Source: Nothopassalora personata
Taxonomy: Eukaryota; Ascomycota; Dothideomycetes; Mycosphaerellales; Mycosphaerellaceae
Assembly: GCA_033816765.1 (NCBI GenBank)
Contig: CM066289.1
Location: 2,108,001-2,172,000 of the forward strand
Reading direction: 5' to 3'
DNA length: 64,000 nt
Notes under the pieces: model-generated
Seen by the model: the letters and a program-made list of their open reading frames with translations, nothing else
Told to the model about the DNA's origin: nothing
The model's database searches: none
In this document: positions 1 to 64,000 of the stretch, in pieces
How the letters are laid out: the number at the start of each line of letters is the position of its first letter
Numbering within the stretch: position 1 is the stretch's first letter
Position numbers and translations under genes: made by a program

Positions 1-175
1 GTTGGCATGCTATATCCTCGAACAGCAGAGTAGCCTCGTCTTTGACCGGCAACCAACTACATGCTTCAGAGCGACTGGCCTGGACCTGCCATAGCCTACC
101 TCTGAGGCCGAATGGGACGAACGTGTTGACTCACAACCAAGCGGACAATACGAGCGCACGTCAAAGGCATTGCAG

Positions 176-881
176 GACCTCCAGTTCCTGCCGGAGCCCG
201 TCGCAGAACAGACGCACTTGTTTCGATTGATGCTTCCATGGCTTGCCGCTTTGATGTACGAAAAGAGTTGGCATCCTGGGCCGAATGCTGCGAAGACTTT
301 CCAATTTCGCTCGCGGCCAACCTGACTCCTCGCGTGCGACTAGCATATCATACGTTCATGCTCTGCAATAACACACGCATCAAAGACTTGCTTGCTTTCG
401 CAGGCGAGAGCTGGGTTGTCGCCGAAAAGCTCGCCACCCAGGCCGAATACACTGCGGCGCTGATCGAGACAGGCAGTGGGCCGCCAGGCCTATTGGCCAA
501 GGTGTACAGCAACCACCAATTCAGGAAGCTCTGAATCGCGCCTTTGCCATGGTTTCGATATGTCAGGAGACACCCAAGACTGGCCTTCTCTCCCAAGAGT
601 GGGCCATCTACCTCGCTGCGCTTGTCCTTTGGGCGCCGGTGCACACAACGAAGATCGAGAAAACCCAGCCACGACTAGCAGTCCCCGACCCTGCAGTCCC
701 CAAGACTTCAGAAAACGGTCTCGATTCAGCCGCTGCGGGTCTAGTCGTGCACGCAACTGTCTTGGGCATGGACTGGAGCGATGCGAGGAACGTATTATAC
801 TCCCTTGGACTAAATCAAAGATTGAGAAATACGACCTTCGACGCACTTGCGGCCACACAAGCGGCGCAGTCGATTTTTTGA
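176..881 (+). pseudogene. Fungal-specific transcription factor, C-terminal remnant with two frame changes
   Basis: Three open stretches in different + frames read like one protein. Frame 2 (about 176-260) gives a hydrophobic helix around LFRLMLPWLAAL. Frame 1 (238-534) gives LAYHTFMLCNNTRIKDLL and GESWVVAEKLATQAEYTAA. Frame 3 (from about 510 to 881) gives EALNRAFAMV and WAIYLAALVLWA. The order and wording resemble the C-terminal half of the fungal_trans (PF04082) regulators of the C2H2/Zn2Cys6 class, from my memory of the family. No GT-AG intron of plausible size joins the frames near 260 or 500, so I favour frameshifts (decay or sequence error) over splicing. The DNA-binding part would lie left of the window. 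Confidence 0.4.
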
Positions 882-1198
882 GCAAGATCATGACTAGAGG
901 GAGTGAAGACGGATGGTTCTAATGATTGTGGACGAAGGTTATGACGAGGGACGATCGCATCTCAGCATTTGCATAGCGTTGAAGTCCCGTGGACACGATT
1001 GACCTGCCAGCATAGGCCTGCATTCGTCAACACCCGTCCATTGCGTGGAATCGAGCATAGGACAATGGAAAACAAGACACGAAGAAGCATCTGGGCATCG
1101 CCGAGTCCAACACTCGCCATAGCAGAATAGACATAATCCGTGATCTGCATTGCTTGTTCTCATTGTTCATGTACTTCATCATCATCCCGTGCTCTCGT

Positions 1199-3280
1199 CT
1201 ACTTCATTGGCCTCGGGCCCGTAATCTGCCTTCTCCCTCCAATATTGATCCCACTACCAACAGAGCTGCCGCGATTCTGGCTGTCCCCACCAATGTAACC
1301 ATACTGATTCACATCCCAGGTCTGGCCCTCGCCAGTACCCTGTGTAATGTCTCTGGCAGCTGTTTTCGAGGCTTGCTGGTTCGCTTCCCACTCCTTTTGG
1401 CGCTCGCGTTCGCGTTCCATCTCACGCTCTAGGAGTGACTTGCTTGCCCAGCCGCCGGCTTTAGTCTTTTGTTGAGATGCGATGCGGTTGTCGCGGAGTT
1501 GGGACTGTTCGAGGGAGGTGTCGCCTGCCTCTTTGGCAGACGAGATCCGGGGAGCGGATACAACCGGCGCAGTGTTGGAAGACAGGAATTGATCGGTCCT
1601 GTTTGGTTGGCGTTGTTCTGGCTCGAAGGGTTCTTCGACCTTTGCTGGGGTGGGCAGTGGCCGTGAGGCGAAAGGTGAGTTATTGATTGGCTGAGTTCTA
1701 TGCGGCAGAGATGGAACAGGCACAGCAACTTCTGGTCCGGCTGGGTTCGGTTCTGGTAGTGGGCGCTGCGGTAGACTCGGCACTTCTTTCGGTTGTGATG
1801 GAAGAGGTCGTTGGGCGCCAGCTCCAATTTGAGCTGAAGAAGTTGGCCTTGATGATTGGTTGTCCTGCCACTGCTTCCGAAGGTAGTCCCGCTCGTCACC
1901 AGCCCAGCTGACTTCGCTTTCGTGAGAACTCTCTGGTCTTGGAGTCTCAGCGGTGCTTGGCCTGGAGCCGTCTTTGTAGCCTTCCTTGCGTAATCTCTCT
2001 TCACGCTCAGCTTGGTATTGCCTCTCCCGCTCCCGTGCTTCTTCAAGCTGCTTCTCGAGCTCTTTGACTCGCTTTTGCTCAGGTGTCTCTGCTGTCTCTG
2101 CCACGCCATCCGTACTCCTCGAGAGTGCTGCTTGCTCTTTCTGGTACTCGGCCAATGTTTGACCTCGCAATATGCCGAAGCTTGGCACTCTGGGCTTCTC
2201 CGGTGGCTTCTTGACAGACATGCTCGATTGTAATGCGGCATCCTCTCGCCTCTTGGCCTCCTCCTCTTCTTGCCATCGCCTCTCTTGTTCTTCCCACTCC
2301 CGCTTTTGGTCTTCCAAACGCCTTCGTTCTGCCTCTCTCTGCTTCTTCGTCTCCTCTTCCCACTTTCTCTCCTCGTCAATCTGGGCTTGACGTTCCTCTT
2401 CCGCTGCAGCTCTTCTCGCTCGTTCTTGATCTTCGAGCTGCCGTTGTCTCTGGCGTTCTGCTTCAGCCTCTTTCTCCTTGCGCACCTTCTCCTTCTCGGC
2501 CAGGCTCGGCACTGAAGGCGCCTGACTAGTAATCTGCCGCCTTGCGCCAAAGCTGATTCCCTGGTTGCCTTGTGATGCGCCGCCCATGTAGCCGTACTGG
2601 TGGATGTTCCAGGCTGGCGCAGTCGACCCCTCATCGCTTTTCTTACTCCAGCTGCTAACAGGACCAGTGGGTGATTTCGCCGAGCTTTGGGAGCCAGTAG
2701 AACCACCTGTGTACGAGGGGGTCATGGCACGCGCCGTGGAAGGCATGGCGGCGGATGGCTTCGTTGGACTTGCTGGCCTTCGCAAGCTCCCTCCATTCGT
2801 GTAGCCACCACTGCCAGTGACCGACGGCAAAATGCCCGGAGCAGTCTTCTTGGCACCGATCGCCGTCGGGAAGCGGGAAGGATTGAGCTTGTGCGCTTGC
2901 CTGCTGAAGGCGCCAAGACACTGCAGCACTTGGGCAGGGTCCTTCTGCTCGAACAGGTCGACGGTCAGGAAGCGGTCGTGGGCGGGCATGTTCAGCGGCG
3001 GCATCTCGCAGGCTTTGAGGAAGTGGCTGATGTTCTCCATCTGGATGAAGGGCATTGCGCTGGCCTTGAACTTGATCGCGCCATGTTGTGGTTGGATGGC
3101 CAGGTTGGCCAGTTTGCACAGCGCAACACCATCCTTCAGCGCGTCCAGCAGGTCGCCATTTGGCAGAGATGTGCCCAGAGTGCTCTCCACCCAGGCTCGC
3201 GCCTCATTGGCAGCCTGAGGTGTGTATCGCGACAGTCTGAGGTTGCGGACGTCTTGATCGAGGTTGGAGACAGACGCCAT
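1199..3280 (-). CDS. Calponin-homology domain protein with calponin-like repeats and coiled coil
   Basis: Single-exon ORF of 693 aa starting at ATG 3280. Residues about 15-130 form a type-3 calponin homology (CH) domain (LLDALKDGVALCKLANL, then FLKACEMPPLNMPAHDRF and DLFEQKDPAQVLQCL), as in transgelin and yeast Scp1, which bind and bundle F-actin. Two calponin-like repeats are visible: WNIHQYGYMGGASQGNQGIS near residue 225 and WDVNQYGYIGGDSQ near residue 660. Between them lies a long highly charged coiled coil (about 265-365, rich in E, R and Q) and a Pro/Ser-rich low-complexity stretch. It is much longer than Scp1 (200 aa), matching the extended form common in filamentous fungi. Likely role: actin cytoskeleton. 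It is transcribed divergently from the HAPSTR1-like gene. Confidence 0.85.
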   Translation of the reverse strand: MASVSNLDQDVRNLRLSRYTPQAANEARAWVESTLGTSLPNGDLLDALKDGVALCKLANLAIQPQHGAIKFKASAMPFIQMENISHFLKACEMPPLNMPAHDRFLTVDLFEQKDPAQVLQCLGAFSRQAHKLNPSRFPTAIGAKKTAPGILPSVTGSGGYTNGGSLRRPASPTKPSAAMPSTARAMTPSYTGGSTGSQSSAKSPTGPVSSWSKKSDEGSTAPAWNIHQYGYMGGASQGNQGISFGARRQITSQAPSVPSLAEKEKVRKEKEAEAERQRQRQLEDQERARRAAAEEERQAQIDEERKWEEETKKQREAERRRLEDQKREWEEQERRWQEEEEAKRREDAALQSSMSVKKPPEKPRVPSFGILRGQTLAEYQKEQAALSRSTDGVAETAETPEQKRVKELEKQLEEARERERQYQAEREERLRKEGYKDGSRPSTAETPRPESSHESEVSWAGDERDYLRKQWQDNQSSRPTSSAQIGAGAQRPLPSQPKEVPSLPQRPLPEPNPAGPEVAVPVPSLPHRTQPINNSPFASRPLPTPAKVEEPFEPEQRQPNRTDQFLSSNTAPVVSAPRISSAKEAGDTSLEQSQLRDNRIASQQKTKAGGWASKSLLEREMERERERQKEWEANQQASKTAARDITQGTGEGQTWDVNQYGYIGGDSQNRGSSVGSGINIGGRRQITGPRPMK

Positions 3281-3876
3281 GCTGGTCGCGGGTGGGTGGG
3301 TGTTGATTAAGGCCGTTGCTGTGATAGTCTGCTCATCAGGTCACGTTAGTCATTCATTCATGCAATTCTCATCATCAATAATGAATTGAAGGCAGGCAGG
3401 CAGGCAGGCAGTCGTGATTTGACGGCAATCTCGGCGAGGCGCAGGTCGACTTCCTGGTCGTTTGTTGTCCGGTGACGCAGCGGCGGCAGCGCTTCTCACG
3501 GTCTCACTATGTCACCGTTTCACGACTGCCACACCCTGACTCGCTGCACGTGCGCTGGCCGCCCCGCGATCGAACAAGAAAGGCCCCAACAACCTCCACA
3601 ACAACAAAGAACTGCTATCGCTCTGCTCTGCCGCTTCGACCGTCTGTTGCCTCGACCCCTTTCACTTGCGACACTTATCGACAACCCGCTCCGACTGCTC
3701 CGACGGCAATCGATCAGCTGCCGCCTGCACGGCGATCCGGAACAATCACCATCATCTTACTGCACCTGACTGTGTTCCCTTCACAACCTTGCTGGCCCAC
3801 TCTATTGGCCAGCATACATCTACCACATCCGCTACTTACTACGCAGCCACGCTCTAAACATTCTTGTCGGCCAACT
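3281..3876. promoter_or_regulatory. Divergent promoter region between the CH-domain gene and the HAPSTR1-like gene
   Basis: About 600 bp separates the two divergent start codons. It carries pyrimidine-rich runs on the + strand toward 3877, usual for fungal leaders, and a short GGCA microsatellite. The + frame stays open upstream of 3877 but has no ATG, so I treat it as leader, not coding. Confidence 0.4.
3391..3411. repeat. (GGCA)5 microsatellite
   Basis: Five perfect GGCA units plus one G, in the shared promoter region of the divergent gene pair. Confidence 0.9.
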
Positions 3877-4749
3877 ATGGACTCTATGCGAAATCTTTCA
3901 ACCTCATTACCTAGGCGGAACGAACCGACGATGGATCTGCTCTCGGATTTCAAGGCTGCCGCACTCTCTGTCACTAACTTGTACAAGACTGCGGCCAAGA
4001 GCCACGAGGGCGCTCGGAAAGCTGGATACCAAGATGCTCTGGACGATCTGTTGGCGTTCTTGGACAAGGAGAATTTAGGACTCATGGATGGGGAGGGGTG
4101 GAGAGTTCGGCAATGGGCACATGAGCGGCTGGAGGGAGACGGAGCAGTACCCAGACAAGGCTCAGTGACGGCCACCACTATGACAGACGAAGAAGACAAC
4201 GGGAGCACCGTGACAAAAGAGGACGATCTACAAGATGAGAGAAGCTCCAGTCCGGAAGTACAGCGACGACCACACCCACTGGCAACCACAAGCAGCGATT
4301 TGACCGACGATGACAACCTCGTTCAGCATCGCCGGGTGGTGTCAGAGCCGCCACAAGCGCTTTCACAGCATCCATCGACAAGACCACAGCAGAGTGAATT
4401 CACGTTTCAGTCGTCGCATGCCTATCCAAGAAACCACGACAGAGACGCAGGCATGGATCTGGACAGCACGACTAGCCCACAACAGAATGCCAACAACTCT
4501 TCAGCACCATCAAGCACAGAGACGGTTCGCATTATATCCAGACCAGCACGCAGCAGCAGGCATGCGAATTCCAACAAGCGAAACGATAACCGCATGCCGA
4601 CACTAAACTTCAATCTCGGATCTGGAGCAGGCAACAAGCGAAAAATGCCCTACTCAGACTTCTTCGACATCTCTGGAATCAATGAAGGCGGAGATCGCAA
4701 GGATGGAAACGGCAACGGCAGAGGTGGGAAGCGAGGGCGACATGTCTGA
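3877..4749 (+). CDS. HAPSTR1/DUF4588-like protein
   Basis: 290 aa from ATG 3877, the first ATG in a frame that is open further upstream; ATG 3931 (MDLLSDFKAAALSV) is a second candidate start. The conserved part is residues about 19-85: DFKAAALSVTNLYKTAAK, then GYQDALDDLLAFLDKENLGL and GEGWRVRQWAHERL. The A-x-x-V-T-N-L-Y-K helix followed by a GYQ...DLL helix is the signature I know from the C16orf72/HAPSTR1 (TAPR1-like, DUF4588) family, a stress-response scaffold for the HUWE1 ubiquitin ligase in animals. The fungal function is not known to me. The rest is disordered and Ser/Gln-rich and ends in a basic stretch with KRKMPYSDFFDISG and a GKRGRHV tail, which may act as a nuclear signal. Confidence 0.75.
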   Translation: MDSMRNLSTSLPRRNEPTMDLLSDFKAAALSVTNLYKTAAKSHEGARKAGYQDALDDLLAFLDKENLGLMDGEGWRVRQWAHERLEGDGAVPRQGSVTATTMTDEEDNGSTVTKEDDLQDERSSSPEVQRRPHPLATTSSDLTDDDNLVQHRRVVSEPPQALSQHPSTRPQQSEFTFQSSHAYPRNHDRDAGMDLDSTTSPQQNANNSSAPSSTETVRIISRPARSSRHANSNKRNDNRMPTLNFNLGSGAGNKRKMPYSDFFDISGINEGGDRKDGNGNGRGGKRGRHV

Positions 4750-5282
4750 GCTTTTTTTTGTGGCGGCATGAACAAGATGTTTTCGATACAGTGCATTGGA
4801 AGCGGGTGCATGACGAGGGACTATAGTTATTTGGGACAGCATAGCGTGGGAGTTTTGCGACGTGACTGCAACCTGGCGGGTCGCGAGGAGTTTCAATACA
4901 TTCTTGAAAACCATATACCCCCCGACGCGATACGTAGCGCAATCATTATGCATAATATTTTGGAAACATGCCACAATCATGATCTAATCATCACTGCACT
5001 CCTTTCTGAATAAATGGTCTGGCTCGTGCTTGCCTCATATGCCGCTACTGTAGAAGCCTGCGGAAGGAAAGCGCGGACCCCTGTCCTGCGTCATTACCAC
5101 GGTGGCCGCTTCCTAACACTCCGCGCTGCAATTGTCCCTCGTACATAGTCATTCATCTCACGCGACAGTCTTTTGAGAACAACCACATCGACCACCACAC
5201 CCAACCACTCGAACATATCAGTACTGCCCATCATACGAACCTCACCCACACATCTCAATATCACTTCGAACCGACCGACAAA
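4750..5282. other. Intergenic, no gene seen
   Basis: Contains the 3' end of the HAPSTR1-like transcript and the promoter and leader of MBF1. The last 150 bp before 5283 is CA-rich, typical of a highly expressed fungal leader. No further gene supported. Confidence 0.5.
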
Positions 5283-5810
5283 ATGGATGACTGGGAAAGC
5301 ACCACCAAGATTGGTTCCAAGGTCCGCGGACCAGGCACAGCGGTGCGCGAGACCACAATTAGAGGCAAGAGCGCGCTCAACGCAGCGCAGCGATCGGGAG
5401 CCATAGTGTCCACCGACAAGAAGTATGCGACCGGAAACGTAAGACAGCCCGAGCCTTGTCTGCCACACACAAGCTAACATGACAATCAGGCAAGTGGCAA
5501 TCCAGAGGGCCAACGCCTCACCAAGGTTGACCGTGCAGATGGACCAGTCGCCACTAAGAAAGTCCCCGAGGAGGTATCCAGGGCCCTTGCTGAAGCCCGC
5601 ACGAAGCTGAAGAACCAGAAGGGAAACACCATGACACAGAAGGACCTCGCGGCGAAAGCCAATGTCGACGTCGCCGCGGTGGCAGCACTCGAGCGTAAGG
5701 GTGCTGACTTTCCCAGTATGGACGTCGTACTCAAGTTGCAGAAGGCTGCCAATGTGCGGCTGACAGGCAGCAACATCGGCGAGCCAATGCTTGGACCCAA
5801 GAAGAAGTAA
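5283..5810 (+). CDS. MBF1: Multiprotein-bridging factor 1
   Basis: Two exons, 5283-5438 and 5490-5810, join in frame to 158 aa. The 51-bp intron (5439-5489) has donor GTAAGA, a GCTAAC branch site and acceptor CAG. The N-terminal MBF1 domain starts [16 protein letters not shown], followed by a conserved basic segment and then a Cro/C1-type helix-turn-helix at about residues 85-140 ([20 protein letters not shown], ending [12 protein letters not shown]). MBF1 is a coactivator bridging TBP and bZIP activators, and it also works at stalled ribosomes to preserve reading frame. Length and domain order match the family (about 150 aa). Confidence 0.95.
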
Positions 5811-6318
5811 AGAGCAGAGGGATACTGCATACAGGGTCAGGATACATATGGTTTTGAGGATATGAGAAACACTGGGCCTTGCTACTGGCATTCTTCATGA
5901 TGAAGGGGGCAGGATTGGGACTTACAAGGGTTCCGGGACCTGGCCGGCGTTTGTGAAAGGGCATGATTTTGACACGGCTTGATGAATTAGCGACGAGCGG
6001 CTCGGCAGTGAGAAGAGACATCAGATCCTGAATGCATACCTCTACGTGCCTGAATATATACGAATCCTTGATTACTTCAGGCTTCATGGTTCACCTCGCC
6101 AGCTTTCGGCATGGGCTGGTCCCCAAGTTTGAGATCCTACCAACATGGTCTGGTAAAGATTAAAACCAGACTCCATGCATTTGTGCGAGGAGGCCAATGT
6201 TCAGCGTTTTGATTATAGTTAGAAAAGTACCTCTTGGAGGCTCGTGCGCTCCAAAAAGCTTCACCTCAGATCATCCGCTCTAACTCCAACTACAACTCTC
6301 AGCGATCACACTCCTAAA
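5811..6318. other. Intergenic, no gene seen
   Basis: Holds the MBF1 3' region and the promoter of the DMAC1-like gene. The short open frames here on both strands lack recognisable domains. Confidence 0.5.
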
Positions 6319-6680
6319 ATGCCTCAACCAAACCTCAAAGAACTTAAAGACCAGAAAAAACTCGACGACGTCCTGAAAGAGCAACAAGCCCAATTCGACG
6401 ACTGTCTCCCCTGCAGGTTGATGGGTAAGTCCATCTACCAACCTCTTCCCACAGGCACTGCCTGCTCTTGTTCGTACGGTATCGCTAACGCTACACAGGT
6501 TCTGCGGCATTCACAGGTCTCGGCATTTACACATGGCACTCCGGGATGAAACAGCTGAGGGCGAGGGAGTATGAGATCATAAAGAGTGGGACGCGATTTG
6601 GGATGCAGGCGCGGAAGGGAGCGGTTATTGTTACGAGTGCCTTTATGGTCGGGTTGGGGGTTTATAGGCTGAGGAATTGA
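6319..6680 (+). CDS. DMAC1/Dmo2-like (DUF4536) mitochondrial membrane protein
   Basis: Two exons, 6319-6424 and 6499-6680, give 95 aa. The 74-bp intron has donor GTAAGT, branch CGCTAACG and acceptor CAG, and splices inside a Gly codon. The protein has a charged N-terminal helix, then the signature DDCLPCRLMGSAAFTGLGIY, in which the CxxC precedes a short transmembrane hairpin, and a second hydrophobic segment near the C-terminus (GAVIVTSAFMVGLGVYRL). This is the layout of the DUF4536 family: human DMAC1 (TMEM261), a complex I distal membrane-arm assembly factor, and yeast Dmo2. Role in respiratory-chain assembly is inferred from family. Confidence 0.75.
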
Positions 6681-7247
6681 GAGAGAAGAGTAGGAGAGAG
6701 ATGAAGATGGAGTGGTGTGATGACCTACTTTGGTTGCAAAAGAGGACAGAATATGGACGCGAGCGTCAGTATATTGGGAGGACATAAGTGGAGAAGGCTG
6801 CAGTGTCCGGATGTGAAGACTTTGCGAGGGCAGCGGGCAGGAAAGATGTCTCGGAACTCCAGGCATAACGTGGAGCAGGAGACGTCTTGAGACCGATGCA
6901 GAGGATATGTAGCGAGAGTGAGGATATTCGCACAGCATACGGAGGCATTGTTGCGCGCATAAGACCATCAAGTGCGTGAATCAGAGAACGGACTTGGTTC
7001 AGATCATGGCTATGGTAGACAGATCAAGCGACGGAAGATCAGGAAGAAGCGCGAGGTTTGACTGTTGATCAGGACATGGAGCAAGCTCTACTTTGTTCTG
7101 GCAGTATCACCAGCCATGCCTCACTGAAGCTGTATCCAGATCGATCGCCCAAAGCTTAGCTGTATCACAGGCACTAGATACTGTCCTTCTGGCCTGGCAT
7201 CCGCAGATTGGTTGCCGCACGCAACGCCATTATCACCGATCATCGGC
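6681..7247. other. Intergenic between convergent genes, no gene seen
   Basis: Lies between the 3' ends of the DMAC1-like gene (+) and the membrane-protein gene (-). Only short shadow frames; nothing recognisable. Confidence 0.5.
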
Positions 7248-7855
7248 TCACGAAAACCTGTCTAAGCCGACCCCTGCCACAGGCCCTTTTCCGCAGCACT
7301 GCTTGTAGGGCATAACGGGATCCGGCTGATACTTGCCTCCTCCTCTGCCACGACGATCCGATGCACGCGTCATTGGGGGATTGCCACTGCAGTTCACGTC
7401 AGAATCTTGGGTACCGAGGATGAGCCCTTGATACTTACATCTTGCGGCCGTCACGCCGGTTCAAGCGGCGATCATAGACAGCTCTCAAGACGATTCCGAC
7501 CAGGATCAAAAGGTTGGTGACGAAGAGGTGGTGAACTTGGCGCTCCTGATGCTTGACGTGGAAGAGCAGCCAAGCATAACCGAAGGCACCACCTAACCCT
7601 CCGTTGGCGAGTGCAGCAGAGCGTTGTTTGTCGGTGAGGTACTGGATGTTGAGTCGACCGATGTAGGCGAGAAGCTGCTATTGTGAGCTTTTGTCCGCCC
7701 TCGAGCCTGGGCCTGTTGACTGTACTCACCGCATGCACCAGCACGAAGCCGATGAAGTCGGTCCCATCGCCATTTGGAATGATGCGCGGCTTGACAAAGA
7801 CATACTCGAGGAGCACCGCCACCGCGATGAACTTGAGGCCGTTGTTGCCGCCCAT
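7248..7855 (-). CDS. Small multipass membrane protein, function unknown
   Basis: Three exons on the minus strand, 7855-7730, 7677-7439 and 7386-7248, give 167 aa. Introns of 52 bp each carry donors GTGAGT and GTAAGT. An upstream in-frame stop fixes the start at 7855 (MGGNNGLKFIAVAVLLEY). Hydrophobic segments: GLKFIAVAVLLEYVFV, DFIGFVLVHAQLLAYIG, GGLGGAFGYAWLLF and VTNLLILVGIVLRAVY, so three or four membrane spans, followed by a basic tail (DRRLNRRDGRK) and a short Cys-containing C-terminus. The acceptor of exon 2 could be 3 bp further in (TAG or CAG). I do not recognise the family; a fungal integral membrane protein is all that can be said. Confidence 0.65.
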
Positions 7856-8756
7856 TCTCGCAGATCACAAGGGCTGTCGAAAAAGTGATGCTGGTGCCAA
7901 TGTGAGTATTTCTCCTTGTGCGCGATCCATAATGGAGGGTTTCTCGACGATTTTGGCAGCGTTTGTCTGTTTGCCGCTCCGCATGAGAAGCCGCCGCACC
8001 GATGCGGTCCTGCCTGGCTGGATCGACACACCAGTTTGATGAGTCAGGTGCGCGACATACAGAGTCAATTGGACCTACTCGAGACGAGATCACAGCAGAT
8101 ACACCAGCGCTAAACCATACTGCTTCTGACCCTTGAGGCAGCTAACCGATTGTGTGGCCTGGCACGAAAGATGTGTCAGATCTCAAGTCGAGTGACATGT
8201 CGTGGCACAGCAGTACAGCCCAAGTGCGGACAGTCTGTCTGGTCGCAGAGTATGCCTGGGGCTCTGCTGAAACTTCTTGAGTGGACATTCTATGGATGCC
8301 TGGGCAGAATGGCACACGACTCCAAAATCACCGCTGCACATATTAGCGAGCGTAGAGGTTGAATGGGGATTTAGCGTGGACTTGATACTGCTGTGGAGGT
8401 GTGTGCATGGCACTACTGGTTGAGGCCAAGGCGTATAGGCGAAGCAGAAGAAGAGCTATCATACATGTTACCTTCGGATCTCTAGACTCTACAGCCAAGT
8501 GGCGGCTTGCGGCAAGATCACTAGACATTCTTATCGGATTCGGAACAACACTTTTGCGTGGCCAATCAATAACCGCTGGACCGACCCGACTTACACCTGA
8601 CGCCAAGGCATTACCAGTCTACTATTGCTCTAGCTTATCTCTTCCCTCATGTCATATCGATCCCCTCCTCTGGAATAGCATCACACTACGAAAGCATCTC
8701 AGCAACAACAACGCCCCTCCCACCCCTTCAACCTTCTCATTTGATCAAACGCAACA
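7856..8756. other. Intergenic, no gene seen
   Basis: Upstream region of the membrane-protein gene. Both strands have short open frames without domains or convincing splice structure. Confidence 0.4.
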
Positions 8757-9104
8757 ATTCTCTTCCCAACCACACTCCTTCCCGCGGCCTTGACCTCTCT
8801 GGTCACCTCAGCGGCTCCCCCAGCCCAGCTCAAGACTCGTCAAGCCGCCTCAGTCATCCGTTTCTGCACCGAGAAGGATTCCAGCGGCACCCGGGTCCAC
8901 ATGGGTGTGGAACAAGTCAACGTTTGCCGTACGTCCCCCTCCCCCACCGCATCTCGACCCGTACTCGCCACGTCCTCAACAGAGAACCTTCCCACCTCCG
9001 TAAAGGATAGTGTCCGCTCGCCCAAGATCGTAGTGTACAAGTGCCGCTTCTTCGAGCGAGTCCCCACGTTGCGTGAGAGATACCACCCCAGGTGTTTCTG
9101 CTAA
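8757..9104 (+). pseudogene. Small secreted-protein-like gene lacking a start codon
   Basis: The frame opening after the stop at 8742 reads ILFPTTLLPAALTSLVTSAA, which looks like a cleavable signal peptide, then RQAASVIRFCTEKDSSGTRV. An intron at 8929-8982 (54 bp, GTACGT...CAACAG) restores the reading VNVCQNLPTSVKDSVRSPKI VVYKCRFFE when removed; the unspliced frame also stays open because 54 is a multiple of three. Codon 8757 is ATT where an ATG would be expected, and there is no in-frame ATG before the conserved-looking part. The pattern recalls small secreted Cys-containing fungal proteins, but I cannot name a family. Either a lost start or an unseen 5' exon. Confidence 0.3.
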
Positions 9105-10017
9105 TGTACGACGAACATACACGACGGATGCACTGGCAAGAGGCAGTGGTTCGATGAGGACCGGCACAACCTTCTTGCACGTAGCGGCAACTATAGTTAT
9201 GATGGAAGCCAGGAGGATGAAGTTCGTAGTGCTGTTTGCAGCACTTAGAGATGAGGAGACAGGGAGATTTCGAAATTGGACGAATGAAATTGTTTTACCG
9301 CGTCTTTGTTCCCGTTGGAATACCTTGTTCAAGTCTGAACAGTAGAGACGTGATCGTGGTGGTGGGTCGACTATACTCTGCTTCGCGGGTGCCATTCATG
9401 GGTTCCGTCGCCGCAGTGGCGAGACTTAAGGCTGAATGATAGTTTTCTTCTTGCCCATGGCGAGTGCACGATCACGGCAAGCGGTTCCGACCAAGTATGA
9501 GCGAGGTACGAATCTGTGGACAGATGCAGTCATTTGATTGTCTATGGTGGAAGCAGGAGCAGTAAATCTCTGTTCCCGCTCCCATCCCACTTTCTCTGCA
9601 CTCGACTGCCCCTCACACCCTCCGACAACCTCCACACCCACAGAGCAACTCTCTCGTGGGCCTTTTAAGCTCCTCCTCATCCCCACGAGCGTCGTTCTCA
9701 ACGACGATCCTTCTTCCTCCCTTCTTCATGAAGCTGGCGCTGTCAATGGAGCTGACAGCGTGCTCAGTCTTGCCGTGTAGTACTGGCTGCTGCACATGAA
9801 GAACAGGCAGCGACTAGAAATCCTTCAAACACACCGACACGACGCGGCGCTATAAGCAGACCGGCTGAATGTAGCGGCCGCGTGCGTGTCAATGGCCTTC
9901 CAGATAGAATGGAGACCAAAAACAATCGCGAATGGAATGGTAAAAAGGTAATCCAGATGATGACTCTCCCGTCATCCTTCGTGTAAAGAACTCAGAACAC
10001 CCAAAGTCATGAGGCAA
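9105..10017. other. Intergenic, no gene supported
   Basis: Several 80-140 aa open frames overlap on both strands, none with a recognisable domain or consistent splice sites. Includes the 3' flank of the CBM48 gene. Confidence 0.4.
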
Positions 10018-10806
10018 CTAGTGGCGAACGACCACGCCGTGGCGGCGGGTGGTACCCTTGCGGTAGTCATCCTCAGACTCGGAGCTGCATTCGGATCCAT
10101 CGGAGTAGCCACATCGGGAGCCTCCGCAGTCGAGCTTGACGCGAGCACCAGCTCGAGTGATGCCATAGCGTTCGCAAGTGCAGCACGAAGAAGTGCTGGA
10201 GACGGAGCTTGGAGTGGAGCTGTTGCTGCTGCGGGAGCTGAGAGATGGGACATCGGACTCGACGTCGGATTCTTCTTCGCTGCTCTCCTCGGAGTCCTCC
10301 TCGATCTGTGCCTGGGCGAACTTGGCGGACAGCTGCTCGAGAGTTGGCTGTCTGAACTGCTCGGTGCGGACCTTGCGGGTCTCCTGTGGCTTGTAGGGGC
10401 GAGGTGAGACGATCTCCGACTGACTGAGTGGACGACCCTTGGGGACACCAGTAGAAGTGCGGCGGGAGTGACGAGCGGCCTTGGCAGTGTCAATGGCTGG
10501 AGGAGCTGACTTGCCGTTGGGGATGTCGAGGACGTTGAGCTTGCGTCCAGTGGTTGGCTCAGTGACAGACTCGCGGGCTGGGTCATGGGAGACGTGGTTA
10601 CCGTCAATGATGTAGTAGTACCAGTAGCGCTGGCCTTGCTTGAGAGTCTGACCTTGGAAGCGGAAAGTGCCTTTCCATCCGCCAGCCTTGGAGGAGTCCT
10701 TGGACAGAGGCAGTTGGCCTTTGTAGCCGTCCCAGGAGCCGAGAAGGTGGACGGTCTTGCAGTTGGCAGAAGTGCGGAGAGTGAAGTTAAGCTGGATAGC
10801 GGCCAT
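10018..10806 (-). CDS. CBM48 / AMPK-beta-type glycogen-binding domain protein
   Basis: Single exon, 262 aa, ATG at 10806. Residues about 3-90 form an E-set glycogen-binding fold: QLNFTLRTSANCKTVHLLGS, WDGYKGQLPLSKD, GGWKGTFRFQG, then QRYWYYYIIDGNHVSHDPAR. The two Trp and the Y-Y-I-I-D-G strand match the carbohydrate-binding module of AMPK beta subunits. The conserved SNF1-binding C-terminal domain of true beta subunits is absent. Instead there is an acidic Glu/Ser stretch (about 170-190) and a Ser-rich Cys-containing tail (TSSCCTCERYGITRAG). So a fungal glycogen-binding-domain protein, not the AMPK beta subunit itself. Substrate binding is inferred. Confidence 0.75.
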   Translation of the reverse strand: MAAIQLNFTLRTSANCKTVHLLGSWDGYKGQLPLSKDSSKAGGWKGTFRFQGQTLKQGQRYWYYYIIDGNHVSHDPARESVTEPTTGRKLNVLDIPNGKSAPPAIDTAKAARHSRRTSTGVPKGRPLSQSEIVSPRPYKPQETRKVRTEQFRQPTLEQLSAKFAQAQIEEDSEESSEEESDVESDVPSLSSRSSNSSTPSSVSSTSSCCTCERYGITRAGARVKLDCGGSRCGYSDGSECSSESEDDYRKGTTRRHGVVVRH

Positions 10807-12573
10807 GATGAAGTAGTCTTCGCGGAGTGGAAGCGGTTTCGTAGTTTCGTGGTAGAATCGTAATTACTGGGAATCGTGGTAATCGTGCTGATTCGTCGAA
10901 AGTCGTGCTGAGCAAGCAAGAGCTGGCAATTAGTGTTTGTTGTGTGGTGGAAGTCGACCAGCGACTATGACCAGACTGATAGAATGCGATATGGACAAAT
11001 TGTTGGGTGGTTTTCTGGCGTTTCTTCTGGGGTTTGTGATGGTTGGCGGTAAGGCGGATTATTAGTGAGAGATGAGTATATTCAGCTGAGAGCACCAGGC
11101 CCTGTATTAACAAACAAAGACACAAAAGGAGTAATAGACCAAAGACCAGCTCTTGGGGTTGACACGCTTGCTGAAGGAGAGAGAAAGAGAGCCTGAGGGA
11201 GGGGGCGCAGCTGGGCGGACTATATGCTCGCAGTGAGGCCTGCTACTGTACACAGCGGAGGGGAGCAATGCACGTCTGCGAGTGCACACTATTGGGAGTG
11301 TGCAGCACAGCGTTAACAGATGCTGGTCCAGTGGAGACGATCAAAGCCGTTGCGCGGCACGAACGATCTGCCCATTGGCTGCGGCGCTTCCCGTGGGTGC
11401 AGAGACCGTGCTGCAAGTCACCTCGCCTCTGCAGCACACCTCTTTCTACTCGTCAGCCTCGACACTTCTCTAGAGGTACGCCCCGGTCCATCAATCGCAG
11501 CACTGCTTACCAGCTCTACAGTAGTGCCATGTGCGCGCAAGCAGGATTGCTGCTTTGCATCCTTCCGCTTCAGGACGCGTAGCTACACTCCCACCGGCTT
11601 GCATCTTCCATGCAATCAACGCCGCCCTCAGAGAGCTCTCCCTGCGACCTTGTACAGTAGCCTGAAGGCTGGGCGGCCATGTGCATGGTGGTGTGCGCCT
11701 TGTATATTGCACCCCTCCGATGAGGCAAATCTTGCTTGTGATCGAGACTTTCTGCCCTCCTGAGGAAAAAGGCTGGAGGCTGGAAATGCGTACAGGGGTT
11801 CCCATGGCTGGGCTTGTGATATGCCCACATGGCTGAGCGAGTCAGAGTGCACTGTCCATGAAAGCGTGTGGAAGTGCAGTGGTACAACGACGTCAGCTTG
11901 TGACGCGGAATGATCGATATCAACTTCGTCCTGTACGTAATTTGCAAGAATCGTAGATCAACCTGCGCGACAGTCTCGCGCATTGCGGTCTGTCCAATGC
12001 CCAAATCGCTTTCCAAACCTTTGGCCAATACCCAAATATGCACTTCTGCGAACCATTAACCCCGGAGTCGTGTCGACTCATCGAAGCACCTCCCATTCGA
12101 GGCCGCCGCGAAGCTCCACCAACGGGGATGGTCGCGAAGCAGGGGTATGATGATCCACCGTGTGATATCGTACATGGCCCAGCCACTTCTTGCAGCATTG
12201 CGGCTATCGACATCAGCTCGTCTGTCAGTCGTGCTTTTCGTGCTCCACTCAGTTCAGCTTTGTGCTACACCACCATGGCTGCAGCACAGCACATTCGCCA
12301 GCTCGGTCCGAACAAACCAACCCACCAAAAACAAGACGTGGGATTTTGGACATCGCGGTGATAGTGGCCGCGGATCCAGTCAATACGGATATCTATTTCG
12401 ACAGATTGATAGAGGTAGTCTCTGCGAATAATTCGCGCCAACTGGATTGGTTCTTGCAGGCCCTGTTAGTATGTTCTCTGTGCTGCGCCAACACGTGGCT
12501 TGGGTGCTTTGGTTTGTTCGGACCGAGGCCAGCACTTCCAGGCATCATTTTGATCGGCTGTTGAACAATTCGC
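10807..12573. other. 1.8-kb intergenic region, no gene supported
   Basis: Upstream of the CBM48 gene and downstream of the ADIP-domain gene. The first 300 bp is purine/pyrimidine-skewed as in a long leader. Open frames of up to about 150 aa on both strands are low in conserved-looking content. A small unrecognised gene cannot be excluded. Confidence 0.4.
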
Positions 12574-14280
12574 TCACACGTCAACGCAAATCAAAGACTC
12601 GAGCTCTTCAGGATTCAGCGTGCTTTTCCTTCGCTTCGGGCGCCCTTTGATTCTCGTTCGCTTGCTCATTGGGCTGACCATCTTCCCAAGGGTATCGTCG
12701 TCATCTTGCCTGTCCTGGGCAAGCTCGTCCAGACTTCCGTCCAGGCCATAGTCCAGCACTTGAGCTCGCCTGGCATTAGGCCCGCTTTCGCGTGCTGCAG
12801 CTGCGGCTTGCTCGGCCTCTTCCTGAGCGGCGCTTAGCTTCTCCGCTACCGTCATCTGTGGTATCTCGAGCTCTGAACTGTCGCCGTCATCGTCCTGCAG
12901 TAGAGCTTTCGCTCGTGCATTGCTCCTTTCCACTGGCTCCGGTTCAGGCACATTGTGTCGGTGCTTTGGTGGAGACGGCGGCAGAGAATGACTCGCGTCA
13001 CCGGACGGCCTCAAGTCGAAAAATGATGGTGGCTCAAGAACATCACGCTTCCTCTTGTCACTAGTCCGAGGCTGGTTGGAGGCTCGAGCAGGTGAAGGCA
13101 CTGCAATGCTCGGCTCCGTGACCTCCGCGATGTCAGGCAGTCTGATCTCACTGGATTCGCTCTCCACAAAGCTCTGTTCTGTCGAGTCCGAGCGTGACAG
13201 ACGGCCGGGCTGCTCCCTGCGCGGAGACAGGAAGCCCATTCCCTTCCTCAAGTCATCGATCTTAATCGAGTCTCCAGTGTTCATACGCTTCAGCCAGCCT
13301 TGCATCAGGACCAGCATGTCTCGCCATCTCTTTTCCATATGTTCCCAGCCTTCTCGTAGTCGTGCGATCTCCTCTTCGCGGACCTCGACCTCTTCCATCG
13401 ATACGAAGTTCGGGTTTGTCAAGACCGATTTGAGATGCGTCAAGGTAGATTCGAGCTCTGTGGCCAGTGTCCCGTACGAGGTGGGTAGCGCCTGCAGCAT
13501 GCTGTTCGCACTTTGGTGCTCGCCATTTGGCGGTTCCTGATCTCCCATGCTGCCATTCGCGCTGTCAACTCTCTTAGCGCTGGTAGGCAGACCGAGCAGC
13601 TCTTTCATAGTCGCTAGTGCCGTGCGAATCAACCCGATCAAGCCGTCATTCTCATCGCTCAGGCTCTGGCTCAGCTGGGTCAAAAAATCTGTGGTTTCCT
13701 GCTTCAGACTGTACTCCGGATCGTTCAAGTCTTGTCCACGAATATCTGCCGTCGTCCTGCGCACTGTCATACTTGGCGCAGTCATTGCAGACCTGTTCCC
13801 TCTCTGCTGCCCTTGCAGATGTGTCTTCAGTCGCGCCAATTCGAGATCGCGTTTCCGCACATCGTTGGCACACTGTGTCTTGACCTGCGCAAGTGTCGTC
13901 TTGAGCTTCGCCGCTTGGTCTTGTAGTGACTTCATCGCCTTCTCGACTTTCTTCACCTCGGCACGCGCTACACGCTCTGCTGCTTGGGCCTGGACCGTAG
14001 CTCGTGCTGACTCCTCACTCTTAGTGTTGAGCCGCTCGATATCGTGTTGTTTCCGTGCATCGTCTGCGCGCAGCTGCCGCACCGTATACGCGACGTGCTC
14101 TCGTTGCTCCTTGTCACGATCTTCGCGCAGTATGAGGTCGTGGACCAGGTTGATGATCTTCGCGCGACTCTCCTTCGAAGGCTTGACAAAGTCAATGGGT
14201 TCGCTGTTGCGCAGTAATCCTCTGGCCAGCAGCAGGTTGTTCAAGTATGTAGACGCTGTTCGCAGGCTCTCGTGGTCCAT
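12574..14280 (-). CDS. Msd1/SSX2IP (ADIP domain) coiled-coil protein
   Basis: 568 aa from ATG 14280; the frame is open for 18 more codons but only from a TTG. The N-terminus (LRTASTYLNNLLLARGLL, then AKIINLVHDLILREDRDKEQ) and a long coiled coil ending in TTLAQVKTQCANDVRKRDLE and RLKTHLQGQQRGN match the ADIP domain (PF11559; afadin- and alpha-actinin-binding). Fission yeast Msd1 and human SSX2IP carry this domain and anchor microtubule minus ends at spindle poles or centrosomes. The C-terminal half is disordered with an acidic, basic-ended tail (KRTRIKGRPKRRKSTLNPEE). Spindle-pole function is inferred from the family. Confidence 0.8.
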   Translation of the reverse strand: MDHESLRTASTYLNNLLLARGLLRNSEPIDFVKPSKESRAKIINLVHDLILREDRDKEQREHVAYTVRQLRADDARKQHDIERLNTKSEESARATVQAQAAERVARAEVKKVEKAMKSLQDQAAKLKTTLAQVKTQCANDVRKRDLELARLKTHLQGQQRGNRSAMTAPSMTVRRTTADIRGQDLNDPEYSLKQETTDFLTQLSQSLSDENDGLIGLIRTALATMKELLGLPTSAKRVDSANGSMGDQEPPNGEHQSANSMLQALPTSYGTLATELESTLTHLKSVLTNPNFVSMEEVEVREEEIARLREGWEHMEKRWRDMLVLMQGWLKRMNTGDSIKIDDLRKGMGFLSPRREQPGRLSRSDSTEQSFVESESSEIRLPDIAEVTEPSIAVPSPARASNQPRTSDKRKRDVLEPPSFFDLRPSGDASHSLPPSPPKHRHNVPEPEPVERSNARAKALLQDDDGDSSELEIPQMTVAEKLSAAQEEAEQAAAAARESGPNARRAQVLDYGLDGSLDELAQDRQDDDDTLGKMVSPMSKRTRIKGRPKRRKSTLNPEELESLICVDV

Positions 14281-14653
14281 TGCGACGGCGGTGGTGGCCA
14301 AAGACCAGATTTGTACACGGTCGAGGCGTTGCAAAGACGGCGTCGAAGGCCATCGCTGTGCTTTCGAATCTCGAGTCTCCTTGTTTAGCGAGCGTTGCTA
14401 TGGCGACATCTATTCTAGGACGCGATCACGTGAACATCATGAAGCAGTCACCGAATGACGGATCGTCTTTGTCTCTGCTTGGTACTACTGTACATGTTCT
14501 TCTTGCTGCCATCCGACACGTCTCATTCCTGTCGATGCACTCTACATAGAAATTATTCATGCCGCTTCGGAACCGAGCAGCAATTCTCGTCGGTTTCGGC
14601 CTTCGGCCTCTTCGGTAGGGTTTTTTTAGGGAAATGGCCGAACCACTGCGAAA
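14281..14653. other. Upstream region of the ADIP-domain gene
   Basis: About 370 bp between the ADIP gene start and a TIR element. No gene seen; carries a short T-run and a TTCGG-rich patch at about 14,590-14,620. Confidence 0.4.
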
Positions 14654-15227
14654 TTGACTATTCGCAGCCCCCGGAAATGACTCATCTGACGCATAACTAT
14701 CTCGTTATATACGCTATTGACGCGACGTTATCGCTTGTATCTAACGATTCTGTCGCGTCGTCGCGTCTTCGTATGTTTCTTGTTAACGTATACTGCCTTA
14801 GCCTTTCGATATCAACGAGAACTACACTTTGCATCGTAATATCGCCTCCAACCTCACCTTAATACGGGCCTAGGCTAAGTGCTAGCGACGTCGAGTAGGT
14901 TAGCTTTCTCGGTGAGAACGAAGAGCCCTATACTACCTAGGCAGCCGAAGGATCGCAGGCGCAATAGACAGAAGCCCGAGACGACGATACCGTCTCGGAC
15001 GAAGAGATAGACAATCGACAAGATCTCGTTTTAAGCGAAGACAACGATAGCGATTAAGACTCTATAGGATGCGTGTGTGCGAGGTTGTGATATTTAAGTA
15101 CTAATTAGAGTGCATTGTTTACCTGCAACTATACATTAATAGCGTTTAGTATACCCTGATCACACAGACTAATAATACGAGTGGTTATGCAGCCGATAAG
15201 TCATGTATAGGGGCTGTGAATAGTCAA
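14654..15227. mobile_element. Non-autonomous DNA transposon remnant (MITE-like) with ~50-bp terminal inverted repeats
   Basis: Positions 14654-14703 and 15179-15227 are imperfect inverted repeats. Both start TTGACTATTC when read inward, followed by CRCAGCCCC, ATGACTYATC and GCATAAC blocks at equal spacing, with differences mainly C/T and G/A. The 475 bp between them is rich in TA and in stop codons in all frames, as after RIP, and shows no readable transposase. The target duplication is not clear. The superfamily is not assignable from what is seen; Tc1/mariner (pogo-like) is possible. Confidence 0.6.
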
Positions 15228-15374
15228 AAATGGCCATCTTCAGCAGCTCTTTTCTCGAGAAGAGGCATACAGGATGCCGAACACAGGACGCATCTCGCTC
15301 GGACTCTCTGACTGGCCATGGCCAACATGATGATCCATCGATAAGTGAAAGAGCACAGCAACTTCCAGCGCAAT

Positions 15375-15387
15375 TGATCCGGCCCCA
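15375..15387. repeat. Target-site duplication, left copy (SINE)
   Basis: TGATCCGGCCCCA, repeated exactly at 15856-15868, bracketing the SINE. Confidence 0.85.
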
Positions 15388-15855
15388 GGCTCGGTAGGTT
15401 AGTGGTAACCCATCAGGTAACCCGAGGCTGGGGTCGTCGGATCCAATCTTGCGAGTTCGAATCTCGTAAGAGCTAAAACGACTACGGGGATGTTAATCGA
15501 AAAGCTTAGCTACAAGGGATGAGGTCGCAGGGGCTAGCTAGTTTTAGAAGCTATTATTCAACAAGTAGGGGAGTTTTCTAGCTAGGATCGCTAACTCGAC
15601 AGCCGAGACGTGCCGGGAGGAGCCCCGGTAGTCACGATCGTGAATAACCCCCGTAAGGCTAAATTGGACGCTAAGCACCCGGTCGGCGGCGTAGCCAAAG
15701 TGAAGGAACACCTTATATCTAGTTAGGCGAAGGGACACCACCCCCAGGGGGCGCCTTAGGGTGGGTGGCTCGGCGGTTAGGCCAAGCCGTGCTGCATAGT
15801 CTCCAACTCACATAGCACGAAAATGGAATAATCAATCAATCAATCAATCAATCAA
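15388..15855 (+). mobile_element. tRNA-headed SINE with AATC tail
   Basis: 468-bp element on the + strand between perfect 13-bp direct repeats. The first 90 bp is tRNA-like: an A-box-like TAGGTTAGTGG at 15395-15405 and a clean B-box GTTCGAATC at 15455-15463, 50 bp apart, both parts of an internal Pol III promoter. A 350-bp body without tRNA likeness follows. The 3' end is a run of about 6.5 AATC units (15830-15855), then the second target duplication. Head, body, simple-repeat tail and flanking duplications together are diagnostic of a SINE moved by a LINE. It shows little RIP-type decay compared with the adjacent TIR element. The element lies about 225 bp upstream of the SCD1 start. Confidence 0.85.
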
Positions 15856-15868
15856 TGATCCGGCCCCA
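15856..15868. repeat. Target-site duplication, right copy (SINE)
   Basis: Exact copy of the 13-mer at 15375-15387, directly after the AATC tail. Confidence 0.85.
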
Positions 15869-16093
15869 CCACTCCGGACTATGGTCGCAGCACAACGGCG
15901 GGCAATGGTGGGGAGTCCTGGTGGCGACAGCAACCATTCGATTCAATGTCCGCAGCAGGTACCCTGGAACCCAATGTCTGCCTGTGCTCTAGGCAATGTG
16001 ATAAGTATAGATGCTGTCTTGCCCTGGCACGCTTGCTCTCATTCCATCCTTTCTCCCTCCTAGCCCTCCATACCACCAACCTAACATACAGCC

Positions 16094-16949
16094 ATGTCTC
16101 ACGGAGCCAGCATCACACCAGCTGAGACCCAGCTTGAGCCTGTCAAGCTCATCAGCCTTGAAGGTGAGTGCCCGGTGCGACCCGTTCTTCCCACTGCACC
16201 TGGAAGGCAAAGGGTGGTTCAGGTGAAGAAACAACTGGCGGAAATATATGATACCTCATGATAAGCAACATATCTTAGAGACCTTCTGAGAGACCACCTT
16301 GCTTTCATTGCTTGCCGCGAGCATTGGCTAATCACTTCCTACAGAAATGCAAGGCTGCATGGCGGCAGTCTACGAGTGGGCAGACAGCTACGACAGCAAG
16401 GACTGGACTCGCCTCAGCAAATGCATAGCACCCACTCTCCGCATCGATTACCGCTCGTTCCTGAACAAGATCTGGGAAGAGATGCCAGCAGACGAATTCG
16501 TCCAGATGGCTTCTGATCCTCATGTCCTGGGCGACCCCCTCCTCAGGACACAGCACTTCATCGGCGGCACAAAGTGGGAGAAAGTTAGCGACGACGAGAT
16601 CATCGGCTACCACCAGCTCCGAGTCCCTCACCAAAAGTACGCCGACGATTCGATGACCAAGGTCACCGTCAAAGGCCATGCACATTCTTTCAACAAGCAC
16701 TGGTACAAGAAGGTCAACGGGGTTTGGAAGTTTGCAGGGTTGAACCCAGATATCAGATGGTTCGAGTACGACTTCGACAAGGTCTTCGAGAGCGGTCGTG
16801 AAAAGCACGGCGACGAGGCTGCACAAGCAGCCCAGGCATCTGGTGGGTCGTACAAGATCTCGAAGTCAAAGCTGGACTTTACGAAGGTGGATGATCCGTT
16901 GTTGATGCAGGCTAATGCGATAGTCACAGGTATCCCACCCAAGCCGTAG
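16094..16949 (+). CDS. SCD1: Scytalone dehydratase (DHN-melanin biosynthesis)
   Basis: Two exons, 16094-16163 and 16345-16949, encode 224 aa; the 181-bp intron has donor GTGAGT and acceptor CAG. The enzyme dehydrates scytalone to 1,3,8-trihydroxynaphthalene and vermelone to 1,8-DHN. The core is very conserved: [72 protein letters not shown]. The active-site residues known from the Magnaporthe enzyme (Tyr30, Asp31, Tyr50, His85, His110, Ser129, Asn131) are all present here at a constant offset of nine: Y39, D40, Y59, H94, H119, S138, N140. The protein is longer than the 172-aa Magnaporthe enzyme by a short N-terminal exon and about 40 C-terminal residues. Other melanin genes are not in the window. 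Confidence 0.95.
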
Positions 16950-17202
16950 TTTGACGCCTTTCGCATTTAGCAGGCATCGGCGTTGCGGATGGAGGAGATA
17001 GGAGAGCCATGTTAGCAGCCCGTGAGCTATGATAATGGACCAGCACCGAGTGTCTTCGTGTGTCCATCTCTCGGTAACTCGCCATATGAGCTTTTCAATG
17101 GACATTTCACGTGTCACAGAAGTACTCCCGTGCAAGTAAATATTCCCTGTAATTGTGTCCGAAATAACATTTGAAGCATCTCTGCAACCCCTTGAACCCA
17201 TC

Positions 17203-17869
17203 ATGATGGGCTACGCCGCAGCCCTTCACACCGCAATGTTCAACATGACTACACCTATAACCATGGCAAAGTTCGTGACGATGACACGCTTCTCGGTCGC
17301 CCAAAGACCACAGCCTACACCTAGCGTCGCCAGTACTACGACTCCAACGAGCACTCCCTCGGGCCTCGAGACGATCCACAGAAAGGCCAAACCAGTCTTC
17401 CAACACGAAGAAGACTCACCAACTACCACCAGCACCACCCTCCATCCAGCCCAGCGCCAATCCACCAGAGAGCACTATCGTCACGATCGTTGTACCCATT
17501 GACGCCACCCATACCTCCATAAGCTACATTTCTGCGACCTCCACGCCTCCACATTATCCAGTACCGAGCGCGGACGCCAAGTCTGGAAGCTCTGACGAAG
17601 CGACCAAAAGGTGTTCCAGCATGGGGCTCCGGCCTCGGCATCGCGCTCAGGCTCGCTTTCCTTATTTGTATCGTCGCTGCACTCACACTGTGGAGGAGCA
17701 TATGCAGGAAGCACAAGCCGCTGCAACGAACAGCTCGAGACATGCACGAAGTCGAGCGGTCTTCGAGGAGTACAGAGTTGACCAAGATCCTGATCCTATT
17801 GGACTTCGCGAGCTGTTGACGCCAGACGAGGTGGCAGAGCACGACGGCAGCAACTCTTATTATACTTGA
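17203..17869 (+). pseudogene. Possible Ser/Thr-rich single-pass membrane protein, frame disrupted
   Basis: Frame 1 gives a Thr/Ser/Pro-rich stretch (TTTPTSTPSGLETIHRKA, to 17502). Frame 2 gives STIVTIVVPIDATHTSISY and continues. From about 17607, frame 3 gives GVPAWGSGLGIALRLAFLIC followed by IVAALTLWRSICRKHK, a convincing transmembrane helix with a basic stop-transfer end. Frame 2 again gives a plausible acidic C-terminus up to 17869 (EYRVDQDPDPIGLRELLTPD). The order resembles fungal Mid2/Wsc-type sensors in layout only. I find no splice sites that join the frames, so it may be a decayed gene or a chance pattern. Confidence 0.3.
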
Positions 17870-18324
17870 TACCATAGAATGGATTTTGGGAAGGACTGAC
17901 CACATTTCAGACGACCTAGCATGTGATCGGCCTCGAGCAGTCGGGAATAGATCATGAGAAGCAGTGGGAGATATTCTCATCATGGAAAAGAGGGCTTCGT
18001 TTCGCGGTATTTCAGCGAACACACAAAGCGTGGCGAAAAGTTAAAGTATCCTGAGGCCAGAGATTCGTTGATACAGTGAGTCCGGAATCGATGGCATCAT
18101 CAGAATTGTCAAGCAATTCACCGATCAGGACTCCTTCTTCTTTCCCGCACAGTCCATCGTTGCCCTTCACCGACGCCACAACCCCATTCATCGAGTAATG
18201 GTACATTCGAAACGCCAACAAGTACCGTATACACACAAATCCACCTAGGCTTGATCTGTTCCTGCCACAGTGCGCTTTCGCAGCTTTTGGCGTAACGTGT
18301 TAGCGAGTGCAAAGATAAAAATGC
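17870..18324. other. Intergenic, no gene seen
   Basis: 3' flank of the five-exon gene on the minus strand and of the doubtful + strand frame. Confidence 0.4.
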
Positions 18325-20283
18325 TCAGATGTCAATAGACATGGTGTCCTCGACTTCGGGAACGTTCTCCTTATCGTCCTTGGGGAACACCGCACGGCTT
18401 ACCTTGCGCGGCTTTGGATTCGAGACCTCGCGGTCCTTGCTGAGCTTCTCGGGTGAGCCTTCGTTCACGGAGAGCGACTTGAGCGTTGATCGAGTGCGCT
18501 TCTTCGCGAAGCCGTCCGCAGGGCTTGAGGAAAGCAGTGAGTTGACTTTGGCAGGGGATGACTCTGTGCGCGGGTTGAGGATGCTGGGAATGCTCGAGAA
18601 GAAGTCTCGACCATTTGCGTTGGCAGTGCCTTCTTTACGACCACGAACCACATCGGCTGGGAGACATTAGAGGGTTGTAATTTCAGTCAGCAGACGCGAG
18701 AGTTACGTACCTGGCTGATGGAGGATATGCCCATCTTTGTCTTCGGTAGTGCAGCTGGGAAAGTCTGTACAGCCGTTGTGCATGCTGACGTCCGAGGCAT
18801 TGGCATTGCGCTGATCCATAGCACGCTGCGGGACAGGTGGTGGTGGCATGGAAGTGCTTTGTGGAGTGTCTGCCGACGCGGTCACCTTTGGCGGCTGCTT
18901 CAGAGCGCTCAGGATTTTACGCAGTTGATCGCTTGGCAGACGGAGGACGACCTGCAAACAGTAGGATGTCAGTCATACCTGAAATTTGTGTGTCGCCAGA
19001 TCGAAGAATCCTGCAACAGCGAAGCATGACACTGCACGAATCGCCACGCACCTGTCTAGGATCTGCTCTTGGCTGGTCAGTACGACGCCTAGTACCAGTC
19101 GGGTACGGTGGTGGCATGCTAGCAAGAGTCGGTGGCGGCGGCGGCAGAGCGGAGAAAGGAATGTTCGAGTATGCTGAAGTAGACCGACTAGTGGCTGAGA
19201 GGCTCTCGTCGAAGTGATGACCAAAATCCCAGGATGTAGCTGGTGTAGGCACTTCATCGAAATGCGGAGTGTTCGGTGGACCTCCAGGATTCATGTACGG
19301 CGAGGTGTATTGGTGGCTGCTGACGCTACTCGCGCTCATATTTCGAGCGTGGTCGCTGATACCAGGCATATGGACGGCACCAGCCAAGGTCATGAGGCTG
19401 TTCAAGTGACGCTCTTTCAGTGGCAGGATCTGGGCCTCTAGGTCTGGATTCGGGTATGCAATGCCTGAATGCTGCATGATCCTGAAGGGGGCCGGCTGAA
19501 AGTTGAAGACGGCATGGTTCAGCAGTTTATGGAAAGTGACAGTGCCAACGTTGTGAACTTTGCCGGGTTGGATCTGCAGGCAGAATTGTGTCAGCTTTTG
19601 CCAACAAGCATGCAGCGATGTCCTAGAGTATGGGGTGTGGCGGTGGAGAGATGCCTCGAACGCCCTGCCAAGGCTAGGAGCACCATCCAATCTCCGCTGT
19701 CTTGTGATCACATACCTGAGCATAACCTTCGGATATCTCGATTTTGACGCGGCCGGTGGGGTCGTCGGGGTCCCAGCTTGACGCGGACATGACTTCTTCG
19801 TGGAACTGAGGAAAGTGCAATGGTTGTGGAATGTTCTTGTTGATCAGTGGCTCCATGTTCGCGACGGAGATGACCTTGGGCCACTTGACATCGTCTCTGA
19901 AGTTCTCGATGCACTGGATGACGCCGTCTACGATGACCTTGATTTGCCACAGCTGGATGTGGTTGACTCGCTCGGTGCCAGGCTGAGGGGCAAAGTAGAA
20001 CTTCTTCGGCATCCAGGAGTGAATCGAGACCTGGAATGGGGCACCGTGCTCGAGGCTTGGTACGAACGCTGTCATCAAAGGGGCAAGCGTGTTGGCTGTG
20101 GCTATTGTCAGCATGTGCATACTCAGGTGCAGCCTACTTGATCTCACCTTTGGTGCTGTTGCCATTGATGCTCAACCGCCCGTCTGCAACCGCGTGGCAC
20201 TCGACACGGTATTCTTTGAGCGGCACATGCTGGTCATGGGTGCCGCTGGGAAAGAGCAGCACGTCCCAGTCTTCGAAGCGCAT
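18325..20283 (-). CDS. Conserved filamentous-fungal protein of unknown function, five exons
   Basis: Exons on the minus strand: 20283-20148, 20095-19716, 19573-19052, 18951-18711, 18656-18325; phases agree and give 536 aa. The start MRFEDWDVLLFPSGT is typical of an uncharacterised ascomycete family I recognise by pattern. Its beta-rich core continues PFQVSIHSWMPKKF, KVIVDGVIQCIENF, QPLHFPQFHEEVM, GRVKIEISEGYAQ and then VFNFQPAPFRIMQHSGIAYP. A Pro-rich linker follows (SALPPPPPTLASMPPPYP), then a helix VVLRLPSDQLRKILSAL, and a basic Ser-rich tail ending EVEDTMSIDI. No enzymatic motif, signal peptide or membrane span. The acceptor of exon 2 could also lie 6 bp earlier (20102). Function unknown; the tail looks nuclear. 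Confidence 0.75.
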
Positions 20284-21626
20284 CTTATCGCTGGCGCCGC
20301 GCTTGGCGAAGGACGTGATCCAGGTGCGGCTGCGGCTGCTGTTTAGATGTTGCGCTGCGAATCCGCGTGAAGCGTGCTGCCGAGCAATAAACAAGATGCA
20401 GTTCTTGGCGATGTTGGAAGAGTTTTCTCCTTCGCACACGCCCGAGTCCGCGCGGTGTATGGAGGCGGGCAACGAGCGGTCCAATTTCGAGGGCAATCGC
20501 GTCCACAGAGAAGGCGCTGTTCCTTGTCCGCGCTAGCATCCTTGCAGCCGTTGCGCGTGAAGCGAGTGAAAGTTGAGGAAAGAGCAGCTCGAGGCATCCA
20601 CTGCAACAGCAATTGCAGATTGGGCAAGTGCAACAATGCCGCTTGATACAGTACGACGGGCTTGATCTCCATGATATTGGTCTACACGACGACGGGTATC
20701 AGGCGCGCCTCTCTCTACGGACAGTGTCTCTGCAAGTATCAGCATAAGCGACTGAAGTGGAAGGAAAGCGCAGGTCAACTCCTTGTGAGTGCTCGGCAGA
20801 ATCTCACCGCAAGACACACGTGGCAGGACACCATCCTCAGCGTTGTTGACAGGTCCACACGACGACCAGTCTGTTGGAGGGCTGCAAGCATCAGCAAGTT
20901 CTGTCAAGTCTTTCTCACTTACCACGGCCAACGCTTCGTGCAACATGCCCTGCTTCTCCACACATATATTTCATAGAACACAGAGCACAAAGGAAATGAG
21001 AGTATGAAGACGATATCATGTTTGTCGGTAGCTGCCTCATCCCTGATCTAAGAAAAAGATGTAGAGTACAACAGCACAACCAAGTTGCAGTCGGTCCTCC
21101 CGCGAGAGAAGACCAAACTGCCTGCCCCCGCTGAAAACAACCATCCTCTTCCACGCGCCATCGCTGCGGGCCACTCTGTTGTACAGAACAGAAGAAAGCA
21201 AGTTCCACTTCGGCCCTCACTATGCATCAGAGAAAAAGGGTAATCAAAGTCGTAATCGTGGTGGTGATGTTGTCGGGTAAAAGTGTCATCGGTGGGAAAG
21301 AGGTAGTAGTGGTGGGTGGTGTCGTTTTTTGATGGTGTTGAATAGTCGAAAGTGTTGCAAAAGGGTTAACAAAGTGCTTTTCTGTAATCCCAATCTGAAC
21401 TGTCCCCCTGTGCCAGTGAAATGCATTTCATGCCAAGAGAGAGATCGTTTCGTAGTCGCTGTCTGAGGTCGTTCTCGTGGGTAGTCGTAAGAAAACGCGG
21501 TTTGAGCATGCAGATAGTAAAAGGCAGATCGTGTAATCTCCTGACCAACTCCCGCTAAAGTGCAATCTCACTCAAGGCAAAGGACGAAAAGTGCTTACTG
21601 TGAAAGGCGTTAGTAACGAGCAGTGA
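20284..21626. other. Intergenic, no gene supported
   Basis: Promoter side of the five-exon gene and 3' side of the RNA-binding-protein gene. The minus frame remains open upstream of 20283 but without ATG. Nothing else recognisable. Confidence 0.45.
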
Positions 21627-22979
21627 TCACAGGTATGTGTCACCTACGTTTTGATGTGGTGCATAGTTCCCAAAGGGATGCTGTGGTGGCATGCCCATTG
21701 ATGGGTAGACCGGCGGCGGTGGTGCAGGGCGATAAGGCGTGCCGGCAGGCCCGGAGTTGTTCTGACTGCGACCCCAGCTCAAGCGAACGCGGGAGTTTCC
21801 AATCGGGTAGCCTTGCATCTGGTTGATCGCCATCTCGGCAGCGTGGCGCTGTACGAATTGCACGAAACCGCATCCCTTGCCAGGTGGAATCTTGACGTAG
21901 GTGATCTCGCCAAAACCCTGGAAGAATGATCGAAGTTCGTCCTCGGTGACATAGCCAGACAGACCACCAACGAAGACTGTGGTATTGTTAGGATCCGTGA
22001 ATTGGTTCATGGGCTGAGGCGCGCCATAGTAGCCCATGGGAGGTGCACCCATCGCGTAAACGCCACCTGGAGCACCTGGACCCATGCCACCTTGCATGCC
22101 TGGCATACCCGGGCCTCCACCACCGCTCTTGTTCTTAGGAGTCGCGGTGCTGATGCGCATAGGTCTGTTGCCGCAGTACACGCCTTGCATCTCGTGAAGA
22201 GCCTTCTGCTGGTCGCCTTCGTCGGCAAAGCGGACAAAGCCGTAGCCGCGAGACATGCCGCTGATGGGATCTGACATGATCTTGGCGGACTTGCAAGACG
22301 TGTACTTGCCCTGGAACAGTGACATGAGGACGTATTCGTTGACTTCTGGGCCTAAGTCGCCAACAAAGATCGAATATTCTGGTCCACGGTCATCGCGACT
22401 TCGGTCTGCTAGGCCACCTCCAGATGCCCAGTTCAGCTTGAATTGACGGTTTGAGTTGGGAATAGCCTGTCCGTTGAGTTGCAAAGCGCGTGTAGCAGCC
22501 TCGGCGTTCTCGAAGTCGACGAAACAATAGCCAGCATTGCTTCTACAGGTTAGTCAGCCATTGCCCATGATCACATGCGCAAATGGACGCTAGCTTACCC
22601 TGAGAACTTGTCGCGAATCATCTTCACGTTAACCTGATAACCCATGCCAAACCACACACTGCGAACGAAGTTCTCATCGATCCAGGGTTCCAGTTCGCCC
22701 ATCCTATGTGGAGTCAGCGCTGCTGCATGTGCCAGACCCACTCTTCGCAGAAACTCACCAAAGTGTAGTCTTCTGGTCGCCGCCCTGTACTGAGCCCGGA
22801 GGACCTTGCGCTAGTCCCTGTGGACCGCCCGGGAACTGGCCTTGTTGCTGGCTTACGTCCATCTGCTGGCCCATTTGTGGAGGCTGCTGTGGTGCGCCGG
22901 GTGCTCCACCAAATCCACCTTGCTCTTGGCCATCCTGCTGAGGAGGCTGCGCTCCGCCTTCGAAGTTCGAAAAACTCAT
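21627..22979 (-). CDS. Three-RRM RNA-binding protein, Csx1/Nam8/TIA-1-like
   Basis: Exons 22979-22759, 22703-22599 and 22542-21627 give 413 aa. Introns of 55 and 56 bp have donors GTGAGT and GTAAGC. After a Gln/Gly/Pro-rich start, RRM1 (about 70-155) opens TTLWMGELEPWIDENFVRS and has AGYCFVDF. RRM2 (about 165-245) has YSIFVGDLGPEV and RGYGFVRF. RRM3 (about 293-365) has TTVFVGGLSGYVTEDEL and CGFVQFVQR, ending RLSWGRSQ. This order is that of fission yeast Csx1, budding yeast Nam8/Ngr1 and human TIA-1, which control mRNA stability or 5' splice-site use. The C-terminus is Pro/Gly-rich. An alternative last intron (about 21640-21592: GTAGGT, TACTAAC, CACAG) would place a TAA right after the Gln-Asn codons and shorten the protein by a few residues. 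Confidence 0.9.
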
Positions 22980-24892
22980 TATTGCGGTAGTCGGAAGATC
23001 GGTCGCAAAATCTGGTATTGATCGCGTGTGTGCTTACGTAACCGAGTTAGCTCTCTAGGGTAGGTGGTCAGCGCATGCGAAAAGATGAGCGCAATGGATG
23101 AAGCAAACATGCTCTGATGCGTCCAGGAAGTGTGCAGACTCACGTGCGTCAAAGACAATAAGTATGCTCGTCCGGCCGTTGACTCGTGAAGAGTAGCGTA
23201 GAGAATGCAGCTGCGCGGATGGCCGTAATGTCGTGTCGTAGTCCGAGTCGCGCAAATGACCAGCGGAGTAGTCGCGAATAAGTGATGTATGGATAAGTCG
23301 TGTCGCCGAAAGTAGAGACGCCTTGCGCACTAAAGTGAAGTCGCAGTCGCGAAAGGAGCGTCCTGCCTTGGGGATCGAAAGGGACTCTAAATCTGCAGAG
23401 AATGCGTGAGCCGATGCGCTGGCGGTGAATGGCGGCCGTTTCAATGGGCGCAAGGTGGGACAGGGCAGCAAGGCGCTGAGTCGACGCGGGAGTGCGGAAG
23501 CTCTCTGGTCTTAGCGAGCCAGCGGGGAGAGATCGCCTAAACGCAAGCTGCAGCAGTGAAGGCAAGCAGCAAGCGCAAGATGCGCTCTGTGCCGACTACC
23601 AGGATAGCAGCAGGCAGAGCAGGCTTCGAGTAGGCTCGCTTCGCAATGCAGTGCACGCCGCCGGAGAGACAGCTGTCGAGTCAGGTGACGCAGGTGTGGT
23701 GGTGTTGTGTGCGACTGAAGCCTGCGCCGCGCTGGTGGTGTTGCATGTGAAGTAGTGGCGATAAGTTCTGCACCGGTGATTTGCGCAATCCTTGGTAGCG
23801 ATGTGCACACCAGGCACAGTGCGTTACAAAGAGCCAGAGAGGCAGCAGCCGCAGGAGGTCGGAAGCACTCGAAACGGGACAATGCTCTCATTCACTGCAG
23901 TTGCAGTGCTGTGCGCCCGCCGCGCTTGTCGTGTGATGTGATTTCGACCGGGTGGCGAAGGCGAAGCAAGCGAGGGGAGAGGAAAGGGCCAGACTCACCA
24001 GCAATGAATGCTATCTCAGTAGCAGACCTGTTGCAGTACTTTGCAGTGCGGAGAACGCCAGAAACTGAAGCTCAAAGCACAAACACCGGCTGATTCGCGA
24101 AACGACGCCCCAACGAGAGATGATATATCGATTCTGGCGCGAAGGTTGCTGTTGAGAGAAGGAAAGATCGAGGTGGAAGAAGCGGAAGCTGAGAGATGAC
24201 AACAACGAGGCCCATGGCGAGAGGGGTCTTTTTCAGGTGTGAACTCTAAATGCTTCGCCAACTCGTGTCCACCGGTCGATATTTCATGTGCAGCCTGTGC
24301 TGGTGCTGGGGCTGCCCACGCCCAAGTCTCTCAGACCCGCGACGTGAACGACCGCTACCGGAACGCCTGTCAGAGCCGCCGCGACTCGCTGCGTCAGCGC
24401 GATTTTTTTGTTGCTGAACCTCGTCGGCGTTGCAAGGCGGCAGCACAGTCGCCGCTGGGTATATTCGTAGCAGGTATCTTCACACATTGCTTCCGCCAGC
24501 CTAGGCATCTGCACACATCTCCATCTCAACACTCTGGCCCGGGTCACTCGCTTCATCTGCTCCGCCCAACCAGCAGCAATGCTCGCCAATGCCCCCTGAC
24601 AATAATATCTCACATCACCATCTGTGCGCGTCGTGTGCTCTGATTGTACCTTGCGTTGACCAAGCGCGGTTGTACCGCCGGCGCGACATTGTGCTATTGA
24701 GGCGTTCGATTGCCTTGATGCAGCGATGCCACTCGATACCACGATTGGCATGACAAATTCTCGAGTCATGGTCAGCGTCAATGCCATGGAAATCCACTCT
24801 CGTGTTCTGTGCGAAGGCCGCAGACTTATTAGAGGCGCCTTACTATACCAGCAAAGGCAGTTGCAACTATGTTTCGGCGGTGCATACAGCAT
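22980..24892. other. 1.9-kb intergenic stretch at the border of the repeat block
   Basis: Upstream of the RNA-binding-protein gene. Open frames of 60-200 aa occur on both strands but they are Arg/Ser/Cys-rich and overlap one another, as in GC-balanced non-coding DNA. No gene, RNA or mobile element supported. Base composition turns sharply AT/TA-rich from about 24,893. Confidence 0.45.
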
Positions 24893-26903
24893 AAGATGAG
24901 TTTGCGATATTATATCGGTTTATGAATATATGACTTCTTGCAACTTTTACACAATATACTGCTTAAACACACATTATTCGAACCGTTAGATCGCGAGGAT
25001 TAACGTAATACCTATATTATCGCGCGAAAACGAACCGCTACCTTGCTATCGCCGAAAAACGTTACGCGTCGCGATTAAAACAATATAACGCGTTTAACTC
25101 AACTAACGATATAACCTAACTAAGGCCTAAAAGACACTATTATATACTTTAATAAATACTATAAATAGATAGAGGAATAGTTAAATAGAACGGATAAAAA
25201 GAGAAACTTTAAGGAGGTACTAAGAAGTATAGCGTAGTTTAGATAGAGGTTCTACGAATACGCCTAAGGACATATCGCGAAGGACGTATACTAATAGGTA
25301 GTAGTTCTTTAAGATAGCCTAAGCGTAATTAAGAATACCCTCTATACCTATACTAGTTTATTAACACAGCGCTAATAGGCAATAGGTTTCGATAAACCCG
25401 TAATAATCTAGTATATCTAAGAGGCTCTACCTACTACCGTAACCTATATAACTAGTACCTCTAGTAATACTACCCTTAATTAGCTAGATAAAGTACGAAT
25501 TAAAGTATAAGACTAGGGTATTCGAGAGATACTTAAGTAAAGACACTATAAAGGCGACGAGCTACTTAAGTTAATTAACGAAGGCCTTAAGTAGAAGAAC
25601 TATTAATCTCGAGCTATAGTAGTAATATAGTTACCCTTAGGAGACGTCGATATTTAGTTTAACGATAGATAAGATAGAGACTAGTTCTTCCGCGAGAAAG
25701 AGAGATACCTTCTAATACTAGAAGCTAACGTAGAGCTTACGATATAAACATTTAGCGTAGTAGTCGATAGCGTACTAATAAAGAGTATTAATATAGATAC
25801 TATTAGTAAATAGAAGGTAATAGCTTAAATTAAAGTATATAATATCGTCCGGATGCTAGAAGCTATTATTATAGGCATTAAATAGCTCTCGAGGGGAAAC
25901 GCTAAAACGAAAGACAATAGCTTAATAGTTATATACTATCTCTACCCGGAAGACGCGAACACTATTATTAACTTTAGGCTACTATAGGAAGGAAAGATAC
26001 TTAACGGTAAGCTTTTTTACGGGTAGTATCGTCTATTATAGTGCATTAATTGCCTCTAATATAATTATAATAGAGCCCGTTATATAGCGATAATACGATA
26101 CGGAAAATGCGCTAGTAGACATTACGGAATAAAAGACTACTTAACTAATATATAGTAATACGCTAACTATAGCTACGTATATACGGCCTTTAGTAAAAGC
26201 TATCCGGCTAGGCGAAAGGCGTAGGCGGATAGTATAATAAGGAAAGTAAAGCTCCCTTATAGGCACGATGTCTATAGCCCTTAAAGAACTTATCTAATCT
26301 CGTAGTAATAGTAGTATATAGGCGGCCCTCGAGACCTAGTAAACGTATAGATACCGAGAGCTATTATATATTAAAGTAACTAAGGAGGCCTAACTAACTA
26401 GATCGAGGAACTATAAAGTACCGACAATAGCCTAAACCGGGGACCTAGATAATATAATATACAAATTCCGAATACGGATATAAGTAAATAACGCGTCGAG
26501 CCTACCTAACTTCTAACGCCTCTAACGAACACATCTCTCCTAATACTAAGCAATTTAGGTACATCCTTACTAGTAGATAGTAAACTTCTATTAAGGAGTA
26601 AGTAAGGAGGTAGCGATAATACTACTCCGGGCACTACCTTACTAGAAGAGACCTAGAGGGCAATCGATCGATAGCTAGAAGTCTAATAAACACTAACTAT
26701 CGATAGGAGCCTCTCTAGCTCTTTACTAGGGCTAATCTACTAAACTCCGACGCTAGCGTTAGTTATAGAGCTTTAAGACACCGTCTAAAAGCTCTAAAAA
26801 GACCTTAAAGAACTTAGAGAAGCGCGTAAGGACTACTTTAGTAGCGAAGATATTAAAGCAATTACTAAGGGTATTAGGACTAAAGAACAATTAAAGGTAG
26901 TTA
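24893..26903 (+). mobile_element. RIP-decayed LINE fragment, probably Tad1-like ORF1 (gag)
   Basis: TA-rich DNA full of TAG/TAA in every frame, in line with CpA-to-TpA mutation. At about 26,040-26,150 one + frame still reads a double zinc-knuckle outline: C-x2-C, then Cys/His-derived Tyr positions, then GKCASRHYGIKDY, where Tyr stands for mutated Cys or His. The spacing fits the two adjacent CCHC knuckles of Tad1-type LINE ORF1 proteins. The fragment is cut on the right by the first LTR at 26,904. No reverse transcriptase part is visible. Left border is set by the composition change. Confidence 0.4.
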
Positions 26904-27307
26904 TGTTACGGAATAATTCCTATGGACCCTAGAATTATAACGATAAGACGAACACGTAACTTATCCTACCTAAGCGCTTAGACTTAGAGCGATTAGACTA
27001 CTTATGCTTAGACTAATTAGACTGCTTATACTTAGAATGATTAGACTAATTACCGAGATCTACGAATCTCCTTTGTATTTAGGAACGCTAAGAACCCCTT
27101 ATAGTTTCGAGGCGTTTAACTCACTGTTTAATATTACTGTTTAGAATACACTATAACCTAACCTCTACCTTACTGCTACTTATTCTTTATAAGACAAGAT
27201 AGCTACTGCTTTATTACTCTCCCTCGACTTCCTATCGGCCCGAGAACAAACCCGATTAAGCTTATCTTCTTAACTTATAATATCATTAGGTCATACTAAA
27301 CCTAACA
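26904..27307 (+). repeat. LTR 1 of the tandem array
   Basis: 404 bp, TGTTACGG...CCTAACA. This copy keeps the original TG start; LTRs 2-4 read TATTACGG after G-to-A change. The block CTTTGTATTTAGGAACGC is shared with the LTRs of elements A and B. Confidence 0.85.
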
Positions 27308-27325
27308 GCTTTAAACGCCCTCTAC

Positions 27326-29366
27326 GATAGGAGACCGATAGAGTAAACGGGGAACACCCGCCCCTAGTAAAGTAAGTAGAGCCCGACGACCTTAGACCGC
27401 GAACGATGCTATTAATGCCTTAGCTACTTATATAGGTAACGACACCCTTAAGGTTAGTAAGCTAGAATACTACTATAGCGACCGAGACCCTTAAGATTAG
27501 TAAGCTAGAATACTACTATAGCGACCGAGACAAGTTCGACACTTAGGTCTCTTAGATAGACATGTACTTCTTATTTAACTCTATACCTAAGAACCTTAAG
27601 CCTATCTTTACTACTACCTTTTTAAGAGGACGAGCATAACATTAGGTTAAACTATTCCTTAGGAAATACCTAGACAGTAACGGAGAAGACAATGCCGACG
27701 GAATCTTTAGGTTATATAACTATCTTAAGCATGCTATAAAGAGCGTCTTTAGTATCTCTAATAAGATTGCTACTACCGTTCGTGTTATTTAGCATTTAAC
27801 CTAGAAGACATCTACTGCCGAATATACTACTAAATTCTAGGAATACGCGTAACTTACCGATTAGGACGACGAAGCACTTTAAGTTATGTACCGAAGAGGA
27901 CTAAAGGAGTATATTAAGGACGAGTTAATAAGGGACGGTCGGAAGATCGATAGCTTAGGCTACCTCGTTAGAGTTACGATTAATCTTAACGATAAGCTCT
28001 ACGGGAGAGCTATAGAACGACGATACGATTCTAAAGAATCCAGAAAGGCTAGATATACACTAGGCTATAACAACCGTAATAGAGGCTTCTATAATAACTA
28101 TAATAATAAGCCTAGGGACAAACCGTACTACGGACTATAGCTAATAGAACTCGACGTTACCGAGAAAGGTCGTAAGATTAGGAACAGTAACGGGAACAGA
28201 GTATCCCGGAGTTCGAAAGAAACACGAACTTACTACGGATATAGTAAACCTAGCTACCTAGTAAGGGACTGCCGCGGTAAGAATATAGTACGCCGTAAAC
28301 AGTTTAACATAATACAACCCCGAACTAGTAAATCTAAGAGCAGCGTTAGATCTTAAGGAGATACCGACTATACTCGGAGAGTAGGGGAGAGAGCTAGTAA
28401 TAGAAGCACGACGCCTCTCCTAGACCCCTTAGAAGGACGAGGAGAATACTATAGGTAGTAAATAGTAGTTATTCCATTTAATACGAAGAACTAACTACGA
28501 CAGTTCAACATAATAATACGAAGAGTCGACTACGAGATCGAATCTGAGTCTCGAAATAGTTATAGAAGCCTTTATTAGCGATTCTGTTACTAAGACTCGT
28601 GTTAAGTTTACTACGCCGCGAAGTTAGGCGTAGGGTATTAGCATTAATAACTAAGAGGAACCCTAGGAGCAACGTATAGGTAAAACGCTACGCTCCGAGA
28701 AGTAGACATCGACGAATCCTACTTTAATAACGATAAAAGCGATAAAGAAAACTAAGACCTAGGATAGAACGGATTATAGTTACCGGAACTATAGGAAGAA
28801 AGTTGAGAAACTACCGGGCTAGATACTATCGAAGAAGATTAGGATCCGGAAGAATTAAGCGAAGAAGATTCCTCCGAAGGAGAAGAGAGCGATACTAACG
28901 ACGATAATAAATAACTAACCTTTACGATTAATGCACCTAAGAAATTATATAATATAATCGTACACCTATAAAGAAGGCACGAGGAATTCCTACCTAAGAT
29001 AGGCGGACGAAGGATGCTATACTCTATTAAGTTTAATAAGACACTCGACACCCTACGAGGCATAGCCTAGGGATACCTACTTATAGAAACAACCGAAAAT
29101 CTAGTAACCGCTATTATAGAACGACTACCGATAGGGAGCCGAATAATAGGAACCGGATATCTTATACCGTTAGGAACATTTATATCGGATAAATTACGTC
29201 ATATAGTGCAACACGCACGCGTACTCTACTTAGAAACGTAGAAGATCTAGGAACGTTACTAAATGTAGGTGTAGATATAGAAAGGCTCGCGCTAGGTTTA
29301 AGCGGAGGCCTCGAGACACGAAGCACGACGTTCTACATACGAATAGGTAAAAGGATTAACTCCCTA
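27326..29366 (+). pseudogene. Decayed gag of tandem unit 1
   Basis: Aligns along its length with the gag of element A but carries TAG or TAA at former Gln, Trp and similar codons. A 43-bp segment (ending CGACCGAGAC) is duplicated at about 27,446-27,531. The longest surviving stretch is 84 codons at 27,886-28,140 (MYRRGLKEYIKDELIRDG), matching FRRGLKDSVKDELIRHG of element A. The zinc-knuckle is lost to C-to-T change. Equivalent stretches lie at 33,659, 56,098 and 62,205. Confidence 0.8.
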
Positions 29367-31915
29367 GGAATAAGCGACCGAAGGGAGTTATACAATATAG
29401 AAAAGGCTTAAGCATTACTAACGATAACAGTGTTTCGAACTAAGATTATCGTTAACGGGCACAAGACAGATTAACCGGATTAGACTAGTACACGAAGATT
29501 AACCTACGAGATGCCTTCTACGCTATACGGATAGTAGAGGGAGAAGAATGGAAAACCGCTTTTAGAATAAGATACGGACTTTACGAATTCTTAGTTATAC
29601 TAATAGAATTGACTAACGCACCCGCATCCTATTAGGACCTTGTTAACGAAACACTTAGGGACCTACTCGACATATGCGTTATCGCTTATATAGACGATAT
29701 ATTAGTCTATACGAAAGGATCCCTTTAGAATTACATAAAGCAAGTCTAGGACGTATTCGAATAACTTACGCGTTTAGGATTTAAGACAGCACCCGAGAAA
29801 TGCGAATTCTATAAGAAAGAAGTTAAATTCTTAGGCTTTATTATTAGTACTATAGGGATAACGATCGACCCTACGAAGACATAGTCAATTAGAGAATAGC
29901 TAGAACTAAAAACAGTTAAGGACGTACAATTATTCCTTAGACTAGCGAACTACAACCGGAAATTCATTAAGGACTACGTAAAGACAGTAGTACTAATAAC
30001 AATGCTTACAAGAAAAGACGTTACCTAGAAATAGGGAAAGGAACAGATTAAAGCGTTTAAAAAACTTAAGGAACAATACGCTTTAGTCCCTACGCTTTGA
30101 CTATTCGATAGTAGTAAGGAAGTCTACATCGAGACCGATGCGTCTAATATAGTAATAGGCGCGTGTCTAACATAGACACACGATAGGTAGAGACACCTAG
30201 TAGCCTATTACTCCCGGAAAATAACTATAGCGGAACAGAACTACGACATCTATAATAAAGAGCTTCTAGCTATTATTGCTACTATATAATATTAGAGAGT
30301 ATATGTCGAGGGCCTACCGAAGTTAACGATTCTTTCGGACTATAAGAATATTACGTACTTTACGACGACGAAAGAACTTACCCGAAGGCAAGCCCGCTAG
30401 TTGGAGCTACTAGGGTAATATAAGTTTAAAATTAAATATACTCTAGGACAAGAAAATGGCCGCGCCGACGCGCTAAGCCGAAGGAGCGACTACATAGAAG
30501 GAAAAGAACTAGTGTAACATAAAATACTAAAGACAAACCCCGACGGAAGTCTTAGTACTAACACTAGAGAATTTAACAACATTGTACGGATATTAGGCGA
30601 TAAGGACGAACAATTCCCTATATCGTAAGGAAAATACTAAGTACCGAAGGATCGAAAAGAAGAATATATACAATAACATTACGACGGACTAACTTATAGA
30701 CACCCTAGAACTTTAAAGATAATAGACCTAATACAACGTAGCTTCTTATTCCTATAGATAGGACTTAAGGTGTTACGCTACATTAAACAATACGTACACT
30801 ACTAACGAAACAAGGCTACGAGACATGTAAAATACGGTTACCTACAGTTTAGGACACTACCGACGAAACTATAGGACGAAGTTATAATAGACTTTGTTAC
30901 GAAACTCCTACCGTTAAGAGACTAAGTTACGAAACAACTATACGACATAATACTAGTTATAGTTAATAGACTTATAAAATACGCACACTTCATTCCTACA
31001 TTAGAGACATATAATGTAGAGTAGCTCGGATACCTCGTACTAGATAGACTTATCCGATACTACGGATTCCCTTAAACGTTTATAACGGACAGAGATAAGC
31101 TATTTACATCGAACTACTAGAAAACGCTTATAGGAACGATTAGAATAAGACATAAGCTATCTATAGCATATTATCTAGAAACAGACGGATAAACGGAGAG
31201 GATAAATTAAACACTCGAGCAATACCTACGGCACTACATTAACTACGTATAAGACAACTAGGTTTTATTACTACTAATAGCGTAGATTATACTAAACAAC
31301 TATAAATCGAAGACAACTTTAACGACACTATTCTATACGAACTTTAGTAAAGATCCTAACCTATTTAGAACACCTAGATCTTACCTATAAGCCGAAAGAG
31401 CAATCGTAACGACGGATACTCTTAAGGAAGTAGATAAAGAAACACGTAAGGCGATCGAAGATGTATAATAAAAACTATCTTAATAACGGTAGGACACGAG
31501 AAAAATAGCACCTCTACTAAAGGAGGGGGATAAGGTCTATCTCCTTATAAAAAACTTAAGAATAAGAAGATAGACTAAGAAACTAGATTACGTTAAGGTC
31601 GGACTATTTTTCATCGACAAAGTTATAGGACTAGTTAACTACCGTCTACGGCTGCTACCTAACGCAAAAATCCACCTAGTCTTCTATATCTCTAAGTTAG
31701 AACCCGTAGACGCCGAAACACCCTACTAGGAAAGCTTCTATTTCGAGCTAGAAGTAGAAAACGAATTCGAAGTTAAAAAAATCCTAGATAAGAAAGGTTA
31801 GCGATATCTTATTAAGTAGAAAGGATACGACGAGTTAGAAAATACCTAGGAACTAAAACAAAACCTACAAAACTGTTAGTAAAAGATCCGACAATACTAA
31901 AAATAGGTCCGCTAA
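29367..31915 (+). pseudogene. Decayed pol of tandem unit 1 with internal deletion
   Basis: Follows the gag remnant. At about 29,465 the sequence jumps from the protease start (ACGGGCACAAGACAG) straight into the RT region (ATTAACCGGATTAGAC); relative to element A about 870 bp is missing, with ACAAGAC at both breakpoints. After that RT, RNase H, integrase and chromodomain can be followed with frequent stops (for example a mutated YMDD at about 29,690 reading YIDD). Not functional. Confidence 0.8.
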
Positions 31916-31950
31916 TATAACTAACGACAATCGATCTCTCGGCCGACGAG

Positions 31951-32024
31951 CGACTAGGGTAGGAATTGAACCTACGACCTTAAGAGTATAGACAGCTTAC
32001 GCTCTACTACTAAGCTACCTAGCC
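31951..32024 (-). tRNA. tRNA-like sequence, antisense, unit 1
   Basis: On the minus strand a 74-nt cloverleaf-like sequence: acceptor strands GGCTAGG and CCTAGTC pair throughout (one G-T), A-box TAGCTTAGTAGTAGAGCG (RIP-changed from TAGCTCAGTGG), T arm GTAGG...CCTAC with B-box GGTTCAATTCC. The anticodon arm is odd: a 4-bp CTTG-type stem with an 11-nt loop (CTGTCTATACT), so no isotype is assigned. Located between the pol end and the antisense ORF. Confidence 0.55.
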
Positions 32025-32059
32025 GATTAATAAGAATAGGGATATAACTTATAAATAAA

Positions 32060-32603
32060 TACCCTAATAAGTCTCTACCCCTAGGGACTCGCCCTAAGGC
32101 TCCGCTCTAGAAAGCGCCGCCTAGTTATTTACGGGCATCTCTAGGATATCCGAGAAAGAAACTAGCGAAGGCGACACCTCTACCCCCGACGCCCGCTTAA
32201 GAGACGCTAGCTCCTCGCGCGCCTCTTCCTCCTCGAGCTCCTCTAACTCCTTAGCGACGGCATCGTCGGTACGACGCTTAGCTAATCGTAGCTATTTCCG
32301 AAGACGGATCTTGCGCATCTTTAGCCGCACCTCCTCCTCTTTAATCCTCTTAAGCTCTAGCTTAAGCTTATCGCGCGAATCGCGAAGACGTTCCTACTCC
32401 GGACGAGAAAGACATATATCGCAATCCTTATAGCCTTTCCGAATATAGACCGAACACTTTCTAGACTAAGAACCTACGATACACTTTACTACTACGCCCG
32501 AGGATCGAGACTTCTAATAATTCGTATATAGAGCTATTTCAATACTAGAAACTTTAGTATCCTAATTAAGTCGTTAACGGCGTTTATAAGAGGAAGAAGA
32601 CAT
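32060..32603 (-). pseudogene. Decayed antisense Cys-cluster/coiled-coil ORF, unit 1
   Basis: Minus-strand reading from ATG 32603 begins MSSSSYKRR, like the antisense ORF of elements B and C (MSSSS). A Cys-rich part follows (KCIVGS, KCSVYIRKGYKDCDICLS), then a charged heptad-like helix (ERLRDSRDKLKLELKRIKEE and DDAVAKELEELEEEEAREEL). Several TAG/TAA codons interrupt it. The end is approximate. Confidence 0.6.
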
Positions 32604-32676
32604 AGTTAACTATTACTATAAGAAATAATAACGGCTTAAGAAGCTTCGGGACGAAGCTAGGCTAAGAAGGGGATAG

Positions 32677-33080
32677 TATTACGGAATAATTCCTATAGAC
32701 CCTAGAATTATAACGATAAGACGAACACGTAACTTATCCTACCTAAGCGCTTAGACTTAGAGCGATTAGACTACTTATGCTTAGACTAATTAGACTGCTT
32801 ATACTTAGAATGATTAGACTAATTACCGAGATCTACGAATCTCCTTTGTATTTAGGAACGCTAAGAACCCCTTATAGTTTCGAGGCGTTTAACTCACTGT
32901 TTAATATTACTGTTTAGAATACACTATAACCTAACCTCTACCTCACTGCTACTTAGTCTTTACAAGACAAGACAGCTACTGCTTTATTACTCTCCCTCGA
33001 CTTCCTATCGGCCCGAGAACAAACCCGATTAAGCTTATCTTCTTAACTTATAATATCATTAGGTCATACTAAACCTAACA
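32677..33080 (+). repeat. LTR 2 of the tandem array
   Basis: 404 bp, TATTACGG...CCTAACA; serves as 3' LTR of unit 1 and 5' LTR of unit 2. Confidence 0.85.
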
Positions 33081-34567
33081 GCTTTAAACGCCCTCTACGA
33101 TAGGAGACCGATAGAGTAAACGGGGAACACCCGCCCCTAGTAAAGTAAGTAGAGCCCGACGACCTTAGACCGCGAACGATGCTATTAATGCCTTAGCTAC
33201 TTATATAGGTAACGACACCCTTAAGGTTAGTAAGCTAGAATACTACTATAGCGACCGAGACCCTTAAGGTTAGTAAGCTAGAATACTACTATAGCGACCG
33301 AGACAAGTTCGACACTTAGGTCTCTTAGATAGACATGTACTTCTTATTTAACTCTATACCTAAGAACCTTAAGCCTATCTTTACTACTACCTTTTTAAGA
33401 GGACGAGCATAACATTAGGTTAAACTATTCCTTAGGAAATACCTAGACAGTAACGGAGAAGACAATGCCGACGGAATCTTTAGGTTATATAACTATCTTA
33501 AGCATGCTATAAAGAGCGTCTTTAGTATCTCTAATAAGATTGCTACTACCGTTCGTGTTATTTAGCATTTAACCTAGAAGACACCTACTGCCGAATATAC
33601 TACTAAATTCTAGGAATACGCGTAACTTACCGATTAGGACGACGAAGCACTTTAAGTTATGTACCGAAGAGGACTAAAGGAGTATATTAAGGACGAGTTA
33701 ATAAGGGACGGTCGGAAGATCGATAGCTTAGGCTACCTCGTTAGAGTTACGATTAATCTTAACGATAAGCTCTACGAGAGAGCTATAGAACGACGATACG
33801 ATTCTAAAGAATCCAGAAAGGCTAGATATACACTAGGCTATAACAACCGTAATAGAGGCTTCTATAATAACTATAATAATAAGCCTAGGGACAAACCGTA
33901 CTACGGACTATAGCTAATAGAACTCGACGTTACCGAGAAAGGTCGTAAGATTAGGAACAGTAACGGGAACAGAGTATCCCGGAGTTCGAAAGAAACACGA
34001 ACTTACTACGGATATAGTAAACCTAGCTACCTAGTAAGGGACTGCCGCGGTAAGAATATAGTACGCCGTAAACAGTTTAACATAATACAACCCCGAACTA
34101 GTAAATCTAAGAGCAGCGTTAGATCTTAAGGAGATACCGACTATACTCGGAGAGTAGGGGAGAGAGCTAGTAATAGAAGCACGACGCCTCTCCTAGACCC
34201 CTTAGAAGGACGAGGAGAATACTATAGGTAGTAAATAGTAGTTATTCCATTTAATACGAAGAACTAACTACGACAGTTCAACATAATAATACGAAGAGTC
34301 GACTACGAGATCGAATCTGAGTCTCGAAATAGTTATAGAAGCCTTTATTAGCGATTCTGTTACTAAGACTCGTGTTAAGTTTACTACGCCGCGAAGTTAG
34401 GCGTAGGGTATTAGCATTAATAACTAAGAGGAACCCTAGGAGCAACGTATAGGTAAAACGCTACGCTCCGAGAAGTAGACATCGACGAATCCTACTTTAA
34501 TAACGATAAAAGCGATAAAGAAAACTAAGACCTAGGATAGAACGGATTATAGTTACCGGAACTATAG
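33081..34567 (+). pseudogene. Unit 2 internal region, part 1 (decayed gag)
   Basis: Same decayed gag as unit 1, broken at TATAG (34563-34567) by insertion of element A. The 84-codon open stretch lies at 33,659-33,913. Confidence 0.8.
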
Positions 34568-35002
34568 TGTTACGGTTCGGATGAAGGACGGTGCAGGACG
34601 TGGCATGGGGAGGAAGAATCAGAAGACACGAACCAATCGCTAGGAAGAGAAAGGGACCCCACGTCCGGGTCACGTGCACGACCGCGCGCTTAGTGCATGG
34701 TCGAACACGACCGCAGAAGTAGCGTATGGACGTACACGACCACACGACCAGACGACCGGTCGAGTGGACAGACGGACATCTAACACCGGATGGCATACGA
34801 ACCTCCTTTGTATTTAGGAACGCTAGAAACCCTTATGGTTCTGATGCGTTCAACTCATGTTACTATCTCACTGATTGGAATACAACTCTTATTCCTATCA
34901 TTCATCTTCGCTCAGCTTGCTTCAGCCTCTCCAAAGAATAATACCGCCACGTGACTTGACTTATCTCTCTTTTGAGACTAGCCCTGGAACGAGACAATAA
35001 CA
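34568..35002 (+). repeat. 5' LTR of element A
   Basis: 435 bp, TGTTACGGTTCGG...GACAATAACA. Contains CACGTG at 34671 and at 34948. The second half (from CTTTGTATTTAGGAACGC at about 34,807) is closely shared with the LTR of element B, while the first half is not. Confidence 0.95.
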
Positions 35003-35019
35003 CTTTGAACGCCCTCAGG

Positions 35020-37038
35020 ATGAGCGCTACTCAAGCAGCTGGTAGGGGAACACCCGCCCCCAGCGAAGCAGGAAGCATCCGCCGTGCGCCACCACAACAG
35101 ACTACCACCACGAAGGACGATGAGTCTGATGACGATGACGAGCCTACCCCAAGGAAGAACGACGTTAAGGCTGCTAAGCCAGACCTCTTCCACGGAGACA
35201 GAGCCAAGTTCGACGACTGGATCAATCAGATGGATATGTACCTCATGTTCAACCCAGTCGATGCCGATAAAAGGACTATCTTCGCCATCACGTACCTTCG
35301 CGGAAGTGCGCAGAACTGGATCAAACCTTACCTTAAGGAATACCTTGAAGGTATGGGACGATTAGACCCCACTGGAATGTTCAGGAGCTACACCCTTTTC
35401 AAAGAGAAGATGAAGTCAATCTTTGGAACCTCGAACGAAGTCCAACAGGCCATACGAATTATTCAACACCTAAAGCAGAAGACGTCTACTTCAGAGTATG
35501 CCGCCAAATTCGAAGAATACGGACAAATCACCGGATGGGACCAGACGGCGTTGATGACTATGTTCCGACGTGGACTTAAGGACTCCGTCAAGGACGAGTT
35601 GATAAGACACGGGGGACGGATCACCAACCTCGAAGAGCTAATGAAGGCGTCGATCAATATCGATGACCAGCTCTGGGAACGACACCAGGAGAAGAAATAC
35701 GACTCCAAAGTAGGAGGAATAGCAGGATACGCTCCGGATCGCAGACCCTTAGGAGGATACGTTGCGAAGGGAGAATTCTCACGACAAAGCCAACCCTACT
35801 ATGGACCACAGCCAATGGAACTGGACGTTACCCAACGAGGACGGAGGATCGTTAAGAGTAGGGGCCACGGAAAGCCCTTTAAAGGAAAAGGAAAACTCAC
35901 ATGCTATGCCTGTGGCAAGGAAGGCCACATGGCGCGAGATTGCCGCGGTAAAAATATGGTGCGCCGCGAGCAGTTCAATATGATGCAACCCCGAACTAGT
36001 AAATCTGAGAGCAGCGTTGGATCTCGGGGAGATACCGACTATACTCGGAGAGTGGGGGAGAGAGCTAGCAACAGAAGCACGACGCCTCTCCTGGACCCCT
36101 CAGAAGGACGAGGAGGATACCATGGGCAGCAAATGGTGGTCATTCCATTTGATGCGAAGAACCAACCACGACAGTTCAACATGATGACACGAAGAGTCGA
36201 CTACGAGACCGAACCTGAGTCTCGAAATGGTCATGGAAGCCTTCATTGGCGATTCTGTTACCAAGACTCGTGTCAAATCCACTACGCCGCGAAGTCAGGC
36301 GCAGGGTATTGGCCTCAGCAACCACGAGGAACCCTGGGAGCGACGCATAGGCAAGACGCCACGCTCAGAGAAGTGGACATCGATGAATCCTACTTCAACG
36401 AAGATGGAAGCGATAAAGAAAATCAGGACCCAGGATGGAACGGATCATGGTCACCAGAACCACAGGAAGAAAGTCAAGAAACCACCGGGCTAGATACCAT
36501 CGAGGAAGAACAGGATCCGGAAGAATCAAGCGAAGAAGATTCCTCCGAAGGAGAAGAGAGCGACACTGACGACGACAACGAACAACTTACCTTCACGGTA
36601 GATGCACCCAAGAGACTATACGACATGATCATCTACCTACAAAGAAGGCACGAGGAATTCCTACCTAAGATAGGTGGACGAAGGAGGCTACATTCCATTG
36701 AGTTTGACAAGACACTCGACACCCTACGAGGCATGGCCTGGGGATACCCACTCATGGAAACAACCGAAAACCTAGCAACCGCCATTACAGAACGACCACC
36801 TATAGGAAGCCGAATAACAGGTACCGGGTACCAAACACCGTCAGGAACATTCGTATCGAATGAATTACACAACATAGTGCAACACGCACGCGCACTCTAC
36901 TCAGAAACGCAGAAGATCCAGGAACGCAACAGACTACAGGTGTGGACACAGGGCAACGGGCTACAGGTTCTAGCCGAAGCCTCTAGGTACGAAGCACAGC
37001 GAACCACATACCATTCGGGAAAAGGATCAGCTCCCTAG
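35020..37038 (+). CDS. Gag of element A
   Basis: 672 aa from ATG 35020, only 17 nt after the 5' LTR. The retrotransposon Gag core (PDLFHGDRAKFDDWINQMDM, FLRGSAQNW-type helix as YLRGSAQNWIKPYLKEYL, then FRRGLKDSVKDELIRHGG) is followed by one CCHC zinc-knuckle, CYACGKEGHMARDC, at residues 295-308. The C-terminal 350 residues are acidic and Ser-rich with no known fold and are unusual in length for a Gag. It packages the RNA and forms the particle. It ends with TAG; the corresponding codon in element B is CAG, and B reads two codons further. Confidence 0.9.
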   Translation: MSATQAAGRGTPAPSEAGSIRRAPPQQTTTTKDDESDDDDEPTPRKNDVKAAKPDLFHGDRAKFDDWINQMDMYLMFNPVDADKRTIFAITYLRGSAQNWIKPYLKEYLEGMGRLDPTGMFRSYTLFKEKMKSIFGTSNEVQQAIRIIQHLKQKTSTSEYAAKFEEYGQITGWDQTALMTMFRRGLKDSVKDELIRHGGRITNLEELMKASINIDDQLWERHQEKKYDSKVGGIAGYAPDRRPLGGYVAKGEFSRQSQPYYGPQPMELDVTQRGRRIVKSRGHGKPFKGKGKLTCYACGKEGHMARDCRGKNMVRREQFNMMQPRTSKSESSVGSRGDTDYTRRVGERASNRSTTPLLDPSEGRGGYHGQQMVVIPFDAKNQPRQFNMMTRRVDYETEPESRNGHGSLHWRFCYQDSCQIHYAAKSGAGYWPQQPRGTLGATHRQDATLREVDIDESYFNEDGSDKENQDPGWNGSWSPEPQEESQETTGLDTIEEEQDPEESSEEDSSEGEESDTDDDNEQLTFTVDAPKRLYDMIIYLQRRHEEFLPKIGGRRRLHSIEFDKTLDTLRGMAWGYPLMETTENLATAITERPPIGSRITGTGYQTPSGTFVSNELHNIVQHARALYSETQKIQERNRLQVWTQGNGLQVLAEASRYEAQRTTYHSGKGSAP

Positions 37039-37040
37039 GA

Positions 37041-40000
37041 ATGAGCGACCGGAGGGAGTTATGCAATATTCAGGCTCACGCATCGACATCAAACACAGTT
37101 TTCCAGACACAAGCAATCGTCAACGGACACAAGACCAGTGTCATGATCGACTCAGGAGCAGCGGGGAATTTTATCTCTGAGTCTTTCACAAGAAGAAACG
37201 GGTTAGCTACCCTGAAGAAGAAATGGGGTTACGAGTTGATCGCGGTAAACGGATCATCGTTACCTAGCGTGGAATGGGAGACGACACCATTGCCACTGGC
37301 TATCCAACAGCACCACGAGAATATTACCTTGGATGTCACTGATATGGCCAGTCATGACATAGTATTAGGTATGCCTTGGTTGAGAAAGCACAATCCAGTA
37401 ATCGACTGGAGAAGAGGAGTACTCACATTTAGGGAATGCGATTGCGTTGTCGACATTCAGCCTGCGCAGTGGCAGCGTTCACTGGCAGATGAGGCAAGGA
37501 AACAGCTAAACGAGATACAGCTTGCGCCGAACAGAAGGACAGAAGAACCACCTTCGACCGGGACAGACACTGGCGTGGGGCCGCCGGGTCACGAAGTCAC
37601 TGGAAGTGATGGAAGTAACGCACCATCGAAGAATACTAACATCTCAGAGTTGAGTATTCCCAAGGAGTATCGCAAGTGGTCGCGACTCTTTGAAGAGGAG
37701 AGAGGCAAAACCGCCTTACCTAAGCACCGCCCATGGGATCATAAGATCAACATTCAGCCAGGGAAAGAGCCTCCATGGGGACCCCTATATCAAATGTCTG
37801 AGAAAGAGCTACAGACCCTACGAGAATGGCTGAAGGAGAAGCTAGCCAAAGGATGGATAAGAAGATCCACCTCAAGTGCAGGAACTCCATGCATGTTCGT
37901 TCCAAAAGCAAACGGGAAGTTACGACTCGTACAAGACTACAGGAAGTTAAACGAGATCACGATCAAGAACCGATACCCGCTACCCAACATCGAAGAAGCA
38001 CAAGACAGATTAACCGGATCAGACTGGTACACGAAGATTGACCTACGAGATGCCTTCTACGCTATACGAATGGCGGAAGGAGAAGAATGGAAGACCGCTT
38101 TCAGGACAAGATACGGACTTTACGAATTCTTGGTTATGCCAATGGGATTGACCAACGCACCCGCATCCTGCCAGAACCTTGTTAACGAAACACTTAGAGA
38201 CCTACTCGACGTATGCGTTATCGCCTACATGGACGACATACTAGTCTACACAAAAGGATCCCTACAGGAACACATAAAACAAGTCCAGGACGTCTTCGAA
38301 CGACTCACGCAATCAGGATTTAAGACGGCACCCGAGAAATGCGAATTCCATAAGAAAGAAGTCAAATTCTTAGGCTTCATCATCAGCACTACAGGGATAA
38401 CGATCGACCCTGCGAAGACACAGTCAATTAGAGAGTGGCCAGAACCAAAAACAGTCAAGGACGTACAATCATTCCTTGGACTAGCGAACTACAACCGGAA
38501 ATTCATCAAGGATTACGCAAAAATAGCAGCACCAATGACGATGCTTACAAGAAAGGACGTCACTTGGAAATGGGGAAAGGAACAGATTGAGGCATTTAAG
38601 AAACTCAAGGAACAATGCGCTTCAGCCCCTACGCTTCGACTATTCGATGGTAGCAAGGAAGTCCACATCGAGACCGATGCGTCTGATATGGCAATAGGCG
38701 CATGTCTAACACAGACACACGATGGGCAGAGACACCCAGTAGCCTATTACTCCCGGAAAATGACCACAGCGGAACAGAACTACGACATCCATGATAAAGA
38801 GCTTCTAGCCATTGTTGCTGCTATGCAACATTGGAGAGTATATGTCGAGGGCCCACCGAAGTTAACGATTCTTTCTGACCACAAGAATCTTACGTACTTT
38901 ACGACGACGAAAGAACTTACTCGAAGGCAAGCCCGCTGGTCGGAGCTGCTGGGACAGTATAAGTTCGAAATTAAATATACTCCAGGACGAGAGAATGGCC
39001 GCGCCGACGCGCTGAGCCGAAGAAGCGACTACATGGAAGGAAAAGAACCAGTGCAACATAAGATATTAAAGACAAACCCCGACGGAAGTCTTAGTGCCAA
39101 CACAAGAGAATTCAATAACATCGTACGGATACTAGGCGACAGGGACGAACAATTCCCTATATCGCAAGGAAAATACCAAGTACCTAAGGATCGAGAAGAA
39201 GAATGCATACGACAACGTCACGACGGACCAAATTACGGACACCCCGGAACTTCAAAAACAATGGACCTAATACAACGCAGTTTCTCATTCCCACAGATGA
39301 GACTTAAGGTGTCACGCTATATTAAACAATGCGTACACTGCCAACGAAACAAGACTGCGAGACATGCAAAATACGGTCACCTACAGTTCAGGACACCACC
39401 GACAAAACCATGGGACGAAGTCACAATGGACTTTATTACGAAACTCCCACCGTCAAAGGATCAAGTTACGAAACAACCATACGACATGATACTAGTCATG
39501 GTTGATAGACTTACGAAATACGCACACTTCATTCCTGCATCGGAAACGTACAATGCAGAGCAGCTCGGATACCTTGTACTGGACAGACTTATCCGATACC
39601 ACGGATTCCCCCAAGTATTTATAACGGACAGAGACAAGCTATTCACATCAAACTACTGGAAGACGCTTATGGGAACGATCGGAATTAAACACAAGCTGTC
39701 AACAGCATATCATCCGGAGACAGACGGACAAACCGAAAGGATGAATCAAACGCTGGAACAATACCTACGACACTACATCAACTATGCACAAGACAACTGG
39801 GTTTCATTACTGCCAATGGCGCAGATTGCACTGAACAACCACAAATCGGAGACAACTTCAACGACGCCATTTTATGCGAACTTTGGTAAAGATCCTAACC
39901 TATTTGGAACACCTGGATCCCATCCACAAGCCGAGAGAGCAATCGTGACGACGGATACTCTTAAGGAAGTGCACAAAGAAACACGCAAGGCGATCGAAGA

Positions 40001-40466
40001 TGCACAACGAAAACTGTCTCAACAACGGCAGGACACGAGAAAAATGGCACCTCTGCTAAAAGAGGGGGATAAGGTCTATCTCCTCACAAAAAACTTGAGA
40101 ACAAGAAGACAGACCAAGAAACTGGATCACGTCAAGGTCGGACCATTTTTAATCGACAAAGTCGTAGGACCAGTTAACTATCGACTACGACTACCACCTG
40201 ACGCAAAAATCCACCCAGTCTTCCATATCTCCAAGTTGGAACCCGCAGACGCCCAAACACCCTGCCAGGAGAGCTTCCATTTCGAACCGGAAGCAGAAAA
40301 CGAATTCGAAGTCGAAAGAATCCTAGATAAGAAAGGTCAGCGATACCTTGTCAAATGGAAAGGATACGACGAATCAGAAAATACCTGGGAACCAAAACAA
40401 AACCTACGAAACTGTCAGCAAAAGATCCAGGAATACTACAAGACCAAAAAACGGCCAGCCTACTAG
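37041..40466 (+). CDS. Pol polyprotein of element A (PR-RT-RH-IN-chromodomain)
   Basis: 1,141 aa, ATG 37041, two bases after the gag stop and in a different frame. Domains in order: aspartic protease with DSGA (D37); reverse transcriptase with FVPKANGKLRLVQDYRKLN and YMDD at 396-399; RNase H with TDASDMAIGA near 546; integrase with H727, H734, C764, C767 zinc site and catalytic D797, D863 and E899 (35 residues between the last two); C-terminal chromodomain (EFEVERILDKKGQRYLVKWK, about 1087-1125). RT-before-integrase and the chromodomain place it in the Ty3/gypsy chromoviruses. All catalytic residues are present. The chromodomain probably directs insertion to heterochromatin, which fits its position inside RIP-mutated repeats. 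Confidence 0.95.
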   Translation: MSDRRELCNIQAHASTSNTVFQTQAIVNGHKTSVMIDSGAAGNFISESFTRRNGLATLKKKWGYELIAVNGSSLPSVEWETTPLPLAIQQHHENITLDVTDMASHDIVLGMPWLRKHNPVIDWRRGVLTFRECDCVVDIQPAQWQRSLADEARKQLNEIQLAPNRRTEEPPSTGTDTGVGPPGHEVTGSDGSNAPSKNTNISELSIPKEYRKWSRLFEEERGKTALPKHRPWDHKINIQPGKEPPWGPLYQMSEKELQTLREWLKEKLAKGWIRRSTSSAGTPCMFVPKANGKLRLVQDYRKLNEITIKNRYPLPNIEEAQDRLTGSDWYTKIDLRDAFYAIRMAEGEEWKTAFRTRYGLYEFLVMPMGLTNAPASCQNLVNETLRDLLDVCVIAYMDDILVYTKGSLQEHIKQVQDVFERLTQSGFKTAPEKCEFHKKEVKFLGFIISTTGITIDPAKTQSIREWPEPKTVKDVQSFLGLANYNRKFIKDYAKIAAPMTMLTRKDVTWKWGKEQIEAFKKLKEQCASAPTLRLFDGSKEVHIETDASDMAIGACLTQTHDGQRHPVAYYSRKMTTAEQNYDIHDKELLAIVAAMQHWRVYVEGPPKLTILSDHKNLTYFTTTKELTRRQARWSELLGQYKFEIKYTPGRENGRADALSRRSDYMEGKEPVQHKILKTNPDGSLSANTREFNNIVRILGDRDEQFPISQGKYQVPKDREEECIRQRHDGPNYGHPGTSKTMDLIQRSFSFPQMRLKVSRYIKQCVHCQRNKTARHAKYGHLQFRTPPTKPWDEVTMDFITKLPPSKDQVTKQPYDMILVMVDRLTKYAHFIPASETYNAEQLGYLVLDRLIRYHGFPQVFITDRDKLFTSNYWKTLMGTIGIKHKLSTAYHPETDGQTERMNQTLEQYLRHYINYAQDNWVSLLPMAQIALNNHKSETTSTTPFYANFGKDPNLFGTPGSHPQAERAIVTTDTLKEVHKETRKAIEDAQRKLSQQRQDTRKMAPLLKEGDKVYLLTKNLRTRRQTKKLDHVKVGPFLIDKVVGPVNYRLRLPPDAKIHPVFHISKLEPADAQTPCQESFHFEPEAENEFEVERILDKKGQRYLVKWKGYDESENTWEPKQNLRNCQQKIQEYYKTKKRPAY

Positions 40467-40495
40467 TCACCGATTGGCGACCAGTCGGCTGGAAG

Positions 40496-40569
40496 CAGCC
40501 AGAGTAGGAATCGAACCTACGACCTCAAGAGTGTAGACAGCTTGCGCTCTACCACTGAGCTACATGACC
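40496..40569 (-). tRNA. tRNA-like sequence, antisense, element A
   Basis: Minus-strand 74-mer 30 bp downstream of the pol stop. A-box TAGCTCAGTGGTAGAGCG and B-box GGTTCGATTCC are perfect and the T arm pairs (GTAGG/CCTAC). The acceptor stem is weak (GGTCATG against TCTGGCT: three Watson-Crick, three G-T, one mismatch), better preserved in the decayed units. The anticodon arm is CAAG/CTTG around an 11-nt loop CTGTCTACACT. So a Pol III-type internal promoter is intact but a working tRNA is doubtful. Confidence 0.55.
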
Positions 40570-40629
40570 AGGTTTAATAAGGGAAACGGAGAACTTACAC
40601 GAACATATCTCCTATGAGAAACCAAACAC

Positions 40630-41230
40630 CTATCCACCAGAAGGACCAGCGCTCGAAGAAGCTGCTGCGGCGTCCTCAAGGGTCGGATATGACCAGAGGG
40701 CATCATCCGGAATCATCGAAAGGTCCTCCCAGGAAGGAATCGACATCTGGAAAACCCCCTCTAGCTCTTCGGGGCTACCTTCAGGAACGAGAAGACAGGA
40801 CGAAGGCGCGGAAAAGGCATCGACACCCACGCTCGGCAAACTGCGAAGATCCTCGAAATCCTTCGCTATCGCCTTTTCCTCCCTGTCCTCAGCAACGCGC
40901 AGTTGTTTCCTAAGACGATGCACCTTTGACATCGCCTCTGTCACCTTCTCTTCAGCCTCATCAAGCTCTCGCTTCAGCTTTCGACGCTGGTTGCGAAGCC
41001 GCTCCCACTCAAGTCCACGTGACAGTCACGTCACATTTGACACCCTTGCGAACGCACTCCGAACAACACCCAAAGCGCACATCCACCACACAACGAGGAC
41101 TCTTCTTTCCTTCAGGCACTCTGGCCTTTCGACAACCAGAACATGGGGATGGCATCTCGCGGCCCTCGGCTTCGATGCCTAGTGCTTGACGTTCGCGGCG
41201 CTCCTGACGTGTTAGCCGCTCGCCGCTCAT
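40630..41230 (-). pseudogene. Antisense Cys-cluster/coiled-coil ORF of element A, one frameshift
   Basis: From ATG 41230 the minus strand reads MSGERLTRQERRERQALG and then a Cys cluster: CSGC, 13 residues, CVVDVRFGCCSEC, six residues, C. The frame stops at 41009, but a one-base shift there continues without a break as EWERLRNQRRKLKRELDEAE and further charged heptads (VTEAMSKVHRLRKQLRVAED) to a stop at 40630. This is the same layout as in elements B and C, with a longer first Cys loop. The start is 69 bp from the 3' LTR. Either recently broken, a sequence error, or a programmed shift. Confidence 0.7.
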
Positions 41231-41286
41231 GGTAAAAGATGGGAACTCACAGGAGAAGAAAGAAAACTCGAGGACGAGTTTCAGCA

Positions 41287-41299
41287 GGAAGGGGGATGG
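41287..41299 (+). other. Polypurine tract of element A
   Basis: Purine run AGGAAGGGGGATGG-type immediately before the 3' LTR, the usual second-strand primer. Similar GGGGGATGG sequences end in the same place in B and C. Confidence 0.8.
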
Positions 41300-41734
41300 T
41301 GTTACGGTTCGGATGAAGGACGGTGCAGGACGTGGCATGGGGAGGAAGAATCAGAAGACACGAACCAATCGCTAGGAAGAGAAAGGGACCCCACGTCCGG
41401 GTCACGTGCACGACCGCGCGCTTAGTGCATGGTCGAACACGACCGCAGAAGTAGCGTATGGACGTACACGACCACACGACCAGACGACCGGTCGAGTGGA
41501 CAGACGGACATCTAACACCGGATGGCATACGAACCTCCTTTGTATTTAGGAACGCTAGAAACCCTTATGGTTCTGATGCGTTCAACTCATGTTACTATCT
41601 CACTGATTGGAATACAACTCTTATTCCTATCATTCATCTTCGCTCAGCTTGCTTCAGCCTCTCCAAAGAATAATACCGCCACGTGACTTGACTTATCTCT
41701 CTTTTGAGACTAGCCCTGGAACGAGACAATAACA
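41300..41734 (+). repeat. 3' LTR of element A
   Basis: 435 bp; no difference from the 5' LTR noticed on reading. Followed by the TATAG target duplication. Confidence 0.95.
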
Positions 41735-42879
41735 TATAGGAAGAAAGTTGAGAAACTACCGGGCTAGATACTATCGAAGAAGATTAGGATCCGGAAGAAT
41801 TAAGCGAAGAAGATTCCTCCGAAGGAGAAGAGAGCGATACTAACGACGATAATAAATAACTAACCTTTACGATTAATGCACCTAAGAAATTATATAATAT
41901 AATCGTACACCTATAAAGAAGGCACGAGGAATTCCTACCTAAGATAGGCGGACGAAGGATGCTATACTCTATTAAGTTTAATAAGACACTCGACACCCTA
42001 CGAGGCATAGCCTAGGGATACCTACTTATAGAAACAACCGAAAATCTAGTAACCGCTATTATAGAACGACTACCGATAGGGAGCCGAATAATAGGAACCG
42101 GATATCTTATACCGTTAGGAACATTTATATCGGATAAATTACGTAATATAGTGCAACACGCACGCGTACTCTACTTAGAAACGTAGAAGATCTAGGAACG
42201 TTACTAAATGTAGGTGTAGATATAGAAAGGCTCGCGCTAGGTTTAAGCGGAGGCCTCGAGACACGAAGCACGACGTTCTACATACGAATAGGTAAAAGGA
42301 TTAACTCCCTAGGAATAAGCGACCGAAGGGAGTTATACAATATAGAAAAGGCTTAAGCATTACTAACGATAACAGTGTTTCGAACTAAGATTATCGTTAA
42401 CGGGCACAAGACAGATTAACCGGATTAGACTAGTACACGAAGATTAACCTACGAGATGCCTTCTACGCTATACGGATAGTAGAGGGAGAAGAATGGAAAA
42501 CCGCTTTTAGAATAAGATACGGACTTTACGAATTCTTAGTTATACTAATAGGATTGACTAACGCACCCGCATCCTATTAGGACCTTGTTAACGAAACACT
42601 TAGGGACCTACTCGACATATGCGTTATCGCTTATATAGACGATATATTAGTCTATACGAAAGGATCCCTTTAGAATTACATAAAGCAAGTCTAGGACGTA
42701 TTCGAATAACTTACGCGTTTAGGATTTAAGACAGCACCCGAGAAATGCGAATTCTATAAGAAAGAAGTTAAATTCTTAGGCTTTATTATTAGTACTATAG
42801 GGATAACGATCGACCCTACGAAGACATAGTCAATTAGAGAATAGCTAGAACTAAAAACAGTTAAGGACGTACAATTATT
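41735..42879 (+). pseudogene. Unit 2 internal region, part 2 (decayed gag end and pol start)
   Basis: Continues exactly where 34,567 stopped, through the gag end, the shared pol deletion (about 42,410) and the RT region, until element B interrupts at TTATT (42875-42879). Confidence 0.8.
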
Positions 42880-43363
42880 TGTTATGTCTCGTTCCAGGGC
42901 TAATCTCAAAAGAGAGATAAGTCAAGTCACGTGGCGGTATTCTTTGGAGAGGCTAAAGCAAACTGAGCGAAGATGAATAATTGGAGTAAGAGTGTATTCC
43001 AATCAGTGAGATCGTAACATGAGTTGAACGCAGTCGAAGCCATAAGGGATTCTCAGCGTTCCTAAATACAAAGGAGATTTGCCAGTCTTGGCTGTCCTTT
43101 CGCGCCATGTGCGCCTTCTGCGACAAGTGCGCTCGTCGCTACCGTCGCGGACGTCGCTCATGTCGCGGGTACGTCTTTCGCGCTATGCGCGACGAGTCGT
43201 CCCCAGTCAGGCGTCGCGGACGTCGCGCATACATCTTTTGCACGTGACCCGTGCCAGGATGTTTTCCCTTGCGGTGTTGTCATACCGTAACAGTCGCGCA
43301 TACATCTTTTGCACGTGACCCGTGCCAGGATGTTTTCCTTTGCGGTGTTGTCATACCGTAACA
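42880..43363 (-). repeat. 3' LTR of element B
   Basis: 484 bp. In element orientation it begins TGTTACGGTATGACAAC. Its outer 71 bp is duplicated in tandem (43222-43292 and 43293-43363), differing by one C/T. Confidence 0.95.
43222..43363. repeat. 71-bp tandem duplication at the LTR terminus of element B
   Basis: Two adjacent 71-bp copies, each ending in the LTR terminus sequence. Each copy holds one CACGTG and, on the minus strand, CGG-N10-CCG (CGGTATGACAACACCG). The same duplication is present in the other LTR (49849-49990). Confidence 0.9.
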
Positions 43364-43380
43364 CCATCCCCCTCTTAGCC
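43364..43380 (-). other. Polypurine tract of element B
   Basis: Minus-strand GGCTAAGAGGGGGATGG directly before the 3' LTR. Confidence 0.75.
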
Positions 43381-43427
43381 TAGCTCGTCCCGAGCTACCT
43401 TTTATAGTTGTGATCGCTTTCCCCACC

Positions 43428-44051
43428 ATGTCTTCGTCATCATGGCTCACGATGCCTCTTCGCCCTTCGTCTTCTTCTGATATCTACGCGGAAACCATTA
43501 ACGCCCTTTCTCGTTCTCGCCGGTTCCAATCCATTATGCCCGTCTCGTGCAGTCGGTGTCGTCGCCAGGGCCAGGAGTGTCGTGTCGACGCTCGGTCCGG
43601 TCGTTGCAAGGCGTGCAACGACGCTCACAAGAAGTGTGATCTCCGGGTCACTCTTCAGGAGTTCGAGAAGATGGCCAAGATCCGGGAGTCGCTGTCCAGG
43701 AGTGCGGAAGAGGCGGAGGACGCTCTGTCCGAAGCAGAAGAAGAGGCCGAGAGGGTGATAGCAGCGGCTCAGCAGAAGGTGGCAGCTGCCCGTGCGAGGG
43801 CCCGCCGGCTGCGAAAACAGCTTCGTGCCGCGGAATCAACGGAGGACAATTCCTTCAAGAGGGCTTTGTCCACCGCGGAGGAGATGGAGCGTCTGGAAGG
43901 AGAGTCTGAGGCCCCCGCGGCCTCGGCCGGTAGCGAGGTGCTCGTAGACTTCTCCGAGTTTGGCAGCGTTTTTTGGGGAACAGGTTTCCCCCTCCACTTG
44001 GGGTCTTATAACTGGTGTCCAGTTCCCCGAGTGGAGTGCTGGCCCCGTTGA
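43428..44051 (+). CDS. Antisense Zn2Cys6 / coiled-coil protein of element B
   Basis: 207 aa on the strand opposite to gag-pol, ATG 43428 (MSSSSW), 64 bp from the 3' LTR. Near residue 42 it has C-SR-C-x6-C-x8-C-KA-C-x6-C, exactly the spacing of the Gal4-type zinc binuclear cluster, with basic residues between the Cys (CSRCRRQGQECRVDARSGRC). A long Ala/Glu/Arg coiled coil follows (about 75-145: ESLSRSAEEAEDALSEAEEE, AAARARARRLRKQLRAAEST), then an acidic tail. Cluster, linker and coiled coil are how Gal4-class DNA-binding domains dimerise. Lys residues typical of the first loop are partly replaced by Arg. A DNA-binding regulator encoded by the retrotransposon is the simplest reading; binding is not shown. 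Confidence 0.75.
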   Translation: MSSSSWLTMPLRPSSSSDIYAETINALSRSRRFQSIMPVSCSRCRRQGQECRVDARSGRCKACNDAHKKCDLRVTLQEFEKMAKIRESLSRSAEEAEDALSEAEEEAERVIAAAQQKVAAARARARRLRKQLRAAESTEDNSFKRALSTAEEMERLEGESEAPAASAGSEVLVDFSEFGSVFWGTGFPLHLGSYNWCPVPRVECWPR

Positions 44052-44066
44052 GCCTCCGAATGTTGG

Positions 44067-47000
44067 TTAGGTGGTAGGTCTCTTCCTTCTCTCGTAATCC
44101 TTGATTTTCTGTTGACAGTTTCGTAGGTGTTTTTTCGGTTCCCAGGTATTTTCTGAGTTGTCGTATCCTTTCCACTTGACAAGGTATCGCTGACCTCTCT
44201 TGTCCAGGATTTTTTCGACTTCGAATTCAGTTTCCTCTTCTGGTTGGTAGTGGAATGTTTCCTGGCATGGCGTTTTGGGGTCTGCTGGTTCCAGCACGGA
44301 GATGTGGAACACTGGATGGATTTTGGCATCTTTTGGTAGTCGTAGTCGGTAGTTGACTGGTCCTCGTGATTCTTCAACGAGAAATGGCCCGACTTTCACA
44401 TGATCCAGTTTCTTGGTCTTCCTTCGTGTCTTGAGGTTTTTTGTAAGAAGGTAGACTTTATCCCCCCTCTTTAGCTGAGGTGCCATTTGTTGTTTTCGAC
44501 GAGATTCAGTGAGTCGTTGCTGCGAGTCCCGAATTCGTTTATTGACGGATTTGTGTACCTCTCTTAGGTCTTCCGTTGTGGCGATAGCCCTTTCCGCTTG
44601 TGGGTGATCTCTCTTGTCACCGAACAGCGTAGGGTGTCTTCCGAAATTTGCGAAGAAAGGTGTTTCGCCTGTTGTTTCTGATTTGTGATTGTTCAGTGCA
44701 AGTTGTGCCATGGGTAGGAGTGATACCCAGTTGTCTTGTGCGTAGTTGACGTAGTGTCGTAGGTATTGTTCCAAGGTTTGATTTGCTCTCTCAGTTTGTC
44801 CGTCCGTTTGTGGGTGATATGCCGTAGACAGTTTGTGTTGTATACCAATTTCCGCTACAAGAGTCTTCCAGTAGTTGGATGTAAACAGCTTGTCTCGGTC
44901 TGTGATAAAGACCTTTGGGAATCCGTGGTATCGTACTAGCTTGTCGAGAACGAGATAACCGAGTTGCTCTGCCGTGTATGTCTCGCAGGCAGGTATAAAG
45001 TGTGCATATTTCGTTAGGCGATCGACCATGACCAGTATCATGTCGTATTCCGTGCCTGTCGCCTTGTCCGTGGATATGGGAAGTTTCGTAATGAAGTCCA
45101 TCGTGACCTCGTCCCATGGTTGTGTCGGTGGTGTCCTGAACTGTATTTGTCCATACTTCTCGTGTCGTGCAGCCTTATTTTGTTGACAGTGAACACATTG
45201 CTTAATGTAGTTCAATACCTTTTGTCTCATTTGTGGGAATGAGAAGCTGCGTTGTATGATCTCGAGAGTCTTTGTGGTTCCAGGATGTCCGTACATCGGG
45301 TTGTCGTGATGTTGTCGTATGCATTCTTCTTCTCGTCCTTTCGGTACTTGGTATCTTCCTTGTGCTAGTGGGAACTGTTCTTCTGTGTCCTGAAGAACGC
45401 GCACTATGTTGTTGAACTCCTTTGTGTTGGCGCTTAGACTTCCATCTGGATTAGTCTTAAGTACTTGTTGTCGCACTGGTTCCTTTCCTTCCATGTAGTC
45501 GCTTCTTCGGCTCAGTGCGTCGGCCCTGCCGTTGTCTTTTCCTGCGGTATAGCGGATTTCAAACTTGTACTGTCCGAGCAATTCCGACCAGCGGGCCTGT
45601 CTTCGGGTCAGTACTTTCGTTGTAGTGAAGTAAGTGAGATTCTTGTGATCAGAAAGAATCGTCAGCTTAGGTGCTCCTTCCGCATATACTCTCCAGTGCT
45701 GCATTGCAGCGACAATAGCGAGAAGTTCCTTATCATGGATGTCGTAGTTTTGTTCCGCGGGTGTCATTTTTCTTGAGTAATAGGCCACTGGGTGTCTTTT
45801 CCCATCGTGTTCTTGTGTAAGGCATGCGCCTATGGCCATGTCCGATGCGTCCGTTTCGATTTGGACTTCCTTTGTTCCGTCGAATAGTCGAAGTGTTGGT
45901 GCTGAGGCGCACTGTCTTTTGAGTGTTTCGAAAGCTTGTCGTTCTTTGTTGCCCCAGGTCCACTTGGTGTCTTTCCTAGTGAGTGCAGTCATGGCTGCAG
46001 CCGTTTTGGAGTAGTCTTTGATGAACTTGCGGTTATAGTTTGCGAGTCCAAGGAACGATTGTACGTCCTTAACGTTGGCTGGCGTCGGCCATTCTTCGAT
46101 AGACTGTGTCTTTGTCGGGTCGATCTGGATTCCTGTTGTGCTTATGATGAATCCGAGGAATTTAACTTGTTTCTTGTGGAACTCGCATTTTTCTGGTGCC
46201 GTCTTGAACCCTACCCTTGTGAGGCGCTCGAAGACGTCCTGGACTTGTCTAATGTGGTTCTGCAGTGATCCTTTGGTGTAGACGAGGATGTCGTCCATAT
46301 AGGCAATGACGCACACGTCAAGAAGTTCTCTCAGCGTCTCATTGACTAGGTCTTGACAGGATGCGGGTGCGTTGGTCAGTCCCATTGGCATGACCAAGAA
46401 TTCGTAGAGTCCGTATCGTGTTCTGAATGCGGTTTTCCATTCCTCTCCTTCCGCCATCCGGATGGCGTAGAAGGCGTCTCGTAGATCGATCTTTGTGTAC
46501 CAGTCGGATCCGGTGAGTCGGTCCTGTGCTTCTTCGATGTTCGGTAATGGATATCGGTTCTTTATCGTGATCTCGTTCAATTTTCGGTAGTCTTGTACGA
46601 GTCGTAGTTTCCCGTTTTGTTTTGGAACAAACATACATGGAGTTCCCGCACTTGAGGTGGATCTTCTTATCCATCCTTTGTCGAGTTTCTCCTTCAGCCA
46701 TTCTCGTAGGGTTTTGAGCTCTTTCTCGGACATTTGATATAGGGGTCCCCATGGAGGCTCCTTCCCTGGCTGAATGTTTATCTTGTGGTCCCATGGTTGG
46801 TGTCTAGGTAAGGCGTCTCTACCCTTTTCCTCTTCAAAGAGCCTTTTCCACTTAAGGTACTCCTTGGGAATGCTTGGTTCCGATATACCAGCATCCTTCG
46901 ATGGTGCGTTACTTCCATCCGTTCCAGTGATTTCGTGATCCGGCGGCCCCACGCCAGTATCTATCCCGGTCGAAGGTGGTTCTTGATTCCTTCTGTTCGG

Positions 47001-47486
47001 CGCAAGCTCGAATGCGTTGAGCTGTTTCCTTGCCTCATCTACCATCGTCCGCTGTCGATGCGTAGGTTCAATGCCTATAACGCAGTTGCATTGCCTAAAT
47101 GTGAGTACTCTTCTCCTCCAGTCGATAACTGGATTGTGCTTTCTCAACCAAGGCATACCTAATACTATGTCATGACTGGCCATATCAGTGACATCCAAGG
47201 TAATGTTCTCGTGGTGCTGTTGGATAGCCAGTGGCAATGGTGTCGTCTCCCATTCCACGCTAGGTAACGATGATCCGTCTACCGCGATCAATTCGTAACC
47301 CCATTTCTTCTTCAGGGTAGCTAGCCCGTTTCTTGTTGTGAAAGACTCGGAAATAAAGTTCCCCGCTGCTCCGGAGTCGATCATGACACTGGTCCTGTGT
47401 CCGTTGACGATTGCTTGTATCTGGAAAACTGTGTTTGGTGTCGATGCGTGAGCCTGAGTGTTGCATAACTCCCTTTGGTCGCTCAT
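44067..47486 (-). CDS. Pol polyprotein of element B (PR-RT-RH-IN-chromodomain)
   Basis: 1,139 aa, start ATG at 47486, which overlaps the gag stop as ATGA. Protease DSGA (residue 37), RT with FVPKQNGKLRLVQDYRKLN and YMDD near 396, RNase H TDASDMAIGACL, integrase zinc site (HHDNPMYGHPG ... CVHC) and catalytic DFITKLP, FITDRDKLF and TDGQTERANQTLE blocks, C-terminal chromodomain (EFEVEKILDKRGQRYLVKWK). Complete and uninterrupted; about the same length as the element A enzyme and clearly its relative, though the two differ at many residues in protease linker, integrase C-terminus and tail. Confidence 0.95.
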   Translation of the reverse strand: MSDQRELCNTQAHASTPNTVFQIQAIVNGHRTSVMIDSGAAGNFISESFTTRNGLATLKKKWGYELIAVDGSSLPSVEWETTPLPLAIQQHHENITLDVTDMASHDIVLGMPWLRKHNPVIDWRRRVLTFRQCNCVIGIEPTHRQRTMVDEARKQLNAFELAPNRRNQEPPSTGIDTGVGPPDHEITGTDGSNAPSKDAGISEPSIPKEYLKWKRLFEEEKGRDALPRHQPWDHKINIQPGKEPPWGPLYQMSEKELKTLREWLKEKLDKGWIRRSTSSAGTPCMFVPKQNGKLRLVQDYRKLNEITIKNRYPLPNIEEAQDRLTGSDWYTKIDLRDAFYAIRMAEGEEWKTAFRTRYGLYEFLVMPMGLTNAPASCQDLVNETLRELLDVCVIAYMDDILVYTKGSLQNHIRQVQDVFERLTRVGFKTAPEKCEFHKKQVKFLGFIISTTGIQIDPTKTQSIEEWPTPANVKDVQSFLGLANYNRKFIKDYSKTAAAMTALTRKDTKWTWGNKERQAFETLKRQCASAPTLRLFDGTKEVQIETDASDMAIGACLTQEHDGKRHPVAYYSRKMTPAEQNYDIHDKELLAIVAAMQHWRVYAEGAPKLTILSDHKNLTYFTTTKVLTRRQARWSELLGQYKFEIRYTAGKDNGRADALSRRSDYMEGKEPVRQQVLKTNPDGSLSANTKEFNNIVRVLQDTEEQFPLAQGRYQVPKGREEECIRQHHDNPMYGHPGTTKTLEIIQRSFSFPQMRQKVLNYIKQCVHCQQNKAARHEKYGQIQFRTPPTQPWDEVTMDFITKLPISTDKATGTEYDMILVMVDRLTKYAHFIPACETYTAEQLGYLVLDKLVRYHGFPKVFITDRDKLFTSNYWKTLVAEIGIQHKLSTAYHPQTDGQTERANQTLEQYLRHYVNYAQDNWVSLLPMAQLALNNHKSETTGETPFFANFGRHPTLFGDKRDHPQAERAIATTEDLREVHKSVNKRIRDSQQRLTESRRKQQMAPQLKRGDKVYLLTKNLKTRRKTKKLDHVKVGPFLVEESRGPVNYRLRLPKDAKIHPVFHISVLEPADPKTPCQETFHYQPEEETEFEVEKILDKRGQRYLVKWKGYDNSENTWEPKKHLRNCQQKIKDYERRKRPTT

Positions 47487-49489
47487 TCCTGGGGAGCTGA
47501 TCCTTTTCCCGAATGGTATGTGGTTCGCTGTGCTTCGTGCCTAGAGGCTTCGGCTAGAACCTGTAGCCCGTTGCCCTGTGTCCACACTTGTAGTCTGTTG
47601 CGTTCCTGGATCTTCTGCGATTCTGAGTAGAGAGCCTGTACATGCTGTACTGCTGTTCGTAGTTCGTTTGAGACGAAAGTTCCTGCTGGTGTTAGGTATC
47701 CGGTACCTGTCATCCGGCTTCCTATGGGTGGTCGTTCGACAACCGCTTTAGCCAAGTTCTCAGTGTCGTTCATGGTTGGGTAGCCCCACACCATGCCCCT
47801 CATCGTGTCGAGTGTCTTGTCGAACTCGCTGGGGTTTAGGTATCGTTTCCCTGAGAACTTTGGTAGGAATTCTTCATGCCTTCGTTGGAGGTAGATGATT
47901 AACTCATAGAGCTTTCTTGGCGCGTCTACCGTGAACGTGCATACTTCGTTTTCGTCGTCGGTGTCGCTCTCTTCTCCTTCGGATGAGTCCTCGCTTGACT
48001 CTTCCGGTACGTAATCTTCTTCAATAGTGTCCAGCTTGTTCGTTTGTTGTTCGGGAGCTGGTGACCAGCGTCCGTTCCATTCTGGATCCTGGTTTTCTTT
48101 GTCGTCGTCGAAGTAAGATTCGTCTACATCCACTTCCTGGAGCTTGTTTCGTCCATGTTGTGCTCCCAGGGTTCCTGCTGGCTGTTGTGGCCAGTACCCT
48201 GCGCCTGCTTTGGCGTCGTAGTGGGTTTGACACGAGTCCTGGTAACAGAAACGCCAATGAAGGCTTCCGTGACCATGTCGAGACTCTTTCTCGACTTCAT
48301 GGTTGACTCCTCGTGCCATCATGCCAAACAATCTGATCTTGATGTCGATCTCTGATTGTTGGTCATTCGGTGGTGGTGTATGTTGTTGAACATGGTGTCC
48401 TCCTCGTCCTTGTGAGGGGTCCAGGAGAGGCGTCGCAACCCGGTTGCTATCCTTCTCCTCCACTCTCTGGGTATAGTTGAATTGTCGGGGTCCAACACTG
48501 CTCCCAGATTTGTCCACCTTTGGTTGCATCATATTGAACTGCTCGCGGCGCACCATATTTTTACCGCGGCAATCCCGCGCCATGTGGCCTTCTTTGCCAC
48601 AGGCGTAGCATGTGAGTTTTCCTTTTCCTTTGAAGGGCTTTCCGTGGCCCCTACTCTTATCGATCTTCCGTCCTCGTTGGGTAGCGTCCAGTTCCATTGG
48701 CTGTGGTCCATAGTAGGGCTGGCTTTGTCGTGAGAATCCTCCCCTCGCAACGTACCCCCCTGAGGGTTTGCGATCTGGAGCGTATCCTGCCATGCCTCCT
48801 ACCTTGGAGTCGTATTTCTTTTCCTGGTACCGTTCCCAGAGCTGATCGTCGATGTCGATCGACGCCTTCATCAGTCCTTCGAGGTTGGTGATCGCTCCTC
48901 CGTGTCTCATCAACTCGTCCTTGACGGAGTCCTTGAGTCCACGTCGGAACATAGTCATCAACGCCGTCTGGTCCCATCCGGTGATCTGTCCGTATTCTTC
49001 GAATTTGGCGGCGTACTCTGAAGTAGACGTCTTCTGCTTCAGGTGTTGAATGATTCGTATGGCCTGTTGGACTTCGTTCGAGGTTCCAAAGATTGACTTC
49101 ATCTTGTCTTTGAAAAGGGTGTAGTTCCTGAACATTCCGGTGGGGTCTAATCGTCCCATACCGTCGAGGTATTCCTTGAGGTAAGGTTTGATCCAGTTCT
49201 GCGCACTTCCGCGAAGGAACGTGATGGCGAAGATAGTTCTTTTGTCGGTGTCGACTGGGTTGAACATGAGGTACATGTCCATCTGGTTGACCCAGTCGTC
49301 GAACTTGGCCCTATCTCCATGGAAGAGGTCCGGCTTAGCAGCCTTAACGTCGTTCTTCCTTGGAGTAGGCTCGTCATCGTCATCAGACTCATCGTCCTTC
49401 GTGGTGGTCTGTCGTGGTGGCGCACGGCGGATGCTTCCTGCTTCGCTGGGGGCGGGTGTTCCCCTACCAGCTGCTTGAGTAGCGCTCAT
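47483..49489 (-). CDS. Gag of element B
   Basis: 668 aa from ATG 49489, 17 nt inside the 5' LTR edge. Same plan as Gag of A: Gag core (DLFHGDRAKFDDWVNQMDMY, FRRGLKDSVKDELMRHGG), one CCHC knuckle CYACGKEGHMARDC, long acidic C-terminus. The last codons read GKGSAPQE then TGA, and the stop overlaps the pol ATG by four bases (ATGA), which suggests translation by termination and reinitiation. Confidence 0.9.
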   Translation of the reverse strand: MSATQAAGRGTPAPSEAGSIRRAPPRQTTTKDDESDDDDEPTPRKNDVKAAKPDLFHGDRAKFDDWVNQMDMYLMFNPVDTDKRTIFAITFLRGSAQNWIKPYLKEYLDGMGRLDPTGMFRNYTLFKDKMKSIFGTSNEVQQAIRIIQHLKQKTSTSEYAAKFEEYGQITGWDQTALMTMFRRGLKDSVKDELMRHGGAITNLEGLMKASIDIDDQLWERYQEKKYDSKVGGMAGYAPDRKPSGGYVARGGFSRQSQPYYGPQPMELDATQRGRKIDKSRGHGKPFKGKGKLTCYACGKEGHMARDCRGKNMVRREQFNMMQPKVDKSGSSVGPRQFNYTQRVEEKDSNRVATPLLDPSQGRGGHHVQQHTPPPNDQQSEIDIKIRLFGMMARGVNHEVEKESRHGHGSLHWRFCYQDSCQTHYDAKAGAGYWPQQPAGTLGAQHGRNKLQEVDVDESYFDDDKENQDPEWNGRWSPAPEQQTNKLDTIEEDYVPEESSEDSSEGEESDTDDENEVCTFTVDAPRKLYELIIYLQRRHEEFLPKFSGKRYLNPSEFDKTLDTMRGMVWGYPTMNDTENLAKAVVERPPIGSRMTGTGYLTPAGTFVSNELRTAVQHVQALYSESQKIQERNRLQVWTQGNGLQVLAEASRHEAQRTTYHSGKGSAPQE

Positions 49490-49506
49490 CCTGAGGGCGT
49501 TCAAAG

Positions 49507-49990
49507 TGTTATGTCTCGTTCCAGGGCTAATCTCAAAAGAGAGATAAGTCAAGTCACGTGGCGGTATTCTTTGGAGAGGCTAAAGCAAACTGAGCGAAGA
49601 TGAATAATTGGAGTAAGAGTGTATTCCAATCAGTGAGATCGTAACATGAGTTGAACGCAGTCGAAGCCATAAGGGATTCTCAGCGTTCCTAAATACAAAG
49701 GAGATTTGCCAGTCTTGGCTGTCCTTTCGCGCCATGTGCGCCTTCTGCGACAAGTGCGCTCGTCGCTACCGTCGCGGACGTCGCTCATGTCGCGGGTACG
49801 TCTTTCGCGCTATGCGCGACGAGTCGTCCCCAGTCAGGCGTCGCGGACGTCGCGCATACATCTTTTGCACGTGACCCGTGCCAGGATGTTTTCCCTTGCG
49901 GTGTTGTCATACCGTAACAGTCGCGCATACATCTTTTGCACGTGACCCGTGCCAGGATGTTTTCCTTTGCGGTGTTGTCATACCGTAACA
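49507..49990 (-). repeat. 5' LTR of element B
   Basis: 484 bp, same as the left LTR on reading, including the 71-bp tandem duplication. Followed by TTATT. Confidence 0.95.
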
Positions 49991-50420
49991 TTATTCCTTA
50001 GACTAGCGAACTACAACCGGAAATTCATTAAGGACTACGTAAAGACAGTAGTACTAATAACAATGCTTACAAGAAAAGACGTTACCTAGAAATAGGGAAA
50101 GGAACAGATTAAAGCGTTTAAAAAACTTAAGGAACAATACGCTTTAGTCCCTACGCTTTGACTATTCGATAGTAGTAAGGAAGTCTACATCGAGACCGAT
50201 GCGTCTAATATAGTAATAGGCGCGTGTCTAACATAGACACACGATAGGTAGAGACACCTAGTAGCCTATTACTCCCGGAAAATAACTATAGCGGAACAGA
50301 ACTACGACATCTATAATAAAGAGCTTCTAGCTATTATTGCTACTATATAATATTAGAGAGTATATGTCGAGGGCCTACCGAAGTTAACGATTCTTTCGGA
50401 CTATAAGAATATTACGTACT
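49991..50420 (+). pseudogene. Unit 2 internal region, part 3 (decayed RT/RNase H)
   Basis: 430 bp continuing the decayed pol from 42,879, broken at GTACT (50416-50420) by element C. Confidence 0.8.
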
Positions 50421-50736
50421 TGTTACGGTCCGGTACGATCGTGCACGTGGAAGAACTTCATTCGTTGGGAATAGGGACACGCGCTGCCAATGAGCGGGCG
50501 CTCTTGTGTGACTCATAGCAGAGCGCTCTTAGTGCTCTACCGAGAGAGCAGGACAGACCGCGCCAAGACATGGCACTATATAGACGACGCTCTTTTGCAA
50601 GTAGATAGGAGCTTCGTGCTCAACTCATTTCAAGTATACACCATATACTGTTTGGAACCACTACCTTCATAACTGATTGAGACATCCCTGCAAAGATCCA
50701 AGCCCGAGTTGTGATAACGTACAGCGGTTCCTAACA
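50421..50736 (+). repeat. 5' LTR of element C
   Basis: 316 bp; starts with CGG-T-CCG a few bases in and has a CACGTG near 50,453. The second part is shared with solo LTR D. Confidence 0.9.
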
Positions 50737-50768
50737 ACTTTGAGCACCACCACCAGGGCCCTTTGCAT

Positions 50769-51761
50769 ATGTCTGGGAGAGACGCTACCCGGAGTCCGTC
50801 ACGACAACAGCCACAGTCAACTGGCATCACGGAACGAATGAGCGAAATGTCGATTACAGGAAGCAGCAAGAACAACAACACTCCTATGGGTATGCTGAAC
50901 CCATTGGACCACCACCGTGCACCTAAGGTGTCTACGCCGGAGACGTTCGACGGGACCAAGGACAAACTGGAGGCTTTTCAACTGCAGGTTCAGTTGTACC
51001 TTCACTTCAACGCACACCAGTTTCAAGGCGAGGCTTCTAAAGTCTTGTACGCCGCATCCTTCCTACGAGGAAAAGCAGCTAGAGGATTCCGACCATACCT
51101 CAAGGACTGGCTACACAACCAGGGCGAGGGAGAAACACCGAAAACGGAAACTCGAAAAATTTTCCACGACTACGACGAGTTTGAGACGAAACTCGATGAT
51201 CTATACGGGATACCAAATGAGGAGGTATACGCCGACCGACATATCCGACAACTTCGACAGACTACTTCTGTAGCGCTGTACGCCTCAGAATTCCAAGGAT
51301 ATGCCGCCGACCTGGAATGGAACGACGCAGCTTTGCGATCGCAGTTCTACCTCGGGCTGAAAGACAACGTCAAAGCCGAACTATCCCGAAACGCCAGCGT
51401 CGTTACGCTAGGGGCGATGATCAAGGCAGCAAAGGAGATCGACGAAAGGCTCCAGGAGTTGAGGTACGACCGACACGTACAGCCTGGATACCAGAGACCC
51501 GCCGCGGGCGGAAGAGGGGGCTTCAAGGCCAGAAGTCAGGACCCTAATGGTTACGGAGACCCAATGGAATTGGACGTAACGGAACGTAGGACAGGAAGGG
51601 GGCTGAAGAGCAAAGGTTCCACCTGCTACGTATGTGGCGAGCAAGGCCACTTTGCAAGAAACTGCAAGAAGAAGAACATGGTTAGCCGCGAGTTCAACGC
51701 AATGATTCGCGAAGAGAATACATACCAGGAATGCGAGAACTTCTTCTCGAAATCTGCCTAG
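50769..51761 (+). CDS. Gag of element C
   Basis: 330 aa from ATG 50769, 32 nt after the 5' LTR. The Gag core is intact (STPETFDGTKDKLEAFQLQV, YAASFLRGKAARGFRPYLKD, FYLGLKDNVKAELSRNAS), followed by PMELDVTERR and one CCHC knuckle CYVCGEQGHFARNC. PMELD plus knuckle also occurs in A and B, so this is a divergent relative. It ends soon after the knuckle and lacks the 350-residue acidic tail of A and B. No pol frame follows. Confidence 0.9.
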   Translation: MSGRDATRSPSRQQPQSTGITERMSEMSITGSSKNNNTPMGMLNPLDHHRAPKVSTPETFDGTKDKLEAFQLQVQLYLHFNAHQFQGEASKVLYAASFLRGKAARGFRPYLKDWLHNQGEGETPKTETRKIFHDYDEFETKLDDLYGIPNEEVYADRHIRQLRQTTSVALYASEFQGYAADLEWNDAALRSQFYLGLKDNVKAELSRNASVVTLGAMIKAAKEIDERLQELRYDRHVQPGYQRPAAGGRGGFKARSQDPNGYGDPMELDVTERRTGRGLKSKGSTCYVCGEQGHFARNCKKKNMVSREFNAMIREENTYQECENFFSKSA

Positions 51762-51873
51762 CAGAAACAACCTGAGGACAGCAAGGCATCAAACAGCGGC
51801 TTCTTGATTTGATGACCTAGGACACAGAAGTCAACACAACGACACGGGACAAATGACTACTGGATATCACGAC

Positions 51874-52374
51874 TTACGACGGATGGCCATCGGGCCACGA
51901 GAACGGAGAAGCGAGGCCGGCTCCAAGAAGATCGCTCTCGAGACCAGGGAAGTCCGACAGTTCGGGGTCGTTCGGATCGAACTCTGTGTTGGCGGCGAGG
52001 TGGGCTACTTCCTCGTCGACCCGGGAGTTATTCATGTTTCGAACCTCGCGATTGCGACGGATCCGCTGACGGAGAGCCTCGATCTTTCGGAAAATGTCTT
52101 CCGCGGAAATCTTGAGCCGCTCTATCTCCTGCTCGTCTGACTCGATCTTCTCTGTCAACTCTTCCACGACGCGGTCGAGTTTCTCGAGGGAGGAGGTGAC
52201 ACAAGGTTTCCCGAGGCGGGTGCAGTTGGCACAAGACATGATGGAAAAATCGGCAATGTAAACGCAGGGGCGCTGATTCCGGCAACAGTGGTCGCAAGGT
52301 TTAGAAGGAACAAAGGGATCAGCAAAGATTTTAGCAAGACGACGTTTTTTGCGCTGGGCGGAGGACGAAGACAT
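51874..52374 (-). CDS. Antisense Zn2Cys6 / coiled-coil protein of element C
   Basis: 166 aa on the strand opposite to gag, ATG 52374 (MSSSSAQRKKRRLAKIF), 103 bp from the 3' LTR. Cys pattern near residue 28: C-DH-C-x6-C-x10-C-AN-C-x6-C, within the Gal4-type Zn2Cys6 rule, with a basic stretch (KKRR) before it. A coiled coil follows (EKLDRVVEELTEKIESDEQE, RKIEALRQRIRRNREV), then an acidic C-terminus (DPNDPELSDFPGLESDL) that could serve as an activation domain. The sequence differs strongly from the B protein outside the Cys and the start, so it is conserved in plan, not in detail. It survives although pol is gone. Confidence 0.75.
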   Translation of the reverse strand: MSSSSAQRKKRRLAKIFADPFVPSKPCDHCCRNQRPCVYIADFSIMSCANCTRLGKPCVTSSLEKLDRVVEELTEKIESDEQEIERLKISAEDIFRKIEALRQRIRRNREVRNMNNSRVDEEVAHLAANTEFDPNDPELSDFPGLESDLLGAGLASPFSWPDGHPS

Positions 52375-52460
52375 GGTAAGAAAAGGGTGGTTGCGGAATT
52401 TGAATTTCGGAGGACAGGACCTACTTATGACTAACGACACGTGATCGCTGGGGCATGGAT

Positions 52461-52477
52461 CCTAGGGAGGGGGATGG
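52461..52477 (+). other. Polypurine tract of element C
   Basis: Ends AGGGAGGGGGATGG directly before the 3' LTR, as in A and B. Confidence 0.7.
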
Positions 52478-52793
52478 TGTTACGGTCCGGTACGATCGTG
52501 CACGTGGAAGAACTTCATTCGTTGGGAATAGGGACACGCGCTGCCAATGAGCGGGCGCTCTTGTGTGACTCATAGCAGAGCGCTCTTAGTGCTCTACCGA
52601 GAGAGCAGGACAGACCGCGCCAAGACATGGCACTATATAGACGACGCTCTTTTGCAAGTAGATAGGAGCTTCGTGCTCAACTCATTTCAAGTATACACCA
52701 TATACTGTTTGGAACCACTACCTTCATAACTGATTGAGACATCCCTGCAAAGATCCAAGCCCGAGTTGTGATAACGTACAGCGGTTCCTAACA
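52478..52793 (+). repeat. 3' LTR of element C
   Basis: 316 bp, same as the 5' LTR on reading; followed by GTACT. Confidence 0.9.
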
Positions 52794-55115
52794 GTACTTT
52801 ACGACGACGAAAGAACTTACCCGAAGGCAAGCCCGCTAGTCGGAGCTACTAGGGTAATATAAGTTTAAAATTAAATATACTCTAGGACGAGAAAATGGCC
52901 GCGCCGACGCGCTAAGCCGAAGGAGCGACTACATAGAAGGAAAAGAACTAGTGTAACATAAAATACTAAAGACAAACCCCGACGGAAGTCTTAGTACTAA
53001 CACTAGAGAATTTAACAACATTGTACGGATATTAGGCGATAAGGACGAACAATTCCCTATATCGTAAGGAAAATACTAAGTACCGAAGAATCGAAAAGAA
53101 GAATATATACAATAACATTACGACGGACTAACTTATAGACACCCTAGAACTTTAAAGATAATAGACCTAATATAACGTAGCTTCTTATTCCTATAGATAG
53201 GACTTAAGGTGTTACGCTACATTAAACAATACGTACACTACTAACGAAACAAGGCTACAAGACATGTAAAATACGGTTACCTACAGTTTAGGACACTACC
53301 GACGAAACTATAGGACGAAGTTATAATAGACTTTGTTACGAAACTCCTACCGTTAAGAGACTAAGTTACGAAACAACTATACGACATAATACTAGTTATA
53401 GTTAATAGACTTATAAAATACGCACACTTCATTCCTACATTAGAGACATATAATGTAGAGTAGCTCGGATACCTCGTACTAGATAGACTTATCCGATACT
53501 ACGGATTCCCTTAAACGTTTATAACGGACAGAGATAAGCTATTTACATCGAACTACTAGAAAACGCTTATAGGAACGATTAGAATAAGACATAAGCTATC
53601 TATAGCATATTATCTAGAAACAGACGGATAAACGGAGAGGATAAATTAAACACTCGAGCAATACCTACGGCACTACATTAACTACGTATAAGACAACTAG
53701 GTTTTATTACTACTAATAGCGTAGATTATACTAAACAACTATAAATCGAAGACAACTTTAACGACACTATTCTATACGAACTTTAGTAAAGATCCTAACC
53801 TATTTAGAACACCTAGATCTTACCTATAAGCCGAAAGAGCAATCGTAACGACGGATACTCTTAAGGAAGTAGATAAAGAAACACGTAAGGCGATCGAAGA
53901 TGTATAATAAAAACTATCTTAATAACGGTAGGACACGAGAAAAATAGCACCTCTACTAAAGGAGGGGGATAAGGTCTATCTCCTTATAAAAAACTTAAGA
54001 ATAAGAAGATAGACTAAGAAACTAGATTACGTTAAGGTCGGACTATTTTTCATCGACAAAGTTATAGGACTAGTTAACTACCGTCTACGGCTGCTACCTA
54101 ACGCAAAAATCCACCTAGTCTTCTATATCTCTAAGTTAGAACCCGTAGACGCCGAAACACCCTACTAGGAAAGCTTCTATTTCGAGCTAGAAGTAGAAAA
54201 CGAATTCGAAGTTAAAAAAATCCTAGATAAGAAAGGTTAGCGATATCTTATTAAGTAGAAAGGATACGACGAGTTAGAAAATACCTAGGAACTAAAACAA
54301 AACCTACAAAACTGTTAGTAAAAGATCCGACAATACTAAAAATAGGTCCGCTAATATAACTAACGACAATCGATCTCTCGGCCGACGAGCGACTAGGGTA
54401 GGAATTGAACCTACGACCTTAAGAGTATAGACAGCTTACGCTCTACTACTAAGCTACCTAGCCGATTAATAAGAATAGGGATATAACTTATAAATAAATA
54501 CCCTAATAAGTCTCTACCCCTAGGGACTCGCCCTAAGGCTCCGCTCTAGAAAGCGCCGCCTAGTTATTTACGGGCATCTCTAGGATATCCGAGAAAGAAA
54601 CTAGCGAAGGCGACACCTCTACCCCCGACGCCCGCTTAAGAGACGCTAGCTCCTCGCGCGCCTCTTCCTCCTCGAGCTCCTCTAACTCCTTAGCGACGGC
54701 ATCGTCGGTACGACGCTTAGCTAATCGTAGCTATTTCCGAAGACGGATCTTGCGCATCTTTAGCCGCACCTCCTCCTCTTTAATCCTCTTAAGCTCTAGC
54801 TTAAGCTTATCGCGCGAATCGCGAAGACGTTCCTACTCCGGACGAGAAAGACATATATCGCAATCCTTATAGCCTTTCTGAATATAGACCGAACACTTTC
54901 TAGACTAAGAACCTACGATACACTTTACTACTACGCCCGAGGATCGAGACTTCTAATAATTCGTATATAGAGCTATTTCAATACTAGAAACTTTAGTATC
55001 CTAATTAAGTCGTTAACGGCGTTTATAAGAGGAAGAAGACATAGTTAACTATTACTATAAGAAATAATAACGGCTTAAGAAGCTTCGGGACGAAGCTAGG
55101 CTAAGAAGGGGATAG
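52794..55115 (+). pseudogene. Unit 2 internal region, part 4 (decayed pol end, tRNA-like, antisense ORF)
   Basis: Resumes the decayed RNase H, runs through integrase and chromodomain to about 54,355, then the tRNA-like sequence and the decayed antisense Cys/coiled-coil ORF (about 54,500-55,042, minus). Confidence 0.8.
54390..54463 (-). tRNA. tRNA-like sequence, antisense, unit 2
   Basis: Same 74-mer as in unit 1, with paired acceptor strands and T arm and the same enlarged anticodon loop. Confidence 0.5.
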
Positions 55116-55519
55116 TATTACGGAATAATTCCTATAGACCCTAGAATTATAACGATAAGACGAACACGTAACTTATCCTACCTAAGCGCTTAGACTTAGA
55201 GCGATTAGACTACTTATGCTTAGACTAATTAGACTGCTTATACTTAGAATGATTAGACTAATTACCGAGATCTACGAATCTCCTTTGTATTTAGGAACGC
55301 TAAGAACCCCTTATAGTTTCGAGGCGTTTAACTCACTGTTTAATATTACTGTTTAGAATACACTATAACCTAACCTCTACCTCACTGCTACTTAGTCTTT
55401 ACAAGACAAGACAGCTACTGCTTTATTACTCTCCCTCGACTTCCTATCGGCCCGAGAACAAACCCGATTAAGCTTATCTTCTTAACTTATAATATCATTA
55501 GGTCATACTAAACCTAACA
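55116..55519 (+). repeat. LTR 3 of the tandem array
   Basis: 404 bp, TATTACGG...CCTAACA. Shares with LTR 2 the variants TTAGTCTTTACAAGAC where LTRs 1 and 4 read TTATTCTTTATAAGAC. Confidence 0.85.
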
Positions 55520-58370
55520 GCTTTAAACGCCCTCTACGATAGGAGACCGATAGAGTAAACGGGGAACACCCGCCCCTAGTAAAGTAAGTAGAGCCCGACG
55601 ACCTTAGACCGCGAACGATGCTATTAATGCCTTAGCTACTTATATAGGTAACGACACCCTTAAGGTTAGTAAGCTAGAATACTACTATAGCGACCGAGAC
55701 CCTTAAGGTTAGTAAGCTAGAATACTACTATAGCGACCGAGACAAGTTCGACACTTAGGTCTCTTAGATAGACATGTACTTCTTATTTAACTCTATACCT
55801 AAGAACCTTAAGCCTATCTTTACTACTACCTTTTTAAGAGGACGAGCATAACATTAGGTTAAACTATTCCTTAGGAAATACCTAGACAGTAACGGAGAAG
55901 ACAATGCCGACGGAATCTTTAGGTTATATAACTATCTTAAGCATGCTATAAAGAGCGTCTTTAGTATCTCTAATAAGATTGCTACTACCGTTCGTGTTAT
56001 TTAGCATTTAACCTAGAAGACACCTACTGCCGAATATACTACTAAATTCTAGGAATACGCGTAACTTACCGATTAGGACGACGAAGCACTTTAAGTTATG
56101 TACCGAAGAGGACTAAAGGAGTATATTAAGGACGAGTTAATAAGGGACGGTCGGAAGATCGATAGCTTAGGCTACCTCGTTAGAGTTACGATTAATCTTA
56201 ACGATAAGCTCTACGAGAGAGCTATAGAACGACGATACGATTCTAAAGAATCCAGAAAGGCTAGATATACACTAGGCTATAACAACCGTAATAGAGGCTT
56301 CTATAATAACTATAATAATAAGCCTAGGGACAAACCGTACTACGGACTATAGCTAATAGAACTCGACGTTACCGAGAAAGGTCGTAAGATTAGGAACAGT
56401 AACGGGAACAGAGTATCCCGGAGTTCGAAAGAAACACGAACTTACTACGGATATAGTAAACCTAGCTACCTAGTAAGGGACTGCCGCGGTAAGAATATAG
56501 TACGCCGTAAACAGTTTAACATAATACAACCCCGAACTAGTAAATCTAAGAGCAGCGTTAGATCTTAAGGAGATACCGACTATACTCGGAGAGTAGGGGA
56601 GAGAGCTAGTAATAGAAGCACGACGCCTCTCCTAGACCCCTTAGAAGGACGAGGAGAATACTATAGGTAGTAAATAGTAGTTATTCCATTTAATACGAAG
56701 AACTAACTACGACAGTTCAACATAATAATACGAAGAGTCGACTACGAGATCGAATCTGAGTCTCGAAATAGTTATAGAAGCCTTTATTAGCGATTCTGTT
56801 ACTAAGACTCGTGTTAAGTTTACTACGCCGCGAAGTTAGGCGTAGGGTATTAGCATTAATAACTAAGAGGAACCCTAGGAGCAACGTATAGGTAAAACGC
56901 TACGCTCCGAGAAGTAGACATCGACGAATCCTACTTTAATAACGATAAAAGCGATAAAGAAAACTAAGACCTAGGATAGAACGGATTATAGTTACCGGAA
57001 CTATAGGAAGAAAGTTGAGAAACTACCGGGCTAGATACTATCGAAGAAGATTAGGATCCGGAAGAATTAAGCGAAGAAGATTCCTCCGAAGGAGAAGAGA
57101 GCGATACTAACGACGATAATAAATAACTAACCTTTACGATTAATGCACCTAAGAAATTATATAATATAATCGTACACCTATAAAGAAGGCACGAGGAATT
57201 CCTACCTAAGATAGGCGGACGAAGGATGCTATACTCTATTAAGTTTAATAAGACACTCGACACCCTACGAGGCATAGCCTAGGGATACCTACTTATAGAA
57301 ACAACCGAAAATCTAGTAACCGCTATTATAGAACGACTACCGATAGGGAGCCGAATAATAGGAACCGGATATCTTATACCGTTAGGAACATTTATATCGG
57401 ATAAATTACGTAATATAGTGCAACACGCACGCGTACTCTACTTAGAAACGTAGAAGATCTAGGAACGTTACTAAATGTAGGTGTAGATATAGAAAGGCTC
57501 GCGCTAGGTTTAAGCGGAGGCCTCGAGACACGAAGCACGACGTTCTACATACGAATAGGTAAAAGGATTAACTCCCTAGGAATAAGCGACCGAAGGGAGT
57601 TATACAATATAGAAAAGGCTTAAGCATTACTAACGATAACAGTGTTTCGAACTAAGATTATCGTTAACGGGCACAAGACAGATTAACCGGATTAGACTAG
57701 TACACGAAGATTAACCTACGAGATGCCTTCTACGCTATACGGATAGTAGAGGGAGAAGAATGGAAAACCGCTTTTAGAATAAGATACGGACTTTACGAAT
57801 TCTTAGTTATACTAATAGGATTGACTAACGCACCCGCATCCTATTAGGACCTTGTTAACGAAACACTTAGGGACCTACTCGACATATGCGTTATCGCTTA
57901 TATAGACGATATATTAGTCTATACGAAAGGATCCCTTTAGAATTACATAAAGCAAGTCTAGGACGTATTCGAATAACTTACGCGTTTAGGATTTAAGACA
58001 GCACCCGAGAAATGCGAATTCTATAAGAAAGAAGTTAAATTCTTAGGCTTTATTATTAGTACTATAGGGATAACGATCGACCCTACGAAGACATAGTCAA
58101 TTAGAGAATAGCTAGAACTAAAAACAGTTAAGGACGTACAATTATTCCTTAGACTAGCGAACTACAACCGGAAATTCATTAAGGACTACGTAAAGACAGT
58201 AGTACTAATAACAATGCTTACAAGAAAAGACGTTACCTAGAAATAGGGAAAGGAACAGATTAAAGCGTTTAAAAAACTTAAGGAACAATACGCTTTAGTC
58301 CCTACGCTTTGACTATTCGATAGTAGTAAGGAAGTCTACATCGAGACCGATGCGTCTAATATAGTAATAG
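55520..58370 (+). pseudogene. Unit 3 internal region, part 1 (decayed gag and pol start)
   Basis: Full decayed gag (84-codon open stretch at 56,098-56,352) and pol with the shared deletion, broken at AATAG (58366-58370) by solo LTR D. Confidence 0.8.
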
Positions 58371-58699
58371 TGTTAGGAACCGCTGTACGTTATCACAACT
58401 CGGGCTTGGATCTTTGCAGGGATGTCTCAATCAGTTATGAAGGTAGTGGTTCCAAACAGTATATGGTGTATACTTGAAATGAGTTGAGCACGAAGCTCCT
58501 ATCTACTTGCAAAAGAGCGTCGTCTATATAGTGCCATGTCTTGGCGCGACTTGATCAGTCCGATCAGTTGATCTGTCCTGCTCTCTCTGCTCCCTCAGAG
58601 ATCACCCTAGAGCTCAGAGAGCGATCTCGTCCCATAGGTTTCCTTGCTCTCGTTTGCCTAACGAGTGGTTGTGGGTTCTCCACGAATCAAACCGTAACA
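58371..58699 (-). mobile_element. Solo LTR D (329 bp), relative of the element C LTR
   Basis: Flanked by AATAG on both sides (58366-58370 and 58700-58704). Read on the minus strand it begins TGTTACGGTTTGATTCG and ends GCGGTTCCTAACA. The last 175 bp or so matches the element C LTR closely, while the first 150 bp is different. No internal sequence. It arose by recombination between the LTRs of a full element. Confidence 0.9.
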
Positions 58700-61222
58700 A
58701 ATAGGCGCGTGTCTAACATAGACACACGATAGGTAGAGACACCTAGTAGCCTATTACTCCCGGAAAATAACTATAGCGGAACAGAACTACGACATCTATA
58801 ATAAAGAGCTTCTAGCTATTATTGCTACTATATAATATTAGAGAGTATATGTCGAGGGCCTACCGAAGTTAACGATTCTTTCGGACTATAAGAATATTAC
58901 GTACTTTACGACGACGAAAGAACTTACCCGAAGGCAAGCCCGCTAGTCGGAGCTACTAGGGTAATATAAGTTTAAAATTAAATATACTCTAGGACAAGAA
59001 AATGGCCGCGCCGACGCGCTAAGCCGAAGGAGCGACTACATAGAAGGAAAAGAACTAGTGTAACATAAAATACTAAAGACAAACCCCGACGGAAGTCTTA
59101 GTACTAACACTAGAGAATTTAACAACATTGTACGGATATTAGGCGATAAGGACGAACAATTCCCTATATCGTAAGGAAAATACTAAGTACCGAAGGATCG
59201 AAAAGAAGAATATATACAATAACATTACGACGGACTAACTTATAGACACCCTAGAACTTTAAAGATAATAGACCTAATATAACGTAGCTTCTTATTCCTA
59301 TAGATAGGACTTAAGGTGTTACGCTACATTAAACAATACGTACACTACTAACGAAACAAGGCTACGAGACATGTAAAATACGGTTACCTACAGTTTAGGA
59401 CACTACCGACGAAACTATAGGACGAAGTTATAATAGACTTTGTTACGAAACTCCTACCGTTAAGAGACTAAGTTACGAAACAACTATACGACATAATACT
59501 AGTTATAGTTAATAGACTTATAAAATACGCACACTTCATTCCTACATTAGAGACATATAATGTAGAGTAGCTCGGATACCTCGTACTAGATAGACTTATC
59601 CGATACTACGGATTCCCTTAAACGTTTATAACGGACAGAGATAAGCTATTTACATCGAACTACTAGAAAACGCTTATAGGAACGATTAGAATAAGACATA
59701 AGCTATCTATAGCATATTATCTAGAAACAGACGGATAAACGGAGAGGATAAATTAAACACTCGAGCAATACCTACGGCACTACATTAACTACGTATAAGA
59801 CAACTAGGTTTTATTACTACTAATAGCGTAGATTATACTAAACAACTATAAATCGAAGACAACTTTAACGACACTATTCTATACGAACTTTAGTAAAGAT
59901 CCTAACCTATTTAGAACACCTAGATCTTACCTATAAGCCGAAAGAGCAATCGTAACGACGGATACTCTTAAGGAAGTAGATAAAGAAACACGTAAGGCGA
60001 TCGAAGATGTATAATAAAAACTATCTTAATAACGGTAGGACACGAGAAAAATAGCACCTCTACTAAAGGAGGGGGATAAGGTCTATCTCCTTATAAAAAA
60101 CTTAAGAATAAGAAGATAGACTAAGAAACTAGATTACGTTAAGGTCGGACTATTTTTCATCGACAAAGTTATAGGACTAGTTAACTACCGTCTACGGCTG
60201 CTACCTAACGCAAAAATCCACCTAGTCTTCTATATCTCTAAGTTAGAACCCGTAGACGCCGAAACACCCTACTAGGAAAGCTTCTATTTCGAGCTAGAAG
60301 TAGAAAACGAATTCGAAGTTAAAAAAATCCTAGATAAGAAAGGTTAGCGATATCTTATTAAGTAGAAAGGATACGACGAGTTAGAAAATACCTAGGAACT
60401 AAAACAAAACCTACAAAACTGTTAGTAAAAGATCCGACAATACTAAAAATAGGTCCGCTAATATAACTAACGACAATCGATCTCTCGGCCGACGAGCGAC
60501 TAGGGTAGGAATTGAACCTACGACCTTAAGAGTATAGACAGCTTACGCTCTACTACTAAGCTACCTAGCCGATTAATAAGAATAGGGATATAACTTATAA
60601 ATAAATACCCTAATAAGTCTCTACCCCTAGGGACTCGCCCTAAGGCTCCGCTCTAGAAAGCGCCGCCTAGTTATTTACGGGCATCTCTAGGATATCCGAG
60701 AAAGAAACTAGCGAAGGCGACACCTCTACCCCCGACGCCCGCTTAAGAGACGCTAGCTCCTCGCGCGCCTCTTCCTCCTCGAGCTCCTCTAACTCCTTAG
60801 CGACGGCATCGTCGGTACGACGCTTAGCTAATCGTAGCTATTTCCGAAGACGGATCTTGCGCATCTTTAGCCGCACCTCCTCCTCTTTAATCCTCTTAAG
60901 CTCTAGCTTAAGCTTATCGCGCGAATCGCGAAGACGTTCCTACTCCGGACGAGAAAGACATATATCGCAATCCTTATAGCCTTTCTGAATATAGACCGAA
61001 CACTTTCTAGACTAAGAACCTACGATACACTTTACTACTACGCCCGAGGATCGAGACTTCTAATAATTCGTATATAGAGCTATTTCAATACTAGAAACTT
61101 TAGTATCCTAATTAAGTCGTTAACGGCGTTTATAAGAGGAAGAAGACATAGTTAACTATTACTATAAGAAATAATAACGGCTTAAGAAGCTTCGGGACGA
61201 AGCTAGGCTAAGAAGGGGATAG
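58700..61222 (+). pseudogene. Unit 3 internal region, part 2 (decayed pol, tRNA-like, antisense ORF)
   Basis: Continues pol from RNase H to the chromodomain (to about 60,462), then the tRNA-like sequence and the decayed antisense ORF (about 60,606-61,149, minus). Confidence 0.8.
60497..60570 (-). tRNA. tRNA-like sequence, antisense, unit 3
   Basis: Third array copy of the 74-mer, same as in units 1 and 2 on reading. Confidence 0.5.
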
Positions 61223-61626
61223 TATTACGGAATAATTCCTATAGACCCTAGAATTATAACGATAAGACGAACACGTAACTTATCCTACCTAAGCGCTTAG
61301 ACTTAGAGCGATTAGACTACTTATGCTTAGACTAATTAGACTGCTTATACTTAGAATGATTAGACTAATTACCGAGATCTACGAATCTCCTTTGTATTTA
61401 GGAACGCTAAGAACCCCTTATAGTTTCGAGGCGTTTAACTCACTGTTTAATATTACTGTTTAGAATACACTATAACCTAACCTCTACCTTACTGCTACTT
61501 ATTCTTTATAAGACAAGATAGCTACTGCTTTATTACTCTCCCTCGACTTCCTATCGGCCCGAGAACAAACCCGATTAAGCTTATCTTCTTAACTTATAAT
61601 ATCATTAGGTCATACTAAACCTAACA
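61223..61626 (+). repeat. LTR 4 of the tandem array
   Basis: 404 bp, TATTACGG...CCTAACA, carrying the LTR 1-type variants. Confidence 0.85.
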
Positions 61627-64000
61627 GCTTTAAACGCCCTCTACGATAGGAGACCGATAGAGTAAACGGGGAACACCCGCCCCTAGTAAAGTAAGTAGAG
61701 CCCGACGACCTTAGACCGCGAACGATGCTATTAATGCCTTAGCTACTTATATAGGTAACGACACCCTTAAGGTTAGTAAGCTAGAATACTACTATAGCGA
61801 CCGAGACCCTTAAGATTAGTAAGCTAGAATACTACTATAGCGACCGAGACAAGTTCGACACTTAGGTCTCTTAGATAGACATGTACTTCTTATTTAACTC
61901 TATACCTAAGAACCTTAAGCCTATCTTTACTACTACCTTTTTAAGAGGACGAGCATAACATTAGGTTAAACTATTCCTTAGGAAATACCTAGACAGTAAC
62001 GGAGAAGACAATGCCGACGGAATCTTTAGGTTATATAACTATCTTAAGCATGCTATAAAGAGCGTCTTTAGTATCTCTAATAAGATTGCTACTACCGTTC
62101 GTGTTATTTAGCATTTAACCTAGAAGACATCTACTGCCGAATATACTACTAAATTCTAGGAATACGCGTAACTTACCGATTAGGACGACGAAGCACTTTA
62201 AGTTATGTACCGAAGAGGACTAAAGGAGTATATTAAGGACGAGTTAATAAGGGACGGTCGGAAGATCGATAGCTTAGGCTACCTCGTTAGAGTTACGATT
62301 AATCTTAACGATAAGCTCTACGAGAGAGCTATAGAACGACGATACGATTCTAAAGAATCCAGAAAGGCTAGATATACACTAGGCTATAACAACCGTAATA
62401 GAGGCTTCTATAATAACTATAATAATAAGCCTAGGGACAAACCGTACTACGGACTATAGCTAATAGAACTCGACGTTACCGAGAAAGGTCGTAAGATTAG
62501 GAACAGTAACGGGAACAGAGTATCCCGGAGTTCGAAAGAAACACGAACTTACTACGGATATAGTAAACCTAGCTACCTAGTAAGGGACTGCCGCGGTAAG
62601 AATATAGTACGCCGTAAACAGTTTAACATAATACAACCCCGAACTAGTAAATCTAAGAGCAGCGTTAGATCTTAAGGAGATACCGACTATACTCGGAGAG
62701 TAGGGGAGAGAGCTAGTAATAGAAGCACGACGCCTCTCCTAGACCCCTTAGAAGGACGAGGAGAATACTATAGGTAGTAAATAGTAGTTATTCCATTTAA
62801 TACGAAGAGCTAACTACGACAGTTCAACATAATAATACGAAGAGTCGACTACGAGATCGAATCTGAGTCTCGAAATAGTTATAGAAGCCTTTATTAGCGA
62901 TTCTGTTACTAAGACTCGTGTTAAGTTTACTACGCCGCGAAGTTAGGCGTAGGGTATTAGCATTAATAACTAAGAGGAACCCTAGGAGCAACGTATAGGT
63001 AAAACGCTACGCTCCGAGAAGTAGACATCGACGAATCCTACTTTAATAACGATAAAAGCGATAAAGAAAACTAAGACCTAGGATAGAACGGATTATAGTT
63101 ACCGGAACTATAGGAAGAAAGTTGAGAAACTACCGGGCTAGATACTATCGAAGAAGATTAGGATCCGGAAGAATTAAGCGAAGAAGATTCCTCCGAAGGA
63201 GAAGAGAGCGATACTAACGACGATAATAAATAACTAACCTTTACGATTAATGCACCTAAGAAATTATATAATATAATCGTACACCTATAAAGAAGGCACG
63301 AGGAATTCCTACCTAAGATAGGCGGACGAAGGATGCTATACTCTATTAAGTTTAATAAGACACTCGACACCCTACGAGGCATAGCCTAGGGATACCTACT
63401 TATAGAAACAACCGAAAATCTAGTAACCGCTATTATAGAACGACTACCGATAGGGAGCCGAATAATAGGAACCGGATATCTTATACCGTTAGGAACATTT
63501 ATATCGGATAAATTACGTAATATAGTGCAACACGCACGCGTACTCTACTTAGAAACGTAGAAGATCTAGGAACGTTACTAAATGTAGGTGTAGATATAGA
63601 AAGGCTCGCGCTAGGTTTAAGCGGAGGCCTCGAGACACGAAGCACGACGTTCTACATACGAATAGGTAAAAGGATTAACTCCCTAGGAATAAGCGACCGA
63701 AGGGAGTTATACAATATAGAAAAGGCTTAAGCATTACTAACGATAACAGTGTTTCGAACTAAGATTATCGTTAACGGGCACAAGACAGATTAACCGGATT
63801 AGACTAGTACACGAAGATTAACCTACGAGATGCCTTCTACGCTATACGGATAGTAGAGGGAGAAGAATGGAAAACCGCTTTTAGAATAAGATACGGACTT
63901 TACGAATTCTTAGTTATACTAATAGGATTGACTAACGCACCCGCATCCTATTAGGACCTTGTTAACGAAACACTTAGGGACCTACTCGACATATGCGTTA
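61627..64000 (+). pseudogene. Unit 4 internal region, cut by the window end (decayed gag and pol start)
   Basis: Decayed gag with the 84-codon stretch at 62,205-62,459, the shared pol deletion at about 63,785, and RT up to the window edge. Whether more units follow cannot be seen. Confidence 0.8.

Follow-up and report, generated by a model that had tools for sequence, protein, structure and literature searches.

We found that LTR retrotransposons of the fungus Nothopassalora personata carry, beside their 3' LTR, an antisense open reading frame (aORF) that is a gene, under purifying selection in those pairs that allowed a test. In several pairs of elements with near-identical gag/pol, core promoter, R and U5, both the aORF and the upstream part of U3 differ. 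We predict that the aORF encodes a DNA-binding factor with a zinc cluster and a coiled coil. Judging from the sequences, we give about an even chance to a model in which this protein activates transcription of the element by binding to repeats in the LTR promoter next to it. Each element type would then likely control its own transcription with a private pair of protein and site.

Elements A, B and C and their antisense reading frames

The window (the whole stretch of 64,000 nucleotides that was analyzed) contains three elements, A, B and C (Table 1), and because the two LTRs of each are identical over their full length, all three are likely recent insertions. The features that mark Ty3/gypsy chromoviruses, namely gag, the order protease-RT-RNase H-integrase and a chromodomain, were present in A and B, and C had gag only. 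In element A, gag stops at a TAG and the ATG of pol lies two bases on (37036-37043) in a different frame, so that simple read-through would not yield a Gag-Pol protein. In element B, 71 bp of the LTR start, TGTTACGG included, are duplicated in tandem (43222-43363, 49849-49990); the LTR start is also duplicated in K33 (80 bp) and in L024, which is of the K31 type (54 bp). Here and below, a type is named after its representative, which is A, B, C or the letter K with the locus number. Around the three elements lie AT-rich decayed units (26000-34500 and 52800-64000; GC 0.37-0.42), partly repeated at about 6.1 kb. The window also holds a host gene with an ADIP domain (12574-14334), 90% identical to Fulvia fulva and 89% identical to Dothistroma septosporum over 60% of its length.

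The first-pass annotation had described an antisense ORF in A, B, C and decayed tandem units. This held for B, C and the decayed gene, whereas the frame given for A (41230-40630) is not one ORF, being open for 73 codons. Among eight other sampled copies of A, four were open over 199 codons, three were open from a later ATG (174 codons) and one (L078) was broken like the window copy; the window copy of B differs in frame at its C-terminus from 15 other sampled B copies. The aORF is antisense to gag and pol in B and to gag in C, and in gag-only elements it sits between gag and the 3' LTR. Several details of the earlier description were confirmed: the aORF starts 64 nt (B), 69 nt (A) and 103 nt (C) from the 3' LTR, as in the reported range of 64-103 nt; B and C are open, with the spacings CX2CX6CX8CX2CX6C and CX2CX6CX10CX2CX6C, respectively; and the MSSSS start is seen in B, C and decayed unit 1 (from 32603). 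The first Cys loop of A is X13, not X6. Beyond unit 1, two further decayed units hold the same antisense gene.

Table 1. Features of elements A, B and C and of the decayed units, in window positions
Feature	Position	Strand	Remark
Decayed aORF, tandem unit 1	32109..32603	-	MSSSS start, many stops
Element A 5' LTR	34568..35002	+	435 bp, identical to 3' LTR
Element A gag	34972..37038	+	
Element A pol	37041..40466	+	protease, RT, RNase H, integrase, chromodomain
aORF A	40633..41230	-	open for 73 codons (41230-41012); rest in another frame in window copy
Inverted repeat, aORF A leader	41264..41281	-	7 bp arms
Element A 3' LTR	41300..41734	+	
Element A U3 array	41410..41489	+	ACGACC x5, three at 8 bp pitch; same array at 34678-34757 in 5' LTR
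Element B 3' LTR	42880..43363	-	484 bp, identical to 5' LTR
Element B U3 array	43134..43226	-	GCGACG/CGTCGC x6, 9 bp pitch
Inverted repeat, aORF B leader	43381..43397	+	7 bp arms
aORF B	43428..44051	+	antisense to element B; six-Cys cluster, then coiled coil (predicted)
Element B pol	44067..47486	-	chromodomain
Element B gag	47483..49552	-	
Element B 5' LTR	49507..49990	-	
Element C 5' LTR	50421..50736	+	316 bp, identical to 3' LTR
Element C gag	50763..51761	+	element without pol ORF
aORF C	51874..52374	-	antisense to gag-only element C
Element C 3' LTR	52478..52793	+	
Element C U3 motifs	52555..52585	+	GAGCGC/GCGCTC x3, no significant pitch
Decayed aORF, second tandem unit	54548..55021	-	
Decayed aORF, third tandem unit	60655..61128	-	

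Distribution of the aORF

The polypurine tract with the LTR start word, GGGGGATGGTGTTACGG, occurred 278 times in the genome (54.5 Mb searched) and not once in the reversed control. Forty of the 278 junctions were sampled, taken in contig order on contigs C1-C3 from 100 listed, at sites that had no B-protein match nearby and with four tandem neighbours on C1 omitted. An aORF match on the expected strand was found at all 40 of them, so that homologous antisense ORFs, whose absence the first-pass annotation had named as evidence against its reading, do exist in other copies; the frame was open for at least 150 codons at 25 of the 40. The same 40 matches rule out a captured host gene confined to a few copies. 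A search of the genome with the B protein gave at least 150 matches (150 of 386 candidates were scored), some of which were two pieces of one copy. The matches listed formed about a dozen groups of near-identical copies, with frames open for 186-267 codons, plus decayed copies with stops. Three pairs of aORF matches in this search lay in tandem, 2.1-2.2 kb apart.

We distinguished 16 open aORF types, plus decayed ones, and the earlier count of four element families was thus too low. Eleven of the 16 have the gag-only core promoter, with gag seen beside eight of these and K43, K45 and K57 assigned by core promoter alone, so that the gene has been kept where pol was lost, and gag has been kept there too. 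Pol-less elements about 2.4 kb long, which carry gag and the aORF, were numerous (50421-52793 in the window; L024, L031 and L034-L040).

Outside this genome, the B protein found 15 proteins and a profile built from 13 types found at least 103, counted among the best 7,996 candidates, which were the ones scored. These relatives were mostly metagenomic, and the named sources were Friedmanniomyces endolithicus, Cladosporium sp. NU13, Acidomyces richmondensis and lichen MAGs. A plasmid search gave nothing useful.

Coding pattern and selection

Eight pairs of aORF types were compared by the NG86 method. The best-resolved pair, K36-K39, gave a dN/dS of 0.086 at a dS of 0.87, and its differences were distributed 13/17/73 over the three codon positions, of 195 each. 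Five of the other seven pairs had a finite dS and gave 0.16-0.22 with dS near saturation, and two were saturated. The values for C against two relatives were 0.16-0.21, again at near-saturated dS, and B had no suitable partner. A ratio near 1, which the first-pass annotation had named as evidence against a maintained protein, was therefore not what we observed. All 16 types have the six-Cys pattern, against 2 of 32,000 shuffled proteins, and so do 88 of the 97 homologs with at least 150 aa. The dN/dS values, the universal six-Cys pattern and the open frames at the sampled junctions together rule out a chance ORF.

The predicted aORF protein

The cysteines of Zn2Cys6 proteins are spaced CX2CX6CX5-12CX2CX6-8C. 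This spacing was found in 10 of the 16 types, B and C included; the remaining six (A, K36, K39, K37, K45 and K40) have a first loop of X13 and depart from it. None of the proteins scanned scored above the cut-off of the Pfam family Zn_clus (PF00172): C reached 10.1 bits against 21, and five of 13 other types matched weakly, the best with an E of 0.72. Because they fall below the gathering score, we call the aORF proteins zinc-cluster-like and do not file them as members of PF00172.

The AF2 model of B has helices at residues 42-47, 61-66 and 76-160, that is, a short helix after each CxxC followed by a long coiled coil. When this model was compared with the PDB by Foldseek, all seven matches were Zn2Cys6 DNA-binding domains, namely Pho7 (two entries), Leu3 (two chains), 1cld (LAC9), HAP1 and Gal4, none of them significant (E of 0.14 or more). 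The predicted structure of B is thus consistent with the zinc-cluster layout proposed before, given helices after CxxC and matches that are non-significant. The coiled-coil helix that follows the cluster in B (76-160) has a counterpart at 72-130 in the model of an A-type protein, both being monomer models, and a fold search with the A-type model, which has the X13 loop of six of the 16 types, gave no zinc-cluster match. A sequence search of the PDB gave nothing useful, and a profile search returned one zinc-cluster chain (1cld, LAC9) with an E of 0.83 among coiled coils. The proteins are 159-240 aa long. Their C-terminal 60 aa carry a net charge of -6 to -16 in 15 of 16 types, and a looser cut for the tail (charge of -3 or lower and at least 8 W/F/Y/L) was passed by 88 of 97 homologs.

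Elements with one body and different aORF and U3

We compared 14 pairs of elements, with positions counted from the start of the 3' LTR. The gag-pol elements A and K20 were 96.0% identical up to -849, had no match up to +230, and were then 99.0% identical over 206 bp. K41 and K20 were 95.4% identical up to -760 and 100% identical from +207 over 202 bp, with a further match of 48 bp around the polypurine tract; A and K41 were 92.1% identical up to -737 and 99.5% identical from +235 over 200 bp. The same break at lower identity was found for A-K33 (86% and 84.6%) and A-B (76% and 90.7%). On the gag-only side, C was 97-99% identical to K31, K34, K36, K40 and K37 up to a point between -597 and -666, and identity (93-97%) resumed between +121 and +140; in the case of C-K34, it was 98.8% up to -631 and 96.9% from +121. 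Two pairs, K34-K36 and K31-K34, instead showed a match that continued through U3, at about 80% identity overall with the near-identical R-U5 counted in.

Across ten gag-only elements of eight types, gag DNA was 94.9-99.8% identical, whereas the aORF proteins of those eight types, K36-K39 apart, were 18-42% identical. Over the C-terminal 399-448 residues of pol, K41 and K20 were 95-97% identical to A, as compared with 30% for their aORF proteins. Since near-identical bodies share the TATA-like core promoter, R and U5 despite a different aORF and U3, these parts go with the body. We rejected the idea that the differing block is bounded by a crossover at R, because identity resumes upstream of the TATA-like box.

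In a tree of the aORF proteins, body type changes five times (4-5 times in the bootstrap), and three changes are forced by well-supported branches. The sisters found on different bodies were A (gag-pol) with K40 (gag-only), supported by 98/96, and K41 with K31, supported by 88/98. At the DNA level, A and K40 matched only from -366 to +10 (68.9%), and K41 and K31 only over 47 bp.

Motif arrays in U3 and their pairing with the aORF

The commonest 6-mer exceeded that of shuffles (P < 0.05) in 12 of the 16 upstream U3 blocks; for K43 and K57, the test was run on an over-long stretch, which holds the array of K57. The smallest significant lag at which 5-mers repeat (lags 3-24) was 8 or 9 bp in 13 of 16 types (8 bp in five, 9 bp in the other eight), while K36 gave only 24 and C and K43 gave none that was significant. 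As controls, the core/R-U5 segments and the aORFs each showed a lag of 8 or 9 in 0 of 16 types (K33 has 13 in the former; K34 has 3 and 6 in the latter). The motifs include ACGACC in A and K40 (five and four copies, respectively, and none in the other 14 types), GCGACG in B, GATCTG in K33 and K31, GAGAGC in K34 and CGAGCAG in K57, and they are mostly not CGG triplets. The arrays end upstream of the TATA-like core promoter, and in none of the 16 types does the core promoter or the 133-160 bp that follow it contain the chosen motif.

Both types could be assigned at 74 of 78 loci, and the aORF type agreed with the U3 type at all 74 of these (at all 58 when the representatives are left out), an agreement that is expected within types because descent alone would produce it. 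Across all 16 types, aORF identity did not correlate with the word content of U3 (Mantel P 0.16-0.31). In the eight closest aORF pairs, which were picked post hoc, U3 similarity was raised (P = 0.015, 0.033 and 0.085 for 5-, 6- and 7-mers, respectively). By global alignment, 31 of 120 pairs of U3 blocks aligned above shuffles (z of at least 4), and 20 of these 31 were between gag-only types. Among them, A-K40, K41-K31, K36-K39 and K37-K45 are as the model wants, whereas K38-K45 (73%, with proteins 33% identical) and K34-K38 (72%, with proteins 37% identical) go against strict pairing. C, K43 and K57 had no common U3 motif, though their proteins are 57-63% identical. The alignment of U3s beside dissimilar aORFs suggests either that gene and sites do not always travel together in the long term or that dissimilar proteins keep one specificity. 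For K38 (L038) and K45 (L045), accordingly, either a new gene has come to lie beside an old U3 or one motif is recognized by two dissimilar proteins.

A proposed regulator and its sites

In the mechanism that we propose, the six cysteines would form a binuclear zinc cluster, the long helix would dimerise, and the acidic aromatic tail would activate. The protein would be made from the 3' LTR copy and bind the motifs of 8-9 bp pitch in the upstream U3. Its targets would be the two LTRs of all elements of that type, and it would raise the full-length RNA and, by positive feedback, its own mRNA. Since the gene adjoins its sites at the 3' end, both could be moved at once by template switching in reverse transcription, giving the same body a new specificity. 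The numerous dead LTRs of the old type would compete for the activator, and the new specificity may in turn free the body from this competition. Pol-less elements would retain the gene since their U3 would not respond to an autonomous partner of a different type.

The first-pass annotation had suggested a transposon-encoded transcription factor or a silencing antagonist. The former fits, and is strengthened by the U3 motif arrays beside the gene, with the reservation that the A-like type (X13) had no zinc-cluster structure match; the latter found no support here. More tentatively, we suggest that fungal LTR retrotransposons may possess orthogonal regulator-promoter cassettes, of up to 16 types in one genome, each a reverse-strand zinc-cluster factor with its own U3 array, that have been exchanged between autonomous and gag-only bodies. 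In lambdoid phages, the immunity region, a regulator gene with its sites, is exchanged as one module on a constant body. By analogy, the cassettes would be a retroelement counterpart of such regions, deciding which elements can be co-expressed; the likeness is in the exchange of a module, the phage module differs in being that of a DNA phage repressor, and we know of no homology between the two.

The sign of the regulation is the weakest step of this mechanism. An acidic tail and upstream sites favour activation, whereas diversification favours a repressor that newcomers escape: a repressor provides a pressure to diversify, and an activator alone has no obvious one, which counts against our reading. 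An activator could, however, also gain from a new specificity, since with the old one it would be titrated by numerous dead LTRs. The gene-and-sites unit might instead be a repressor with its operators, by which a type silences its own copies in trans as a control of copy number and which a new type escapes, much as heteroimmune lambdoid phages escape a resident repressor via their immunity region. Gene and adjoining sites have diversified on a constant body, as escape from a trans-acting repressor predicts, and the repeated sites are close upstream of the core promoter. On the other hand, the core promoter itself is free of the motifs examined, which lie upstream of it, the tails of 15 of 16 types and, at the looser cut, of 88 of 97 homologs resemble activation domains, and zinc-cluster proteins are mostly activators. 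We regard repression as improbable.

It is also rather unlikely, in our estimate, that the aORF is kept for another nuclear job (import, integration targeting or chromatin), with a merely physical link to U3 and host factors binding the arrays. The lack of an overall correlation between aORF and U3 similarity and the similar U3 blocks beside dissimilar aORFs, such as K38-K45, are what this explanation would lead one to expect, and antisense ORF products of plant elements are described as nuclear or as having domains of other kinds (PMC7264820). However, the pitch of 8-9 bp is common to 13 of 16 types whose motifs differ, suggesting one kind of reader with changing specificity; the differing block of the gag-pol pairs ends upstream of the core promoter and not at R; and A and K40 share gene type and motif on different bodies. 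That the antisense RNA is what matters, through double-stranded RNA or silencing control, with the open frame incidental, seems hardly credible to us: non-coding antisense LTR transcripts are known in retroviruses (PMC10186651), but the codon-position pattern, the dN/dS values, the six cysteines in 16 of 16 types and the frames of at least 150 codons at 25 of 40 junctions all argue against it.

If activation by a private regulator is the case, retrotransposons would have a route to independence from host transcription factors, there would be a reason why an accessory gene is kept in pol-less copies and why it lies antisense beside the 3' LTR, and retroelement biology would gain the specificity groups familiar from phage immunity. 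Such activation would also provide a natural set of fungal regulator-promoter pairs. The question of antisense ORFs has become directly testable, with 16 natural variants, most of them with a candidate array and several on near-identical bodies.

Comparison with known systems

According to a review, it is unknown what antisense ORFs do in LTR retrotransposons (PMC7264820). Antisense additional ORFs (aORF-3R) of plant Ty3/gypsy elements include Grande gene23, RIRE2 and Retand TRP28 (PMC7264820), and for TRP28, DNA binding has been predicted and a regulatory role proposed (PMC11963269, PMC7264820). These are plant genes of a different protein family, and the available portions of the two papers report no zinc cluster and no exchange of aORF with U3 (PMC7264820, PMC11963269). 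In fungi, brtn is an antisense additional gene of the Boty-like gypsy elements of Botrytis cinerea (Zhao 2011, Virology; via PMC8365987, PMC7264820), and by its description, on which the comparison rests, it is like the aORF in being an antisense additional gene of a fungal gypsy element. The earlier statement that no gag-pol description includes such a gene was thus too strong, since plant elements and Boty have been described with an antisense ORF between pol and the 3' LTR, in the accounts available with neither known function nor zinc cluster. Among the top-listed papers of the PMC literature, outside which most subscription papers lie, we found no zinc-cluster antisense ORF and no exchange of aORF with U3. 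Hence antisense ORFs in LTR elements were known already (Boty brtn, Retand/Grande), and, as far as these sources extend, the zinc cluster and the exchange of aORF with U3 are apparently new.

As for the proposed role, the Tas (Bel1) protein of foamy viruses is described as an element-encoded transactivator of its own LTR and of an internal promoter, and it differs in belonging to an animal retrovirus. The tas gene is on the sense strand and its protein is different from that of the aORF. HBZ of HTLV-1, a bZIP factor, is like the aORF an antisense protein gene and unlike it in having no zinc cluster; to our knowledge, it has no type-specific U3 arrays. The HBZ gene is driven from the 3' LTR (PMC10186651). 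With Zn2Cys6 regulators of the Gal4/HAP1/Leu3 type, the aORF protein shares the six-Cys spacing (10 of 16 types), two short helices and a coiled coil, as predicted; it differs in scoring below the Pfam cut-off, in its length of only 159-240 aa, in motifs that are mostly not CGG and in being encoded by a transposon.

tRNA-like genes and leader repeats near the aORF

Between the body gene and the aORF, tRNA-like genes were seen at 40495-40569 (-) in A and at 31950-32024 (-), 54389-54463 (-) and 60496-60570 (-) in three decayed units. They scored 46-54 bits against the Rfam tRNA model (gathering 29), and ARAGORN assigned them the anticodon CTA, which would read UAG. Such a gene was present in 13 of 16 scanned A and K41 loci and in none of the scanned B, K20, K33 or gag-only loci. 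An imperfect anticodon arm, with a loop region of 11 nt, and a fold that in the copy of element A was no better than shuffled make decoding by the tRNA-like gene doubtful. The stops in decayed aORF copies are mainly TAG, so that read-through is conceivable.

The leader from the polypurine tract to the aORF start contains an inverted repeat in 13 of 16 types, with arms of 6-8 bp and a loop of 3-6 nt (stems were counted by script); besides A and B, these were L020, L031, L033, L034, L036-L040, L045 and L072. The repeat is 5 bp long in K43 and K57, and C has none. As an operator of the aORF protein it was rejected, its arms being unlike the U3 motifs by eye. The loop is TCC in eight of the 13, and changes in the arms keep the pairing. 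The repeat possibly forms an RNA hairpin, and an RNA hairpin or a priming signal is more likely than an operator.
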